NCBI GenBank assembly: GCA_017467275.1
Contig: JAFTSN010000017.1
Span: 1-56,897, forward strand
DNA: 56,897 nucleotides
Source: Clostridia bacterium
GTDB lineage: Bacteria > Bacillota > Clostridia > Christensenellales > Borkfalkiaceae
Direction: 5' to 3'
Positions 1 to 56,897 of the stretch are shown here, in pieces. A model generated the notes under the pieces. The model ran no database searches, was not told where the DNA came from, and saw nothing but the letters and a program-made list of their open reading frames with translations. The translations under genes were made by a program, and so were the position numbers. The first letter of the stretch is position 1; each line of letters begins with the position of its first letter.

Positions 1-1
1 A

Positions 2-85
2 AAGATGACGGAAAATGAAAAATTGGAACATTTGAAACGCGAATACGCGGAAGTCCTTGAAATCATTGACAATTTTCTAAAATGA
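2..85 (+). CDS. C-terminal end of an incomplete gene, possibly an integrase
   Basis: An open frame enters from the left edge and stops with TGA at 83-85. The 27 visible residues are charged and helix-forming and end in DNFLK. An internal ATG at 5-7 exists, but no ribosome binding site can be seen before it. Nothing in so short a piece identifies a family. It lies just left of three TACCCAT heptamers and the 3' end of a tRNA-Ser gene, which is the usual position of a tyrosine recombinase of an integrated element, so an integrase C-terminus is a reasonable guess by context only. Confidence 0.45.
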   Translation, partial: KMTENEKLEHLKREYAEVLEIIDNFLK

Positions 86-87
86 TT

Positions 88-115
88 TACCCATTTTCTA
101 CCCATATTTACCCAT
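88..115. repeat. Three phased TACCCAT heptamers
   Basis: The heptamer TACCCAT occurs at 88-94, 99-105 and 109-115, that is every 10-11 bases, close to one helical turn. It directly follows the stop codon of the partial left-edge gene and precedes the tRNA-Ser 3' end. Phased short repeats next to an integrase gene are typical of arm-type binding sites for tyrosine recombinases. That role is inference here. Confidence 0.5.
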
Positions 116-178
116 AAAATCATTAAAAAATAGAATAAAAATGAAAAAATGCAGTTGTAGAAATGAAAAAAGCAAACA

Positions 179-216
179 AAAAAACTGTCAGTTTGTTCAA
201 AAACCAACAGTTTTTT
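179..216 (-). terminator. Intrinsic terminator of tRNA-Ser
   Basis: Inverted arms at 179-188 and 207-216 (AAAAACTGT / ACAGTTTTT) can form a stem with an 18-base loop. On the minus strand the second arm runs into a T-rich tract. It sits just past the CCA end of the tRNA gene. Confidence 0.6.
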
Positions 217-221
217 GGGTT

Positions 222-311
222 TGGCGCAGAGAAAGGGATTTGAACCCTTGTATACATTCCTGCATAACACGATTTCGAATCGTGCGCGTTCAGCCGCTCC
301 GCCATCTCTGC
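222..311 (-). tRNA. tRNA-Ser (anticodon CGA)
   Basis: Read on the minus strand, the 7-bp acceptor stem GCAGAGA (305-311) pairs with TCTCTGC (226-232), followed by discriminator G and an encoded CCA (222-224). The anticodon stem CACGA/TCGTG encloses loop TTCGAAA, giving anticodon CGA, which reads UCG serine codons. The T arm contains GGTTCAAATCC, and a long variable arm follows the anticodon stem, as expected for a serine tRNA. Length is 90 nt. A terminator follows on the minus strand. Confidence 0.96.
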
Positions 312-379
312 GTAACATTTGTATTATATACTATTCAAATGGAAAAAGCAACTGTTTTTGCCCCTATTTATTTAAAAAA

Positions 380-409
380 ACGGAGCAATTTCTTTTGAAA
401 CTGCTCCGT
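380..409 (-). terminator. Terminator of the fumarate reductase operon
   Basis: Arms ACGGAGCA and TGCTCCGT (380-387/402-409) with an inner TTTC/GAAA extension form a long stem. On the minus strand this is followed by seven T residues. It lies 10 bases beyond the stop codon of the AspT-type transporter gene. Confidence 0.85.
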
Positions 410-418
410 CCTTTTCTT

Positions 419-1669
419 TTATGCGCCTATGAGAATCATTAAATTCGAGGCAATCACGATCAGCACCAAAGCGACGGGATAAGTTGCCGCATAAGCCGAA
501 GCAACGTCGTCGGTTCCCGCCACGGAAATAAGCGAGCCGAGCGCGGGAGTACTCGTCATACCGCCTGTGATCGAGCCCAGATTATTGAAGATCGAAAGCT
601 TGAACACATACTTTGCAAGCACGAATCCGACAATCATAGGAACGGTCGTAAAGATCACGCCGTAAAGGAAATAGAGCGGCTTAAAATTGTCGATAAAGCT
701 GATACCACCGGGAAGTCCCGCGCCGATCAGGAACATGACAAGCCCGAATTCTCGGAAGAAGTTAAGCGTGGATTTCGGGACGGTTAGATCGATTTTGCCC
801 ACGTGCCCGAAATGCCCGATTATAAGCCCTGCAATCAGTGTGCCTCCGCTCGTTCCAAGACTGAAAATCCCGATTTTGATCGAACCCAAAAGTATGCCGA
901 GCATGACTGTGAGCGCAAACGGAAAGAACCCAAATTCCCCGATCTGAAAACGTTTTTTCTCGCTTTCATTGACCGCAACAGCGCTTGCTGCAACAAAGCT
1001 TTCCCGCTCTTTAGCAATATCCACCTTCAAAAGCTTGGGTATAATTTGCACGAACAGCACAACGCCGAGCACGCCGTAGAGATAGCCGATCGCATAGCCC
1101 GCCGTGACCTTTTCAAGCGCAACGCCCGTCGCGGCGTCCTGCGCAGCGGAAAGCCCGGGCGTGGAAGTGAGCGCGCCCGTTAAGAGCCCCGTGCACATAG
1201 CAATATCCGTGCCCGTGATAACACAAACGAGAATTGCGAGCAAAACGCCCGTCAAAATGACAATCGCCCCCATTGCGAGATAGGAAAGCATGCTCTTATT
1301 AAACGAACGGAAAAATTTCGGTCCTGCAATCAAGCCCACCGCCGTCACGAACATACCTGTGCCGAGCTTGGAAACAAAGCTAAAAACCGACTGCACCGAC
1401 TTATTCCAGAGGGTGACTGTCTTTCCACCGATCGTAAACTCCCAAACGCATTGTTTAACCGTCTCGCCGTTTGCATTGACCGATTCCACCATCTCGCCGC
1501 ATTGAGAGAAAATGATGCCGACGGCAAGCGCAATCAACAGCACGCCCGCCGTGCCCAAAGAAATTCCTTTAATTTTAATCGCCCCGACCAGATAGCCGAA
1601 CACGACGATTGCAAAAATGATAAACAGGGGCGAAAATATAGACCCGAGCAAAGTACCCAAATACAGCAT
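419..1669 (-). CDS. AspT/YidE-YbjL family carboxylate transporter
   Basis: This is a 416-residue, very hydrophobic protein with two homologous halves. The N-terminal half carries GAIKIKGISLGTAGVLL and the C-terminal half, near residue 260, carries GSIKIGIFSLGTSGGTL; this repeat marks the AspT/YidE/YbjL duplication family (TC 2.A.81). It lacks the central TrkA_C/RCK_C regulatory domains of YidE-type members, so it is the short form. Known family members exchange aspartate/alanine, and SucE of Corynebacterium exports succinate. It is the last gene of the operon, 20 bases after the fumarate reductase flavoprotein, with an AGGAGG-like site and ATG. A role in exporting succinate or exchanging it for a dicarboxylate is inferred from that context. 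Confidence 0.85.
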   Translation of the reverse strand: MLYLGTLLGSIFSPLFIIFAIVVFGYLVGAIKIKGISLGTAGVLLIALAVGIIFSQCGEMVESVNANGETVKQCVWEFTIGGKTVTLWNKSVQSVFSFVSKLGTGMFVTAVGLIAGPKFFRSFNKSMLSYLAMGAIVILTGVLLAILVCVITGTDIAMCTGLLTGALTSTPGLSAAQDAATGVALEKVTAGYAIGYLYGVLGVVLFVQIIPKLLKVDIAKERESFVAASAVAVNESEKKRFQIGEFGFFPFALTVMLGILLGSIKIGIFSLGTSGGTLIAGLIIGHFGHVGKIDLTVPKSTLNFFREFGLVMFLIGAGLPGGISFIDNFKPLYFLYGVIFTTVPMIVGFVLAKYVFKLSIFNNLGSITGGMTSTPALGSLISVAGTDDVASAYAATYPVALVLIVIASNLMILIGA

Positions 1670-1689
1670 AAATCCATTCCTCCGCGAAC

Positions 1690-3294
1690 TTAATTCGCCT
1701 TTCTCTTGTAATCGGGAAGAAGTTTGGGAGACGCTTCGCCCGAAGCCGCGCCCGCGGTTTTGAGCTCTTGTTCAAAATCCTCGACGTGCTGCAACGTCAG
1801 CGCTTTAAGCTGAACGCTCTTGCTTTTTTCGCCCGCCTCTTTTCCTGCATTTCTGCCAAACACAATGATATCCAGCAGAGAATTACCCATCAGACGGTTG
1901 GTGCCGTGAATGCCGCCCACAGCTTCGCCCGCGACGTAAAGATTCTCTACGCAGGTCATGCCGTTTGCGGAAATATCCAGCCCGCCGTTCTGATAATGCA
2001 GCGTGGGATAGACCAAAATAGGCTCCTTACGAATATCAATGCCGTATTTTCCAAACATACGAAGCATTGCGGGAATCCGTTTTTCAATCGTACCCTCGCC
2101 GTTTACCATTTCGATGAGCGGGGTGTCGAGCCATACGCCCTCCCCGTCCGTCGTGGTGATTCCGCCGCCGTTTTGCTTACATTCACGAATGATCGAGGAA
2201 GCCGTCACGTCGCGCGTTTCCAAGGGGTTGACGAACGCAATGCCGTCCTTATTGACAAGCTGTGCGCCAAGCGAACGCACCTTTTCCGTGACGAGCGCGC
2301 CGTAGATCTGCGTGGGTGCCGCTGCGCCCGTCGGATGATACTGCAAGGTCTCGGGGTACAAAAGCTTTGCCCCCGCGCGGTAACCGAGCACAAGCCCGTC
2401 TGCCGTCGCGCCGTAGTGATTGGAGGTCGGGAAGCCCTGATAGTGCAATCTGCCCGCACCGCCCGTTGCAATCACAACCGTCTTTGCCCGCGCAACGAGT
2501 ATTTCTTTCGTCTCCATATTCATGAGCACCGCACCCGCGATCTTGCCGTCCGTATCCTTGATCAGCTCGATCGCAGACGTGAAGTCCACCACCGTGATCC
2601 CGCGGTTCAACACCTCGTCGCGAAGGGTACGCATAATCTCTGAGCCCGAATAATCGCGGCAGGCGTGCATTCTCTTTCTAGACGTTCCGCCGCCGTGCGT
2701 CGTTACCATTGTGCCGTCCGCTTCCTTATCAAACATGACGCCGAGATTATTCAGCCAAAGAATTGCCTCGGGCGCCTCGTTCACAAGCTTATATAAAAGC
2801 TCGGGCTTATTCTTAAAATGCCCGCCGCCAAGTGCGTCGAGATAATGGATCGCAGGGCTGTCGTTGGGTTTATCCGCCGCCTGAATACCGCCCTCCGCCA
2901 TTGCCGTGTTCGCGTCGCCCAAGCGGAGCTTGGTCACGATCATAACGTTCGCGCCGCTATTATCCGCTTCAATCGCCGCCGCCGCACCCGCGCCGCCGCC
3001 GCCGATCACGAGCACGTCCACGTCGTAGTCGGGTGAAGAAAGATCGATGGAAAGATCAAGGACGCGCGAACGACCCTGTAAAAGTGCGGCGAGCTCATGG
3101 AGCACCTTGCCCCCTTTGTTTTTTCCGACCTTGAGCTCCTCGTAAGCCGTCGAAATATAGTCGGGGTGGAAAGAAGCGAGAACCTCCTCTTTCTGGTCCG
3201 CGCTCATACGGGGGATCGCCGCCCCAAAACGGGAAGCGCGGGTCTCCTCCACCTTTTTCATGGATATGAGTTGTTCTTCTGTATACTGATACAT
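1690..3294 (-). CDS. frdA: Fumarate reductase flavoprotein subunit, soluble type
   Basis: This 534-residue protein belongs to the fumarate reductase/succinate dehydrogenase flavoprotein family. A Rossmann FAD motif GGGGAG lies at about residues 98-103, followed by AEGGIQA near 133, the substrate loop YHPTG, TEKVR with the proton-donating Arg, HYQNGG, and GTNRLMGNSLLD with the second substrate Arg. The catalytic residues of fumarate reduction are therefore present. The residue matching the His that binds FAD covalently in E. coli FrdA is Asn129 (ANTAMAEGG), so the flavin should be non-covalent, as in L-aspartate oxidase. About 90 residues precede the FAD domain, an N-terminal extension not found in FrdA. 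The start ATG has AAGGAG upstream, and the gene lies 10 bases after the Fe-S subunit gene. L-aspartate oxidase is an alternative, less likely given the neighbours. Confidence 0.88.
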   Translation of the reverse strand: MYQYTEEQLISMKKVEETRASRFGAAIPRMSADQKEEVLASFHPDYISTAYEELKVGKNKGGKVLHELAALLQGRSRVLDLSIDLSSPDYDVDVLVIGGGGAGAAAAIEADNSGANVMIVTKLRLGDANTAMAEGGIQAADKPNDSPAIHYLDALGGGHFKNKPELLYKLVNEAPEAILWLNNLGVMFDKEADGTMVTTHGGGTSRKRMHACRDYSGSEIMRTLRDEVLNRGITVVDFTSAIELIKDTDGKIAGAVLMNMETKEILVARAKTVVIATGGAGRLHYQGFPTSNHYGATADGLVLGYRAGAKLLYPETLQYHPTGAAAPTQIYGALVTEKVRSLGAQLVNKDGIAFVNPLETRDVTASSIIRECKQNGGGITTTDGEGVWLDTPLIEMVNGEGTIEKRIPAMLRMFGKYGIDIRKEPILVYPTLHYQNGGLDISANGMTCVENLYVAGEAVGGIHGTNRLMGNSLLDIIVFGRNAGKEAGEKSKSVQLKALTLQHVEDFEQELKTAGAASGEASPKLLPDYKRKAN

Positions 3295-3304
3295 ACGCTT
3301 CTCC

Positions 3305-3979
3305 TTACTTCTCGATTTCTCTATGATTATAGAGATTTTTCTGCTCCTCGAGGGGAGTATTCATAATCGCTTCGAGAGCGGCTTTACAGTCGCCCGAATC
3401 AATCTCTGCGACGCGGTTTATGAGGTGCTCGCTCTTCGGGGCGAGATATTTACCCGTGAGCCGACGCGCAAGCTCTGCCACCTGCGGATGGGAAATCCCC
3501 GCAGGGCAACGGGCAGAACACACGCCGCACATTACGCAATCAAAGCTCTCCTCGGCGCATTTTTCGTATTCGCCGCGTTGAGCATAGGCAATATACTGCA
3601 TGACGTTTAAGCCCTGCGTACAGCTCTTTGTGCATGCGTTACAGCCGATACAGGCGTAAATTTCGGGATAAAGCTGCATCATGATTTGCTGGGTGGGCTT
3701 GATCGTTTCGATATCGTACACCTTTTTTACAAGCGGAAAGAAAGGCAAGGTTGCCACGTACATACCCTCCTCCACCTGTTGCTGGCAGGCAAGGCAGGTC
3801 TTGAGCTCCTGCTGCCCGTGAATACGGTAGATCGTCGCACAGGCGCCGCAGAAGCCGTTTCTGCAACCGCAGCCGCGCACGAGCTCGTAGCCCGCATATT
3901 CCATAGCTTTCATGATCGTCAGGCTTTCGGGCACTGCGTATTTTTTTCCGAAGAGATAAATATTTACCGTCTTTTCCAT
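3305..3979 (-). CDS. Fumarate reductase iron-sulfur subunit (TfrB N-half-like)
   Basis: This 224-residue protein has a plant-type [2Fe-2S] domain (Cys39, 44, 47 and 62, in CGCRNGFCGAC...TC) and two C-terminal CxxCxxCxxxC [4Fe-4S] sites at 110-120 and 148-158. FrdB/SdhB of quinone-linked enzymes has one [3Fe-4S] centre facing the quinone; here both sites are complete [4Fe-4S] motifs. This matches the N-terminal half of TfrB from methanogen thiol:fumarate reductase. The ATG at 3979 is preferred because AAGGA precedes it by seven bases; an in-frame TTG at 3997 has no such site. It should carry electrons from the Hdr module to the flavoprotein encoded next. No membrane anchor gene follows. Confidence 0.85.
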   Translation of the reverse strand: MEKTVNIYLFGKKYAVPESLTIMKAMEYAGYELVRGCGCRNGFCGACATIYRIHGQQELKTCLACQQQVEEGMYVATLPFFPLVKKVYDIETIKPTQQIMMQLYPEIYACIGCNACTKSCTQGLNVMQYIAYAQRGEYEKCAEESFDCVMCGVCSARCPAGISHPQVAELARRLTGKYLAPKSEHLINRVAEIDSGDCKAALEAIMNTPLEEQKNLYNHREIEK

Positions 3980-3999
3980 AATTTTATCCTTATTCAATC

Positions 4000-4827
4000 T
4001 TAGTATTCGTCGGGCAATTCATCCAGCTCGTCCATGCGGAACACAGGTCCGTCCTTACAGACGAATTTATCGCCGACGTTACACCTGCCGCACTTACCCA
4101 CGCCGCACTTCATGCGAAGCTCAAGCGTCGTGTAGACACGGGATTTTTCAAAGCCGAGCTCCAAGAGTCCTTGGAGGGTGAATTTGATCATGACGGGCGG
4201 ACCGCACAGCACCGCGGTCATGGATGGATCCACGCCGATTTCCTTAACGTAAGCAGGCACGAAACCGACGTTGCCCTCCCAGCCCTCTTGGGCTCGGTCG
4301 ATCGTCAGATACACCTCGGTGTTTACCTCTTTCATCCACTCGTTTTTGATCTCGTCGATATCCACAAGATCGTCCTTGCTCCTTGCACCGTAGACGATCA
4401 CGATTTTCCCGTAGTTCGCACGGTAGTGTCGAACATAGTTGATTACGCTGCGCAAGGGCGCAAGCCCGATACCTCCCGCGATAAATAATAAGTCCTTGCC
4501 CTTAAACTCCTCCTCGACAGGGAAATTTCTGCCGTAAGGTCCGCGAATGGCGATCTGTTGCCCCACCTCCATGGAGTGCAACACGTCCGTCACACAGCCG
4601 CATTTTTTGATGGAAAACTCCATATATTCACGGTTGGTGGGAGAAGACGTTATGGAAAACATCGCCTCGCCGACGCCCGGCACGGAGAGCATGGCGCATT
4701 GTCCGGGGAGATGCTCAAACGGCTTTTTGCCGTCCGTTCCCACAACACGGAAAGTCTTGACGTCGTGAGTATCCTTGCGGATATCGGTAATCACACCGAT
4801 CTTTGGAATGAGTGCGTCGAAATTCAT
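4000..4827 (-). CDS. flxA: FlxA: FAD/NAD(P)-binding oxidoreductase subunit
   Basis: This 275-residue protein of the ferredoxin reductase/PyrK/AsrB type has an N-terminal FAD-binding barrel (FSITSSP near residue 55), a nucleotide-binding domain with IAGGIGLAPLRS near 115, and a C-terminal Cys cluster KCGVGKCGRCNVG. In Desulfovibrio, FlxA is the NADH-oxidising subunit of the FlxABCD-HdrABC bifurcating complex. The start ATG overlaps the flxB stop (ATGA). Its place next to flxB, flxC, flxD and hdrABC supports that assignment. It is the likely entry point for NADH electrons. On its own it could be mistaken for sulfite reductase subunit B, but no siroheme subunit is present. Confidence 0.85.
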   Translation of the reverse strand: MNFDALIPKIGVITDIRKDTHDVKTFRVVGTDGKKPFEHLPGQCAMLSVPGVGEAMFSITSSPTNREYMEFSIKKCGCVTDVLHSMEVGQQIAIRGPYGRNFPVEEEFKGKDLLFIAGGIGLAPLRSVINYVRHYRANYGKIVIVYGARSKDDLVDIDEIKNEWMKEVNTEVYLTIDRAQEGWEGNVGFVPAYVKEIGVDPSMTAVLCGPPVMIKFTLQGLLELGFEKSRVYTTLELRMKCGVGKCGRCNVGDKFVCKDGPVFRMDELDELPDEY

Positions 4828-5852
4828 GATTTCTCCCCTCCCAGCGTTTTAATGACCTTCACGATATTGAGGTTTTGCGGGCATTTATTCACACACCTGC
4901 CACACCCCACACAGGAATACAGCCCGCCGTTTTGTGCGGGATAATACACGAGCTTGTGCATGAAGCGCTGACGGTATCTCTGCATTTGGGTCGTGCGGCT
5001 GTTGCCGTGTGCCATGAGCGTGAAATCCGAATACATGCAAGAGTCCCAGCAACGGTATCGGATCACACCGCTATTCGTCTTAAAATCGCGAATGTCGAAG
5101 CATTGACAGGTCGGGCAGACGAACGTGCACGCACCGCAGCCGAGGCAAGCCTCGGAAAGCTCCGCCCATCTCGGATCATTGAACAATTCGTTAAGATTTT
5201 CCTCTTTAAAGCGGGATAAATCAAGCGCGGCAAGAGGAAGCCTTTTAAGAATCTCTTTCGTTTGAGACCTTTGCGCCTCCACCGCCTCTTCCCCGCATTT
5301 TTCCAAGAGAGAAGCGAGCTTTTCCGTCAAAGCCTCGCCCTTTTGGTTATTGGCTCTCCAATAGAGATATTCGCCATCCAACCACGTGGTGACGTCCCCC
5401 TCGGGCGCGGTCGGATCAATCCCGAACGCCGTGCAAAAACAGCTTTCTTCAGGACGGGAACACGCCAAAGAAACGACGGTGATCGCATTTCTACGGCTCT
5501 GATAAAAGGTGTCCACGGGCTCGGCAAGAAACACTCTGTCCAAAACCTCGAACGCCTTGACGTCGCACGCCTTAACGCCGAACACGACGAACGGGCGTTT
5601 ATCCTCCGTGCGGATATCGACAACCTCAACCGATTTTCCCTCGGTCTTGAATTTCATCATGTTTTCTGTCTGCGGGAAGAATGCGTTTTTGGGCGATTTC
5701 ACCGTTTTGAGCGTTTCGAGAGAAACCTCCTTGCCCTCGCCCCAAACGGCAAAATTGACTTCGTCTGCCCGTCTAATTGGAATGAACAGCCCCGACGTCT
5801 TAGCAATGGCGGCATATAATGCGTTTAGATCGGTCTTTTTTATCCTATACAT
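4824..5852 (-). CDS. flxB: FlxB: 4Fe-4S protein, AsrA-like
   Basis: This 342-residue iron-sulfur protein of the AsrA/hydrogenase beta type has an N-terminal domain of about 210 residues (VVFGVKACDVKAFEVLD) and two C-terminal CxxCxxCxxxC ferredoxin sites, CLGCGACTFVCP and CVGCGRCVNKCP. In Flx-Hdr complexes FlxB is thought to pass electrons between the FlxA flavin and the Hdr core. Its ATG overlaps the flxC stop by one base (TAATG) and its stop overlaps the flxA start, so translation is likely coupled along this part of the operon. Confidence 0.83.
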   Translation of the reverse strand: MYRIKKTDLNALYAAIAKTSGLFIPIRRADEVNFAVWGEGKEVSLETLKTVKSPKNAFFPQTENMMKFKTEGKSVEVVDIRTEDKRPFVVFGVKACDVKAFEVLDRVFLAEPVDTFYQSRRNAITVVSLACSRPEESCFCTAFGIDPTAPEGDVTTWLDGEYLYWRANNQKGEALTEKLASLLEKCGEEAVEAQRSQTKEILKRLPLAALDLSRFKEENLNELFNDPRWAELSEACLGCGACTFVCPTCQCFDIRDFKTNSGVIRYRCWDSCMYSDFTLMAHGNSRTTQMQRYRQRFMHKLVYYPAQNGGLYSCVGCGRCVNKCPQNLNIVKVIKTLGGEKS

Positions 5853-6826
5853 TATTTCCCCTCCTTAAGAACGTCTTTAGGCTCAAGGTCGCTTTCTCTA
5901 TACTCGGTGAGCGGCGTTTTTCCTTCCGCGCTTTCGCCCGCTTGAAATTCGCCGTAGGTTTCGTCGATATCCTTAATAAATTTCCTATTCAAAAGATGCA
6001 GAGGAATCCCTTGAGGACAAACCCTTGAGCATTCGCCGCAGTCCGTGCAACGACCCGCCACGTGATAGGCGCGGATAATATGGAAAAGCTGTTCCTCGAA
6101 TTTATCGTCGTTTGCCTTTGCCGCAACGCCCGACTGCGGATTATCGAACACGCACTTAATACAAGAGCATGCGGGACAAACGTTTCTGCACGCATTGCAA
6201 CGGATACACTTGGACAGCTGCTCACGCCAGAATTTGAAGCGTTCCTCCGCCGTCATTTGCTCCAGCGCCTCAACCTCCGCAAAGCGGTTTACGTCGCGAA
6301 CGGGGCGTTCGTGAAGCACGATCTCCTCGTCCTTGACCTGATGCGTTTTATTGCAGGTCGCACACTTTGCAAGCACGATTTCCGTCTTGGACAAAACCGC
6401 CTCGCCATAGAGCGTTTGGACCTTGACTTGCTCGCCGTCCACCTCCACGCCCGTAACCGCGGAAAGTCCCTTTGCCTTGATTTTTCCGATATCCAGCTTC
6501 GCCATACATTCCACGGCAATCACGTGAATCTTTTCACGGTTGATTCGGTGCTCCTTGACAAGCTGATTAAAACTATACGTGTCACAGGGCTTCAAAAACA
6601 CTGCCGTTTTGCCCTCTTTTTTGCTCTCGGCAATGAGATATTTGGAGAGATTGGCGCCGCAGAAATAGTCGTAGACGAAATCTTTAAGCTCGTCCACGCT
6701 CTCAAAAGACGCGGGCTCGGGGTCGTGGCAAAACGCTCCCTTTCTCCAACCGATCACGCGCGCAACCTCTCCACTTTCGAGAAGCACTTTTGCGCGTTCC
6801 AGCATTTTACTTTCCACCTCTTTCAT
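5852..6826 (-). CDS. flxC: FlxC: 4Fe-4S ferredoxin-domain subunit
   Basis: This 324-residue protein has an AKCATCNK motif near residue 155 and two ferredoxin-type Cys sites, CIRCNACRNVCP with a trailing CSCIKC, and CTDCGECSRVCP. The N-terminal 150 residues lack Cys clusters and resemble the F420/FrhB-like part of such subunits (FCGANLSKYLI, FLKPCDT). It lies between flxD (one base away) and flxB (one base overlap), in the order known for Flx-Hdr complexes. A GGAGGG site precedes the ATG. It probably forms part of the wire between the NADH site and HdrA. Confidence 0.8.
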   Translation of the reverse strand: MKEVESKMLERAKVLLESGEVARVIGWRKGAFCHDPEPASFESVDELKDFVYDYFCGANLSKYLIAESKKEGKTAVFLKPCDTYSFNQLVKEHRINREKIHVIAVECMAKLDIGKIKAKGLSAVTGVEVDGEQVKVQTLYGEAVLSKTEIVLAKCATCNKTHQVKDEEIVLHERPVRDVNRFAEVEALEQMTAEERFKFWREQLSKCIRCNACRNVCPACSCIKCVFDNPQSGVAAKANDDKFEEQLFHIIRAYHVAGRCTDCGECSRVCPQGIPLHLLNRKFIKDIDETYGEFQAGESAEGKTPLTEYRESDLEPKDVLKEGK

Positions 6827-6827
6827 T

Positions 6828-7280
6828 TTACTCGCCCTCCTTTACTCTCAAATCGGAAAGCTTTTTGTTCTCGCCGAGCGCGGTGACCTTTGCCACGAAA
6901 TCGTTCATCACGGCAGAAAATTTCGCGCCCTCTGCGGCAGAGACCCATTCGAGGCGGGTCCTATCCCGCTCGATACCAAGATAATCGAGGAAGCTAAAGA
7001 GCATAGCCATTCTTCTTCTCGTGTAGTAATTTCCCGTCACGTAATGACAGTCGCCGGGGTGACAGCCACAAATAATCACGCCGTCCGCACCGCGCTGAAA
7101 CGCTTTGAGCACGAACATGGGATTGACTCGACAAGAGCAAGGCACGCGAATGATCTTCACGTTCGCGGGATAACTCAAGCGGCTGGAGCCCGCAAGGTCG
7201 GCGCCCGCATACGAACACCAATTACAGCAAAACGCCACGATATTGGGCACAAATCCCTCTTTCGTTGTTATCTCTTGCAT
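6828..7280 (-). CDS. flxD: FlxD: MvhD-like [2Fe-2S] electron transfer subunit
   Basis: This 150-residue MvhD/FlxD-family protein starts at the ATG at 7280, which has GGAGGTGG upstream and lies inside the last codons of hdrA (13-base overlap). A longer upstream reading frame exists but runs out of phase through hdrA and lacks a ribosome site. Conserved Cys are C18, C19, C22 (FCCNWC), C48, C50 (PCSC) and C71, C73, C78 (CGCHPGDC), the [2Fe-2S] ligands of the family. MvhD-type subunits dock directly on HdrA and feed electrons to the bifurcating flavin. Placement directly after hdrA fits this. Confidence 0.88.
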   Translation of the reverse strand: MQEITTKEGFVPNIVAFCCNWCSYAGADLAGSSRLSYPANVKIIRVPCSCRVNPMFVLKAFQRGADGVIICGCHPGDCHYVTGNYYTRRRMAMLFSFLDYLGIERDRTRLEWVSAAEGAKFSAVMNDFVAKVTALGENKKLSDLRVKEGE

Positions 7281-9256
7281 ATCTCTTCCACCTCCGACAT
7301 AATCTGCTTGGAGCTGAAGCCCTTCAGATCCATCGCGCCCGACGGACAAGTGACCGTGCATGCGCCGCAACCCTGACATACCGCGGGGTTGACGGAAGCA
7401 ATGCGGCGAAGCTCTGTTTTACCGTCTACGCGGAGCTCTTTCTCGACATAGGTGATCGCCCCATACGGACAAACGGAAGCGCATTGGCTGCAACCGTTAC
7501 ACATGGTCTCGTTTGCGCTTGCCACGCAAGGGTTCGTCTTAAGCTTGTCTTTGACGAGCAGTCCGATCACTTTCGCCGCACAAGCGGAAGCCTGTGAAAC
7601 CGTTTCGGGGATATCCTTAGGGCCTTGACAAACGCCCGCAAGATACACGCCCGCCGTGGGACTCTCCACGGGACGGAGCTTGGCGTGGGATTCCGTTAAA
7701 AAGTTGTTCGTGTCGATACTCGCCGTCAAAAGCGTGGCAATCTTTCTCACGGAAGGCTCGGGCTCGATCGCCGCCGCCAATACGACAAGATCAGACTCAA
7801 TCAACACCTGCTCGTTGTCAATGAGGTTAGAGCCCTGCACCATGAGCTTACCGTTTTCGTTATACACCTTGCCGACCATGCCCTTGATATAGTCCACGCC
7901 GTATTGCTCCACCGCACGGCGGAAAAATTCGTCGTAGTTCTTCCCTGGAGTACGCACGTCGATATAGAACACGTGCACCTCGGTGTCGGGATATTTCTCG
8001 CGAATGAGCATGGCGTGCTTCGCCGTGTACATACAGCAAATCTTCGAGCAGTACGGCTTACCGCAACCCGACGTATCGCGCGAGCCGACGCACTGAATAA
8101 ACGTGATTACCTTGGGGTGCTCTCCGTCGGACGGACGAAGCAGTACGCCGTTTGTTGGACCCGCCGCGTTCATAATGCGCTCGAGCTCGAGAGAGGTGAT
8201 CACGTCTTGATTTTCCGAATAGCCGAACTCGTTGAAGGCGTTAAGCTCGATCGGCTTAAAGCCCGTTGCAACGACAATCGCGCCGTAGCCCCGTTCGATA
8301 TATTCATCCTTTTGCGTATAGTCGATCGCGCCTGCGCCGCAGACCTTTTGACAAAGACCGCATTTGCCCGTCTTGAGCTTAATGCACTGCTCGGGATCGA
8401 TCACCGCGACGTTGGGAATCGCCTGCGCGAACGGGATATAGATCGCGGGGCGCTTATTCAGCTTCATATTGAACTCGTCCAAGCCCTTTTTTGAGGGGCA
8501 TTTTTCCATACAGAGCTTACAACCCGTACATTTCTTTTCGTCGACGAATCTTGCCTTCCTTTTAATTTTGACGGAAAAGTTTCCGACAAAGCCCTTGACC
8601 TCCTCCACCTCGGAATAGGAAAGGATATCAATCTTTTCGTTCTGTGCGCAATCCACCATTTTCGGTGTTAAGATACAAGCTGAGCAGTCGAGCGTGGGGA
8701 ACGTCTTGTCGATCTGCGCCATGCGTCCGCCGATCGTTGCGTTTTTTTCCACAATATCCACTTCAAAGCCCGCTTCCGCTATATCGAGCGCCGCCTGTAT
8801 ACCTGCAATACCGCCGCCGATCACAAGCGCGCGCTTGATAACGGGGCTTTCCCCTGCCGATAAGGGTGCGTTTAAATTGACCTTTGCGATTGCCGTGCGG
8901 ACGAGAATAATCGCCTTTTCCGTCGCCTCCTCTCTGTCCTTATGAATCCAAGAGCAATGCTCGCGGATATTGGCAATTTCAACCATATAGGAATTGAGTC
9001 CCGCCGCCTCCGCCGTCTTGCGGAAGGTCGCCTCGTGCATGCGCGGCGAACAGGAGCCCACGACGATTCCCGTCAAAGAGTGCTCCTTAATTGCATTTTT
9101 TATAAGCTGTTGACCGTTTTCGGAGCACATATACTGATAAGTCGCGGAATACACGACGCCTTGGTCTTTTTTAACCGCGTCTGCCACCCGCTCCACGTCA
9201 ACCGTTGCCGCGATGTTACTACCGCACCAACAAATAAATACACCGATTCTCTGCAT
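7268..9256 (-). CDS. hdrA: HdrA: flavin-based electron-bifurcating subunit
   Basis: This 662-residue HdrA has an N-terminal domain with FICWCGSN and GSCSPRMHE motifs, a FAD Rossmann motif VIGGGIAGIQAA near residue 150, the typical CSACILTPKM segment, and ferredoxin inserts near residue 240 (CTGCKLCMEKCP) and 310 (CIKLKTGKCGLCQKVC). Two C-terminal [4Fe-4S] sites, MCNGCSQCASVCP and VCQGCGACTVTCP, provide the ferredoxin outlet. In known complexes this FAD splits electron pairs between ferredoxin and HdrB. It lies between hdrC (15-base gap) and flxD (overlap). The domain set is that of a single-length HdrA, without a fused MvhD. Confidence 0.95.
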   Translation of the reverse strand: MQRIGVFICWCGSNIAATVDVERVADAVKKDQGVVYSATYQYMCSENGQQLIKNAIKEHSLTGIVVGSCSPRMHEATFRKTAEAAGLNSYMVEIANIREHCSWIHKDREEATEKAIILVRTAIAKVNLNAPLSAGESPVIKRALVIGGGIAGIQAALDIAEAGFEVDIVEKNATIGGRMAQIDKTFPTLDCSACILTPKMVDCAQNEKIDILSYSEVEEVKGFVGNFSVKIKRKARFVDEKKCTGCKLCMEKCPSKKGLDEFNMKLNKRPAIYIPFAQAIPNVAVIDPEQCIKLKTGKCGLCQKVCGAGAIDYTQKDEYIERGYGAIVVATGFKPIELNAFNEFGYSENQDVITSLELERIMNAAGPTNGVLLRPSDGEHPKVITFIQCVGSRDTSGCGKPYCSKICCMYTAKHAMLIREKYPDTEVHVFYIDVRTPGKNYDEFFRRAVEQYGVDYIKGMVGKVYNENGKLMVQGSNLIDNEQVLIESDLVVLAAAIEPEPSVRKIATLLTASIDTNNFLTESHAKLRPVESPTAGVYLAGVCQGPKDIPETVSQASACAAKVIGLLVKDKLKTNPCVASANETMCNGCSQCASVCPYGAITYVEKELRVDGKTELRRIASVNPAVCQGCGACTVTCPSGAMDLKGFSSKQIMSEVEEICKR

Positions 9257-9271
9257 TTCACGCCTCTTTCG

Positions 9272-9658
9272 TTATTTGTTATACTTCCTGTATGCGCTCA
9301 TTAAAAGCTGTTGGGGGATCAATTCGTCCACCATGGGCGGGATATCTTCCGCCTTCATTCCGTTTGCCCCCTGCGCTCTTATAACAGTGTCTCTCACCGC
9401 CTCGATAACCGCGGCGGGCGCGACGGCGCGCGGGCAACGTTCCACGCAAGCCATGCAGGAAAGACAGCTCCAGATCGCCTCGCTTTTCAAAAGCTCCTCA
9501 ATGCGTCCCTGTGCAAGCAGGGAGACGAATTGGTGGGGCTTGATATCCATTTCGTGAAAGGCGGGACATCTACCCGAGCATTTACCGCATTTCATGCATT
9601 TGCGGACGTCCGTCCCGCTCATTCTTTTAACGTTTTCACACTGCTCTTTAACCGTCAT
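9272..9658 (-). CDS. hdrC: HdrC: ferredoxin-like subunit
   Basis: This 128-residue protein has two CxxCxxCxxxC sites at residues 21-31 (CMKCGKCSGRC) and 65-75 (CLSCMACVERC), which coordinate two [4Fe-4S] clusters. This is the HdrC pattern that bridges HdrA and HdrB. Its ATG overlaps the hdrB stop (ATGA at 9655-9658). Length is slightly short against HdrC proteins of about 150-190 residues, but both cluster sites are intact. Confidence 0.93.
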   Translation of the reverse strand: MTVKEQCENVKRMSGTDVRKCMKCGKCSGRCPAFHEMDIKPHQFVSLLAQGRIEELLKSEAIWSCLSCMACVERCPRAVAPAAVIEAVRDTVIRAQGANGMKAEDIPPMVDELIPQQLLMSAYRKYNK

Positions 9659-10434
9659 GATTTCACCCCCAAGGCTTCGGCAAGGAGCTCTGTGAAATAT
9701 TTGACGGGCAAAATCCCACTGCCCTTTTCGTTCAAATTATAAAGACAGAGCGGACATGCCGTGATTACTTCCTCCGCGCCCTTTTCCTTTGCCGAGCGCA
9801 AGATTCTTTCGCTCTGCTTTTTAGGCAAGTCGGGGTTCTTTAAGCCGACGTAAGCCCCGCAACATTCGTTACGGAAAGGATAGATTACGGGCGTGCCGCC
9901 AAGCGCGCGGATAAAATCCTCGATAATCGTGGGATTTTCGGGGTTGTCGAACGCCATAACGCCGCTCGGGCGAAGCAAAAGACAACCGTAATACGCGCCC
10001 ACCTTTCTATTCAGCGGCTTCACGACTTTTTGTGCAATATTATCGAAACCGACGACGGTTTTGAGCATTTCGAGATAATGCAAGACTTCCGTTTCGCCGC
10101 GATAAGACTCTTCAAGCTGCAAATAGTTGTTTGCACGCGAGCAGATTTCCCCGTCAGAACGCATATCTTCGTTCGTGCGCTTGATCACGTTGTGACAGGC
10201 AGAGCAAAGCGTTAATAGTCTGCCGCCGTTATGCTTGGCGTAATCGAGCGCGCGGACGGCGGAGAGCTTGGTCGCAATCTCGTCGCGCGCCATGGGATAC
10301 ACCGCGCCGCAACACTGCCAATTCTCGATTTCCTCCATTTCCACCCCGAGCGCTAAAGCCGCCAGCCGCGCCGTTTGATCGAGCGCTTGCGATTTCGTTT
10401 TCAGCGTGCAACCGGGATAATAGCAAATTTTCAT
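9655..10434 (-). CDS. hdrB: HdrB: CCG-domain catalytic subunit
   Basis: This 259-residue protein has two full CCG motifs: C9, C41-C42, C77, C80 and C151, C191-C192, C227, C230. In methanogen HdrB these bind two non-cubane [4Fe-4S] clusters that reduce a disulfide. In thiol:fumarate reductase the C-terminal half of TfrB is HdrB-like, so here the HdrB and the Fe-S subunit at 3305-3979 together supply the parts of a TfrB. No DsrC or heterodisulfide pathway gene is seen in this window, so the acceptor is open. A GAGGAAAAAT site precedes the ATG. Confidence 0.92.
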   Translation of the reverse strand: MKICYYPGCTLKTKSQALDQTARLAALALGVEMEEIENWQCCGAVYPMARDEIATKLSAVRALDYAKHNGGRLLTLCSACHNVIKRTNEDMRSDGEICSRANNYLQLEESYRGETEVLHYLEMLKTVVGFDNIAQKVVKPLNRKVGAYYGCLLLRPSGVMAFDNPENPTIIEDFIRALGGTPVIYPFRNECCGAYVGLKNPDLPKKQSERILRSAKEKGAEEVITACPLCLYNLNEKGSGILPVKYFTELLAEALGVKS

Positions 10435-10452
10435 ATTTTTCCTCTACCTTGA

Positions 10453-11832
10453 TCAGTCTTTGTGCGGATACGCCATTTCTTCGGGTCGGAACACCTCGTC
10501 GAATTTCTCCGCCGAAAGGAATCCGAGCGCCACGCAAGCTTCCTTTAAGGAAATATTTTCCTTATATGCCTTTTTCGCCGTCTTAGCCGCGTTTTCATAG
10601 CCGATATAGGGGTTGAGCGCGGTCACGAGCATGAGCGAATTATAGAGGTTGTGGTGCATCTTTTCGCGGTTTGCCTTGATTCCTGCCGCACAATTCTTCT
10701 CAAAGGACGTGATCCCGTCCGCAAGAAGCCGCGCCGATTGCAAGAAATTATAGATGATGACGGGCATAAACACGTTCAGTTCAAAATTGCCCTGCGAAGC
10801 ACCCATGCCTACGGCGACGTCGTTTGCGATCACTTGCACGGCAACCATAGTTAAAGACTCGCACTGCGTGGGATTGACCTTGCCCGGCATGATCGACGAG
10901 CCCGGCTCATTCTCGGGAATGAAGATTTCCCCAAGTCCGTCGCGGGGACCAGAAGCCAGCCAGCGAACGTCGTTGGCGATCTTCATTAGATTTGCCGCCA
11001 ATGCTTTCATGGCGCCGTGTGCAAACACTAACTCGTCCTTTGCCGTGAGCGCATGATATTTATTTGCTGCGGTTTTAAACTGCTTGCCTGTGAGCGTGCT
11101 CACTTCCTCTGCAACCGCCTCGGCAAAGCCCTTGGGCGCATTCAGCCCCGTGCCGACCGCCGTGCCGCCGAGCGCTAATTCCTTTAAGCCGTTCAGAGAG
11201 AGCGCAAGCTGGGCTTTCGTCGTTTCGAGCATACTTCTCCAACCGCTGATCTCTTGGGAAAATGCGATGGGGACGGCGTCCTGCAAATGCGTTCTGCCGC
11301 TCTTGACGATCCCCTCGTTTTCCGCTTCTAATCTTTGGAACGTCGCAATGAGTTGATCCATAGCGGGGAAGAGTTTATCTTCTATCGCGAGCACAGCGGC
11401 TATGTGCATCGCCGTGGGAAACGTGTCGTTAGAGCTTTGGCTCTTATTGATGTCGTCGTTGGGGTGGAGCAGCTTTTTGCCTGCCAGCTCGTTGCCTCGA
11501 CCCGCAATCACCTCGTTCGCGTTCATATTGGACTGGGTGCCGCTACCCGTCTGCCAGACGACGAGCGGGAAATGGTCGTTGAGCGAGCCCGAAATAACCT
11601 CGTCGCACGCCGTGCAAATGAAATTTTTCTTTTCTTCGGGCAGAATCCCGAGACGGAAATTAGCGAGAGCCGCCGCCTTTTTTAAAATACCGAACGCGTG
11701 CGTGATTTCGCGCGGCATAATCTCCGTGCCGACGCGGAAATTTTCAAGACTTCTCTGCGTCTGCGCCGCCCAATATTTGTCTAAGGGCACTTTCATCTCG
11801 CCCATGGTATCCTTTTCAATACGGTATTCCAT
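10453..11832 (-). CDS. fumC: Fumarate hydratase class II
   Basis: This 459-residue protein is in the class II fumarase/aspartase superfamily. The signature GSSIMPGKVNPTQCE (residues about 315-329) with the catalytic serine loop is exact, and TGSGTQSNMNANEV near residue 95 and SGRTHLQDA near 180 are typical of fumarase rather than aspartase. It interconverts malate and fumarate in the cytosol without an iron-sulfur cluster. It is second in the operon, 20 bases after the dehydrogenase and 18 before hdrB, so it would supply fumarate to the reductase encoded downstream. Confidence 0.94.
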   Translation of the reverse strand: MEYRIEKDTMGEMKVPLDKYWAAQTQRSLENFRVGTEIMPREITHAFGILKKAAALANFRLGILPEEKKNFICTACDEVISGSLNDHFPLVVWQTGSGTQSNMNANEVIAGRGNELAGKKLLHPNDDINKSQSSNDTFPTAMHIAAVLAIEDKLFPAMDQLIATFQRLEAENEGIVKSGRTHLQDAVPIAFSQEISGWRSMLETTKAQLALSLNGLKELALGGTAVGTGLNAPKGFAEAVAEEVSTLTGKQFKTAANKYHALTAKDELVFAHGAMKALAANLMKIANDVRWLASGPRDGLGEIFIPENEPGSSIMPGKVNPTQCESLTMVAVQVIANDVAVGMGASQGNFELNVFMPVIIYNFLQSARLLADGITSFEKNCAAGIKANREKMHHNLYNSLMLVTALNPYIGYENAAKTAKKAYKENISLKEACVALGFLSAEKFDEVFRPEEMAYPHKD

Positions 11833-11852
11833 AATTTTTCACCTTTTCTCTT

Positions 11853-12803
11853 TTAAAATTTTACCTTTTCGATAACGCCCTTTAAAACCGCTGCGCTATT
11901 ATGGAGCTTGGTCAATTCGTCCTCTGAAAGCCGAGGCGTGAGCGTGGTTAATATGCCGCTGTCACTCAACACGCAGAGGGTGCTCAAGCAGACGTCCGAT
12001 ATTCCGTATTCCCCATCCAAAAGCGTGGAGACGGTCATAACCGTGTCCGCACCCGAATACAGCCCCTTTATGATATAGCAGACGGATGCCGCAATACCGT
12101 AATAGGTTGCGCCCTTGCCCGCAATGATCTTGCCGCCCGATTTACGAACGTATTCCTCCACGTCCTCCCGCTTATACGGCGTGAGGGGCAAATCGGTGTT
12201 ATTCGTGAGCGCCGCACCGTATTCGGTTATGGGAATTCCCGTGATATCTGCCATCGACCACGCGACAAAGGAGGTGTCCCCGTGCTCGCCCAAAACGTAG
12301 GCATGGACCTGTTTTTGGTTGATGGAATACAGCTCGGAAAGACGGGTTCTTAAACGGATCGTGTCAAGAATGGTGCCCGAGCCTATAATCTGCCGCTTGG
12401 GAAGCCCCGTCACTTTGCCGAACACGTAGGTGAGCACATCGACCGGATTGGAGACGATAATATAAATGGCGTTCGGCGCGTATTTGACGAGCTTGGGTGC
12501 AAGCTCGACGATTACGTCAACGTTGGTCTGCGCGAGATCGATACGGGATTGTCCTGGCTGTCTCGCCACGCCGCAAGTGATCACGACGATATCCGAATCA
12601 ACGGCGTCCTTATAGTCCCCCACGTATACCTTGGTCGGGGATAAGAAAGGCGTCGCCTGCTTGATATCAAGAACCTCCCCCAAAACCTTTTCTTGATTTA
12701 CGTCGATCAATACGATCTCTGAAACGGGGCTGTTTACGACCAGCGTATATGCGATCGTCGCGCCTACCGACCCTGCGCCTATGATTGTGACCTTGTTGTT
12801 CAT
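11853..12803 (-). CDS. NAD-dependent lactate/malate dehydrogenase
   Basis: This 316-residue protein of the LDH/MDH superfamily has NAD motif GAGSVG at 9-14, Arg87, Asn119, Asp147-Arg150 and the catalytic GEHGDT with His174. The fold-level motifs (GSGTILDT, GEHGDT) are LDH-like, and automated pipelines would call it L-lactate dehydrogenase. However, the specificity position (residue 102 of Bacillus LDH, Gln in LDH, Arg in MDH) is Arg81 here (GVARQPGQSR). With fumarase directly downstream, malate dehydrogenase (oxaloacetate to malate) is an attractive alternative. A GGAGAGAAGAGAAG leader precedes the ATG. First gene of the operon. Confidence 0.88.
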   Translation of the reverse strand: MNNKVTIIGAGSVGATIAYTLVVNSPVSEIVLIDVNQEKVLGEVLDIKQATPFLSPTKVYVGDYKDAVDSDIVVITCGVARQPGQSRIDLAQTNVDVIVELAPKLVKYAPNAIYIIVSNPVDVLTYVFGKVTGLPKRQIIGSGTILDTIRLRTRLSELYSINQKQVHAYVLGEHGDTSFVAWSMADITGIPITEYGAALTNNTDLPLTPYKREDVEEYVRKSGGKIIAGKGATYYGIAASVCYIIKGLYSGADTVMTVSTLLDGEYGISDVCLSTLCVLSDSGILTTLTPRLSEDELTKLHNSAAVLKGVIEKVKF

Positions 12804-12883
12804 CTTCTCTTCTCTCCGTCTTTTTGCTTTTCTTTTGTGCCGCGCAAAAAATTCGACGACAATCTCTTTTTCTCGCAGTTTAT

Positions 12884-12912
12884 ATTATATCATATTTCGC
12901 CCGTTTACACAA
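12884..12912 (-). promoter_or_regulatory. Promoter of the fumarate reductase operon
   Basis: On the minus strand TTGTGT (12907-12912) is followed after 17 bases by a perfect TATAAT (12884-12889). It lies about 80 bases upstream of the first gene start at 12803. Confidence 0.8.
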
Positions 12913-12942
12913 TAGCTTGACACGCGGAAACGCAATTTTTCT

Positions 12943-12971
12943 CGATTAACGATAATTTTTTATCGATTAAT
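12943..12971. promoter_or_regulatory. AT-rich inverted repeat upstream of the operon promoter
   Basis: CGATTAACGATAA and TTATCGATTAAT form an imperfect inverted repeat around a short T run. It lies about 30 bases upstream of the -35 box of the fumarate reductase operon promoter, a fitting position for an activator site. It does not match the Rex consensus. Regulator unknown. Confidence 0.35.
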
Positions 12972-12989
12972 TTAAATAAAAGGAATAAT

Positions 12990-13036
12990 AAAAACGCCCC
13001 GATTTGGCAGAGCGCTGCCAAACGGAACGTTTTTTA
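12990..13036 (-). terminator. Terminator after the DUF308-like gene
   Basis: Arms at about 12990-13010 and 13015-13036 (AAAAACG..TTTGGCAG / CTGCCAAA..CGTTTTT) form a stem of about 20 bp with mismatches. T runs flank both sides, so it may act in both directions. It lies 13 bases past the stop codon at 13049. Confidence 0.82.
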
Positions 13037-13048
13037 CCGAAATTGGGT

Positions 13049-13522
13049 TTATTCCTCTTTTTTCAAAAGGTCGAAAAGCATCAAAGCACCCTCTAATATG
13101 GCGCAGATTCCGACGAGCACGAAAATCCAATCCAGACTGCTCAAGAACAGCAGTAGACCGAGCACGATCATAAGCACGGGCTTCGCATAGACGATCACGG
13201 TTTTCCAGACGTTATCGCATTTAAGCCCCGCTTTGATACGGGCATAGAGATCGAGGATCCCGTAGATGAGTAAAAGCGCCGCCACGATATACAGTACCAC
13301 TCGAACGATCAACCAGCCGCACACGATAATGAGCGCACCAATCACGATTTTAACCACGGCGGGGGCGACCTGCTTATCGATCAAATTGAGTACTCCGAGT
13401 ACGATCAATACCGCGCCTAAAATCGTCATAGCAACGCTGACAACGCCGCCTTTCATGACGATAAAAAGCACCCCGAGCAAAACCGTTAAAAGTGCGGAAA
13501 CCAGCTTTTCCGAAGTTTTCAT
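13049..13522 (-). CDS. DUF308/HdeD-like membrane protein
   Basis: This 157-residue protein is made almost wholly of hydrophobic helices: about six segments in the pattern of the DUF308 family, with a short acidic/basic tail (LLKKEE). Motifs such as GAVLIVLGVLNL and GALIIVCGWL show the repeated two-helix unit of the family. Its function is not known in Firmicutes; E. coli HdeD is linked to acid resistance. Its ATG overlaps the stop of the upstream Cys-rich protein gene, so the two are translated together. Confidence 0.75.
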   Translation of the reverse strand: MKTSEKLVSALLTVLLGVLFIVMKGGVVSVAMTILGAVLIVLGVLNLIDKQVAPAVVKIVIGALIIVCGWLIVRVVLYIVAALLLIYGILDLYARIKAGLKCDNVWKTVIVYAKPVLMIVLGLLLFLSSLDWIFVLVGICAILEGALMLFDLLKKEE

Positions 13523-13842
13523 TCAGCCACCTCAACAACCGCGTTTTCTTCCTCGGAGGACAAAACGTCTTCCGTTTCTGCCTCTGCTCTCACGGGACGA
13601 ATCACAGCGAGGCGATAAAAGATTTTTTCTTTTTCCTCCTCCGCCTCGGGCGCGGGCGTTTCCTCCACGGGCGCCTCCACCGCTGCCTGCTCGTATCTTA
13701 CTCGGGCGTTCGCGCAAGGATATTCCTCCTCTTTATCGCAACAAACGCAAAATTCGTATTCGCCGCAGGTATCCTTTCCCGCGATTCTGCTATCGTTGCA
13801 TTTTTCCAGATCGAATCTCTCCTGTATTTCTTTTAATTCCAT
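13519..13842 (-). CDS. Small Cys-rich acidic protein, unknown
   Basis: This 107-residue protein is not recognised. The first 50 residues contain six Cys (KCNDSR, DTCGEYEFCVCC, YPCAN), which could form a small metal-binding knot. The rest is acidic and low in complexity, with Pro/Glu/Ala stretches (APVEETPAPEAEEEKEK). The ATG at 13842 is chosen because AAAGGAG precedes it; an in-frame TTG further upstream lacks a site. Its stop overlaps the start of the DUF308-like membrane protein gene. A good promoter lies just upstream. Confidence 0.65.
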   Translation of the reverse strand: MELKEIQERFDLEKCNDSRIAGKDTCGEYEFCVCCDKEEEYPCANARVRYEQAAVEAPVEETPAPEAEEEKEKIFYRLAVIRPVRAEAETEDVLSSEEENAVVEVAE

Positions 13843-13889
13843 AAAGCCCGCTCCTTTGATTTTTTTCGACAAAGTGTTTTGTCTTTTAT

Positions 13890-13918
13890 ATTATAATAAA
13901 TTTTCGGAAATTTTTCAA
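13890..13918 (-). promoter_or_regulatory. Promoter of the Cys-rich/DUF308 operon
   Basis: On the minus strand TTGAAA (13913-13918), a 17-base spacer and TATAAT (13890-13895), about 50 bases before the ATG at 13842. Confidence 0.78.
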
Positions 13919-13971
13919 CGGTTTCAACGAAAAAAAATAAAAAAAATTACGCCTTTCCCGAGTTTTTGTCG

Positions 13972-14006
13972 GAAAGAAGAAAACTGCGACTTTATTCAAG
14001 CCGCAG
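13972..14006 (-). terminator. Hairpin with T-rich tail, possible sRNA terminator
   Basis: On the minus strand CTGCGGCTT and AAGTCGCAG (13984-14006) pair over nine bases with one G-T wobble around loop GAATA, followed by TTTTCTTCTTT. No protein gene ends here, so it may close a small RNA. Confidence 0.5.
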
Positions 14007-14155
14007 ATCGTCTCTCTTTTTTGTCGAAACACGGGCGCGGAGCTTGCGGCGTTCGAGCCTATGCGCCGTTACAAGCGGTTTGCCGAAAGAGAAAAAACGG
14101 GTTTTCCCCCTTGGTTTCCCTCTCTTTTTACACCGATCGAGCGCGCCCGAGAAAA
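13984..14155 (-). ncRNA. Candidate structured small RNA
   Basis: This gene-free stretch lies between pfkA and the Cys-rich protein gene. On the minus strand a tandem TATAAT (14164-14174) without a good -35 box lies just upstream. A closing stem CGGGCGCG/CGCGCCCG (14142-14149 with 14032-14039) encloses AAAGAG/CTCTTT pairing and a hairpin with arms GCTTG-CGGCG (14042-14051 on the plus strand) and CGCCG-CAAGC (14064-14076), bulged by three bases. The terminator-like hairpin at 13984-14006 follows. The long rod shape with internal bubble recalls 6S RNA, but no 6S consensus could be confirmed. Confidence 0.4.
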
Positions 14156-14245
14156 GCAACAATATTATATTATATGCGCGCTTTTTTCTTTTGTTTCTTA
14201 AAATTTGAGAAAGTTTTTCTGTTTTAAAGGTGCTTTTATGCTCAT

Positions 14246-14281
14246 AAAAAAACGCACGCCCGATTTTTTCGGTGCGCGCGG
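14246..14281 (-). terminator. Terminator of pfkA
   Basis: GC-rich arms (CGCGCACC-GA / TCGGGCGTGCG on the minus strand) around an A-rich loop are followed by seven T residues. It lies about 20 bases past the pfkA stop codon. Confidence 0.78.
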
Positions 14282-14299
14282 CTTTTCTTTTCGCAAGCA

Positions 14300-15262
14300 T
14301 TACATTGAGATCATTTGCAGTGTTTCATAGAGTTCGTGATTGAAGGTCTTTTTCATGGAGACCGCCTCGAAAATATCCATATCAATGATCTTATTATCTC
14401 TAATACCCACAACGCGGTTGCCTACGCCTTCGTTCAACAGGCGAACTGCCTTATTGCCGAACTGCGCCGCAAGCATTCTGTCCGCCATGGAGGGCGAACC
14501 GCCACGCTGCACATGACCGATACAGGTGGGACGCACGGAATGAGTCGTGTTTTTTTGAAGCTCTTTCGTGAACTCCTCCGCCGACATAACCCCCTCCGCA
14601 ATCACGATAATATTGGAGTGCTTGCCGCTCGCTCTCGAACGGTTGATGCGCATGACGATATCGTCCATGTCGAACTTGACTTCAGGGACAACGATAATTT
14701 CCGCGCCCGAAGCAATACCGCTATACAGCGCGATATCGCCGCAATGACGCCCCATAACTTCCACAACGGAAATACGCTCGTGCGAGGTCATTGTGTCGCG
14801 AAGCTTATTGATGATATCAAGGCAGGTGTTGACCGCCGTGTCGAAACCGAGCGTGTAGTCGGTGTATTCAAGGTCGTTATCAATGGTGCCGGGGATACCG
14901 ATCGTGGGCACGCCGAATTCCTCGGTCAGCGATTTTGCGCCACGGAAGGAACCGTCTCCTCCGATGACGACAAGTCCTTCAATTCCGTGCTTTTCAAGCG
15001 TTTTAACCGCCTGCGCCTTTCCCTCTTTCGTCATCATTTCAAGACATCTCGCCGTGCGGAGCTTGGTGCCGCCGCGCTGAACGATATCCGAAACGCTACG
15101 CATTTCCATGGGGATTACGTTATCCTCGATAAGCCCTGCATAGCCGCGCTCAATTCCGCGCACCTCCATGCCGTAATAAATCGCCGTACGCACCACTGCG
15201 CGGATTGCCGCATTCATACCGGGTGCGTCGCCGCCACTCGTCAATAAACCAATTCGTTTCAT
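14300..15262 (-). CDS. pfkA: ATP-dependent 6-phosphofructokinase
   Basis: This 320-residue protein matches the usual bacterial PfkA length. It phosphorylates fructose 6-phosphate to the 1,6-bisphosphate. The N-terminal ATP motif GGDAPGMNAA (10-19), GGDGSFRGA near residue 102, the catalytic PGTIDND near 125 and MGRHCGDIA near 170 are present. Gly in GGDGS and in PGTIDND marks the ATP- rather than PPi-dependent type. GGAGGT precedes the ATG. It lies downstream of dnaE, as in many Clostridia, but with its own promoter and terminator. Confidence 0.96.
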   Translation of the reverse strand: MKRIGLLTSGGDAPGMNAAIRAVVRTAIYYGMEVRGIERGYAGLIEDNVIPMEMRSVSDIVQRGGTKLRTARCLEMMTKEGKAQAVKTLEKHGIEGLVVIGGDGSFRGAKSLTEEFGVPTIGIPGTIDNDLEYTDYTLGFDTAVNTCLDIINKLRDTMTSHERISVVEVMGRHCGDIALYSGIASGAEIIVVPEVKFDMDDIVMRINRSRASGKHSNIIVIAEGVMSAEEFTKELQKNTTHSVRPTCIGHVQRGGSPSMADRMLAAQFGNKAVRLLNEGVGNRVVGIRDNKIIDMDIFEAVSMKKTFNHELYETLQMISM

Positions 15263-15361
15263 TCGTCTTTACCTCCGTAAATACCGCAAATACTATAATT
15301 ATTCTTCCGCGTTTTTCCCGTTTTCCCGCAAAAAACAAACGTAAAAATCTTATTCCGATAT

Positions 15362-15389
15362 ATTATATCAAATTTTCAAAAAAATACAA
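15362..15389 (-). promoter_or_regulatory. Promoter of pfkA
   Basis: On the minus strand TTGTAT (15384-15389), a 16-base spacer and TATAAT (15362-15367), about 100 bases before the pfkA start. It lies in the 180-base gap after dnaE. Confidence 0.7.
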
Positions 15390-15426
15390 ACTCTTTTTCA
15401 AAAATTACAAAAGTTTCCGCCAGAGC

Positions 15427-15466
15427 GTTTGATACGATCGTCTTATGTGAGTTTGATACAATCGTC
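15427..15466. repeat. Short direct repeat at the dnaE 3' end
   Basis: GTTTGATAC(G/A)ATCGTC occurs at 15427-15442 and 15451-15466, 24 bases apart with one mismatch. The second copy encodes the last residues of DnaE and the first lies just past its stop, so the gene end has been tandemly duplicated. Confidence 0.7.
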
Positions 15467-18400
15467 GCTTAAAAATCCCGCCAATTCCGCCATTAACGCA
15501 CGGCTGACGTTGACTTTTTGCGAGCAGAGCTTTTTCGTGCCCGCCGCCTTATCGACAAAGCAAACGCTTGTGTCCCCCTCGTAGAAGGTAAGCGTTTCCG
15601 AAAGCTCCTCAATGTCTGCTTCCTCCATGCCCGTCACATTGAGCCAAAGCCGCTTTTCCTTTTGGGGCGTTACGGGTCTCGGTTTTGCCGCACTCTCCTC
15701 TTGGCCAGGCGCACCGTGCTGTGAAACGGCGGGAGCTGCGCTCTCCTCATCCAGACGGAATTCTGTCATTTTATCGACGATAATCGTCGGCGCTTTGTCC
15801 TCGTTGATATCCAGTTTTCCCGAAAGCGAAACGACTGCGTCTACGGTAAGGAAGCTTTTGATTTTATCGTAGATCTTGGGGAAGCAGACGCATTCCACCG
15901 AGCCGTAGAGATCCTCGACGGTGACGAACGCCATAAACGAGCCCGCACGGGTCTGCAATTTTTTATAGGCAGAGATCATACCGCCCATTTTGACCTGCTG
16001 ACCGTCGGAAATCTCGCTATAGATCTTTTCGCCCGATTCTTCGTCCTCCGTGAAATCGGAGAGCATGGAGCAGTTAAACGTCTCGTCCTTAAAGTAAGGC
16101 AGATATTTTTCAAACGGGTGTCCGCTGACGTAGACGCCAAGCACGGATTTTTCTTTGGAAAGCTTTTCCGTTTGCTCGTATTCGGGAACGTCGGGATAGA
16201 CAATCTCCAGCGCCTGCTCTTGAATGATATCGCCGAACAGGGAGATCTGCATCCCCGATTTTTGCTTTTCACGCGCGCTCACGCGGGCAAGCACCTCTTC
16301 ATATACCGCCGCGAACTGCGATCTTGCATAGCCGAAGCAATCAAAGGCGCCCGCATAGATCAAGCTCTCCACGATACGCTTATTGATATGCTTTGCCGAA
16401 CGGATCATAAAGTCCGCAAAATCCTTGAATTCGCCGTTTTCTTCGCGCTCCCTGATGACGGCGGCAATCGCCTCCCGTCCCACGCCGCGAAGGGCACCGA
16501 GACCGATACGGATTCCGTTCCCCTCCACCCAGAAAATCGCCTTGGATTTGTTGATATCAGGCGGCAGGACTTCGATGTTCTTCTCCTTCATATACATAAT
16601 ATATTTGGAGATTTCTTCAATCTTATCAATTCTGTCGTTTAAGATACCCGCCAAGAACTCTTTGGGGTAGAACGCTTTTAAATAGGCTGTGCGATATGCG
16701 ACGACCGCATACGCCGCCGCGTGAGATTTATTGAATGCGTAGGAAGCAAAGCTTTCCATGTCCGCGAAAATTTTTGCCGCAACCTCTGCGGGAATCCCGA
16801 GGGAGGCACAGCCCGTGATCCCCTCGTCGGGCGCACCGTAGATAAACTTGTCCTTTTGCTCCATCAGTTCTTTTTTCTTCTTTTTCGCCATGGCGCGGCG
16901 GACAAGGTCCGCTTGTCCGAGCGAATAGCCCGCAAGCTGTTGGAATATCTGCATGACCTGCTCTTGATAAATGATAACGCCGTAGGAGTTTTTCAAAATC
17001 GGCTCGAGGAAAGGCGTGTCGTAAACAATCTCCTCGGGATGGTGCTTGTTTCGGATATATTGGGGTATAAAATCCATGGGACCGGGACGATAGAGAGAAA
17101 TTCCCGCGATGAGGTCTTCCAAACAGTTCGGCTGCAACTCTTTCATGAATTTTTTCATGCCGCCTTGTTCGAGCTGGAACACCGCGTCCGTGTCTCCAGA
17201 CGAGATTAACTCGTATGCCTCGGGCACGTCCACGCCGATGGCGTTGAAATCGATGTCAATACCGTGCCCCACTTTGATATAGTCGAGCGTGTTTTGAATA
17301 TCCGTGAGCGTTGTGAGCGCAAGGAAGTCCATTTTAAGCATACCCACTGCCTCGACCTCTTTCATGTCGAACTGCGTGACGATATCCTCTCCGTTCCTTG
17401 CAAGAGGCACGTTATCGGCAAGCACCTTGTTACAGATAACGACGCCCGCGGCGTGTTCGGAAGTGTTCTTGGGCATCCCCTCGAGCTTGAGTCCCATATC
17501 GATTACGCGGCGAAGCTCTGCGTTGGTCTCATAGACCTCGATAAACTCGGGGTTCTTTTTCTTTTTCTGCTCCTCGAGATTCTTTTCCGTCTCTTTGCGC
17601 TTTTCCTCGTCGAGCGAGGGGTCCTGAAGCTTGGCTTCAAGCTTGGGAATTTTTAACCCCAACAGCTCGCTGATCGTCGATTTACCGTCCATGAGCTTTG
17701 CGACTTTATCCGTCTCCGAATAGGGTATGCCCATGACGCGCCCCACGTCCTTAATGACCGCCCGCGAGGCAAGCGTACCGAACGTGACGATCTGCGCCAC
17801 GTTTTCGGGATGGTATTTTTCTCGGACATACTCAATCGTCTCATACCGTCTGTTCGTGCAAAAATCTACGTCGAAGTCGGGCATGGAGACGCGGTCAGGA
17901 TTCAAAAAGCGTTCAAAAATCAAATCGTAGCGCAAGGGATCGACGTCCGTGATCCCAACCGAATAGGCAACGATACTGCCCACGCCCGAGCCACGCCCGG
18001 GACCGACGGGAATTCCGTGGTTTCTCGACCAGTTGATATAGTCCCAAACGATTAAAAAGTAGTCGGCAAAGCCCATTTTGATAATGATGCCGAGCTCATA
18101 TTCCACCCTCGCCTTAATTTCGGGCGTGATGTCGGCATAACGCCCCTTTAAGCCCTCCCACGTGAGACGCGTGAGATAATCGGGCGAGGTCGAGCCATCC
18201 TCGGGTTTATAGAGCGGAATGAGCGAAGTGTCTCGGATTGGATCTCCCTTGGGCGTTAAGTCAAACACGGGCTCCTCGATCTTATCTGCAATCACACGGG
18301 TGTTGGAGATCGCTTCGGGGACGTAGTCGAACAGCTCGAGCATTTCGTCTCCCGATTTCATATAAAATTCATGCGTATCGAATTTCATACGCTTGGGATC

Positions 18401-19081
18401 GGCAAGCGTCTTTTTCGTTTGAATACACAATAGGATATCCTGTGCTTCCCAATCCTCTTTATAGATATAGTGCACGTCGTTTGTCGCCACGAGCTGAATA
18501 CCGAGCTCGCGCGCGATTTTGATAAGGTCGGGAATGACCTGCTTCTCCTCGGCGATCCCGTGGTCTTGAAGCTCGATATAGAAATCCTCGCCGAACACCT
18601 CCTGCATTTCCCGCGCCCATGCTTTCGCGCCCTCGTAATCCCCTTCCAAAAGGAGCTGGGGCATTCTGCCCGCAAGACACGCCGAAAGACAGATCACGCC
18701 CTCGCTGTGCTCTTTGATCGTCTTATAATCGATTCTCGGCTTACCGTAGAAGCCGTCGATATAGGACAAGGAATCCAGCTTGACGATATTTTTATAGCCT
18801 TTCTTGTTTTTTGCTAGCAGAACGATATGCTCCGTCTTGGTGCCAGGACGCTTGTCCTTATAGTCGTCGGTTGCATAAAGCTCACAGCCGATGATGTATT
18901 TAATTCCTTTTTTTACGCATTCTTCGGCAAAATACAACGAAGCGTACATGTTGCCGTGATCGGTTACGGCACAACAGTCTATCGAATTTTTTGCGAGGAA
19001 ATCCACGAGGTCGTCCACTCTCGCCGCCCCGTCCAAAAGGGAATATTCCGTGTGTAAATGTAAATGCACAAAATCAGTCAT
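15443..19081 (-). CDS. dnaE: DNA polymerase III alpha subunit
   Basis: This 1212-residue replicative polymerase of the DnaE type has an N-terminal PHP domain (HLHLHTEYSLLDG at 6-18, TDHGNMY at 40-46), the palm with GPGRGSGVGSIV at 360-371 and the catalytic acids Asp402/Asp404 in MPDFDVDF, the thumb/finger region with SYAFNKSHAAAY near 730, and a C-terminal OB-fold (GGMISAYKKLQTRAGSFMAFVTVEDLYG). It has no 3'-5' exonuclease domain, which sets it apart from PolC. The PHP metal ligands look mostly kept. The gene lies 12 bases after whiA. Confidence 0.97.
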   Translation of the reverse strand: MTDFVHLHLHTEYSLLDGAARVDDLVDFLAKNSIDCCAVTDHGNMYASLYFAEECVKKGIKYIIGCELYATDDYKDKRPGTKTEHIVLLAKNKKGYKNIVKLDSLSYIDGFYGKPRIDYKTIKEHSEGVICLSACLAGRMPQLLLEGDYEGAKAWAREMQEVFGEDFYIELQDHGIAEEKQVIPDLIKIARELGIQLVATNDVHYIYKEDWEAQDILLCIQTKKTLADPKRMKFDTHEFYMKSGDEMLELFDYVPEAISNTRVIADKIEEPVFDLTPKGDPIRDTSLIPLYKPEDGSTSPDYLTRLTWEGLKGRYADITPEIKARVEYELGIIIKMGFADYFLIVWDYINWSRNHGIPVGPGRGSGVGSIVAYSVGITDVDPLRYDLIFERFLNPDRVSMPDFDVDFCTNRRYETIEYVREKYHPENVAQIVTFGTLASRAVIKDVGRVMGIPYSETDKVAKLMDGKSTISELLGLKIPKLEAKLQDPSLDEEKRKETEKNLEEQKKKKNPEFIEVYETNAELRRVIDMGLKLEGMPKNTSEHAAGVVICNKVLADNVPLARNGEDIVTQFDMKEVEAVGMLKMDFLALTTLTDIQNTLDYIKVGHGIDIDFNAIGVDVPEAYELISSGDTDAVFQLEQGGMKKFMKELQPNCLEDLIAGISLYRPGPMDFIPQYIRNKHHPEEIVYDTPFLEPILKNSYGVIIYQEQVMQIFQQLAGYSLGQADLVRRAMAKKKKKELMEQKDKFIYGAPDEGITGCASLGIPAEVAAKIFADMESFASYAFNKSHAAAYAVVAYRTAYLKAFYPKEFLAGILNDRIDKIEEISKYIMYMKEKNIEVLPPDINKSKAIFWVEGNGIRIGLGALRGVGREAIAAVIREREENGEFKDFADFMIRSAKHINKRIVESLIYAGAFDCFGYARSQFAAVYEEVLARVSAREKQKSGMQISLFGDIIQEQALEIVYPDVPEYEQTEKLSKEKSVLGVYVSGHPFEKYLPYFKDETFNCSMLSDFTEDEESGEKIYSEISDGQQVKMGGMISAYKKLQTRAGSFMAFVTVEDLYGSVECVCFPKIYDKIKSFLTVDAVVSLSGKLDINEDKAPTIIVDKMTEFRLDEESAAPAVSQHGAPGQEESAAKPRPVTPQKEKRLWLNVTGMEEADIEELSETLTFYEGDTSVCFVDKAAGTKKLCSQKVNVSRALMAELAGFLSDDCIKLT

Positions 19082-19093
19082 ATTATCCTCGTC

Positions 19094-20035
19094 TTACGTT
19101 TGATCCGTTGTTTTTTCCGCAAGCAGTAAAAGCCGTCGCATACGGTGGTTTAAGCAACTCTTGCTCACTTGGAGCTTGTCCGCCAATTCCTGCAGCGAAA
19201 GGGTGGGATTTTCCAGCCTCAGCTCCGCCAGCTCCTTGAGTTCGGACGAAAGGGACTTAAAATCCTTTGTCTTTTTGAACGCTCTTATGGCGAGCACCTG
19301 CTTGACTGCCGCCGTCGCCGTCTTATCCGCGTTACCCGAGAAACAATTCGCCGCGCGGTTGCTTCGATTGGATTCGTCCCGTTTTTCGAGAAAGGAAGCG
19401 AATTTTTTAAGTGAGCTCTCGGCACCGATCACGGAAAGAAAGTCGGAAATGAGCTCCTTGCTCTTGATATACGCCACCGCGCTACCGCCCCGCTCCACCA
19501 CGTGGGCAATGAGCTCCTGCTCCGCGATTAAACCGCAAAAATCGTTTGCCGTTTTTTTGTCGGGAAAGACAATCTCCAAATGATAACCCGTTCCCTTGCC
19601 CTCCGTGGGCAAGGTGCAACTCCCGCCGCCCAAAAACGCACCCTTGATATAAGCGAGCTCCGCCTCCTCGTCGGGCAACAATAAGGAGGATATCCCCGTG
19701 CGAATTTCACCGTTTTTAGCAATCAATCGGAGCGTTTTTAAAATCTCGACCGTTCGATCGCCGAGATATTCTAAAACGAGTTTACCTCGACCGCTCAAGC
19801 GATTCACGCTCGCATGCGTCGTCGTCAGCGTTTCTCCGAACACCTCCTCGAAAACTGTCGTGAAATACGCCGCGACCTTTTCCGTTTCACTCACGATAAA
19901 GAATGCGGGCGCCCCGTCCCGAACGCCGAGAATACCGCTCGTGCGCAAAAAAGCGGACAGCGCGGCTTTTTTCGCCGCTCCGCTTCGTATGCCGCGCATT
20001 ATGATCTCTCTTTTGACGTCCGACGTGAAATTCAT
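19094..20035 (-). CDS. whiA: WhiA-family DNA-binding protein
   Basis: This 313-residue protein has an N-terminal LAGLIDADG-like homing endonuclease fold without catalytic acids (TSDVKREI at the start, LAYIKGAFLGGGSC near 130) and a C-terminal helix-turn-helix (LSLQELADKLQVSKSCLNHRMRRL) in the last 35 residues. WhiA is found in nearly all Gram-positives, linked to sporulation in Streptomyces and to cell division and metabolism in Bacillus. The place between the PHP gene and dnaE is usual, although the partner genes yvcK and rapZ that often flank whiA are absent here. Confidence 0.95.
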   Translation of the reverse strand: MNFTSDVKREIIMRGIRSGAAKKAALSAFLRTSGILGVRDGAPAFFIVSETEKVAAYFTTVFEEVFGETLTTTHASVNRLSGRGKLVLEYLGDRTVEILKTLRLIAKNGEIRTGISSLLLPDEEAELAYIKGAFLGGGSCTLPTEGKGTGYHLEIVFPDKKTANDFCGLIAEQELIAHVVERGGSAVAYIKSKELISDFLSVIGAESSLKKFASFLEKRDESNRSNRAANCFSGNADKTATAAVKQVLAIRAFKKTKDFKSLSSELKELAELRLENPTLSLQELADKLQVSKSCLNHRMRRLLLLAEKTTDQT

Positions 20036-20039
20036 GCCC

Positions 20040-20816
20040 TTACATTCTCTTTTTGTATTCGTTAAAACGGAAGGCGGGAAGCCTGCCGTCGATATTGTCG
20101 ATCCTCTCCAGCGGAACGCCTACGCGCAGAATCTGCTCCTCGGAAATCTTGTAATCCCCCACCCGTTCGGCTCTGTGCGCGTCCGAATCCACGACAAATC
20201 GAGCCGACGTTTTGGCAACGATCGCGCTCAGTTCGTCGTCGGTCAAATGCGTTTTTGCAGAGTTGAGCTCGATATACGTCCCGTAATCGGCGGCGCATTT
20301 GGCAACCTCCACCGCATCCGACGGACAGCGGTGATTCAAATGGGACAGGATATCCACCGGATTATTCCGTATCGTGTTTATATACGCCTTGGTGTTGAGG
20401 GCGCGCAGCTTTTGGCTGGGCTCCCGCTTGAATTTGTCTGTGAGCAGATTCCCCAAAAAATATTTGCGGAAATCGTAAAAACGGTCGTAGCCGACCAACA
20501 CGTGTTTCCCACATATGAACAGATCGAAATCGGCATAATCGGTCGGTTTTAAATCGGTTACGCCCTCCACGCTCAATATGTTCGCTTCCACACCCACGAG
20601 CACGCGAACGCCCGTTGCGTTTTGCGCCGCCTTACAATCGCGGATTAGCGCGGGCATCTCCTTTCGCTTTATGCCGAACGCACGGTGTGCAAACCCGTGA
20701 TCGGTGATCCCGATCTCGCGCAAAGAGAGACGTTTTGCCTGCTCGGCGTTTTCCAAAACCGTGTTTTTTCCGTGGGAATAAGGTGTATGCGTATGATAAT
20801 CTGCGCTTAAAATCAT
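20040..20816 (-). CDS. PHP-domain phosphoesterase
   Basis: This 258-residue PHP-superfamily metal phosphoesterase opens with ILSADYHTHTPYSHG, followed by EIGITDHGF, VGVEAN, ILSHLNH and DSDAHRAERVG: the metal-ligand motifs of PHP enzymes of the YcdX/histidinol-phosphatase type. The natural substrate cannot be told. The ATG at 20816 is chosen because AGAGGAAAAAG precedes it; upstream in-frame codons lie in the end of murB. It lies 13 bases after murB and 4 bases before whiA, so it is co-transcribed. Confidence 0.9.
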   Translation of the reverse strand: MILSADYHTHTPYSHGKNTVLENAEQAKRLSLREIGITDHGFAHRAFGIKRKEMPALIRDCKAAQNATGVRVLVGVEANILSVEGVTDLKPTDYADFDLFICGKHVLVGYDRFYDFRKYFLGNLLTDKFKREPSQKLRALNTKAYINTIRNNPVDILSHLNHRCPSDAVEVAKCAADYGTYIELNSAKTHLTDDELSAIVAKTSARFVVDSDAHRAERVGDYKISEEQILRVGVPLERIDNIDGRLPAFRFNEYKKRM

Positions 20817-20829
20817 TTTTCTTTTTCCT

Positions 20830-21714
20830 CTAAAAATATCGGATCTCTTCCTCAAGTATCACGCCGTATTGCGAAAGCACGGCGTTTTTTACGACGTTGA
20901 TAACGGCGCGCACGTCCTTTGCCGTGGCATTCCCGCCGTTGATGACGAAATTGGCGTGCTCGGTGGAAACGTAAGCCCCGCCGAACTTAAAGCCCTTCAG
21001 CCCGACCCCCTCTATAAGCTTTCCGGCGGAGATATCTTTGGGGTTTTTAAAAACACAGCCCATGCTCTTGCCTGTCGGCAGTCTTTTGCGGGTTTCCAAA
21101 TATGCCTGTCGACGCGCCTCCACGCTTTCGCCGTCCGTATCCTCCAAGAGAAAGGACGCCCCTAGAATAATCGCGCCGTTCCGCATGAACGCACTCTCCT
21201 TATACGCATAGGCGCAGTCCTCTTTTTTCAGCACGCGGATCTGTCCGTCGTGATATACGAGCGCGCTTTCCAAAATGTCGTCAATATGCTTACCGCCCGC
21301 GCCTGCATTCATATAAACCGCACCGCCGACGGTGCACGGCACGCCCGCCAAAAATTCTGCGCCGCTCTTTCCGTGACGTACGCAAGCGTCCAAAAGCTCC
21401 TCACTCGTCACGCCCGCCTGCGCAAACACCGTCCGTCCCATCCCCACCGATTTGAGCTTGGTTGTGAAGAGATAGACGGCTTCCGATCTGCCGTCGGGAG
21501 GCAGGATGTTCGTCATATTTCCCACCACGTGAAAGGGCTGATGATGCTTCTTAAATTCGTCGATGAGTAATATAAGCTTGGAGAGGTTTTCGGGATAAAA
21601 CGCCGCCTTTGCATACCCGCCTACGCCGATCGAAGCACGCGCAGCCACGTGGAAAGGAATTTCATGCTCGGTGGAAAGACAGTCTTTCGTGAAAACGTAA
21701 GCTCGTTCGTCCAA
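20830..21714 (-). CDS. murB: UDP-N-acetylmuramate dehydrogenase
   Basis: This 294-residue flavoenzyme reduces UDP-GlcNAc-enolpyruvate to UDP-MurNAc for peptidoglycan synthesis. The FAD-binding motifs ASIGVGG, GNMTNIL and GVPCTVGGAVYMNAG are present, and GCVFKNP carries Cys at the place usually taken by the proton-donating Ser, a change seen in other MurB proteins. The start is a TTG at 21714, eight bases after AAGGAG; a nearby ATG is out of frame. The final EEEIRYF is typical of the family end. Confidence 0.94.
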   Translation of the reverse strand: MDERAYVFTKDCLSTEHEIPFHVAARASIGVGGYAKAAFYPENLSKLILLIDEFKKHHQPFHVVGNMTNILPPDGRSEAVYLFTTKLKSVGMGRTVFAQAGVTSEELLDACVRHGKSGAEFLAGVPCTVGGAVYMNAGAGGKHIDDILESALVYHDGQIRVLKKEDCAYAYKESAFMRNGAIILGASFLLEDTDGESVEARRQAYLETRKRLPTGKSMGCVFKNPKDISAGKLIEGVGLKGFKFGGAYVSTEHANFVINGGNATAKDVRAVINVVKNAVLSQYGVILEEEIRYF

Positions 21715-21763
21715 TGTCCATACTCCTTTATTGTAGCATATTTTTTAGATTTTTAAAAGTGTT

Positions 21764-22762
21764 TCAAACCTGTTTGAGAAAATTTTTCAAAACTTCCATG
21801 TTCCCCTCCCGTAGCGCCCGCGCCGCCGCCTCGCCCAAGGCGGTAAGCCCCGCCTCGGAGACAAACGCACCCAGCGTTGTTTTCACGTGCACGCGCTCAA
21901 GTTCGTCCTGCAAGGGAGAATCGGAAGTATAAATATCGAAATACGGGCTCAACATGCCCAACTCCGTCAGCTTTTTCTGCGTTTTTTCGCCAACCAACGC
22001 TTGGATATAGCCTCTGCAAATTTCCTGCCGAATCGGCTCATCAGTCAATACGGAAATATATTGATACAGATCGGAATATCCGTCGATTGGGCGACAATAT
22101 ACGTTCACGCCGCGTGAATGAAAGCGACAGGCGTCGCGTTGGGTACCGAGAAGATATTTCGCGCCCCCGTTCAAAAAAGACACGTATGCCGCCGTGGACT
22201 CCTTGACGTTCACTTCGCCTGAAAGCGACATACTTGCCGCCGCCGCTTTCACAAGATTTTTTCCGCCCAAAGAAAGCACGGTGTGTTTCGCCGTGAGATC
22301 GTCAAATTCGTCCGTGAGCGAATATACGGCGTATACACCACGGCACCACGGCGCGGCGAGACATTCGCCGTTTACCTCCCCGCCAGAAAATCCTTTCTCG
22401 GATAAGACGGCTTTTTTAATGCCTGAAACAGGGGTAAAACCGACCCCAAAGGAGAGCATGTCGGGATAATTTCCCGCCTCGAAAGCCGCCGCCGCGCCCT
22501 CCACGGTATAGGAAGAAACCAACACGTACGTTCCCTTGTGCATGCTTTCATATTCGGCGGAAACTCGGTTTAAAAACGCCGTTCGCGAGCCGCGACCGCC
22601 TTCAAACGTGTCTATATTCCATAAGCGCACAGCACCGCGCGGCAACGCCTGCTCTCCTTCCGCACAATCGAGCGCGGGAACAGCGTAAAACACCGCTGAA
22701 ATTGCGATGATCGCCGTCAGGAGCAACCATGCGGCGGTTTTCAAAACACGAGCCTTTCTCAT
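21764..22762 (-). CDS. Extracellular solute-binding-like protein, orphan
   Basis: This 332-residue protein has an N-terminal signal anchor (LLLTAIIAISAVFYAVPAL) without a lipobox Cys. The body begins VRLWNIDTFEGGRGSRTAFL and continues with features of family 1 sugar-type binding proteins (YPDMLSFG, YAVYSLTDEF, CRGYIQALVG). No permease or ATPase gene is adjacent. It is the first gene of the cluster running through murB, PHP, whiA and dnaE. No clear ribosome binding site precedes the ATG. It may sense or bind an envelope compound, but no ligand can be named. Confidence 0.65.
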   Translation of the reverse strand: MRKARVLKTAAWLLLTAIIAISAVFYAVPALDCAEGEQALPRGAVRLWNIDTFEGGRGSRTAFLNRVSAEYESMHKGTYVLVSSYTVEGAAAAFEAGNYPDMLSFGVGFTPVSGIKKAVLSEKGFSGGEVNGECLAAPWCRGVYAVYSLTDEFDDLTAKHTVLSLGGKNLVKAAAASMSLSGEVNVKESTAAYVSFLNGGAKYLLGTQRDACRFHSRGVNVYCRPIDGYSDLYQYISVLTDEPIRQEICRGYIQALVGEKTQKKLTELGMLSPYFDIYTSDSPLQDELERVHVKTTLGAFVSEAGLTALGEAAARALREGNMEVLKNFLKQV

Positions 22763-22818
22763 GCTCTATACATACGCCGAATTTTGTCTTATTAGACCTT
22801 TTTTGACACAAAATGTAC

Positions 22819-22853
22819 ACCTCCAAAAGTTTGTCCAACTTTTGGAGGTGTAG
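22819..22853. terminator. Perfect 15-bp palindrome after the opp operon
   Basis: ACACCTCCAAAAGTT and AACTTTTGGAGGTGT pair perfectly over 15 bp around TGTCC. It lies in the 120-base gap between the small membrane protein gene and the orphan solute-binding gene. The T tract on either strand is weak, so it may be a terminator, an operator or both. Confidence 0.55.
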
Positions 22854-22882
22854 ATTAAACGTATATTCTCTTTATTAAAGCG

Positions 22883-23149
22883 TCACACGAAAAAATAGAA
22901 CAGGAGCAATAAAAGAACCATCATACCGACAAAGCACAAGATCATGGGCACGTATTGGCGAAGCGCAGCTTTATAGATCGCTTTGCGCTCGTCCTTGTTT
23001 AGATCGAGAGACTTGATCTCCTCGTGTTTTTTTCGCTCCTCAGCGGAACGGTAGCCGTTGATGTGCTCCGCGTCCATGCTGGCAATCACTCTGCCGTCAT
23101 CGACGAATTTTTCCTTTTGCTTCTTCTCTTTTTTTTCTTTCTTCTTCAT
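22883..23149 (-). CDS. Small C-tail-anchored membrane protein
   Basis: An 88-residue protein not recognised as a known family. The N-terminus is very Lys-rich (MKKKEKKEKKQKEK), the middle is charged, and one hydrophobic segment of about 22 residues (MILCFVGMMVLLLLLFYFFV) ends the protein. The ATG at 23149 is preferred over a TTG six bases upstream. It follows oppF at once and ends the opp operon, so it may be an accessory part of the peptide importer. That is inferred from position only. Confidence 0.65.
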   Translation of the reverse strand: MKKKEKKEKKQKEKFVDDGRVIASMDAEHINGYRSAEERKKHEEIKSLDLNKDERKAIYKAALRQYVPMILCFVGMMVLLLLLFYFFV

Positions 23150-23155
23150 AGACAA

Positions 23156-24331
23156 TTATTCCGCGGGCGTTTCATCATCCTGAGAATACAGGTGGCACGC
23201 CACCATGTGACCGTTTCCGTAATCCTTGAACTTAGGCGCAACCTCTTTACAGATGTCCATACAACGGCTGCAACGGGTGTGGAACTTACAGCCCGAGGGC
23301 GCGTTGATAGGACTGGGAATGTCGCCGCTCAAAATGATACGGTGCATCTTGACCTTGGGGTCGGGCACGGGTACGGCGGAGAACAACGCCTCCGTGTAAG
23401 GGTGCATGGGATGATCAAAGATATCTGCCGTCGTCGCATACTCCACCATGCTGCCGAGGTACATAACGCCGACGTAATCGGAAATATGTTCCACGACGGA
23501 CAGGTCGTGCGAAATGAAGATATACGTGAGTCCCATGTCCTCCTGCAAGTCCTTGAGGAGGTTAATAATCTGTGCCTGAATTGACACGTCGAGCGCGGAA
23601 ACAGGTTCGTCGCAAACCACGAATTTAGGCTGAAGTGCAAGCGCCGTCGCAATACAAATACGCTGACGCTGACCGCCCGAGAACTCGTGGGGATAGCGCT
23701 CGTAGTAGTGATGCGGCAAGCCGCATTTCTTCATGATATCAAGCACGTATTCCTTAAGCTCGGATTTGGGCACGAGCTTATGCTCCGCAACCGCCTCGCC
23801 GATAATTTCGCCGATGGGCATACGCGGGGAAAGGCTCGAATACGGGTCTTGGAAAATGATCTGCATGCTGGGACGAAGCTTGTTGAGCTCTTTCGTCTTT
23901 AAGGTGTTGATATCCAAGCCGTCGAAATAGATCTCGCCGCCCGTGGCAGGCTGTAAGCGCAGAATTGTTCTGCCGAGCGTGGTTTTGCCGCAACCCGACT
24001 CGCCGACGATGCCGAGCGTCGTGCCGCGTTTGATCTTGAAGCTGACGTCGTCCACCGCTTTAAGGTATTTCGTGGGACGGCCGAAAAAGTCCGTCTGCAC
24101 GGGGAAATATTTTTTGAGGTTTCTGACCTCGAGGATTGCCTCGGGATCGAGCGGTTCAGATTCCTTAACCTCCGTTACCGCCGTTTCTTCTGCCTCTTCC
24201 ACCGTTTTTGTTGCCGTTTCCTCCACGGGCGCGGCAACTGCTGCCTCGACGGCGGGTTCAACCATTTCCGCCACCGCTTCGGAGGCGACGGTTTCGACTT
24301 CTTCAGCCGTTATAGTTTTCTTTTTCGCCAT
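23156..24331 (-). CDS. oppF: Oligopeptide ABC transporter ATP-binding protein OppF
   Basis: This 391-residue ATPase has Walker A GESGCGKTT near residue 115, signature SGGQRQR near 220, Walker B FVVCDEP and the H-loop ISHDLSVV. The C-terminal oligopeptide/dipeptide domain holds HTRCSRCMDIC, a Cys motif common to OppD/OppF proteins. The first 65 residues are an unusual acidic, Ala/Val/Glu/Thr-rich, low-complexity extension absent from ordinary OppF. It pairs with OppD to drive peptide uptake. The start lies 2 bases beyond the oppD stop. Confidence 0.93.
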   Translation of the reverse strand: MAKKKTITAEEVETVASEAVAEMVEPAVEAAVAAPVEETATKTVEEAEETAVTEVKESEPLDPEAILEVRNLKKYFPVQTDFFGRPTKYLKAVDDVSFKIKRGTTLGIVGESGCGKTTLGRTILRLQPATGGEIYFDGLDINTLKTKELNKLRPSMQIIFQDPYSSLSPRMPIGEIIGEAVAEHKLVPKSELKEYVLDIMKKCGLPHHYYERYPHEFSGGQRQRICIATALALQPKFVVCDEPVSALDVSIQAQIINLLKDLQEDMGLTYIFISHDLSVVEHISDYVGVMYLGSMVEYATTADIFDHPMHPYTEALFSAVPVPDPKVKMHRIILSGDIPSPINAPSGCKFHTRCSRCMDICKEVAPKFKDYGNGHMVACHLYSQDDETPAE

Positions 24332-24333
24332 GT

Positions 24334-25518
24334 TTATTCCTCCGAATTGGTTTTTTCTTCATATAAGTAGCACGCCACCTTATGCGTGGGAGAGACCTGC
24401 ACGAATGCGGGATACTCGCCCGAACACTTGCCAACGCAACGGTCGCAACGGTCCTTAAAGTAGCAGAAATCGGGCATATTGATGGGATTGGGTACCTGCC
24501 CAGGAATATTATAGAGACGGTCCACCTTCCTATTCACAACGGGCTTACTGTGCTGCAAACCGATCGTGTAGGGATGAAGCGGGTTGTCGAAAATTTCCTC
24601 TGTGGTACCGCACTCGATCACGCGCCCCGCATACATGACGACGACGTAGTCCGCCATTTCCGCAATAACGCCTAGGTCGTGCGTAATGAGCATAACGCTT
24701 CCGTCGATCTTCGCCTTGATCTCGCGAAGCAGGTCGAGAATCTGCGCCTGAATGGTCACGTCGAGCGCCGTCGTGGGCTCGTCGGCAACGATCAGCTTGG
24801 GATTACAGGAAAGTGCAATCGCGATCATAACGCGTTGACGCATACCGCCCGAAAGCTCGTGCGGATAACAGCCGTAAACACGTTCGGGTGCGGCGATACC
24901 GACGAGCTGAAGCATTTCGATGCTTCTCGCCTTTGCCTGATCCTTGGTGCAATTCGGCGTGTGCAAAAGGACCATTTCGTCCATCTGATAGCCGATTTTA
25001 AAGACGGGATTTAAGCTCGTCATAGGCTCTTGGAAGATCATGGCGATCTTTTCGCCGCGAATCTTACGCATGTCGCTCATGGGCATTTTCGCAATGTCGT
25101 AGGCTTTGCCGTCGCCGAAATTAAAGCGAATGCTGCCGCCGACAATCTGTCCCATGGGGCCTTGCACAAGGCGCATAAGCGAAAGGCTCGTGACCGATTT
25201 GCCGCAGCCTGACTCGCCGACAACGCCGACCGTCGCGCCCTTGGGGATATCAAAAGATACCCCATCAACGGCTTTGACAACGCCTGCGTCCGTGAAGAAA
25301 TGGGTGTGCAGATCGTCAAATTCCACGATGTTATTGTCATCGCGCATGGTGGTCGTGTAATCCGCTTCGGAAACGTGCATACGCTTTTTCTTTTCCAGCT
25401 CGCGAATACGGCGGTTATTGCTCTTGGCAATTTCGCGCGTCTCCTTACCCGTGAGGTAATGGACGTTTTTCTTCTTTTCGCCCGCAGGCAAATTGTTTTC
25501 TTTCTTTTTAAACAACAT
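24334..25518 (-). CDS. oppD: Oligopeptide ABC transporter ATP-binding protein OppD
   Basis: This 394-residue ATPase has Walker A GESGCGKSV near residue 100, the Q-loop FQEPMTSLNPV, signature SGGMRQR, Walker B LIVADEPTTALD and the ITHDLGV switch. The C-terminal peptide-transporter domain contains CYFKDRCDRCVGKC. A 60-residue basic N-terminal extension precedes the ATPase fold. It lies 11 bases after oppC and 2 before oppF. Confidence 0.94.
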   Translation of the reverse strand: MLFKKKENNLPAGEKKKNVHYLTGKETREIAKSNNRRIRELEKKKRMHVSEADYTTTMRDDNNIVEFDDLHTHFFTDAGVVKAVDGVSFDIPKGATVGVVGESGCGKSVTSLSLMRLVQGPMGQIVGGSIRFNFGDGKAYDIAKMPMSDMRKIRGEKIAMIFQEPMTSLNPVFKIGYQMDEMVLLHTPNCTKDQAKARSIEMLQLVGIAAPERVYGCYPHELSGGMRQRVMIAIALSCNPKLIVADEPTTALDVTIQAQILDLLREIKAKIDGSVMLITHDLGVIAEMADYVVVMYAGRVIECGTTEEIFDNPLHPYTIGLQHSKPVVNRKVDRLYNIPGQVPNPINMPDFCYFKDRCDRCVGKCSGEYPAFVQVSPTHKVACYLYEEKTNSEE

Positions 25519-25529
25519 TTCGCCTTACC

Positions 25530-26612
25530 TCACTTTCTGGATTTCGGGTCGAACGCGTCCCGTAGACCGTCGCCGATAAAGTTGAAGCCCAAAACGGCAA
25601 GCACGATACAGATTCCCGGCGGTCCCCAAACGTTGAAATAATATTGCAAAATACTCGAATCCTTATCCACGGCACTGATCATACTGCCCCATGCCGCGTA
25701 AGGCTTGGGAACGCCAAGATTCAAATAGGAGAGCGTGGATTCCATCAATATAACGCCGCCGAGGCCCAAAGTCATCGTCACAATCAGGTGCGGCATGACG
25801 TTGGGAATCAAGTGACGGAAGATTTTGCGTTTGGTCGAAAGACCGCGCGCCGTTGCCGAAACCATGAATTCCTGTTCGCGCAGGGAAAGGATTTGTCCGC
25901 GAACCAAGCGGGCGACACCAATCCAGCCCAATAGGGTTATGAATACCATCATATAATAGATTCTGTCTCGGGCGGGAATCTTCATACCGTCGAGCACCGC
26001 GCCGATAATCAACATAATCGGTAAATCGGGTAGGCAACTGAATATATCGACGATACGCATGATTAGCGTGTCGACCCAGCCGCCGAAGTAGCCCGCCAAT
26101 CCGCCCAAAATAACGCCTATGAGCATTTCGAGAATGACCACGATAAAGCTAATTGTGAGCGAAATTCTGCCGCCGTACATCGTCTGGGTCAAAACGTCCA
26201 TACCGTCGCCGTCCGTGCCGAGCCAATGCTCCCAAGAAACAGGCGCCTTTCTGTCGACTGCCATGGGTGTCTTTTCGACTTTATAGCAGACGTAGGTCTC
26301 GCCGTCGACAACGTATTCCATTTTCGTCGTCACGACGTTCATTCTATCCGTGCTGTAATCGGCAACCCCCTCTTGATAGGGAGAGAAGATGGGACCGATA
26401 AAAGAGAACAGGAAGAGTCCGATGATCATAATCAGCCCGATAATAGAGAGCTTGGAGCGGAAAAACCGCTTGATCACAAGACGGGTCGGGCTGAGCGCTC
26501 TCACGCTGTCAGCTATGGAAACTTCTTCCACCGCTTCCGTTCCCGCCGTCTCGTTCACCGTTTCTTCTGCGGAAGAAATATTTTCGTTTTCAAGCTTTTC
26601 AGTTTCGTTCAT
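25530..26612 (-). CDS. oppC: Oligopeptide ABC transporter permease OppC
   Basis: This 360-residue BPD_transp_1 permease has an N-terminal acidic cytoplasmic stretch of about 60 residues followed by six transmembrane segments. The EAA loop is RGLSTKRKIFRHLIPNVMPH. The OppC-type N-terminal domain with the first helix (LSIIGLIMIIGLFLFSFIGP) is present. The ATG at 26612, after GAGGTGGAAGAA, is chosen; longer readings enter the oppB gene. It forms the inner membrane channel with OppB. Confidence 0.93.
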   Translation of the reverse strand: MNETEKLENENISSAEETVNETAGTEAVEEVSIADSVRALSPTRLVIKRFFRSKLSIIGLIMIIGLFLFSFIGPIFSPYQEGVADYSTDRMNVVTTKMEYVVDGETYVCYKVEKTPMAVDRKAPVSWEHWLGTDGDGMDVLTQTMYGGRISLTISFIVVILEMLIGVILGGLAGYFGGWVDTLIMRIVDIFSCLPDLPIMLIIGAVLDGMKIPARDRIYYMMVFITLLGWIGVARLVRGQILSLREQEFMVSATARGLSTKRKIFRHLIPNVMPHLIVTMTLGLGGVILMESTLSYLNLGVPKPYAAWGSMISAVDKDSSILQYYFNVWGPPGICIVLAVLGFNFIGDGLRDAFDPKSRK

Positions 26613-26622
26613 TTCTTCCACC

Positions 26623-27606
26623 TCACTTCGTGATTTTAACGCGGGGATCAACCACCATATACATAATGTCCGCAAGGAAAATACCTAAGACGGTCAAAAT
26701 GGCAAGGAACATATTATATCCCATGACGAACGGGATATCCCCCTCGTTCAGCGCCGCATACGCCTTTTGTCCGATACCCTCGAGACCAAACACCTGCTCA
26801 ATGATCATCGAGCCGCCGAAAAGTCCTGGGAGCAAACCCGCCAGCATTGTGACGAGCGGAATCATCGTGTTCTTGAACGCGTGCTTATAAATGACGGCAT
26901 TCTCAGACAAACCCTTTGCACGAGCCGTGCGGATATAGTCCGCATTCAAGACCTCGAGCATATTCGTACGGGAACGGCGCATCAAGCCGCCAAGGCTCAA
27001 AATAACGATCGTCATGATCGGCAATACCAAGTGCCATGCCTTGTCCCAGAACGCTTCCCAAGGCGTCGGATTAATAAGCGAAGGCGTTTTCATACCCAAA
27101 CTCGTGTCAAACCAACCGAAATCATAGGCAAACACCTTAATGAGGATTGCCGAGAAGAAGAAGGACGGCAAGGAGATACCGAGCATGGTGAACACGGTCG
27201 TGGCATAGTCGAACGCGCCGTATTGCTTGACCGCCGCCTTAATCCCAAGGAAAATAGCCAAGGGATAATAGATGACCAAGCTCAAAAGCGTGAGCGTGAA
27301 GCTCATCCACATATTGTCCTTGATAACCTTCGTCACGGGCTGGTTGTATTTAAAGGAGTAGCCGAAGTCAAAGCGGATTGCTTTAACAAACCACTTCCAA
27401 TACCCGACGATAATGGAATCGTTCAAGCCGTAGAGCTCTTTCATTTGAGCGATTCTCTCGGGCGTGAGCTCCGTGTTCGGGTTGAGCGTGAACTTGGTCT
27501 CAACGTAGTCCGCAGGCATACAGCGGAGCAACGTGTAGATCAGTACGGACACGCCGAATATTATGAGTAATGATAACAGTATTCTTTTGATTATGTATTT
27601 CAGCAT
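26623..27606 (-). CDS. oppB: Oligopeptide ABC transporter permease OppB
   Basis: This 327-residue permease has the OppB-type start (YIIKRILLSLLIIFGVSVLIY) and six predicted membrane segments. The EAA loop ARAKGLSENAVIYKHAFKNTMIPL contacts the ATPases. The 99-base gap from oppA carries two stem-loops, while the oppC start follows 10 bases after its stop. Confidence 0.93.
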   Translation of the reverse strand: MLKYIIKRILLSLLIIFGVSVLIYTLLRCMPADYVETKFTLNPNTELTPERIAQMKELYGLNDSIIVGYWKWFVKAIRFDFGYSFKYNQPVTKVIKDNMWMSFTLTLLSLVIYYPLAIFLGIKAAVKQYGAFDYATTVFTMLGISLPSFFFSAILIKVFAYDFGWFDTSLGMKTPSLINPTPWEAFWDKAWHLVLPIMTIVILSLGGLMRRSRTNMLEVLNADYIRTARAKGLSENAVIYKHAFKNTMIPLVTMLAGLLPGLFGGSMIIEQVFGLEGIGQKAYAALNEGDIPFVMGYNMFLAILTVLGIFLADIMYMVVDPRVKITK

Positions 27607-27624
27607 ATCTCACCAAAACTCCGC

Positions 27625-27690
27625 AAAGGAAGAAGCAAACGCCCCTTCCTTTTTGGAATAAAGTCGTTATTTCAAGGCAATCAAGCCTTG
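27625..27690 (-). other. Two stem-loops between oppA and oppB
   Basis: AAAGGAAG/CTTCCTTT (27625-27632 with 27645-27652) and CAAGGC/GCCTTG (27673-27678 with 27685-27690) lie in the 99-base oppA-oppB gap. Neither has a T tract, so they look more like RNA-stabilising or processing hairpins, which could keep the oppA transcript more abundant than the permease transcript. Confidence 0.5.
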
Positions 27691-27705
27691 CTTGAAAGCA
27701 ACCTC

Positions 27706-30309
27706 TTATTTAAGGAGGAAGCTTACCTGCCACATCTTATTGAGAGGTCCCGCATAAGGCGTGGGGTTCTGATAGAAGGTCGTTTCGTCGAGAACGGTGT
27801 TGTTATAGACGTACATGTCGCTTCTCTGATAGAGCGGGAACTCAACAGCGAGCTCCATAACCTTATCGGACGCTTCACGATAGATCTCCGAACGCTCTGC
27901 CTGATCGAGCTTCTTTCTGCCCAATTCGATCAATTCGCTGAGCTCCTCAACGATCTGATAGTCTTCAGTGTCCGTGTTCGCCTTGATCCAATCGTAACCC
28001 CAGTTCTTGATAGAGGTCGCCTTACTCTGCTTGTGGTAGACCTGATACATATCGGGGTCGACCGTGGACGACCAAGCCGCCGCCCAGATTGCAAGACCGC
28101 CGCTGGCGAGCTTATAAAGGGCTCTAGCATCGGGAACGACTTCCGCTTCGATGCCGTATTTATTGAGAATGTTCTTTGCCTTTAAGAAGGTCTGATAAGC
28201 AGGGTGGTCGAAACTGTCGCCTGCAACCGTGAAAGTGAACTTCAGAGCCTGATTATTCTCGTCGACCCATTTGCCGTTCTTATAAGCGCAACCGCCCTCT
28301 TCAAGCAGTCTCTGTGCTTCGCCAAAGGTTTCGTCGTAGGTATAGTAAGGCTTCGGATCCCAAGCCTCAAGCCCCTCAAATTCGTTATACACCCAAGAGG
28401 TCTTGGAGTACGAACGGTAGAGCGGCGAGGAAAGGTCGCCAGGGTAATAGGTCTGCACGAGCGAAACGTCGAAAATCGTCATAAGCGCACGGCGGATATA
28501 AATGTTATTAACCTCTTTCGCGTTGATACCGATATAACCGTAACCTGCGGTTTGAACCACCATTCTGTCGAGGTGTCCATTCTTCTTATCTTCAACGCGG
28601 TTGATGTTTGCTTCCGTTGCGGAGGGGTCGGCGAAATGGATCTGCCCGCCCTCGAGCGCCGTCATCGTCTGGTTGGAGTTGACAACCTTATAACGAATGT
28701 GCTTGATCTTCGCGTTGTAGACCTCGTTGACGTTGCCGCCCGTCGTGTAGAAATATTCGTTTCTCACGAAGTGCGCGACGTTATCGGAAACGAAGCCCTC
28801 CGAAAGCTTATTGAAGCTCTCTTTCTCTTTCGACGAGTCCGTGCTCCACTCATAGGTGTAGTCGGAGTCCGTCGCCGCCTGATAGATACCCGCGCCCATG
28901 GGAACGGAGTTTCTTCTCTTGATTTGGTTCATGAACGCGTCGCTACCGCGGGCAACACCGAAGTTGGACTCATAATTTTCGTCCGCAAGTGCCGCCGCCG
29001 TGAGCTCAGGCGTGGAATAATAGTGCATGGGTGCAACCGTGAACGAAAAGTTCCACTTCGCCTTGGGGTCGACGCCGTCGATCGTGACCTGAAGCATTTC
29101 GTATTCATCCGAATACTGCGTGGAGCCCTTGAACTGCGTTGCGGGAAGAATCTTGATACCCGAAATGTTGGGCACGGAGGGCTTGCCGTCCGCACCGATC
29201 TTCGTGTCGAGGTAAGAGCCCTTGATCTCGTTTGCAAACGTCGTTATCGCATTCGAGCCCGTCTGCCAACCGTAAAGAATGGTTGCGATATATTCCTCGC
29301 TAGCAAGGAAGGCGCTGTAAACGTAATCGATCGCCTGTTCCTTAGTGTAATCGTCGTCGGGATCAACACCCGCCCAGTCAATCACGTATTTACCGTTTGC
29401 ATCCTTCTTTTCGACCTGCGTGCCGTTTGCCGCAGTCTCGGTCTCAACGGAAATCAAACCTTCCACGAAGAAATAGATCTGCCATGCCTTCGTGAAGGGA
29501 TATTCTTTCTGATAGGATTCAAGGTCGCCCGTGTTCGCCGTCCAGTCGGAGCCGAGCTCCTCTTTCCACCAATCCTTGATGCGGGCGATATCTGCTTTGA
29601 TCTCCTCTTCCCCATAGGTCACGTCGACGCCAAAGGTTTTGCATTGTGCAACATAAGAGGGAACGAGGGATTGCCAATTCTCGTCGAGAACGTAGTTAGC
29701 GATAATGCTCGCACGCTGGGAAGCCGCCGCTTGGAAGCTGTCTTCCAGCTGTTCCGCTCTGCCGTCCGTGATGTTAGGATCCTGATACTGGTAAGCCGAA
29801 AGCCCCTGAATCTTCGTCGAATACATCGTGGAGGAGCCCGAATAGACCAAATCGAGGTAGACGTACATATTGAAAAGCACGTCGTGCGCGGTCAGAGGCT
29901 CGCCGTCGGAGAACTTGATCCCGTTTTTAAGGACGATCTGATAGACGGTGATACCGTCCTCGCTGCCCTCGCTGGTTACCTGCGTAGCGTTTTTGTCCGA
30001 ATACATGGTCTCGTTGAAGTCGAGCGCCACAACGGGCTCGTTGACGCCGTAGGTGACGTTTTTGCCGTTCTCGTCGCTACCCATCATGCCGATCTGGGTC
30101 TGACCTGCGATCGTGCTGTCGTAGGCAGAGGTCGAGAAAAAGGGGTTGAACACGCCGTCAAACTCGCCCGAGCTGAAAACGAGAACTTCGTCGTCATTAC
30201 GGTTACCGCTCTTCTTGTCCTTGCTGCAGGAAGCGAGCACCGAAACAAACGGAGCCGCAACCACAGCTGCAAGAGAAAGGCTTAACACTTTTAACACTTT
30301 CTGATTCAT
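27706..30309 (-). CDS. oppA: Oligopeptide-binding lipoprotein OppA, large
   Basis: This 867-residue family 5 solute-binding lipoprotein has a signal ending in the lipobox VLASC. SBP_bac_5 features include NEPVVALDFNETMYSD, KNGIKFSDGEPLTAHDVLFN, the loop FEGLEAWDP and VDPDMYQVYH near the C-terminus. It is about 300 residues longer than usual OppA; the extra length lies mainly in the first half (residues about 150-420), where acidic, low-homology segments separate the conserved blocks. It would deliver peptides to OppBC. AAGGAG precedes the ATG. Confidence 0.92.
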   Translation of the reverse strand: MNQKVLKVLSLSLAAVVAAPFVSVLASCSKDKKSGNRNDDEVLVFSSGEFDGVFNPFFSTSAYDSTIAGQTQIGMMGSDENGKNVTYGVNEPVVALDFNETMYSDKNATQVTSEGSEDGITVYQIVLKNGIKFSDGEPLTAHDVLFNMYVYLDLVYSGSSTMYSTKIQGLSAYQYQDPNITDGRAEQLEDSFQAAASQRASIIANYVLDENWQSLVPSYVAQCKTFGVDVTYGEEEIKADIARIKDWWKEELGSDWTANTGDLESYQKEYPFTKAWQIYFFVEGLISVETETAANGTQVEKKDANGKYVIDWAGVDPDDDYTKEQAIDYVYSAFLASEEYIATILYGWQTGSNAITTFANEIKGSYLDTKIGADGKPSVPNISGIKILPATQFKGSTQYSDEYEMLQVTIDGVDPKAKWNFSFTVAPMHYYSTPELTAAALADENYESNFGVARGSDAFMNQIKRRNSVPMGAGIYQAATDSDYTYEWSTDSSKEKESFNKLSEGFVSDNVAHFVRNEYFYTTGGNVNEVYNAKIKHIRYKVVNSNQTMTALEGGQIHFADPSATEANINRVEDKKNGHLDRMVVQTAGYGYIGINAKEVNNIYIRRALMTIFDVSLVQTYYPGDLSSPLYRSYSKTSWVYNEFEGLEAWDPKPYYTYDETFGEAQRLLEEGGCAYKNGKWVDENNQALKFTFTVAGDSFDHPAYQTFLKAKNILNKYGIEAEVVPDARALYKLASGGLAIWAAAWSSTVDPDMYQVYHKQSKATSIKNWGYDWIKANTDTEDYQIVEELSELIELGRKKLDQAERSEIYREASDKVMELAVEFPLYQRSDMYVYNNTVLDETTFYQNPTPYAGPLNKMWQVSFLLK

Positions 30310-30360
30310 AATACTCTCCTTTATATTAAAGTAAAAACTTTTATTTTACCTGTTTATTTT

Positions 30361-31677
30361 TCAAACGCTTTCGGGATAGATCATATTCACGCTGCCCGTG
30401 ACAGTCTGCTTCTGAATGATCGCCGTCTGTTCTTGGTCTTGAGGGGTCTGCCAATAATGCGCTTGCTCCTCATAAACAAACCAAGGATATTCCGAATCGA
30501 GCTTGATGATCTCCAACGAGCAATTCTCAAGCTTGACGTTCTTAAAAAGTCCGTCCTTACCGAACGTGGAAGCCAGGAAGCTGATATACTGCTTACCGTT
30601 GCCGCCGAACGATTGTCCCGCACCGACCTTAAAGACAACGTCTTTAAACGTCAGATCCTGAACTTGACCGTTCATCTGTCCGAACAGGCTGTGGGATTTG
30701 CTCTCCGTCGCCTTAATTGCGTTGACGACTGAATTTACGCGAATACCGCTGATGGTGAATTCGTTACCGTAAATTGCCCCGTTGAAACGGGTAAGCGCAT
30801 TCCATGCCTCTGCCGATTCGGGAATGGTCACGTTCTCGACGAGATACCATTTGCTCGCCTGATTAAGCTTAAGCGTGGCTCCGTCTGCCGCCGTAATAAT
30901 ATCAAAGTCGCCTGTGAGACACTTTGCATAGATCGCCACTTCGGGCTGTGCGTCGCCAGGGTGGGTCAGATCTTCGGGCATTTTCGTTTTAAGCGTTTCG
31001 TCCATATAGAATCCGATTGGCGTGTAACCCGTGATACGAATTGCTACGTTATCCGCGCGTATAAGCGTTTCGCCCGTCGACTCGTCCTGATTATAGAGGC
31101 GGTTCAAAACGGGGTCGCCCTCGTCCGCATTATACGTTTTGCCGACTTTCGGGGTGCCGTCCGATTCCTTGACGAGAGAATACGTTCCGTCGTCGCCAAG
31201 CGCGACGATATACACTCTGAATTTCAGATTCTTGATCCACTGCGCAAACAGCACGACGTCCTCTGTGACCTTATCCTTGGTGAAATTCCAAGCCGTGTCC
31301 TTGAGAACGGGCTTCTTGTTCTCCCCCTCGCCCTCGTAGACGACGTTGCCGTCCTTATCGAGCTCCGCAGGATACCAAGCCGACACGCTGTAGCCGTCCA
31401 TGGTGGGTACGGGGATCTTGCTTTGTGTTTTAGGATCCACGTAACCGGGGTACGGCGTGAGCGAGCCGGGCGCGACCAGCGAATCTATCAGATCCTGATC
31501 GTTGCCGAAGTCGCCGCCGTTCGCGTTGTAGGAAACGCGAAGATAGCCGTCCTTGAGCAATCCTTCCTCTCTGCTTGCGCCCGTCGGTTCCTCCGAGCAC
31601 GCCGCAAACACTCCGAGACAGAGCGCCATGCAAGCAAGCGAGGCAAGCATTAAAATTTTCTTGAAAAACTTTTTCAC
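30361..31677 (-). CDS. InlB-repeat surface lipoprotein
   Basis: This 438-residue lipoprotein starts at a GTG (31677), seven bases after GGAGAATAGATCT. The signal KKFFKKILMLASLACMALCLGVFAAC ends in a lipobox. After it comes an InlB B-repeat-like unit (YNANGGDFG...SAWYPAEL...VLFAQWIK) and a second partial unit with YTPIGFYMDE. The C-terminal 180 residues form beta-rich repeats (LTRFNGAIYGNEFTISGIR, GQVQDLTFKDVVFKVG) of GLUG-like character. It is probably exposed on the cell surface and co-transcribed with the neighbouring LRR lipoprotein and oppA. Confidence 0.8.
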   Translation of the reverse strand: MKKFFKKILMLASLACMALCLGVFAACSEEPTGASREEGLLKDGYLRVSYNANGGDFGNDQDLIDSLVAPGSLTPYPGYVDPKTQSKIPVPTMDGYSVSAWYPAELDKDGNVVYEGEGENKKPVLKDTAWNFTKDKVTEDVVLFAQWIKNLKFRVYIVALGDDGTYSLVKESDGTPKVGKTYNADEGDPVLNRLYNQDESTGETLIRADNVAIRITGYTPIGFYMDETLKTKMPEDLTHPGDAQPEVAIYAKCLTGDFDIITAADGATLKLNQASKWYLVENVTIPESAEAWNALTRFNGAIYGNEFTISGIRVNSVVNAIKATESKSHSLFGQMNGQVQDLTFKDVVFKVGAGQSFGGNGKQYISFLASTFGKDGLFKNVKLENCSLEIIKLDSEYPWFVYEEQAHYWQTPQDQEQTAIIQKQTVTGSVNMIYPESV

Positions 31678-31720
31678 AGATCTATTCTCCTTGTTTGTTC
31701 CGAAGAACAACGCTTTTGTT

Positions 31721-34318
31721 TTACACCGATTGCACGGGTCTTTCCTCAACCGATTTTACGCTTACGCCGCAGCCCGAAAGTGCGTCTTTATAGCCTTGCA
31801 CTAAAGCCGACGGCACGTAGACGACAGTTGCGGTAAATTCGCCGCCCTCCGGCGTGTAGCCCGAATTACTGAATACGGGATACGTGAACGTGACCACAGC
31901 TGAGCCGTTGAAAACAACTTCCTCAAGCTTTGTGCAAGATTCAAACGCCGACATACCGACGGACTGAAGCGACGCGGGCAACAAAACGGAAACCAACGAG
32001 GTCTTCTCGAAAGCTCTATGGCTAATCGTCTTGAGGGACGTTTCTTGAAGCGAAAGATTTGTCAGTCCCGTCTCCGTAAACGCACATTGACCGATCTCGC
32101 TGAATAAGCCCACGTAAGCCCCGAGCGCCGCAACGTAAGTCGCTTTAGGGAAGCTTATCTCGGTTAATCCGCTATAGCTGAATGCAAAATCGGAAATCTT
32201 GGTAAGAGACGTAAACTCGCTCAAATCCATTCTTTGCAAAGCCGTTGCACCGCTGAACATTCTATTGGGAATAACTTTCACGCTCTTGGGGAATTGGAAA
32301 GTTACGCTCTGAAGCGCGGTACAATCCATAAACAGCCCTTGTTCGCGAGCAAAGATCCCCGTGAACGAAGCACCGATCGTGACGGTGGTAAGACGCGACA
32401 TCTGATAAAACGTTTGGTTGCCGTAATGCACCACAGAGTCAGAGATCGTAAGCGTTTTCACGGCAGTTCCCTTAAATGCACCGCTCGCTAAAACCGTATA
32501 TTGAACAGGCGTTGTTACCGTCTCTGCCGAACCGACGTATTTATACAGCACGTAGCCGTTTTTGCCGACCCCAACAAAGCCGTTATTTGCATTTGCAATC
32601 AAAGCTGTTTCGTAAGGCGTATTGCTAAATACATCGCTACCCATATAGCCGATATCCGTGCTTTCCCAAACGACGTTCGCCAGCGATTCACAACCCGAAA
32701 AAGCGCCGTTGCCAATCACTTGGATATTGGACGGAATCGTCAGTGCGGTAAGCGACGTGCCGCAGAACGCTTGGTTTTCAATCAAGAATAAGCTCTCCGA
32801 AAAATAAATTTCCGTGATGGGCTGATCTTTAAACGCCTGCGCGCCAATCGCAACAACGGGCAATTCGCCGTTCGTGCCGTCGTTATACGTCTCGGGAAGG
32901 ATCAACAACAAATCGTCCTTACCCGCGTTGAGCTCTTTCTGCGCGGCGGTGTACCCCGACAAGACGTAACCTGCCACTTTATTTTCCGAGCCGTCGAGCA
33001 AGTTGATTGAATACGTGAAGCTGAGTCCGCTCGATTGCACGACAGGCGTAATCACGGTGTCCTTAACGATGGGCTGCCCGACGGAAATAGTCTCGCCGTT
33101 TTGCGAGGCAAAGCCGACGACTGCACAGCCGCGCGGCGTATAAGCCGACGTGAGTGCGGTTTGAACGCTTTCCATTTTCGCTTCGGGTACCGCTGTGTTT
33201 TTGAGGAGATAATAGCTTTCGTTTGCCGAAACGTTCAGCATATCGAAAGAGACCTCGACGTATTTCGCCGAACGGTTCCACTTCGCATAAAGCTCGAGCT
33301 CTCCGTCCGCCTCCGCAGGGATTGTTCCGTCGAACGGCTCGTTGCCCGCCGCGTCGTAGGTCCAATAATTGAACACGTAAAGCGGGTTCGTTTGAAGATT
33401 GACGTTCTGATCGAAAAATTTCGCCTTATACGTGTTCTCGGTCAGACTATAGAAATAACCGATTGCCTCTTCGTGATCGACCACTTTCAGCCCGTCGCCC
33501 TCGTCATAGGTGTAGGTTTTTTGAAGCGTTGCCGTCACGTCGGGTAAATTGCCGATCAGTTTAACGGAGATCCCCGTCTTTTTCTCATGCCACTTGGCGT
33601 AGACGGTGATACTCTCTTCAGGAATCACCGAAAACTCATAAGCTTCGGTGCAAGCCTCGTCGGCAAACCAGCCGTCGAAGATATAATTTTCGCGGATCGG
33701 GTCGGCAGGTGCTTCCACCTCGTCGCCGGGAATTCCCACGTAGGGCTCGACCGCGCTGCCGCCGTTGGTTTCAAATCCGATCTCGAACACCTCGTTCCAC
33801 TTGGCGTAGACGGTCGTGTTCTTGTTCGGCATAATGAAACCCGTGAAGAAAAACTCCTTGGTGCATTCTTGATCGTAGTACCAGCCGTCGAATATATAGT
33901 TTTCGCGCGTAGGCGCTTCGGGTGCCACCAAATAGGCATTGGGGTCATACGTCTGCGCCGCTACCGCGCTGCCGCCCTGCGAATCAAAACTCAGAGTGTA
34001 GGTCACGTTCAAGTCCGCCCATTTTGCATAAAGCGTGACGTTCGACGTGGGCGTGACGATGTTCGACGCGGGAATCGTGAGGGCTTCGTCCGTATACCAA
34101 CCGACGAAATATTTCCCCTCGCGCTCGGTGATCAGCTCGCTCAAATCAAGCTGCTCGCCCTCTTTCAAAAGGACGCTCTCGACCGCCGTGCCCTCGTTCG
34201 TCGAAAACGCAACGACGAATTCCTTCGCTTTGGCTTTCGGCTCTTTGGAGCAAGCGGCGAACGCGCTCACACTAAGAAGCATACTGAATATTAAAACGAG
34301 TACAGATTTCTTTTTCAT
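31721..34318 (-). CDS. InlB/BspA leucine-rich surface lipoprotein
   Basis: This 865-residue lipoprotein has a signal with lipobox FAAC at about residue 22. At least three InlB B-repeats follow (FVGWYTDEA..TLYAKW, YIFDGWYYDQEC..TVYAKW, YIFDGWFADEAC..TVYAKW), and more diverged ones reach residue 350. From about 440 on there are BspA-type LRR_5 repeats (IGAQAFKDQPITEIYF, ENQAFCGTSLTALTIPSNI, YGNQTFYQMSRLTTVTIG). This is a cell-surface adhesin or substrate-binding design. It begins three bases after the giant protease gene, whose last codons hold its AAAGGAG site. Confidence 0.88.
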   Translation of the reverse strand: MKKKSVLVLIFSMLLSVSAFAACSKEPKAKAKEFVVAFSTNEGTAVESVLLKEGEQLDLSELITEREGKYFVGWYTDEALTIPASNIVTPTSNVTLYAKWADLNVTYTLSFDSQGGSAVAAQTYDPNAYLVAPEAPTRENYIFDGWYYDQECTKEFFFTGFIMPNKNTTVYAKWNEVFEIGFETNGGSAVEPYVGIPGDEVEAPADPIRENYIFDGWFADEACTEAYEFSVIPEESITVYAKWHEKKTGISVKLIGNLPDVTATLQKTYTYDEGDGLKVVDHEEAIGYFYSLTENTYKAKFFDQNVNLQTNPLYVFNYWTYDAAGNEPFDGTIPAEADGELELYAKWNRSAKYVEVSFDMLNVSANESYYLLKNTAVPEAKMESVQTALTSAYTPRGCAVVGFASQNGETISVGQPIVKDTVITPVVQSSGLSFTYSINLLDGSENKVAGYVLSGYTAAQKELNAGKDDLLLILPETYNDGTNGELPVVAIGAQAFKDQPITEIYFSESLFLIENQAFCGTSLTALTIPSNIQVIGNGAFSGCESLANVVWESTDIGYMGSDVFSNTPYETALIANANNGFVGVGKNGYVLYKYVGSAETVTTPVQYTVLASGAFKGTAVKTLTISDSVVHYGNQTFYQMSRLTTVTIGASFTGIFAREQGLFMDCTALQSVTFQFPKSVKVIPNRMFSGATALQRMDLSEFTSLTKISDFAFSYSGLTEISFPKATYVAALGAYVGLFSEIGQCAFTETGLTNLSLQETSLKTISHRAFEKTSLVSVLLPASLQSVGMSAFESCTKLEEVVFNGSAVVTFTYPVFSNSGYTPEGGEFTATVVYVPSALVQGYKDALSGCGVSVKSVEERPVQSV

Positions 34319-34321
34319 GAG

Positions 34322-37300
34322 TTATTCTCCTTTGCCCTCGCTTTCGTCGCTAACTTCGCTCGTCTCGGCGGTTTCCGTCGTTTCGACCGCCACGGTTTCC
34401 TTTTCACCCGCCGCTTTCTTTTTGCGGAGAGTCAAGAATACAACCACGCCTGCCGCCGCACCGACCAGAACGACCGCGCCGATAACGACGCCGACGATCC
34501 AGCCCTTTCCGCCGTCCTTTTCAGTCGGCTCGGGATCGGTGGGATCGGAGGGATCCGTGGGATTGCCAGGCTCGACGGGATCCGTCGGCTCCGCCGCTCT
34601 CAAAGCCGCGATTTTGGAAACCGCAGCGCTGAGCTTCGCGGTCTCGTCGCTCGTGAAGAAGGACTTTTGTCCCGATTTAAGCATCGAGTAAGCAATCTCC
34701 ATGCGATCGACTTGCGTGCCGTCCTCAAGCTTCAAAGCATCAACAGACAACGACGCCAACCAATCCTTGATCGCCTGCGTGCCCTCTTCAATCAGCTCCT
34801 CGCTATAAGCGGACTTATTGAAAGAGAGTGAGTAGACGTAACCCTCAAAGCCCGTCGCATTAACGGGGATGAGCATATCCGCAAGAATATAACCTGCAGG
34901 ATAGGAGAACATTGCGTAAAGATCGGTAACGGAAGCGATGCTATCGCCCATATCGACGTACTCTGCCTCGAGAAGAGGTGCCTCCAAGCCCTTGAAAATA
35001 TACTTGGGATTGTATTTGCGCTCATAAGGATCCGCTTCGATCGCATCGTTATTATCCGTCAGAATATTCAAGCCCATATAGTAGAAGCCAAATGAACCGA
35101 TCGTCTTGACGGACGCGGGAATCTCCACCGCGTGGATATCCATACAGTACGCCATCGCGTAAGGTGCGATACGCACGGTACCCTCGAGGATCTTATAGGG
35201 CTCAAGTCCCTCGTAGGTTTCGGCAACCTTATCCATAACGATCGCGTTGGGAACGGATACGAGCTCGTAGCCGCCGTTCGCAAGCTTCTTATAAAGCGCC
35301 TTATTGGAAACGAAATAGGTTTCATTGTTCTCGTCGACCGTGATCGTCTCGAGCAACATACAGCCCGCAAAGGCAGGTGCACCGAACATCTTGAGCGAAG
35401 CGGGAAGGTGTACTTCCGTGATCTTCGCGTTGAAGAACGCCGCACTGCCGATTCCGACCAGCTTATCGCCGAACGTGATCTTTGTGATGCTGCCCGTCCC
35501 TATCTCGCCTGTGGACGAAATCGGAGTCATGAACGCCGAGCTATAAATATACTCGATGTCGGTCAAAACAAGCTCGGTCACGTTGGGGCAACCGTAGAAC
35601 GCAGCGTCGGCAATCACAATCGCAGATTCAAGCGTGTGATCCTTGTCGACGATAACGTTCGTCATAGCAAAGCTCTCTGCGCCGAAATATTGAACGGCGT
35701 CGAGATTGATGTTTTTCACTGCGCTGGCATAGAACGCGGATTGCTCGATATACCAAACATTCTCACCGAGCACGACGTCGGTCAAAGCGGTACAAGCGAG
35801 GAACGCGCCGATGCCGATATACTCAACGCCCGGAAGTACGATGGTTTTCATGACCGAATTGCCGCAGAACGCATACGCGCCGATATATTTCACGGATTCG
35901 GGAATCACGATGCTCTTCATTGCCGACTGAGGTGCAACGTCGCCCTCGTTATCGCCAGGAATGAAGAATGCAAAGTTACCGATTTCAAGCGCACCGTCGC
36001 CAATCGTCACGTTTTTAAGCGCGGGCGTTGCGGCGAACGCATAATCTCCCATGCTCTGCACACCAGCGGAAATATAGAGCGTTTCCATTGCGGTGCAGGC
36101 ATAGAATGCGCGCGCCCCGATATAAAGCACGCTGTCGGGAAGCAAGACTTCCTCTAAAAGCGTACAGCCGAGGAATGCGCCCGTGCCGAGATAATAGAGA
36201 TCGGAATTTGCTTCAAAGGTCAGCTCGGTCAGGTTTTCGCAGGCAGCGAAGGTATATTCGCCGATGAGCTGCACGCCCTTATTGATCTCAAGGCTTTCAA
36301 GCCCCGTCATCGCAAACGCATAGGTGTCGATGAGAGAGACGGATTCAGGCAAATCGATCGCGGTGAGCGCGCTACAGCCATAGAACATACCGAACGGAAT
36401 CGTCTTAAGATCGCAAAGGAACACGATTTCTTTAAGATTTTCGCAATTCGCAAAAGCATAGGCTTCGATTGCCGTCACGGTGGACGGAATCACCACTTTC
36501 GTGATTCCCGTTCCGCGGAACGCCGCCCTGCCAATCGTCGTGACGCCCTCGGGAATCACAAGCTCCTTATTATTGAGAGACACGTTGTTTGCATATGCTT
36601 CCTTGCCGATCTCCGTGATTGCTTCGGGAACGGTAAATACGCCGTCATCCGAATCAAGTACGTAGGTCGTGGGAACAATGATGATTTTTGCACCGAGCTT
36701 ATCGGTAAGCATGACGTGCGCACCGCCGTCGTTGGTGACAGTGGCATAATTTGCACTGGTCTGATTGCCGAGAATGGTCGCCTTGGCAAAGGACGAGCAG
36801 CCCGTGAACACTTCCACGCCGACTTCCTGAATGTTCGATTCGGGATGTACGTAAAGCGTGATAAGAGACTGACAGTTCATGAACGCACCCGAGCCAATGG
36901 AAGTCAAGCCCTCGGGAATCGTGAATTCCGTGAAGGCACTGCAGCCCTCGAACGCATTATCGCCGATAGCGCCGCAGCTTCCGTTAAAGGTTACCGTCTC
37001 GAGCGAGACAGCGCCGTAGAAGGCAGCGTTTCCGATATAAGCAAGATCGTTATGGAATACAATCTCTTCAAGCTTGATTGCGTTGCGGAATGCGCCTGCT
37101 CTGACGTATTCGCCATAGAAATCAACCTTTTCAATACCCGTGCCGCTGAACATATCCGCGCCGAGAACGGTGTTTGCGGAAAGCGTCACTTCTTTCATAC
37201 CCTTGCCCTGATACTCGGTATTCTCAAGCGCCTTGCTGTTCTTGAAGACTTCGGCACCGCTATAACGGAGCTTGGTGAGATCCGCTTTCGTGAGTGCATA

Positions 37301-40300
37301 AGTATCGAGGAACGCGCCCATATAGAGTGCAGTCGTCTTGGTGAAATCAAAGACGGACAGCTTCTCGCATTGAGCGAAGCCAAGCATACCGACGACGATA
37401 TTCTTCGCCGTGCACTTCTCGCTCTCCGCTACAATAAAGTTACTCCAATCATACGCGCCCTTTTCGGCGTTGTAGGTGATACCGCTGTTGAACGCTTCCC
37501 AATTATAGGTGTTCTTATCAGCGTTATAAGCAATGCTGCTCTTGCTGTGCTCGCTCGCGTCATACCAATAGACTTCCTCGAGCTGCGTACAACCCCTAAA
37601 CGCGCCCGCAGCGATCGTTTCAATCGTGGAGGGCAGGAAGAGTCTGCGAACGGAAGAGTCTGTAAACACTTGGGTACCGATCGACGTTACCCCCTCGGGA
37701 ACCACAACCGTGTCGAGGTCTTTATTCTCGAAGAAAGGTCCCTCTCTCGTCGAATCGTAGTAGCCCATGTAGTAAATACCGAGGTTCGCGGGAATGACGA
37801 GCATTTTTCTCGTCTCGCCGTTTTCGACGTAGGTTTCGCTATAGCCCGCGCCATGGTATTCGGAGAAATACATATTGGCGAGCAATCTGTATTCTTCGCC
37901 GATATAGAGCACGAACGAGCCGTTCACGCCCTCGGCATCCGATTTCGGAATAATTCTAACCGCGCCAGGCTTCTTGCACAGAACGTCTGCCCAAGGCTCC
38001 TCGGCGTCGGGTTCGCTCGTCGCGACAATTTCCACCGTTTCAGGATCGGACGTGATCCATTCGAGGTCGCTGACCCCCTTGATATACCAAGGCTTGAAGA
38101 GCGGATACAAACGGAGATAAGAGCCGCACTCAACGGATGCGTAGCCCGTGCTCGAATATCTCTTTTCGCCCGTCAGTTTATCTTCATAGCAACCGACCGT
38201 CAACCCCTCGATATACGTTACGACCGCATCTCCCTCGACTGTGACGTCAAACGAGAACGTGTAGGGCTGCTCGGGCGTTCCCGCCTTTGCAGTAAGCGTG
38301 GTCGTGCCAACGCCGACGGCATAAATCCTGCCGTCCTGAATCATGGCAACGTTTGCATTTGCCGTGGTCCAAACAACGTCCTCCACCATCGCGTCCTGCG
38401 TGACTTTAGCGAACGTTTTAACGGTCAGCTTGCCCGTTCTGCGGTTATAATCAAAGGTTACCTCTGTGCCGCAACCAGGACAAACAAAATTCTTGGATTT
38501 GGGCGTTTGATTGTTCACAATCGGCTCCGCGATTATATCCGTGAAGCGGGTAAGCGCGGGATAGGTGGGCGCGTTTTCGGGATCGTGCGCCGTCTTTTGA
38601 AGGACTTTACCCGAAGTCGCGTCGTAGTAATAGTCGCCCTTTAAGTATCTTAAGCCGTTTTTCTCGATGTAGGTGTAACCGCAGTTTTTGCCGTGAGCGT
38701 CCGTGTGCGAGCAAGTGTAGGTCGCATACGTGTACATGTCGAGACTGAGATCAGCCGTCACGTTGCTGCCGTCCGCCAACTTGACTGTGACGTTCTTTTC
38801 GTCGGCAAGATCAACGTATTTACCGGGCTGAAGGACAAGCTTCGCGTCCGCCAAGGATGCGGTCACTTCGCCGTCCGTGCCGTCGTAGGTGAAGTTTGCG
38901 CCAACCGTGTCGACAACGGGATCGGGAATATCAATAACCCAAGCGACCGCATTGAGCGCAAAGTCGTCGAGACGAATACCGATTTTGCCCTTATTTTCGC
39001 CATAGTTATTTTCAAAGACCTCGAGCCAATCGGTGATCTCGAGCGTCATTTTGGCGTTGCCGCCGCGCACGGTGCTCGTCGTCACGGGAATGGGATAATC
39101 CGTCATGTAGTCGGGCTCATCCTCCGTGGGCATAGCAAACACCTGCATACTCTGGACATAGTGATTGTCGTAGAGCGTGAGGTCGAGATAGGCGTGACGT
39201 ACGTCGTCCTCGTCGTATTCATAACGAACGACGGATTCACGGATCGTGGGAACTTCATAGTCCACGTAGAAGGAGAACTCACGGGCTTCGCGGTGCTCCT
39301 CGCCGTTATCGTAAGCGGTAACCGCCTCGAGAAGAATATCGTATTTCGTGTTGTTCTGCAAACCGAGCTCATAGGGATCAAGCTCCATTTCGAGGAAGGA
39401 ACCGCGCGCCAAGTAGGATTTTCTGACGTTATATTCCGTCGCCTCGTAGATCACGTCGCCCGTCACGCTGTTCTGCACCTTAACGGTCATTTCGTTCGCG
39501 CCGCGCAGCATGCCGAGAACCATTGCATAGAAGCCGTAGATACCATAGGTGGAATTACCGATAGAGATCTTATCCACCGTCGAAACGACTCCGCTGTCTG
39601 CATCGTTTTCCGTCAGATAGATATACTGACCGAGAGGCATATAATAGTCCTCGTAGTCGCGGTAATATCTGCCGTAAGCCACCGATTCATAGACGGCGGC
39701 AACCGTCTTTTCCTCGGGCTTAAGGCTGGAATCATAATAATCTTCACTGACTTCATAGGTGCTCTTATCGAAGATGGGCGCGTCGTTCCATGCGCCGTAG
39801 AACGCAAGGTAAGGAATAGACATATCCACGCCGTTTGCATCCGTGTTGTCAAGCGTTACGAAGCCCTCCACGTACATACCGTTTTTGAAGTTTTCGTCGA
39901 GATATTTCTTTTCCTCGGCGGACAGGGTCAGCGTCACGCTAACGGTGACCTCCTCACCCGCGGGAACGGTGACCGTCTTTCCGCTCGCCTTGCCGTTGAC
40001 GCGGAAGGACTTCTGCACCTGGTCGAGCATATGCGCCTTTTCCGCCACCGTGAGGTTGTCGATGGAAACGGATTCCGTCATCGCCAACACGTCCATGGTA
40101 TAGGTCTTTGCCGCGGAAGAAACGTTGGAGATCTTAAAGCTCATGGTGTAGACGCCCGTCTTTTCGGGATCGTCGCCAAGCTCAAGCTTGGTCTTGGAGC
40201 TGTTCTCAACGTGAATATACGCCTCGGAGCCGATTGCCTTACCGATATCGCCGAGACCTGCACCCTGCTTTCTTACAAAGTAAGGCAGTCCGTTCTGATC

Positions 40301-42361
40301 GTAGACGATGGTTGCCGTGCTCATGAGGAGCTGATTGACGCGGTTGGCAAGCTCAACGCCCGTGAGATGATAGTTTTCGCTCACATACTGACGAAGCAGC
40401 GCAACGGCACCCGCCATGTTGGGGGAAGCCATACTCGTACCGCTGAAAATGCTGTAACCACCAACAACAGCCGAGGTGATCTCGCCGCCGTGCGCCGTAA
40501 TCTCGGGCTTGATCTTCAGATCGCCCGTGGGACCCCAAGAGGAGAAGTCGGACATGAAGGGACCCGCTTTAAAGTCCTTGTTGAGGGTAAGCGTACCCGT
40601 CGTTTTGTTCTTGAAGAGCTGACCGATCTCTGCGGACACGGTACACGTGGGAATCTTTTTACCCGTGCCGAGGGAAGCGCTGATCATACCCGAAAGGTTG
40701 TTGTAGATAATACAAGCGATCGCGCCGTTATTGAATGCGTATTTCTGTTTGTCCTCAAAGGAGATATCGCCACGGCTGACAACCGCAATGCAGTTTCCCT
40801 TTTGAAGCTCTGCTTTCACGTTCTGGTTATAGTTCGTCGTGTTGCCGTAGCCGGGAACAACGACGTAGTTAAAGGTCTTTTCAGTCGCCCCGTTCAAAAG
40901 CTCGGCAACGAAATCGCCTTTTTGACCCGACGCGTTGGAGGATTCGTTGAAATACACCGCCGCGCCTGTGTCAAGCTGCATGTAAGAGGTCTTTACGCCC
41001 GAAATGGAAGCAACGGAAAGCGCGTTCACGTAGGTGGACGGCGAACCGACCGTGCCGCTATCGGGATTGGTGGTAAGGTTGGTGGAACCGTAGGTCCCGT
41101 TCATGCCCGAACTGTAGTCGTTGGAAGCCGCGCAGACGAGATTGATACCCGCCGCATAGATGCTGTCGTAGACCGCGTTGACCGCGTCTTCGTCACGCTC
41201 TCTCGAATAACCGCTCGAGGAACCGAGGGACATGTTGATGACGTCCGCGCCGACCGTCACGCAGTCGGAAAGAGCCGCCAACAGGTCGTCCGTTTCCGCA
41301 CCTTGGCTTTCGCCGTAGCCCGAATCGGGGAACACTTTACCGATAAAGAGCTGTGCATTGGGCGCAACGCCGAGGAACTTCTCGCCGTTTTCAAACGCTT
41401 CCGCATCCTCGCCCGTCACACTGTCGTCCGAGCCCGCGATAATACCCGCAACGTGAATACCGTGCGAACCCACCGTCGTGGGGAACACGTCGGTGTCTTT
41501 GTTGGCATAGTCGTAAGCAAAAGGAACCTTGGCGTTATAGTAAACGTCGTCGATGGAAATCTCCGTGTCGCCATAGGTGAAAGCCTCGGTCGAGGAGAGT
41601 ACGCGCTCAACGTCCTCCTTGGTCACCTTGGTCTCCGTGGGCATCGTTGCAAACGCGCTGTGGCTCTTATCAAAGCCCGTGTCAAGCACGGCGATGAGCA
41701 AACCGTCGCCCTTATAGTCGATCCCCTCGGCTTTATAGATACCCGTGTCGTAGACGTCAACGACGTTCTCCGTCGCCTCCACCTGCGGCGCGGCATAAGC
41801 TTCGGAATAAATGACGCTCTTAACGCCCGTGAGTCTTTCGATTGCCGCAACGTCGTCGCGCTCCACTTCGAGCGAGACCGCGTTGATGATGGACGTGTAG
41901 GTGTGTCTGATCTCGTAATCAAACGCCTTTTTGTCGAGCTCTTTCATAAAAGCGGACTGATCCTTGCCGAGCATAGCGGCATAGGTCTTACCCGCATTCG
42001 CATTCACGTATGCGGTAAAATCCTCGTAATTGGTCTGAATCGACTTCTCGGAAAGATATTTATCGAGAAGAGACGCCTCCTCAAGCTCGACAATAATTCT
42101 GCTCTTGCCGTTTGGACGGACGTTCAGCGTTTCCGCCGTCTTAATGAGATCGGTGTTGAAAAACTCCGTCGAATAGAGCGCCTCTTTATTGAGCTGATCC
42201 GTAATGTCCTTGATCTGCGCATTGCCCGACCAGCTCGCCTTTGAGCCAGCCGTCTGCGTCTTACTCTTAAAGGGCTCGGCGAATGCGATCGTCGCGCCCA
42301 TTGTGCCTGTCAGGCAAAGAGCCGCCGCAGATACCAACCATTTTTTAACCTTCGTTTTCAC
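34322..42361 (-). CDS. Giant cell-surface S8 protease with LRR array
   Basis: A 2679-residue protein starting at a GTG with GGAGG upstream. A signal peptide covers about residues 1-28, and a propeptide-like region extends to 190. The subtilase domain has Asp227 (VLDTGFD), His300 (GSHGIHVAG) and Ser643 (GTSMASPN), all present, with an inserted PA domain at about 460-595. Fn3-like and Ig-like (Big_2-type) domains follow, with an Ig-like segment near 1370 (NVAMIQDGRIYAVGVG), as in C5a peptidase and lactocepin. From about 1540 to 2440 a long BspA-type LRR_5 array runs (EGVTSIGTQVFT, STIETIAAGAFRGC and so on). One membrane segment (WIVGVVIGAVVLVGAAAGVVV) and a KKK tail anchor it; there is no LPXTG. 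It should degrade proteins outside the cell. Confidence 0.92.
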   Translation of the reverse strand: MKTKVKKWLVSAAALCLTGTMGATIAFAEPFKSKTQTAGSKASWSGNAQIKDITDQLNKEALYSTEFFNTDLIKTAETLNVRPNGKSRIIVELEEASLLDKYLSEKSIQTNYEDFTAYVNANAGKTYAAMLGKDQSAFMKELDKKAFDYEIRHTYTSIINAVSLEVERDDVAAIERLTGVKSVIYSEAYAAPQVEATENVVDVYDTGIYKAEGIDYKGDGLLIAVLDTGFDKSHSAFATMPTETKVTKEDVERVLSSTEAFTYGDTEISIDDVYYNAKVPFAYDYANKDTDVFPTTVGSHGIHVAGIIAGSDDSVTGEDAEAFENGEKFLGVAPNAQLFIGKVFPDSGYGESQGAETDDLLAALSDCVTVGADVINMSLGSSSGYSRERDEDAVNAVYDSIYAAGINLVCAASNDYSSGMNGTYGSTNLTTNPDSGTVGSPSTYVNALSVASISGVKTSYMQLDTGAAVYFNESSNASGQKGDFVAELLNGATEKTFNYVVVPGYGNTTNYNQNVKAELQKGNCIAVVSRGDISFEDKQKYAFNNGAIACIIYNNLSGMISASLGTGKKIPTCTVSAEIGQLFKNKTTGTLTLNKDFKAGPFMSDFSSWGPTGDLKIKPEITAHGGEITSAVVGGYSIFSGTSMASPNMAGAVALLRQYVSENYHLTGVELANRVNQLLMSTATIVYDQNGLPYFVRKQGAGLGDIGKAIGSEAYIHVENSSKTKLELGDDPEKTGVYTMSFKISNVSSAAKTYTMDVLAMTESVSIDNLTVAEKAHMLDQVQKSFRVNGKASGKTVTVPAGEEVTVSVTLTLSAEEKKYLDENFKNGMYVEGFVTLDNTDANGVDMSIPYLAFYGAWNDAPIFDKSTYEVSEDYYDSSLKPEEKTVAAVYESVAYGRYYRDYEDYYMPLGQYIYLTENDADSGVVSTVDKISIGNSTYGIYGFYAMVLGMLRGANEMTVKVQNSVTGDVIYEATEYNVRKSYLARGSFLEMELDPYELGLQNNTKYDILLEAVTAYDNGEEHREAREFSFYVDYEVPTIRESVVRYEYDEDDVRHAYLDLTLYDNHYVQSMQVFAMPTEDEPDYMTDYPIPVTTSTVRGGNAKMTLEITDWLEVFENNYGENKGKIGIRLDDFALNAVAWVIDIPDPVVDTVGANFTYDGTDGEVTASLADAKLVLQPGKYVDLADEKNVTVKLADGSNVTADLSLDMYTYATYTCSHTDAHGKNCGYTYIEKNGLRYLKGDYYYDATSGKVLQKTAHDPENAPTYPALTRFTDIIAEPIVNNQTPKSKNFVCPGCGTEVTFDYNRRTGKLTVKTFAKVTQDAMVEDVVWTTANANVAMIQDGRIYAVGVGTTTLTAKAGTPEQPYTFSFDVTVEGDAVVTYIEGLTVGCYEDKLTGEKRYSSTGYASVECGSYLRLYPLFKPWYIKGVSDLEWITSDPETVEIVATSEPDAEEPWADVLCKKPGAVRIIPKSDAEGVNGSFVLYIGEEYRLLANMYFSEYHGAGYSETYVENGETRKMLVIPANLGIYYMGYYDSTREGPFFENKDLDTVVVPEGVTSIGTQVFTDSSVRRLFLPSTIETIAAGAFRGCTQLEEVYWYDASEHSKSSIAYNADKNTYNWEAFNSGITYNAEKGAYDWSNFIVAESEKCTAKNIVVGMLGFAQCEKLSVFDFTKTTALYMGAFLDTYALTKADLTKLRYSGAEVFKNSKALENTEYQGKGMKEVTLSANTVLGADMFSGTGIEKVDFYGEYVRAGAFRNAIKLEEIVFHNDLAYIGNAAFYGAVSLETVTFNGSCGAIGDNAFEGCSAFTEFTIPEGLTSIGSGAFMNCQSLITLYVHPESNIQEVGVEVFTGCSSFAKATILGNQTSANYATVTNDGGAHVMLTDKLGAKIIIVPTTYVLDSDDGVFTVPEAITEIGKEAYANNVSLNNKELVIPEGVTTIGRAAFRGTGITKVVIPSTVTAIEAYAFANCENLKEIVFLCDLKTIPFGMFYGCSALTAIDLPESVSLIDTYAFAMTGLESLEINKGVQLIGEYTFAACENLTELTFEANSDLYYLGTGAFLGCTLLEEVLLPDSVLYIGARAFYACTAMETLYISAGVQSMGDYAFAATPALKNVTIGDGALEIGNFAFFIPGDNEGDVAPQSAMKSIVIPESVKYIGAYAFCGNSVMKTIVLPGVEYIGIGAFLACTALTDVVLGENVWYIEQSAFYASAVKNINLDAVQYFGAESFAMTNVIVDKDHTLESAIVIADAAFYGCPNVTELVLTDIEYIYSSAFMTPISSTGEIGTGSITKITFGDKLVGIGSAAFFNAKITEVHLPASLKMFGAPAFAGCMLLETITVDENNETYFVSNKALYKKLANGGYELVSVPNAIVMDKVAETYEGLEPYKILEGTVRIAPYAMAYCMDIHAVEIPASVKTIGSFGFYYMGLNILTDNNDAIEADPYERKYNPKYIFKGLEAPLLEAEYVDMGDSIASVTDLYAMFSYPAGYILADMLIPVNATGFEGYVYSLSFNKSAYSEELIEEGTQAIKDWLASLSVDALKLEDGTQVDRMEIAYSMLKSGQKSFFTSDETAKLSAAVSKIAALRAAEPTDPVEPGNPTDPSDPTDPEPTEKDGGKGWIVGVVIGAVVLVGAAAGVVVFLTLRKKKAAGEKETVAVETTETAETSEVSDESEGKGE

Positions 42362-42494
42362 AATACTTGCCTCCGAAATACGATGTCTAAATTCTCTGAT
42401 GTCCGATTTGATTACAAACTTCTGTTATGCGTTAAACCAAATGTTTCATTTTCACAACTTTTGAGTAAAAAACGATAATTCCTAAAGTTTACGG

Positions 42495-42638
42495 CAAAAA
42501 ACCGAGTAGACGCACAAAACTTTCCGACAGGAATTCTTTCCCGCGGAAATGGGTGCATAATACTGCCGTAGTCTATCGTTTTCCCCGATTGTCATTACTC
42601 CGAATGAGTCTTTTCCACCACGATTCGATAGTAACATG
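42495..42638 (-). promoter_or_regulatory. Candidate structured 5' leader/attenuator of the protease operon
   Basis: On the minus strand the transcript could form CTATCG/CGATAG with an inner hairpin ACTC/GAGT, then TAGAC pairing with GTCTA around GCAC/GTGC and a TTTCC/GGAAA hairpin. The last arm is followed by TTTTTT (about 42495-42500), as in a transcription attenuator. It lies between a -10 box at 42644-42649 and the GTG start at 42361, making a leader of nearly 280 bases. It does not fit the riboswitch consensus sequences that I could compare by eye. Confidence 0.4.
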
Positions 42639-42643
42639 AGTTT

Positions 42644-42673
42644 ATTATACAATAAATTTTCAAAAAAGGAAAG
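42644..42673 (-). promoter_or_regulatory. Possible promoter of the protease-opp operon
   Basis: A perfect TATAAT (42644-42649, minus strand) has only a weak -35 match (CTTTCC, 18 bases upstream). It is the best -10 box upstream of the protease gene. Confidence 0.4.
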
Positions 42674-42724
42674 CGTTTGAACGGTCTTTTTTGAAAAAAT
42701 ATATTAAAAAACACTTATATGTAG

Positions 42725-42763
42725 TATAAGAAATTCTTATAGGATATCTACGCGCACGCGTAG
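42725..42763. promoter_or_regulatory. Adjacent palindromes, possible operators
   Basis: TATAAGAA-A-TTCTTATA (42725-42741) and CTACGCG-CA-CGCGTAG (42748-42763) are perfect inverted repeats six bases apart. They sit about 80 bases upstream of the -10 box of the protease operon. Both are the right size for dimeric regulators; no regulator is known. Confidence 0.4.
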
Positions 42764-43085
42764 GCGTCTATAATAAACGAAAATACGACGGTTTTTACAG
42801 CGAATAACACCCTTTGAGCGGATTTTTAGACCTTTTACTATAAGGTATACTTTCAACAATCGGCTTTAACGATTGATCCAATCGAATTTTTTGTACATAG
42901 CAAACCAGGTCTTTCTTGGCTGCCTCACGGCGCCAACCGTACGGATCAGGCGAACCAAAAGAAAAACAACTTTGATCATTAGAACTTTTTCTTATTAAAC
43001 AAGGGGGATTGAGTCGCTTTTATTAAAAATGAATATTTTGATTTATAAATGTATAATTATTAGTCGTTTTTATTGATAAAACGCA

Positions 43086-43112
43086 AAAACGTCGGCTTGA
43101 AACCGACGTTTT
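43086..43112 (-). terminator. Terminator of the hypothetical gene at 43173
   Basis: AAACGTCGG and CCGACGTTT pair over nine bases around a 7-base loop. On the minus strand they are followed by TTTTGCGTTTT. It lies 60 bases past the stop codon at 43173. Confidence 0.8.
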
Positions 43113-43172
43113 GATTAGTTTTTTAATTTATTGTTTAATATATTATCAATAAATTAATTTTGTATAAAGCTA

Positions 43173-43790
43173 TTATTTTCCGTGCGGAAAAGATAAAACG
43201 GTGCTATCGTTTTCATTCTTTTTCGCCTTTTCTTTGTTCCTTTTCGGTTCAACGGAATCCGTTTTATTCAGCTCTCGCAAAAGGAGCAAATATTGCTCAA
43301 GCTCGGATTGTGCGCCAACGTAAACAATCTCCTCAAGTTCAAAGGATGTGTAACCGTCGTCTTCGCCACTCTCATCAATTAGCTTCATTTCAATGGTATT
43401 CCAATCCCTGGCAACGGGATAGCCGCTGATCTTCTGCAGAGACTCAAAGCCGACTTCCATCGTACAAAGCCATTTTTGCTTGATTGCAACGTCGATAAAC
43501 GAGGTTAATACGTTTTTAGGGGATATTTTCGGAGCAACAACCTTTTCGTTATAATAGCGATAAACCCTGGCAAGATCTTTTAAATATGCCGTAGAAAAAT
43601 CCATTTTAAGGATTTCTTCCAAACGGATGCAGTGCCAGCCGTCGTGACGACCGCTCGGAGAAAGAAATTCCATACAAATAAATTCGTCGTCCGCTTCTCT
43701 TATAAACCCTGCGCAAAAAGCACCGCCCGTTTTATAATATACAGCGACAGGCAAATCACTCCCTTTAAACTTTTTTATCAATTCCGACAT
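43173..43790 (-). CDS. Hypothetical protein with duplicated domain
   Basis: This 205-residue protein is not recognised. It contains two similar halves. The first runs AGFIREADDEFICMEFLSP..GWHCIRLEEIL, then helix LKDLARVYRYYNE. The second runs SGYPVARDWNTIEMKLIDE..GYTSFELEEIV, then helix LEQYLLLLRELNK. Each looks like a small beta-barrel with a closing helix, in the way of Sm- or SH3-like folds. The last 30 residues are charged and probably disordered. GGAGGGAAAG precedes the ATG. It lies alone after tuf, with its own terminator. No function can be assigned. Confidence 0.7.
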   Translation of the reverse strand: MSELIKKFKGSDLPVAVYYKTGGAFCAGFIREADDEFICMEFLSPSGRHDGWHCIRLEEILKMDFSTAYLKDLARVYRYYNEKVVAPKISPKNVLTSFIDVAIKQKWLCTMEVGFESLQKISGYPVARDWNTIEMKLIDESGEDDGYTSFELEEIVYVGAQSELEQYLLLLRELNKTDSVEPKRNKEKAKKNENDSTVLSFPHGK

Positions 43791-43933
43791 ACTTTCCCTC
43801 CGTTGTTAAAATACTCATTTAACCGCTCGTTCACTACAGATTAAAAATGGCAAAAAGCCACAAAACGACCTGCCGAACATTGCGTCCAGCAAGCCGCTTA
43901 TTTGTGTTTTAATTCGTCGCGTTACGCCAAGAC

Positions 43934-45154
<1,221 letters not shown>

Positions 45155-45280
45155 AATAAAAATCCTCCGATTTTCTTATAATTTTTTAAGATGATTTTAT
45201 CCGGTTTTAAAAACTCGGCATCTGACGTTTTCAATAGGTTTTTTAAACACGCCTCGCCTATTTCCTCCACGGACGTATTT

Positions 45281-45309
45281 ATTATACCTTAAATTTTTGA
45301 AATTATCAA
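45281..45309 (-). promoter_or_regulatory. Promoter of tuf
   Basis: On the minus strand TTGATA (45304-45309), a 17-base spacer and TATAAT (45281-45286), about 130 bases before the tuf start. It lies after the fusA terminator. Confidence 0.8.
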
Positions 45310-45352
45310 ATGTTTTAAAGGGTTTTTTAAAAAAATTTTTAAAATTTCCGCC

Positions 45353-45378
45353 CCATTCCGCATTTTTTTGCGGAATGG
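45353..45378 (-). terminator. Terminator of fusA
   Basis: CCATTCCGCA and TGCGGAATGG pair perfectly over ten bases. On the minus strand A/T-rich sequence with T runs follows. It lies about 17 bases past the fusA stop codon and separates it from tuf. Confidence 0.75.
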
Positions 45379-45394
45379 AACGTATTTTAGTAGA

Positions 45395-47476
45395 TTAGTC
45401 CTTCTTACCGCGCTTCTCGATGATATCCTTGGAGATATTCGAGGGCACTTCGGAATAGTGGTCGAACTGCATGGTGAACTGACCTCTGCCCTGCGTTCTG
45501 GAACGAAGCTCCGTTGCATAACCGAACATTTCGGAAAGAGGAACCTCTGCGTCAATGATCTTCGCGCCGTTTCTGTCGTCCGTGCCGAGAATCGTGCCGC
45601 GGCGACCGGAAACGTTGCCCATAAGATCGCCGAAGTAATCCTCGGGCGTGATGATCTGAACTTTCATGATCGGCTCGAGCAGAACGGGTCTCGCCTTTGC
45701 CATACCGTCTTTAAACGCAAGCGAACCTGCGATCTTGAACGCCATTTCGGACGAGTCGACTTCGTGGTAACTACCGTCATAGACGACAACCTTGAAGTCC
45801 ACCATCTCATAGCCTGCAAGGAAACCGTTCTTCGCCGCTTCCTGAATACCCTTGTCGATTGCAGGAATATATTCCTTGGGAATCGAACCGCCGACCGTTG
45901 CGTCCTCGAACGCGTAGCCTTCGCCGGGCTCTTGAGGAATGAGGTGAATCTTACAGTGACCGTACTGACCTTTACCACCCGACTGACGCTTGTACATACC
46001 CTCTGCGTCCACAGTGTTTCTGAACGTTTCTCTGTAGGCAACCTGAGGAGCACCGACGTTTGCTTCGACGTGGAATTCTCTCATAAGTCTGTCGACAATG
46101 ATATCAAGGTGCAATTCGCCCATACCCGCGATAATCGTCTGACCCGTTTCCTGATCGGTGTAGGTCTTGAACGTGGGGTCCTCCTCCGCGAGCTTGATCA
46201 GCGCAAGGGTCATCTTTTCCTGACCTGCCTTGGTCTTGGGCTCGAGGGAGAGCTGAATAACGGGTTCGGGGAACACCATCTTCTCAAGAATGATGGGGTG
46301 CTTTTCGTCGCAGAGCGTGTCGCCCGTCGTGGTATATTTCAAACCGACGATCGCACAGATATCACCCGAGTAGATCTCGGAAATATCCTTTCTTTCGTTC
46401 GCGTGCATCTGCACGAGACGGCCGACTCTTTCCTTTTTCTCTTTCGTGGAGTTATACACGTAGGAGCCCGAAGAAAGGACGCCCGAATATGCGCGGAAAT
46501 ATGCAAGCGAGCCGACAAACGGTTCGGTCGCGATCTTGAATGCAAGACCGGAGAAAGGCTCGTCGTCGGAGGTCTTTCTCTCCTCCTCTTCGCCCGTGTC
46601 GGGGTTGGTACCCTTGACGTGGTCCACGTCAAGCGGGCTGGGAAGGAAATTAATGACGGCGTCGAGCAGGAACTGCACGCCCTTGTTCTTATAGGAAGAA
46701 CCGCAGAGCATGGGAATCGCTTCCATGTTCAGACAGCGCACGCGAAGTCCTTTAATAATATCCTCAGCAGAAAGGTCGCCCTCCTCGAAATACTTCTCCA
46801 TAAGCTCGTCGCTCGCGGAAGCCGCTTCCTCGACGAGTTTTGCTCTGTATTCTTCGGCGAGCTCTTTCATATCCGCGGGAATTTCTTCCTTACGGAAATC
46901 CTTACCGAGGTCGTCATAATAGATCTCCGCCTCCATTCTGATAAGGTCGACAATACCGCGGAAGGTATCTTCCTTACCGATGGGAAGCTCGATGGGAACG
47001 GGATGCGCGCCCAATCTCTCGCTGATCATTCTTTCCACGCGGAAGAAATCCGCGCCGTTGATGTCCATTTTGTTGACGTAGGCAATACGGGGCACTTTAT
47101 ACGTGTCCGCCTGACGCCAAACGGTTTCGGACTGAGGCTCAACGCCGCCCTTCGCGCAGAAAGTCGCAACCGCACCGTCAAGAACGCGGAGCGAACGCTC
47201 AACCTCTACGGTGAAGTCAACGTGACCCGGGGTGTCGATAATGTTGAAGCGGTGTCCTTTCCAAACGCAGGTCGTCGCCGCGGACGTGATCGTGATGCCT
47301 CTTTCTTGCTCTTGAGCCATCCAGTCCATGGTCGCCGTACCCTCGTGCGTCTCACCGATTTTATGCTTTTTACCGGTGTAGAACAGGATACGCTCCGACG
47401 TCGTGGTCTTACCCGCGTCGATATGAGCCATAATACCGAAATTTCTGGTATGATATAAATCGTATTCTCTAGGCAT
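45395..47476 (-). CDS. fusA: Elongation factor G
   Basis: This 693-residue translocation GTPase has standard length. GTP-binding motifs are [10 protein letters not shown] at 17-26, the switch I end [19 protein letters not shown] near 84 and NKMDINGAD near 138. Domain IV ([12 protein letters not shown] near 490) and domain V ([12 protein letters not shown]) are complete. It follows rpsG by 12 bases, as in the standard str operon. Confidence 0.98.
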
Positions 47477-47488
47477 ATTTTACTCCTC

Positions 47489-47959
47489 TCAGAATCTGAA
47501 GTGCGCGAACGCCTTGTTCGCCTCTGCCATTCTGTGAGTATCTTCTTTCTTCTTCACAGAGCCGCCGGCGTTGTTGTAAGCGTCCATAAGTTCCGCAGCC
47601 AGTTTCTTTGCCATTTCTCTCTCGCTTCTCTTTCTCGTGTTGATAACGATCCAGCGAATAGCGAGGGTCTGACGGCGCTCGGGTCTGATTTCGATGGGAA
47701 CTTGATAGTTCGCACCACCGACACGACGCGCCTTAACTTCGACGACGGGCATAACGTTTTCCATCGCCTGCTTGAAAACTTCCATGGGATCCATGTTCAA
47801 TTTTTCACCCATGATTTGAAAAGCTTCGTAAACGATTGCCTGAGCCGTGCCTTTCTTACCGTCGAGCATGATCTGGTTGATCAGCTTGGAAACGACCGTG
47901 CTATTATACATAGGATCGGGCAATACTTCTCTTTTAGGGACATTACCTCTTCTGGGCAT
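47489..47959 (-). CDS. rpsG: 30S ribosomal protein S7
   Basis: This 156-residue protein has the exact usual S7 length. It opens [16 protein letters not shown] and has [32 protein letters not shown] and a C-terminal [13 protein letters not shown]. It binds 16S rRNA at the head of the small subunit. AGGAGG precedes the ATG. A 259-base gap separates it from rpsL, which is large for this pair. Confidence 0.98.
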
Positions 47960-48218
47960 GATTTTTGATCCTCCTTTAAATAATGAATGTTCAGGGCTTT
48001 GCCCTTTCAGTACAGCTATCGCACGTTCTTTTCAGACGCGCTCTTTCACGCGTGAGCGCAAGCGCACATCTTAAAAAACGACGAATCTTCTGCGGTTTTT
48101 CGCCGCATACTGCCTACTTTCTTTCGGGGGCTTTCGAGCTATATTCCGATTACAAGTAGGGTTTTCCGCTTGTCTTTTGCGTCTTTAAGCGGCAAGACGT
48201 CGGGTTAAAACGCTTAAA
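47960..48218 (-). promoter_or_regulatory. Structured rpsL-rpsG intergenic region
   Basis: A 259-base gap with several hairpins: GCGCTC/GAGCGC (48038-48043 with 48054-48059), TGCGG/CCGCA (48091-48095 with 48103-48107) and AGGGC/GCCCT near 47995, close to the rpsG ribosome site. In E. coli, S7 represses its operon by binding the rpsL-rpsG gap. A similar autoregulatory role is inference here. No promoter or terminator is evident. Confidence 0.45.
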
Positions 48219-48590
48219 TTACTTAGGGCGTTTTGCGCCGTACTTGGAACGCGACTGCTTACGCTTTGCAACGCCGGCAGTATCGAGCGCGCCACGGACG
48301 ATGTGATAACGCACACCGGGCAAGTCTTTAACACGGCCGCCTCTGATAAGAACGGAGCTGTGCTCTTGCAGGTTGTGCCCTTCACCGGGAATGTAGACCG
48401 TACCTTCCTGCTTGTTGGTAAGACGCACACGGGCGATCTTTCTCAACGCGGAGTTAGGCTTCTTGGGAGAAGTCGTGGTGACGGACAAACATACGCCGCG
48501 CTTTTGAGGGCAGTTATCGAGAATGGGAGACTTGGATTTGAACGTCTGCTTCTCTCTGCCTTTCTTAATAAGTTGGTTGATCGTGGGCAT
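48219..48590 (-). CDS. rpsL: 30S ribosomal protein S12
   Basis: This 123-residue protein starts at [13 protein letters not shown], after AAGGAGGTC; longer upstream readings have no site. It contains the streptomycin-site motif [34 protein letters not shown] and the C-terminal [10 protein letters not shown]. All usual decoding-centre Lys and Pro residues are wild type by eye. First gene of the str operon. Confidence 0.98.
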
Positions 48591-48778
48591 TCTATTTGAC
48601 CTCCTTGTAAAATTTTGGAATATATTTCTCGAAATTGCCTGAAGCAATTTAAAGAAAGCTTACTTAATTGCCGCGATTTTTATGCATTTTTCTTTCGGCT
48701 TGTCCGCATACTGCATTTTAACCGCAAAAAAGCACGCAAAAGGGCAAAATATCCCCTTTCCGCATCACAGCATTGATA

Positions 48779-48807
48779 ATTTTACCATGAAAAACCGTCT
48801 TTGTCAA
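48779..48807 (-). promoter_or_regulatory. Promoter of the str operon (rpsL)
   Basis: On the minus strand a perfect TTGACA (48802-48807), a 17-base spacer and TAAAAT (48779-48784). Confidence 0.85.
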
Positions 48808-48931
48808 CTGTTTGAATGAACTTTTTTTAAACTTTTCCCCCTTTTTTATACATCGTTGCATAAAATTCCCCTCTCGTGGCGTCCTAATCTTTTTTTCTTT
48901 GAAAAAAGTTTCCGTTTGTTTTTCCAAAAGG

Positions 48932-48960
48932 TTGACAAAAAGGAAAAAAACGGGTATTAT
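48932..48960 (+). promoter_or_regulatory. Promoter of pgk
   Basis: A perfect TTGACA (48932-48937), a 17-base spacer and TATTAT (48955-48960), about 40 bases before the pgk start. Confidence 0.85.
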
Positions 48961-49002
48961 ATATTTTGGAAAAAATATTAAATAAGGAGTGTTCTTTAAA
49001 CC

Positions 49003-50319
49003 ATGAACAAGAAAACCGTAAAAGACGTAAACGTCAAAGGCAAACGTGTACTCGTGAGATGCGATTTCAACGTCCCCATGAAGGACGGCGTGATCACGGA
49101 TGAAAACCGTATCGTCGGCGCGCTTCCCACGATCAAGTATCTGATGGAACAGGGCGCTAAAGTCGTGCTTTGCTCCCATATGGGCAAACCTCACAACGTG
49201 TTCGATGAAAAGGTCGAGCTCAATAAGAAGGAAAAGGGCAAGGTTGCCGCGCTTCCCGAAGCGGAGCAGGCTGCCGCTACTGCCGAATTCCTCGAAAAGG
49301 CGAAAAAAGACGTTAAAAAGCTTACCCTCGCACCCGTTGCGGCAAGACTCAACGAGCTGCTCGGCGGCAAGGTGACCTTTGCAACGGACGTGATCGGCGC
49401 AGACGCAAAAGCGAAAGTTGCCGCTTGCAAGGAGGGCGAATGCGTACTCCTTGAAAACCTCCGCTTCCACAAAGGCGAGGAGAAGAAATTCCCCGAATTC
49501 ATGCAGGCGCTTGCTAGCTACTGCGAAGTGTACGTGAACGACGCGTTCGGTACGGCGCACCGCTCTCACGCTTCCACCGCGGGTATCGTCGAGGAAGGTC
49601 TCGTGACGACCGCAGCTTGCGGCTTTTTAATCGAAAAAGAACTCTCCGTCATGGCAGACACGCTGGAAAATCCTCAGCGTCCCTTCGTGGCGATCCTCGG
49701 CGGCGCAAAGGTTGCGGACAAGCTCAACGTTATCTCCAACCTGCTTGAAAAATGCGATACGCTCGTGATTGGCGGCGGTATGGCTTACACCTTTATCAAG
49801 GCACTCGGCGGTGAGATCGGTACCTCTCTTGTGGACGACGAAAAGATCGGCTACTGCAAAGAGATGCTCGAAAAAGCAGAGAAGCTCGGCAAGAAGATTG
49901 TTCTTCCCATCGATACGGTTGCCGCGAAGTCTTTCCCCGACCCCATCGACGCACCCATCGAGACGACCGTCGTTCCTTCCAAGGCGATCCCTACCGATAT
50001 GATGGGTCTCGACATCGGACCTGAAACGAGAAAGCTTTTCGCTTCCGTCGTTGCAGAAGCGAAGTCGGTTATTTGGAACGGTCCCATGGGCGTGTTCGAG
50101 AACCCCATTTTGGCAGAGGGCACGAAATCTGTTGCCGAAGCGCTTGCTTCCGTTTACGGTAAGGCGACGACGATCATTGGCGGCGGCGACAGCGCGGCTG
50201 CGGTGCAGGTCCTCGGCTATGCGGATAAGATGACGCACATTTCGACGGGCGGCGGCGCGTCCCTTGAGCTCTTCGAGGGCAAAGTGCTTCCCGGTATCGC
50301 TTGTCTGAACGACAAATAA
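49003..50319 (+). CDS. pgk: Phosphoglycerate kinase
   Basis: This 438-residue enzyme makes ATP from 1,3-bisphosphoglycerate. Motifs are [14 protein letters not shown] at the start, [37 protein letters not shown] and the C-terminal GGGDSAAA and STGGGASLE. It is about 40 residues longer than usual: a Lys/Glu/Ala-rich stretch (residues about 66-105) is inserted between SHMGKP and [16 protein letters not shown] precedes the ATG. It heads a glycolytic set with tpiA and gpmI. Confidence 0.97.
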
Positions 50320-50382
50320 GAACTTTTTCGTAAGGGCGGACGGGCGTTCGCCCTTCGATTACGCTATAAGGAGAATAAAACA

Positions 50383-51129
50383 ATGAGAAAACCCATTATT
50401 GCAGGTAACTGGAAAATGAACAACACCGCTTCCCAGGGCGTTGCGCTCGTGAAAGAGCTCGCACCCCTCGTCACGGAAGCGAATTGCGACGTCGTGGTCT
50501 GCGTTCCCGCGATTGATATTCCCGCTGTGAGCGAGGCAATCAAGGACACGAATATCGAGCTTGGCGCACAGAACGTACACTTTGCCGAAAAAGGCGCCTA
50601 CACAGGCGAAATTTCCGCGGAGATGCTTAAAGAGTACGGCGTGAAATACGTCATAATCGGTCACAGCGAGCGCCGTCAGTACTTCGGCGAAACGGACGAG
50701 ACCGTGAACAAGAGAACGCTTACGGCTCTTGCGGCAGGGCTTACCCCCATCGTCTGCGTCGGCGAATCCCTCGAGGAGAGAGAAACGGGCAAGACGGAGG
50801 AAGTCCTCTTTACGCAGATTCGCGACGGTCTTAAGGGCATCGAGGATCTCACGAAGATTGTGATCGCTTACGAACCCGTTTGGGCAATCGGCACGGGAAA
50901 AACCGCGACTGCCGAGCAGGCAAACGAGACCATCGGCTATATCCGTAAAACGCTCGGCGAACTGTTCTGCCCCAAGTGCGCGGCAAACGTCAGAATCCAA
51001 TACGGCGGCAGCATGAACGCGAAGAACTGCAAGGAGCTCATGGCTATGGAAGAGATCGACGGCGGTTTGATCGGCGGCGCGTCCCTCAAGGCGCCTGACT
51101 TCTCGAAGATCGTAAACTTCGACAAATAA
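50383..51129 (+). CDS. tpiA: Triosephosphate isomerase
   Basis: This 248-residue TIM barrel interconverts dihydroxyacetone phosphate and glyceraldehyde 3-phosphate. Active-site parts are complete: GNWKMN (Lys13), GHSERR (His97), AYEPVWAIGTGKTA (catalytic Glu and the flexible loop) and IQYGGSMN for phosphate. AAGGAG precedes the ATG. It lies 63 bases after pgk, and the gap contains a GC hairpin (AAGGGCG/CGCCCTT) without a T tract. Confidence 0.98.
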   Translation: MRKPIIAGNWKMNNTASQGVALVKELAPLVTEANCDVVVCVPAIDIPAVSEAIKDTNIELGAQNVHFAEKGAYTGEISAEMLKEYGVKYVIIGHSERRQYFGETDETVNKRTLTALAAGLTPIVCVGESLEERETGKTEEVLFTQIRDGLKGIEDLTKIVIAYEPVWAIGTGKTATAEQANETIGYIRKTLGELFCPKCAANVRIQYGGSMNAKNCKELMAMEEIDGGLIGGASLKAPDFSKIVNFDK

Positions 51130-51153
51130 GCTAAATAATCAAAGTAACGTTTT

Positions 51154-51188
51154 GCGGGGCGGCGAAAACCCGTCCCGCTTGTTTTTTA
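51154..51188 (+). terminator. Terminator-like hairpin between tpiA and gpmI
   Basis: GCGGGGCGG and CCCGTCCCGC pair with one mismatch around CGAAAA, followed by TTGTTTTTT. It sits inside the operon, directly upstream of the gpmI ribosome site AAAAGGAG. It may cause partial termination and so reduce gpmI relative to pgk-tpiA. Confidence 0.6.
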
Positions 51189-51201
51189 AAAGGAGAACAC
51201 A

Positions 51202-52773
51202 ATGAAAACCCCTTACGCTATCATAATCATGGACGGCTACGGTATCAACGAAAGCCAAAACGGCAACGCGATTTTCACCGACGGTAGCAAAAACGTGACC
51301 GCCCTCAAAAACGCCTACCCCACCACCGAGATCGGCGCGAGCGGTATGGCAGTCGGGCTTCCCGACGGGCAAATGGGCAATTCGGAAGTCGGACACCTCA
51401 ATATCGGTGCAGGCAGAATCGTCTATCAAGACCTTACCAAAATCACGAAAGAGATCATGGACGGAACGTTCTTTGAAAACGCAGAGCTCCTCCGCGCCAT
51501 GAACGCTGCTAAAACAAACGGCAAAAAACTGCACCTCTACGGTCTCGTCTCCACGGGCGGCGTACACAGCCACACCGAGCATCTTTTCGCGCTCATCGAA
51601 ATGGCGAAAAAGGTTGGGCTTGACAACGTTTACGTTCATGCTTTCACGGACGGCAGAGACGTTGCTCCCACCTCGGGCGCGGCGTTCCTCAAAGAACTGC
51701 AGGAAAAAATGGACGAGCTTGGCTTCGGCAAAATAGCGTCCGTTTCGGGCAGATACTACGCTATGGATCGTGACAACAACTGGGACAGAGAGGAAAAGGC
51801 ATACGATATGCTCACGCTCGGCACGGGCGTACAGTTCGAGGGCACGGCGGAAGACGCGGCGAAAGCCTCTTACGAGAACGGCGTAACCGACGAATTTATT
51901 CTGCCCACCAACCTTACGGAAAACGGAAAGCCAGTTGCGCTCATTGGACAAGGCGACAGCATTATTTGCTTCAACTTCCGTCCTGATCGCGCGCGTCAGA
52001 TCACGCGCATGTTCTCGCAGGAGGTGTTCCCGTTCACGGATAAAAAGACGGGCGCAACCCTCGGATTTACAAGAAAGACAGGCTTCCTTGCCCCCACCTA
52101 CGTCGGCTTTGCGGTCTATGATTCCTCGTTTGAAAACGTCGGTGTGGCATTCCCGCCCGACGATATCGACAACACTCTGCCGCAGTATATTTCCTCACTC
52201 GGACTCAAACAGCTCCACATCGCGGAGACGGAAAAGTACGCGCACGTCACGTTCTTCTTTAACGCAAAATTGGAGACGCCTGTCGAGGGCGAAACGCGCA
52301 TCGTGATCCCCTCCCCGAAGGTTGCAACCTACGATCTCCAGCCCGAAATGAGCGCATACCCTGTCACCGAAAAGGTGCTCGAGGAGCTTGACAAAGGCAT
52401 TTACGACGTTGTGATTCTCAACTTCGCAAACTGCGACATGGTGGGCCATACGGGTATTATGGAAGCGGCGGTTAAGGCAGTGCACGCAGTTGACGAATGC
52501 GTGAAAAAGGTCACGGACAAGATTTTGTCCATGGGCGGCAGTGCGCTTGTTACGGCAGACCACGGCAACGCCGATCAGATGGTTGCCGACGACGGCGGTC
52601 CTTTCACGCAGCACACCACCAATCCCGTGCCCGTCATTCTCGTTTCTGAAAAATATAAGAACGTCACACTTCGCGAGGGCGGCGTTTTGGCTGATCTTGC
52701 GCCCACCCTTCTCGACATCATGGGACTTCCTCAGCCCAAGCAAATGACTGGTAAATCCCTGATTGTGAAATAA
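51202..52773 (+). CDS. gpmI: 2,3-BPG-independent phosphoglycerate mutase
   Basis: This 523-residue alkaline phosphatase-fold enzyme interconverts 3- and 2-phosphoglycerate. The catalytic Ser is in GQMGNSEVGHLNIGAG near residue 65. Metal ligands are in IIMDGYG at the start, NCDMVGHTG, and DHGNADQM near the end. It is slightly longer than the usual 505-515 residues. AAAAGGAG precedes the ATG. Enolase is not in this window. Confidence 0.97.
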   Translation: MKTPYAIIIMDGYGINESQNGNAIFTDGSKNVTALKNAYPTTEIGASGMAVGLPDGQMGNSEVGHLNIGAGRIVYQDLTKITKEIMDGTFFENAELLRAMNAAKTNGKKLHLYGLVSTGGVHSHTEHLFALIEMAKKVGLDNVYVHAFTDGRDVAPTSGAAFLKELQEKMDELGFGKIASVSGRYYAMDRDNNWDREEKAYDMLTLGTGVQFEGTAEDAAKASYENGVTDEFILPTNLTENGKPVALIGQGDSIICFNFRPDRARQITRMFSQEVFPFTDKKTGATLGFTRKTGFLAPTYVGFAVYDSSFENVGVAFPPDDIDNTLPQYISSLGLKQLHIAETEKYAHVTFFFNAKLETPVEGETRIVIPSPKVATYDLQPEMSAYPVTEKVLEELDKGIYDVVILNFANCDMVGHTGIMEAAVKAVHAVDECVKKVTDKILSMGGSALVTADHGNADQMVADDGGPFTQHTTNPVPVILVSEKYKNVTLREGGVLADLAPTLLDIMGLPQPKQMTGKSLIVK

Positions 52774-52829
52774 AAACGCGCTTTCGGCGGATTTTTACGG
52801 AATTTTTTGCCGTAAGCGGACAAAAACAG

Positions 52830-52858
52830 TTGCGCTATTTTAAATAGTGTGCTATAAT
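52830..52858 (+). promoter_or_regulatory. Promoter of secG
   Basis: TTGCGC (52830-52835), a 17-base spacer and a perfect TATAAT (52853-52858), about 90 bases before the secG start. Confidence 0.75.
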
Positions 52859-52946
52859 TTACGGGTAACCGAAAGCGTCGGTTTGTTTTGTACGCATTGA
52901 ACAGAACATACGGACGAAAGAAAAAGCAAAAAAGGACTGAACAAGT

Positions 52947-53252
52947 ATGTTTAATCTTATCAATCTGTTAGACACCACAACCAACGACACCTCTTTCTAC
53001 GCTTTGCGTGCGATAAGCTACACCCTGATTGCCTTTATGTTCGTAGCAGCGATAGCCGCGATTATTCTCGTGCTGTTCCAACCCGGCAATTCCACGGGTA
53101 TTGACGCGCTTGGCGGTTCGAGCGAAACTTTCTTCGGTAAGAACAAGGGTAAATCGATCGAAGCAAGAATGAAGAAATGGACGGTTATCTGCCTGATCGT
53201 TTTGGCAGTTCTCGCCATTGCTCTTTATATCGTTTACGGTTTGGCTTGGTAA
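52947..53252 (+). CDS. secG: Preprotein translocase subunit SecG
   Basis: This 101-residue small membrane protein has two membrane helices (ISYTLIAFMFVAAIAAIILVLF and VICLIVLAVLAIALYIVY). Between them lies the SecG signature FQPGNSTGIDALGGSSETFFGKN. It sits at the side of SecYE and helps protein export. The N-terminus is about 20 residues longer than in short SecG proteins. A terminator follows at once. The secG-rnr-smpB order is common in Firmicutes. Confidence 0.95.
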   Translation: MFNLINLLDTTTNDTSFYALRAISYTLIAFMFVAAIAAIILVLFQPGNSTGIDALGGSSETFFGKNKGKSIEARMKKWTVICLIVLAVLAIALYIVYGLAW

Positions 53253-53272
53253 CTTCGTTACTGTTATCCATC

Positions 53273-53303
53273 GGCGGCTTTATTTCTAAGGCCGCCTTTT
53301 TTA
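53273..53303 (+). terminator. Terminator of secG
   Basis: GGCGGC and GCCGCC (53273-53278 with 53291-53296) followed by seven T residues, 20 bases past the stop codon. Confidence 0.85.
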
Positions 53304-53387
53304 TTCCTTTTATGGCGAACAACTATAATTCCCGTCTACGTCGCCCCCTCTCGCTTTTGAGCTACATATTTTAAGAGAGGAAACCAT

Positions 53388-55490
53388 ATGAATGCAAAAC
53401 AGTCTTTAACCGAATATTTTCTCGACGGCACTTTTGCAAATAAAACCGTCGCAGAGATTATTAAAATCCTACAGCTTCCCTATCGGGAAAGAGGTAGGCT
53501 TATTTCCATGCTCGAAACGCTGATTGCCGACGGGGTGATCTTTGAGGCAGACGGCAGATACGGCACAGCCGAGCAGCTCGCTCTCATTAAAGGCACACTT
53601 TCGGGCAACGAGCGCGGCTTTGCGTTCCTTATGCCCGAGGATAAAAACGAGCATGAGAACGATTATTTTATCGCGCATAAAAATCTGCACGGCGCCCTGC
53701 ACGGCGACGTCGTTTTTGCCCGCAGAATCTTCGGTCGCGGCGAGGACGAAGCCGAAGTTGTGAAAATTATTTCCCGTGGCTACACGGAAATCGTCGGAAC
53801 CTTTTATAAGGACAGATACGCAGGCTATCTTTGCCCCGACGAACGTCGATACTCGGAAAATATCTATATCCCCCTTGCGTCCTGCCGTCGAATCAAAAAC
53901 GGCGTGAAAGCCGTGGCTCGGATCAACGATTATCCTTACGGCAAAGCCCCTAGCGGCGAAATTATCGAGGTACTTGGCAACGAAGATGACTTTTTCGCCG
54001 AGGAGCTCTCCATTATCCGCTCTTACAACCTCCGAGAAGAGTTCCCCGAGGGCTTGGAACGAGAAGCCGAGCGACAAGAAAAACGCGGTATTCACGCAGA
54101 AGATTTAATCGGTCGGAGCGATCTTCGTGAAAAGCTCCTTATCACAATCGACGGAGCGGATACCCGTGATATCGACGACGCCGTTTCCTTGGAACGAGAC
54201 GGGGAAAACTATGTCCTCGGCGTGCACATCGCCGACGTCTCACACTACGTAAAACAGGGATCGCCTTTAGATAAAGAAGCTTATAAGCGCGGCACGAGCG
54301 CCTATTTCCCCGACCGTGTGTTGCCCATGCTTCCCCGCGCGCTGTCTAATGGGATTTGTTCTTTAAACGAGGGCGAGGATAGGCTCGCGCTTTCCTGCGT
54401 GATGACCGTAAACAAAAAAGGCACGGTCAAAAACCGTGAAATCGTCAAATCAGTCATTCGTTCCAAGCATAAAATGACCTATACCGAAGTCTCCGAAATG
54501 CTAGACGGAAATCAAGAAACGATTGATAAGTACGCAGACGTTGCGGATATGATCCGCGATTTTGCCGAGCTGACCGAGCTTTTGATCAACATGCGTAACA
54601 AACGGGGTAGCGTGGAGCTTGATATCAAAGAAGCGAAAATTCTCTATGAAAATGGCGAGATCTCCATTCCCGACTACGAGCGTCCCTTTTCCCACCGTAT
54701 CATCGAGCAATTTATGGTGCTAGCCAACGAAACGGTTGCCGAATATATGCACGCGCTTGAGGCGCCGTTTATCTACCGTATTCACGAAAAACCCGCCGAG
54801 GAAAAAGCGGAAAATTTCCGTAGATTCGCACAAAGTCTCGGTTTGACTGCTCGCTTTAACGCCGAGGACGTGAAGCCTTATGATTATCGGAATTTACTCA
54901 AAGCCGCAGAGGGACTACCCGCTTTTTCCGTCCTGAACAGAGTCATGCTCCGTTCAATGCAAAAGGCGAGATATTCCCCGCTGAACGTTGGACATTTCGG
55001 ACTGGCAAGCGATTGTTATTGCCACTTCACCTCCCCTATCCGTCGTTATCCCGATTTGTGTATCCATCGCATAATCAAAGACGTTCTCGACGGAAACTAT
55101 GCGCTTATCGGAGAAAAATACGGCAATTTCGTGAGCGAGGCGGCAATACAAGCCTCGGAGACGGAACGCAAAGCGGCTGAAGCTGAACGCGAAGTCGACG
55201 CGCTGTATATCACTATGTATATGAGCGAGCGAATCGGCGAGGAATACGACGCCGTAGTATCGGGCGTGACCTCTTTCGGCGTGTTTGCAGAGCTCCCCAA
55301 CACCGCGGAGGGACTGATCCCCTTGGAGGATTTGGAGGGCGAATTTGAGCTGATTCCCGAAAAGTTCCTGCTGCGGGGCACCAAGCAGAGCTTTTCCATC
55401 GGTCAAAGTATACGCATAAGAGTCGAGGACGTGGACTTCTATCAGCGTAGAACAAGATTCTCTTTAATAATCCCGCAGGAGGCAGAATAA
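53388..55490 (+). CDS. rnr: Ribonuclease R
   Basis: This 700-residue 3'-5' exoribonuclease of the RNB family has an N-terminal helix-turn-helix-like domain and cold-shock domains (GNERGFAFLMPED near 70), the catalytic RNB domain with TIDGADTRDIDDAVSLE near 260 (Asp metal ligands), APFIYRIHEKP, HFTSPIRRYPDLCIHR near 555 and a C-terminal S1 domain (GVTSFGVFAELPNTAEGLIPLEDL). It degrades structured RNA and assists trans-translation. AGAGAGG precedes the ATG. It overlaps functionally and by position with smpB, one base downstream. Confidence 0.97.
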   Translation: MNAKQSLTEYFLDGTFANKTVAEIIKILQLPYRERGRLISMLETLIADGVIFEADGRYGTAEQLALIKGTLSGNERGFAFLMPEDKNEHENDYFIAHKNLHGALHGDVVFARRIFGRGEDEAEVVKIISRGYTEIVGTFYKDRYAGYLCPDERRYSENIYIPLASCRRIKNGVKAVARINDYPYGKAPSGEIIEVLGNEDDFFAEELSIIRSYNLREEFPEGLEREAERQEKRGIHAEDLIGRSDLREKLLITIDGADTRDIDDAVSLERDGENYVLGVHIADVSHYVKQGSPLDKEAYKRGTSAYFPDRVLPMLPRALSNGICSLNEGEDRLALSCVMTVNKKGTVKNREIVKSVIRSKHKMTYTEVSEMLDGNQETIDKYADVADMIRDFAELTELLINMRNKRGSVELDIKEAKILYENGEISIPDYERPFSHRIIEQFMVLANETVAEYMHALEAPFIYRIHEKPAEEKAENFRRFAQSLGLTARFNAEDVKPYDYRNLLKAAEGLPAFSVLNRVMLRSMQKARYSPLNVGHFGLASDCYCHFTSPIRRYPDLCIHRIIKDVLDGNYALIGEKYGNFVSEAAIQASETERKAAEAEREVDALYITMYMSERIGEEYDAVVSGVTSFGVFAELPNTAEGLIPLEDLEGEFELIPEKFLLRGTKQSFSIGQSIRIRVEDVDFYQRRTRFSLIIPQEAE

Positions 55491-55491
55491 C

Positions 55492-55944
55492 GTGAAAATA
55501 ATCGCAGTCAATAAAACGGCTTCGTTTGAATACTTTATCGAAGAAAAATACGAAGCAGGCATCGTGCTTGAGGGAAACGAGATTAAATCCGTCAGAAACG
55601 GCACCGTGAATATGAACGACAGCTTCTGCTTTGTTCGCGGCAACAACGTGTCCGTTAAAAATATGCACATCGCCCTCTATGAAAAATCAGACGGCTTCAG
55701 CACTCGCGATACCCGTCGGGATAGGCGGCTTCTCCTGCATAAAGGCGAAATCGCAAAAATTGCGGGAAAAATCAACCGTCAAGGTTACACGCTTGTCCCT
55801 TTAAAGCTCTATTTCAAGGATTCGCTTGTGAAGATCGAGGTCGCGCTTTGCCGCGGTAAACACACCTATGATAAGAAACAGACGATTGCCGACCGCGATA
55901 TAAAGCGCGCAACCGATCGGGCAATCAAAAACGCAGGATTTTAA
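55492..55944 (+). CDS. smpB: SsrA-binding protein SmpB
   Basis: This 150-residue protein has the usual length. It starts with GTG after CAGGAGG, one base after the rnr stop. Motifs include EAGIVLEGNEIKSVR, DSFCFVRG, RDRRLLLHKGEI and the C-terminal YDKKQTIADRDIKRATDR that reaches the ribosomal mRNA channel. It binds tmRNA in trans-translation. The tmRNA gene, often next door, is not in this window. Confidence 0.98.
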   Translation: MKIIAVNKTASFEYFIEEKYEAGIVLEGNEIKSVRNGTVNMNDSFCFVRGNNVSVKNMHIALYEKSDGFSTRDTRRDRRLLLHKGEIAKIAGKINRQGYTLVPLKLYFKDSLVKIEVALCRGKHTYDKKQTIADRDIKRATDRAIKNAGF

Positions 55945-55961
55945 AAACGGACCAAAAACAC

Positions 55962-55996
55962 ACACGCTATCTCCTCTTAAGCGGGAAATAGCGTGT
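55962..55996 (+). terminator. Bidirectional terminator after smpB
   Basis: ACACGCTATCTCC and GGAAATAGCGTGT pair over 13 bases with one mismatch. T tracts follow on both strands, so it ends smpB on the plus strand and the nitrilase-like gene on the minus strand. Confidence 0.88.
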
Positions 55997-56001
55997 TTTT
56001 A

Positions 56002-56682
56002 TTAAAAATCCGTCCTTTCAGGCTTAAAAAATCCCCTGCGACGGTTTTCCACCAAATGATATTCTTTCTTTTTCTCAAAAGAAAATTCGACGGGAGAATG
56101 GGGCGAAGAAAATGCAAGCTCCCCTGTGATATCCGCGACCATGCCATAGCCGTTCGCGCATAGACAAATGGGCAAGCCATAAGAAAAAGCCGCTGCGCGC
56201 AAAAGGGTGGATTCCGTCGTGTCTCTCACGTTGCCAAACGGGCATAGTACAAGATCGCTACCGCATACGGCGAGCGTTCTTAATATCTCGGGGAAATAAA
56301 TATCCTCGGCAACAGCAATCCCCAAGCGCCCCAATTTTGTCTCGTATACGCGAAGTCCCGCACCGCTGGAATATTCGCCGTCGATAGAATTGAGCATATC
56401 GGAAACGCCCAAAATACGCCCGTTTTCCGCCACTACGGCAGATTTTCTACGAATTCCACGAGTGTCCGTCACGCACCCACAAACGACGATGTTTTTGTTC
56501 TCTCGCGATAAAATGGCGACGTCCTCAAACCGTGACGTCTCTCCTTTCAATTCCTTTTCATAATTAACCTCCCCGCCCGCGCCTTGAAAAGAGAAAAAAA
56601 GAATATCTGCGTCGCTTCCGCCATAGCGCTCCCAAAAGGAATTCAGCGTACCCCTCGTGACAAAACAGATTCGCATTCGCAC
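56002..56682 (-). CDS. Nitrilase-superfamily protein lacking catalytic residues
   Basis: This 226-residue carbon-nitrogen hydrolase fold is visible from GRLGIAVAEDIYFPEILRTLAVCGSDLVLCPFG, ADITGELA and RRRGFF at the end. The catalytic Cys of the usual GxxICxDxxFPE motif is Ala125 here (GIAVAEDIYFPE), and no FPE Glu or YRKxHL Lys equivalent is seen, so amidase activity is unlikely. It is short for the family (about 260-280 residues). The start may be GTG at 56682 (6 bases after AGGAGG) or ATG at 56676. It may bind a ligand or a partner, or be a decaying gene. Confidence 0.75.
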   Translation of the reverse strand: MRMRICFVTRGTLNSFWERYGGSDADILFFSFQGAGGEVNYEKELKGETSRFEDVAILSRENKNIVVCGCVTDTRGIRRKSAVVAENGRILGVSDMLNSIDGEYSSGAGLRVYETKLGRLGIAVAEDIYFPEILRTLAVCGSDLVLCPFGNVRDTTESTLLRAAAFSYGLPICLCANGYGMVADITGELAFSSPHSPVEFSFEKKKEYHLVENRRRGFFKPERTDF

Positions 56683-56697
56683 GCACCCCCTCCTTTC

Positions 56698-56728
56698 ATT
56701 ATATCCGTTTTCACTTCCTTTTGTGCAA
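56698..56728 (-). promoter_or_regulatory. Possible promoter of the nitrilase-like gene
   Basis: A perfect TATAAT (56698-56703, minus strand) with TTGCAC 19 bases upstream, so the spacing is poor. The AGGAGG site follows at once, leaving a very short leader. Confidence 0.4.
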
Positions 56729-56753
56729 AAAAAACGGGCGGAAACGCTCGTTT
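56727..56753 (-). terminator. Second terminator downstream of 5S rRNA
   Basis: On the minus strand AAACGAGCG and CGCCCGTTT pair over nine bases with one wobble around TTTC, followed by eight T residues. It backs up the hairpin directly after the 5S gene. Confidence 0.85.
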
Positions 56754-56764
56754 AAAATAAATCA

Positions 56765-56792
56765 AGCCGCAAGCACAAAAGTACTTGCGGCT
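56765..56792 (-). terminator. First terminator downstream of 5S rRNA
   Basis: AGCCGCAAG and CTTGCGGCT pair perfectly over nine bases around a ten-base loop, then a TGATTTATTTT tract on the minus strand. Its first arm and loop are also complementary to 15 bases of the 5S rRNA just upstream. Confidence 0.75.
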
Positions 56793-56805
56793 CAAGGACT
56801 GAAAA

Positions 56806-56897
<92 letters not shown>

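Follow-up and report, generated by a model that had tools for sequence, protein, structure and literature searches.

A probable bifurcating, NADH- and ferredoxin-linked HdrABC-FlxABCD-FrdAB fumarate reductase encoded in an oxaloacetate-to-succinate operon

The window analysed here, a stretch of DNA of 56,897 nucleotides, comes from a Clostridia bacterium, apparently of the gut, and carries a single-strand run of twelve closely spaced genes (12803 to 419, minus strand). From the sequence comparisons presented below, we consider it somewhat better than an even prospect that these genes specify a bifurcating NADH/ferredoxin-linked HdrABC-FlxABCD-FrdAB fumarate reductase within an operon leading from oxaloacetate to succinate.

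The operon and its products

The genes are ordered malate dehydrogenase (probable), fumarase, hdrB, hdrC, hdrA, flxD, flxC, flxB, flxA, frdB, frdA and AspT-family transporter. The genes, order, common strand and short gaps or overlaps described in a first-pass annotation of this DNA are all present, with intergenic distances of -13 to +20 bases; the twelfth gene (419-1669), encoding an AspT/YidE-family transporter, was absent from that annotation.

12884..12912, minus strand, possible promoter TTGTGT-17-TATAAT (read by eye)
11853..12803, minus strand, LDH/MDH-family dehydrogenase, probably malate dehydrogenase (Pfam Ldh_1_N/Ldh_1_C; Arg81)
10453..11832, minus strand, class II fumarase, fumC (TIGR00979, 721.1 bits, cut-off 664.75)
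9655..10434, minus strand, HdrB, two CCG motifs, non-cubane [4Fe-4S] type (PF02754; HdrB structures)
9272..9658, minus strand, HdrC, two [4Fe-4S] motifs (motif Cys)
7268..9256, minus strand, HdrA, presumed bifurcating FAD subunit, C-terminal ferredoxin domain (5odc_A, E 3.2e-203)
6828..7280, minus strand, FlxD / MvhD-like, [2Fe-2S] linker (PF02662, E 1.6e-55)
5852..6826, minus strand, FlxC, Fe-S protein (PF13183)
4824..5852, minus strand, FlxB, Fe-S protein, sulfhydrogenase beta / AsrA-like (PF17179; NCBIfam below cut-off)
4000..4827, minus strand, FlxA, NAD(P)H-binding FAD protein, AsrB-like (PF00175, PF00970, PF10418)
3305..3979, minus strand, FrdB, [2Fe-2S] plus two CxxCxxCxxxC [4Fe-4S] motifs (profile matches, Cys conservation)
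1690..3294, minus strand, FrdA, fumarate reductase flavoprotein (PF00890 at residues 93-473)
419..1669, minus strand, AspT/YidE-family transporter, presumed dicarboxylate (succinate) exporter (PF06826, E 3.7e-63)
374..415, minus strand, probable intrinsic terminator closing the operon (hairpin plus T run)

The terminator hairpin has a predicted energy of -25.3 kcal/mol (z -9.27), its stem being followed by the T run; neither it nor the possible promoter is among the matches of a consensus scan of the window. For frdB, the ATG at 3979 is a more probable start than the TTG at 3997: a Shine-Dalgarno-like sequence supports it, and with most class-level relatives the alignment begins only at residue 4-7. 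Translation of flxD probably starts at 7280, judging from its Shine-Dalgarno-like sequence.

The first gene product passes the NCBIfam L-lactate dehydrogenase model TIGR01771 (329.6 bits, cut-off 303.55). Residue 81, which we take to be position 102 of lactate dehydrogenase, where Gln presumably specifies lactate and Arg malate, is nevertheless Arg in the window and in 45/46 relatives, the remaining one having a gap. Because Arg and not Gln occupies the specificity site, we rejected L-lactate dehydrogenase, and the gene probably encodes a malate dehydrogenase.

All seven HdrABC-FlxABCD subunits are found with their Fe-S motifs. The closest solved chains to HdrB are all HdrB (8rvv, 8rvu, 9sfi, 5odc, 7bkb), and its ten CCG-type cysteines are kept in 83/83 relatives, so that both disulfide-type CCG motifs are intact. 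The eight motif cysteines of HdrC are kept in all covering rows (83/83 or 84/84), and HdrA retains 22 cysteines between positions 191 and 637 in 83/83 relatives and C101 in 77/80. FlxB matches NF040829 (E 2e-55) and TIGR02910 (E 5e-43), both below cut-off.

Beyond an N-terminal extension of about 90 residues, FrdA aligns to solved Frd and SDH flavoproteins and has their active site: the catalytic His, Thr-Glu, Arg, His and Arg, which we assign to E. coli positions 232, 244-245, 287, 355 and 390, are each kept in 114/114 relatives, the Thr in 113/114. The covalent-FAD His position is Asn129 in the window and Asn in 114/114 relatives, and the FAD is predicted to be bound non-covalently. In FrdB, 117/117 relatives keep all eight cysteines of the paired [4Fe-4S] motifs together with cysteines 45, 50, 53 and 71, and C43 is kept in 110/117. 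The classical [3Fe-4S] Cys pattern, a textbook criterion for the Fe-S subunit, is absent, an extra cysteine (C157) being present in 117/117.

Three other identities were rejected. FrdB (224-230 aa) gave no match to the CCG domain PF02754 in a profile search and scores 33.3 bits against TfrB (cut-off 385), and FrdA reaches 348.7 bits against TfrA (cut-off 718), its best NCBIfam match, so that the pair does not fit TfrAB. A quinol:fumarate reductase or succinate dehydrogenase is contradicted by the absence of the covalent-FAD His, of the [3Fe-4S] site, and, in 38 genomes of the genus, of a UbiA match and of an Sdh_cyt anchor over cut-off. As for L-aspartate oxidase, the site of the NadB-type Glu, which we take to be E. 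coli E121, is His in the window and His (110), Phe (3) or Lys (1) in 114 relatives; a separate NadB, with REGG at the Glu site by eye, is encoded in the same genome beside a nadC-like gene.

Linkage of hdr, flx and frd genes across genomes

A scan of named genomes with a lax threshold yielded at least 449 candidates related to FrdB, and the best 80 loci were examined. Among these best 80 of at least 449, flxA adjoins frdB in 79/79 loci reaching flxA (one, L081, starts at frdB), hdrB is present in 57/57 loci with at least 9.9 kb upstream, flxC is matched in 75/80 and adjoins flxB in 75/75, and an AspT-type transporter is found in 50/62 loci that extend 3.5 kb or more downstream. In short loci, flxA lies directly upstream of frdB in 29/29 cases at class level and in all 18 readable cases of the same genus. 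The linkage is far above chance and is conserved in the gene order of these relatives. It takes the forms hdrBCA-flxDCBA-frdBA, frdBA-hdrBCA-flxDCBA (5 loci) and hdrCBA-flxDCBA-frdBA (1 locus), and on a 54-row tree of FrdA the full Hdr-Flx linkage requires 4 changes.

Beyond the class, just 1/29 short loci has flxA upstream of frdB, FrdBA stands without linked hdr genes in 16/33 wide loci, and an HdrA match was not found in 4/25 genomes searched. Given the last two counts, Hdr coupling is not obligatory for the FrdBA family as a whole, and all three indicate that FrdBA can use another electron donor. The first-pass annotation had held that Frd genes lying apart from hdr-flx, with no co-occurrence, would speak against its reading: such separation does occur outside the class, while 14/14 trans loci inspected have Hdr-Flx genes at a site that lacks Frd, which argues against a lack of co-occurrence, though four genomes have no HdrA match. 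This co-occurrence in trans is weak evidence because Hdr-Flx is common in anaerobes.

Proposed mechanism and competing explanations

The operon would encode a reductive C4 pathway that takes oxaloacetate to succinate for export, in which malate dehydrogenase forms malate and fumarase forms fumarate, the latter being reduced by a cytosolic HdrABC-FlxABCD-FrdAB assembly. FlxA would oxidise NADH and pass electrons via FlxB, FlxC and FlxD to the FAD of HdrA, which would bifurcate them, one going uphill to ferredoxin and the second downhill by way of HdrC, HdrB and FrdB to the FrdA-bound FAD and then fumarate. On this balance, two NADH, fumarate and oxidised ferredoxin would give succinate and reduced ferredoxin, and succinate would leave by the AspT-type carrier, whose substrate is presumed to be succinate or another dicarboxylate. 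Ferredoxin potentials range from -500 to -420 mV. Taking this range, and the +33 mV for fumarate and -320 mV for NAD given in PMC5861303, we computed a yield of -33 to -49 kJ for each mol of fumarate. The energetics thus allow NADH-driven bifurcation to ferredoxin and fumarate.

Among 38 same-genus genomes, UbiA (quinone synthesis) was found in none (control 14/14), and neither was RnfD/NQR2, the Rnf membrane subunit; an RnfC-like protein is present below cut-off in 19/38. Sdh_cyt, the anchor family searched, exceeds the cut-off in 0/38, with two weak matches (control 7/14). An [FeFe] hydrogenase is encoded in 35/38, and the own genome of the window has an NADH-dependent group A6 enzyme (846.6 bits, cut-off 765). 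As neither the Rnf membrane subunit nor UbiA was found in the genus, a NADH-dependent HydABC-type [FeFe] hydrogenase would be the probable outlet, re-oxidising ferredoxin to give H2. For the first-pass proposal of NADH-driven, ferredoxin-saving, quinone-independent fumarate reduction, the NADH module, the intact HdrA motifs, the soluble Frd, the conserved linkage and the UbiA result speak in favour. The genes, their order and conservation, the residues and the co-occurring genes are observed, whereas complex formation, the path of the electrons, bifurcation, the direction of the reaction and the transported substrate are what we infer.

The unlikely alternative that deserves most attention is that two separate enzymes are merely co-transcribed, Hdr-Flx reducing ferredoxin and a disulfide (of a thiol or DsrC-like protein) and FrdAB being fed by ferredoxin, flavodoxin or that thiol. 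The two intact CCG motifs of HdrB are compatible with such an acceptor, and the unlinked FrdBA loci, the genomes lacking an HdrA match and the Hdr-Flx loci without Frd point the same way. The linkage nevertheless shows no break in the loci examined at class level or among named genomes (the latter the best 80 of at least 449) and recurs in different gene orders, and HdrB could supply the CCG domain that FrdB lacks.

It is rather improbable that the assembly is a plain NADH:fumarate reductase, in which Flx-Hdr conducts electrons and ferredoxin is not reduced. Uncoupled electron flow from NADH to fumarate is strongly exergonic and, with RnfD/NQR2 in 0/38 genomes, the benefit of reduced ferredoxin is less obvious, but the HdrA Fe-S motifs, C-terminal ferredoxin domain and Lys413 (83/83) are kept and the hydrogenase outlet is present.

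We give little credence to the idea that FrdA acts mainly on another unsaturated acid: it falls below the cut-off of all 25 listed NCBIfam models of the 52 matched, but its fumarate-type active site is conserved, and fumarase is found in 54/57 named loci with enough sequence and adjoins hdrB in 57/58 (best 80 of at least 449). Reverse operation, with reduced ferredoxin driving succinate oxidation, is hardly credible: succinyl-CoA ligase-like genes, which would suit a cell that oxidises succinate or forms it from succinyl-CoA, lie beside frdA in the deep relatives L169 and L176 (by eye), but the Asn replacing the covalent-FAD His (an E. coli Frd His mutant reportedly loses succinate oxidation), the malate dehydrogenase, fumarase and transporter of the operon, and the GTP-PEPCK in 35/38 same-genus genomes oppose it.

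Returning to the bifurcating assembly, a wider proposition is offered as possible rather than probable: FrdBA may be a portable soluble reductase cassette that docked more than once on Hdr-Flx, and also on Hdr variants and membrane FMN/cytochrome modules, its docked form being the main succinate route in quinone-free, Rnf-free gut Clostridia and carrying electrons from NADH to H2 via bifurcated ferredoxin and a HydABC-type hydrogenase. Its several gene orders make the family suited to the study of terminal-acceptor swapping by Hdr complexes. If bifurcation is confirmed, fumarate would be a further high-potential acceptor of the flavin-based process, and quinone-free gut Clostridia making succinate would save energy as reduced ferredoxin, tying succinate to H2. 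With at least 449 candidate FrdB relatives at the lax threshold, such gene sets appear to be common, and they would matter for models of electron flow in the hindgut and rumen as well as for succinate engineering.

Comparison with known systems

The first-pass analogy with methanogen thiol:fumarate reductase agrees with TfrA being the best match of FrdA, below cut-off, and is otherwise loose because TfrB carries an HdrB-like CCG half for which FrdB has no domain match; the HdrB of this operon aligns with the C-terminal portion of the TfrB model, below its curated cut-off. Quinol:fumarate reductase and SDH have the flavoprotein active site in common with FrdA, which is without their covalent-FAD His. 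The Desulfovibrio FlxABCD-HdrABC attributed to Ramos et al. 2015, with the same seven subunits and NADH input, reportedly has a disulfide as high-potential acceptor, whereas fumarate reductase genes follow here.

PMC6315080 and PMC11636981 describe rTCA clusters, in tubeworm symbionts and Thioflavicoccus, where genes that their authors name tfrAB occur together with flxABCD-hdrABC, and propose direct electron delivery. Going by that naming, Hdr-Flx lies near a soluble fumarate reductase as it does here, but in a carbon-fixation setting with korABCD interspersed. The Endoriftia rTCA-Hdr-Flx cluster is described as co-expressed except for tfrAB (PMC6315080 / PMC11636981), which counts against Hdr-Flx-Frd coupling.

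Closest is Pseudoclostridium thermosuccinogenes, whose 'succinate operon' is described in PMC7282089 as fumarase, Hdr-Flx, Frd and a putative succinate transporter, the coupling being an assumption there as well; that paper cites a 2019 preprint on the operon by Koendjbiharie and van Kranenburg and gives an increase of about 4-fold under CO2 limitation, not significant for all subunits. By this published description, both operons unite fumarase, a seven-gene Hdr-Flx, a two-gene Frd and a transporter; here a malate dehydrogenase precedes fumarase, which the operon as listed in PMC7282089 does not include, and P. thermosuccinogenes has Rnf, whereas RnfD/NQR2 was found in 0/38 genomes of the genus considered here. 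The first-pass statement that no described enzyme has exactly this make-up gives way to this account, published in 2020 with the same bifurcation idea, and the operon described here joins the already proposed bifurcating fumarate reductases of the P. thermosuccinogenes type.

Operon anatomy and enzyme identities

The operon comprises twelve genes on the minus strand, with neighbours at most 20 bases apart and several overlapping, and the names of its products are backed by family searches: a lactate/malate dehydrogenase (LDH/MDH), a class II fumarase, HdrB, HdrC, HdrA, FlxD, FlxC, FlxB, FlxA, FrdB, FrdA and an AspT-family transporter. About 245 bases of intergenic DNA precede the operon. The features considered as transcription signals were as follows, the hits of the consensus promoter and terminator scan of the window being at chance level.

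12803 to 419, minus strand: the twelve-gene operon
12993-13016: terminator-like site behind the preceding gene, from the consensus scan, which performed at chance level
Upstream intergenic stretch: possible operon promoter, read by eye
3' of the transporter gene: hairpin followed by a T run, -25.3 kcal/mol, z -9.3, from a fold computation

Because the hairpin with its T run stands downstream of the transporter gene, the AspT-family transporter is probably part of the same transcription unit. An Rfam search returned one tRNA and one 5S rRNA, and nothing else. Elsewhere in the window, 34322-42361 encodes a protein of 2679 residues that combines BspA-type leucine-rich repeats with subtilase, PA and Fn3-like domains; oligopeptide ABC transporter genes lie close by.

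Residue conservation was counted over 120 loci, excluding rows interrupted by an internal stop and matches over less than 60% of the query length (114 loci counted for FrdA and 117 for FrdB). The FrdA positions aligned with the His, Thr-Glu, Arg, His and Arg of the E. coli enzyme are kept in 114/114 relatives, with one Thr to Ser replacement, and the position of the covalent-FAD His is Asn in all 114. E. coli fumarate reductase that has lost this His still reduces fumarate but no longer oxidises succinate; read with this effect, the Asn suggests that FrdA would act as a one-way, fumarate-reducing enzyme. The Cys set of FrdB corresponds to one [2Fe-2S] and two [4Fe-4S] clusters, twelve positions being kept in 117/117 relatives and C43 in 110/117. 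Both CCG motifs of HdrB are kept in 83/83, as are 22 Cys of HdrA (positions 191 to 637) and its Lys413, whose role we presume from the methanogen structure; the N-terminal C9, C11, C44 and C69 of HdrA are kept in all rows that cover them (78-80) and C101 in 77/80. The HdrA genes of five genomes (G692, at locus L212, G715, G536, G525 and G479) carry one in-frame TGA, which may possibly encode selenocysteine at a cluster ligand, a situation known for methanogen HdrA.

Other identities were considered for these enzymes. A methanogen-type thiol:fumarate reductase (Tfr) with a fused CCG part is ruled out by Pfam and NCBIfam searches of FrdB and FrdA, and a quinol-linked fumarate reductase or succinate dehydrogenase by the FrdA and FrdB residue signatures together with the Sdh_cyt and UbiA searches in the genus. 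FrdA is not NadB, as the NadB-type Glu is absent and the source genome has a separate NadB: at its locus L002 (C5), the gene of a NadB-like flavoprotein that shares 30% identity with FrdA precedes a nadC-like gene (by eye). NCBIfam assigns the product of the first gene to L-LDH, but it has Arg, as do 45/46 relatives (one gap), at the substrate-specificity position where Gln would indicate lactate, and lactate dehydrogenase was rejected on this ground.

Conservation and spread of the operon

The source genome is a 1.55 Mb draft, 79% complete. FrdB was found in 32 of 37 genomes of the genus, in one of them as two partial pieces on two contigs, and none of the five genomes lacking it exceeds 73% completeness. 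In the rest of the order, 5/24 genomes gave a strong match; at 1e-30 or better, matches were found in 54/391 genomes of the class sample and 39/398 of the phylum sample, the source genome being included in both. The distribution is patchy, since within the family five nearly complete genomes, which represent three further genera, gave no FrdB match at 1e-30.

The scan of named genomes yielded at least 449 candidate FrdB relatives (E up to 1e-3), of which the closest 80 were retained, a sample biased toward near relatives. These best 80 are 74-93% identical to the query and many are gut MAGs of Clostridia; the closest, at up to 93%, are MAGs of Clostridia from the caecum of roe deer and water deer, while Candidatus Scatosoma reaches 85-86%, hence the label "gut Clostridia". 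A few of the 80 records are labelled Spirochaetales, Treponema or Bacteroidaceae. Three loci under these labels (L158, Treponema; L117, Spirochaetales; L160, Bacteroidaceae) carry largely the same operon over the length that their contigs cover, through either horizontal transfer or wrong binning.

Within these best 80 of at least 449 named loci, neighbouring genes from hdrB through frdA adjoin one another in every locus where both members of a pair were found, including flxA-frdB (79/79) and hdrA-flxD (70/70). Where at least 9.9 kb is available upstream, hdrB is present in 57/57, fumC in 54/57 and the MDH gene in 41/57, and the transporter gene occurs in 50/62 loci with at least 3.5 kb downstream. 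Among the short loci kept (19 same-genus, 29 class-level and 29 phylum-level), flxA lies directly 5' of frdB in 18/18 readable same-genus loci, one further locus stopping at a contig end, in 29/29 class-level loci and in 1/29 at phylum level. The family searches and these counts bear out the first-pass annotation, which had placed Hdr-Flx and fumarate reductase genes in one operon: the succinate operon is real, and it is both conserved and coherent.

FrdBA with and without Hdr-Flx

The same annotation would have its reading refuted by frd genes that lie apart from hdr-flx in relatives and do not co-occur with it. The two stay together in class-level and named loci but not consistently outside the class, where 16/33 wide loci have no hdr genes linked to frdBA within the contig stretch covered, which is under 3 kb upstream of frdB in L163, L173 and L190 and under 4 kb downstream in L162 and L186. 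Source genome aside, the wide loci cover 33 of the 38 matches at phylum level (G734, G533, G568, G623 and G647 excluded) and 7 of the 53 at class level. The full Hdr-Flx set is linked in 5/33 loci outside the class, four with frdBA first, an order also seen in the class-level L194, and one with hdrC first. A further 7/33 show several matches of HdrA type alongside flxD and flxC, five of these with hdrCB, and in L176, the one examined, the HdrA-like matches form a single 1489-residue protein; 5/33 have hdrCB alone.

Some of the 16 unlinked loci adjoin membrane FMN-binding, cytochrome c or cytochrome b561-type genes. FrdBA relatives with such neighbours are L169 (membrane FMN-binding/4Fe-4S protein), L189 and L192 (cytochrome c proteins, in L192 by eye) and L191 (cytochrome b561-like Fe-S protein); we read these neighbours as a different electron input to the same reductase. 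On a FrdA tree of 54 rows, built by a quick method and with the named loci represented by a sample, full linkage requires four changes; it must therefore have arisen several times or undergone repeated loss. On this tree, L118 was labelled from flxA alone and L158 from hdrA to flxA, while L190 and L193 were labelled as membrane type without inspection, which leaves the linkage count unaffected.

HdrA was searched in 25 genomes from outside the class that carry FrdBA; of these, 3 have full linkage, 5 have hdrCB alone and 17 are unlinked in the stretch seen. A match at 1e-60 was found in 21/25; the four genomes with none at this threshold, three of them from one genus, are all of the unlinked kind. 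HdrA loci away from FrdBA were inspected in 14 of the 18 genomes that have an HdrA match but no full linked set, and in 14/14 the genes around HdrA belong to Hdr-Flx, with no Frd gene beside them. All seven subunits were matched in 12; L205 lacks flxA, its contig stopping just past flxB, and L208 lacks hdrB. Given the unlinked loci and the genomes without an HdrA match, FrdBA can probably use other donors, and the coupled reading is strong only where hdr-flx and frd share one operon, as in the window.

Other neighbours were noted by eye: a pyruvate carboxylase-like gene beside frdBA in L166 (G814, a genome without HdrA match), acetyl-CoA synthetase-like genes nearby after frdBA in L161 and L163, the latter also with a CoA-transferase-like gene, and, in the deep relatives L204 and L206, genes for a TtcA-like ATPase and larB/larC-like genes next to Hdr-Flx operons that stand alone.

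Cell context, energetics and known systems

Using family searches at E 0.001, we compared 38 same-genus draft genomes, own included, with 14 control genomes; 8 of the 38 are of high quality (at least 90% complete, at most 5% contaminated). No same-genus genome matched UbiA (control 14/14), RnfD/NQR2 (4/14) or ATP-type PEPCK (5/14), and none exceeded the cut-off for Sdh_cyt (two weak matches; control 7/14) or RnfC (control 4/14 over cut-off). Some RnfC match occurs in 37/38, and 19/38 hold an RnfC-like protein scoring 152-188 bits against a cut-off of 245.95; in the source genome, the weak matches include FrdB, FlxC, HdrC and HdrA of the operon. GTP-type PEPCK and [FeFe] hydrogenase are each found in 35/38 genomes (control 2/14 and 1/14, respectively), the hydrogenase locus of the source genome encoding NuoE-like, NuoF-like and group A6 HydA-like proteins. 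From these counts, a quinone-free route to succinate is probable, and ferredoxin electrons probably leave as H2 and not through Rnf.

The analysis shows gene content, gene order, motifs and the absence of a UbiA match in the genus; the complex, its electron path, bifurcation, direction and the transported substrate are inferred. By our own arithmetic from +33 mV for fumarate and -320 mV for NAD, the downhill half would yield -68 kJ/mol and the uphill half cost 19 to 35 kJ/mol, for a net -33 to -49. The coupled mechanism is likely but unproven: we found no biochemical proof of coupling in the accessible open-licence literature.

The first-pass annotation knew of no described enzyme with this make-up, yet the idea is already in print: in its accessible text, a paper on P. 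thermosuccinogenes describes a succinate operon that unites fumarate hydratase and fumarate reductase with an Hdr-Flx bifurcation complex and a potential transporter of succinate (PMC7282089). CRISPRi is reported for this bacterium (PMC9044749). In the accessible parts of the respective papers, tfrAB is reported with flx-hdr in symbiont rTCA clusters (PMC6315080, PMC11636981), where its expression departs from the pattern common to the rest of the cluster (PMC11636981), and for Blautia luti a viologen-dependent fumarate reductase was measured and frdAB named, in text from which the terms hdr and flx are absent (PMC12773636). To these systems the present analysis adds the MDH assignment, the signatures of non-covalent FAD and of an Fe-S subunit lacking the [3Fe-4S] pattern, the lack of UbiA or RnfD matches in the genus, the inclusion of the terminator and the transporter in the unit, the spread of the operon and its linkage in different gene orders.
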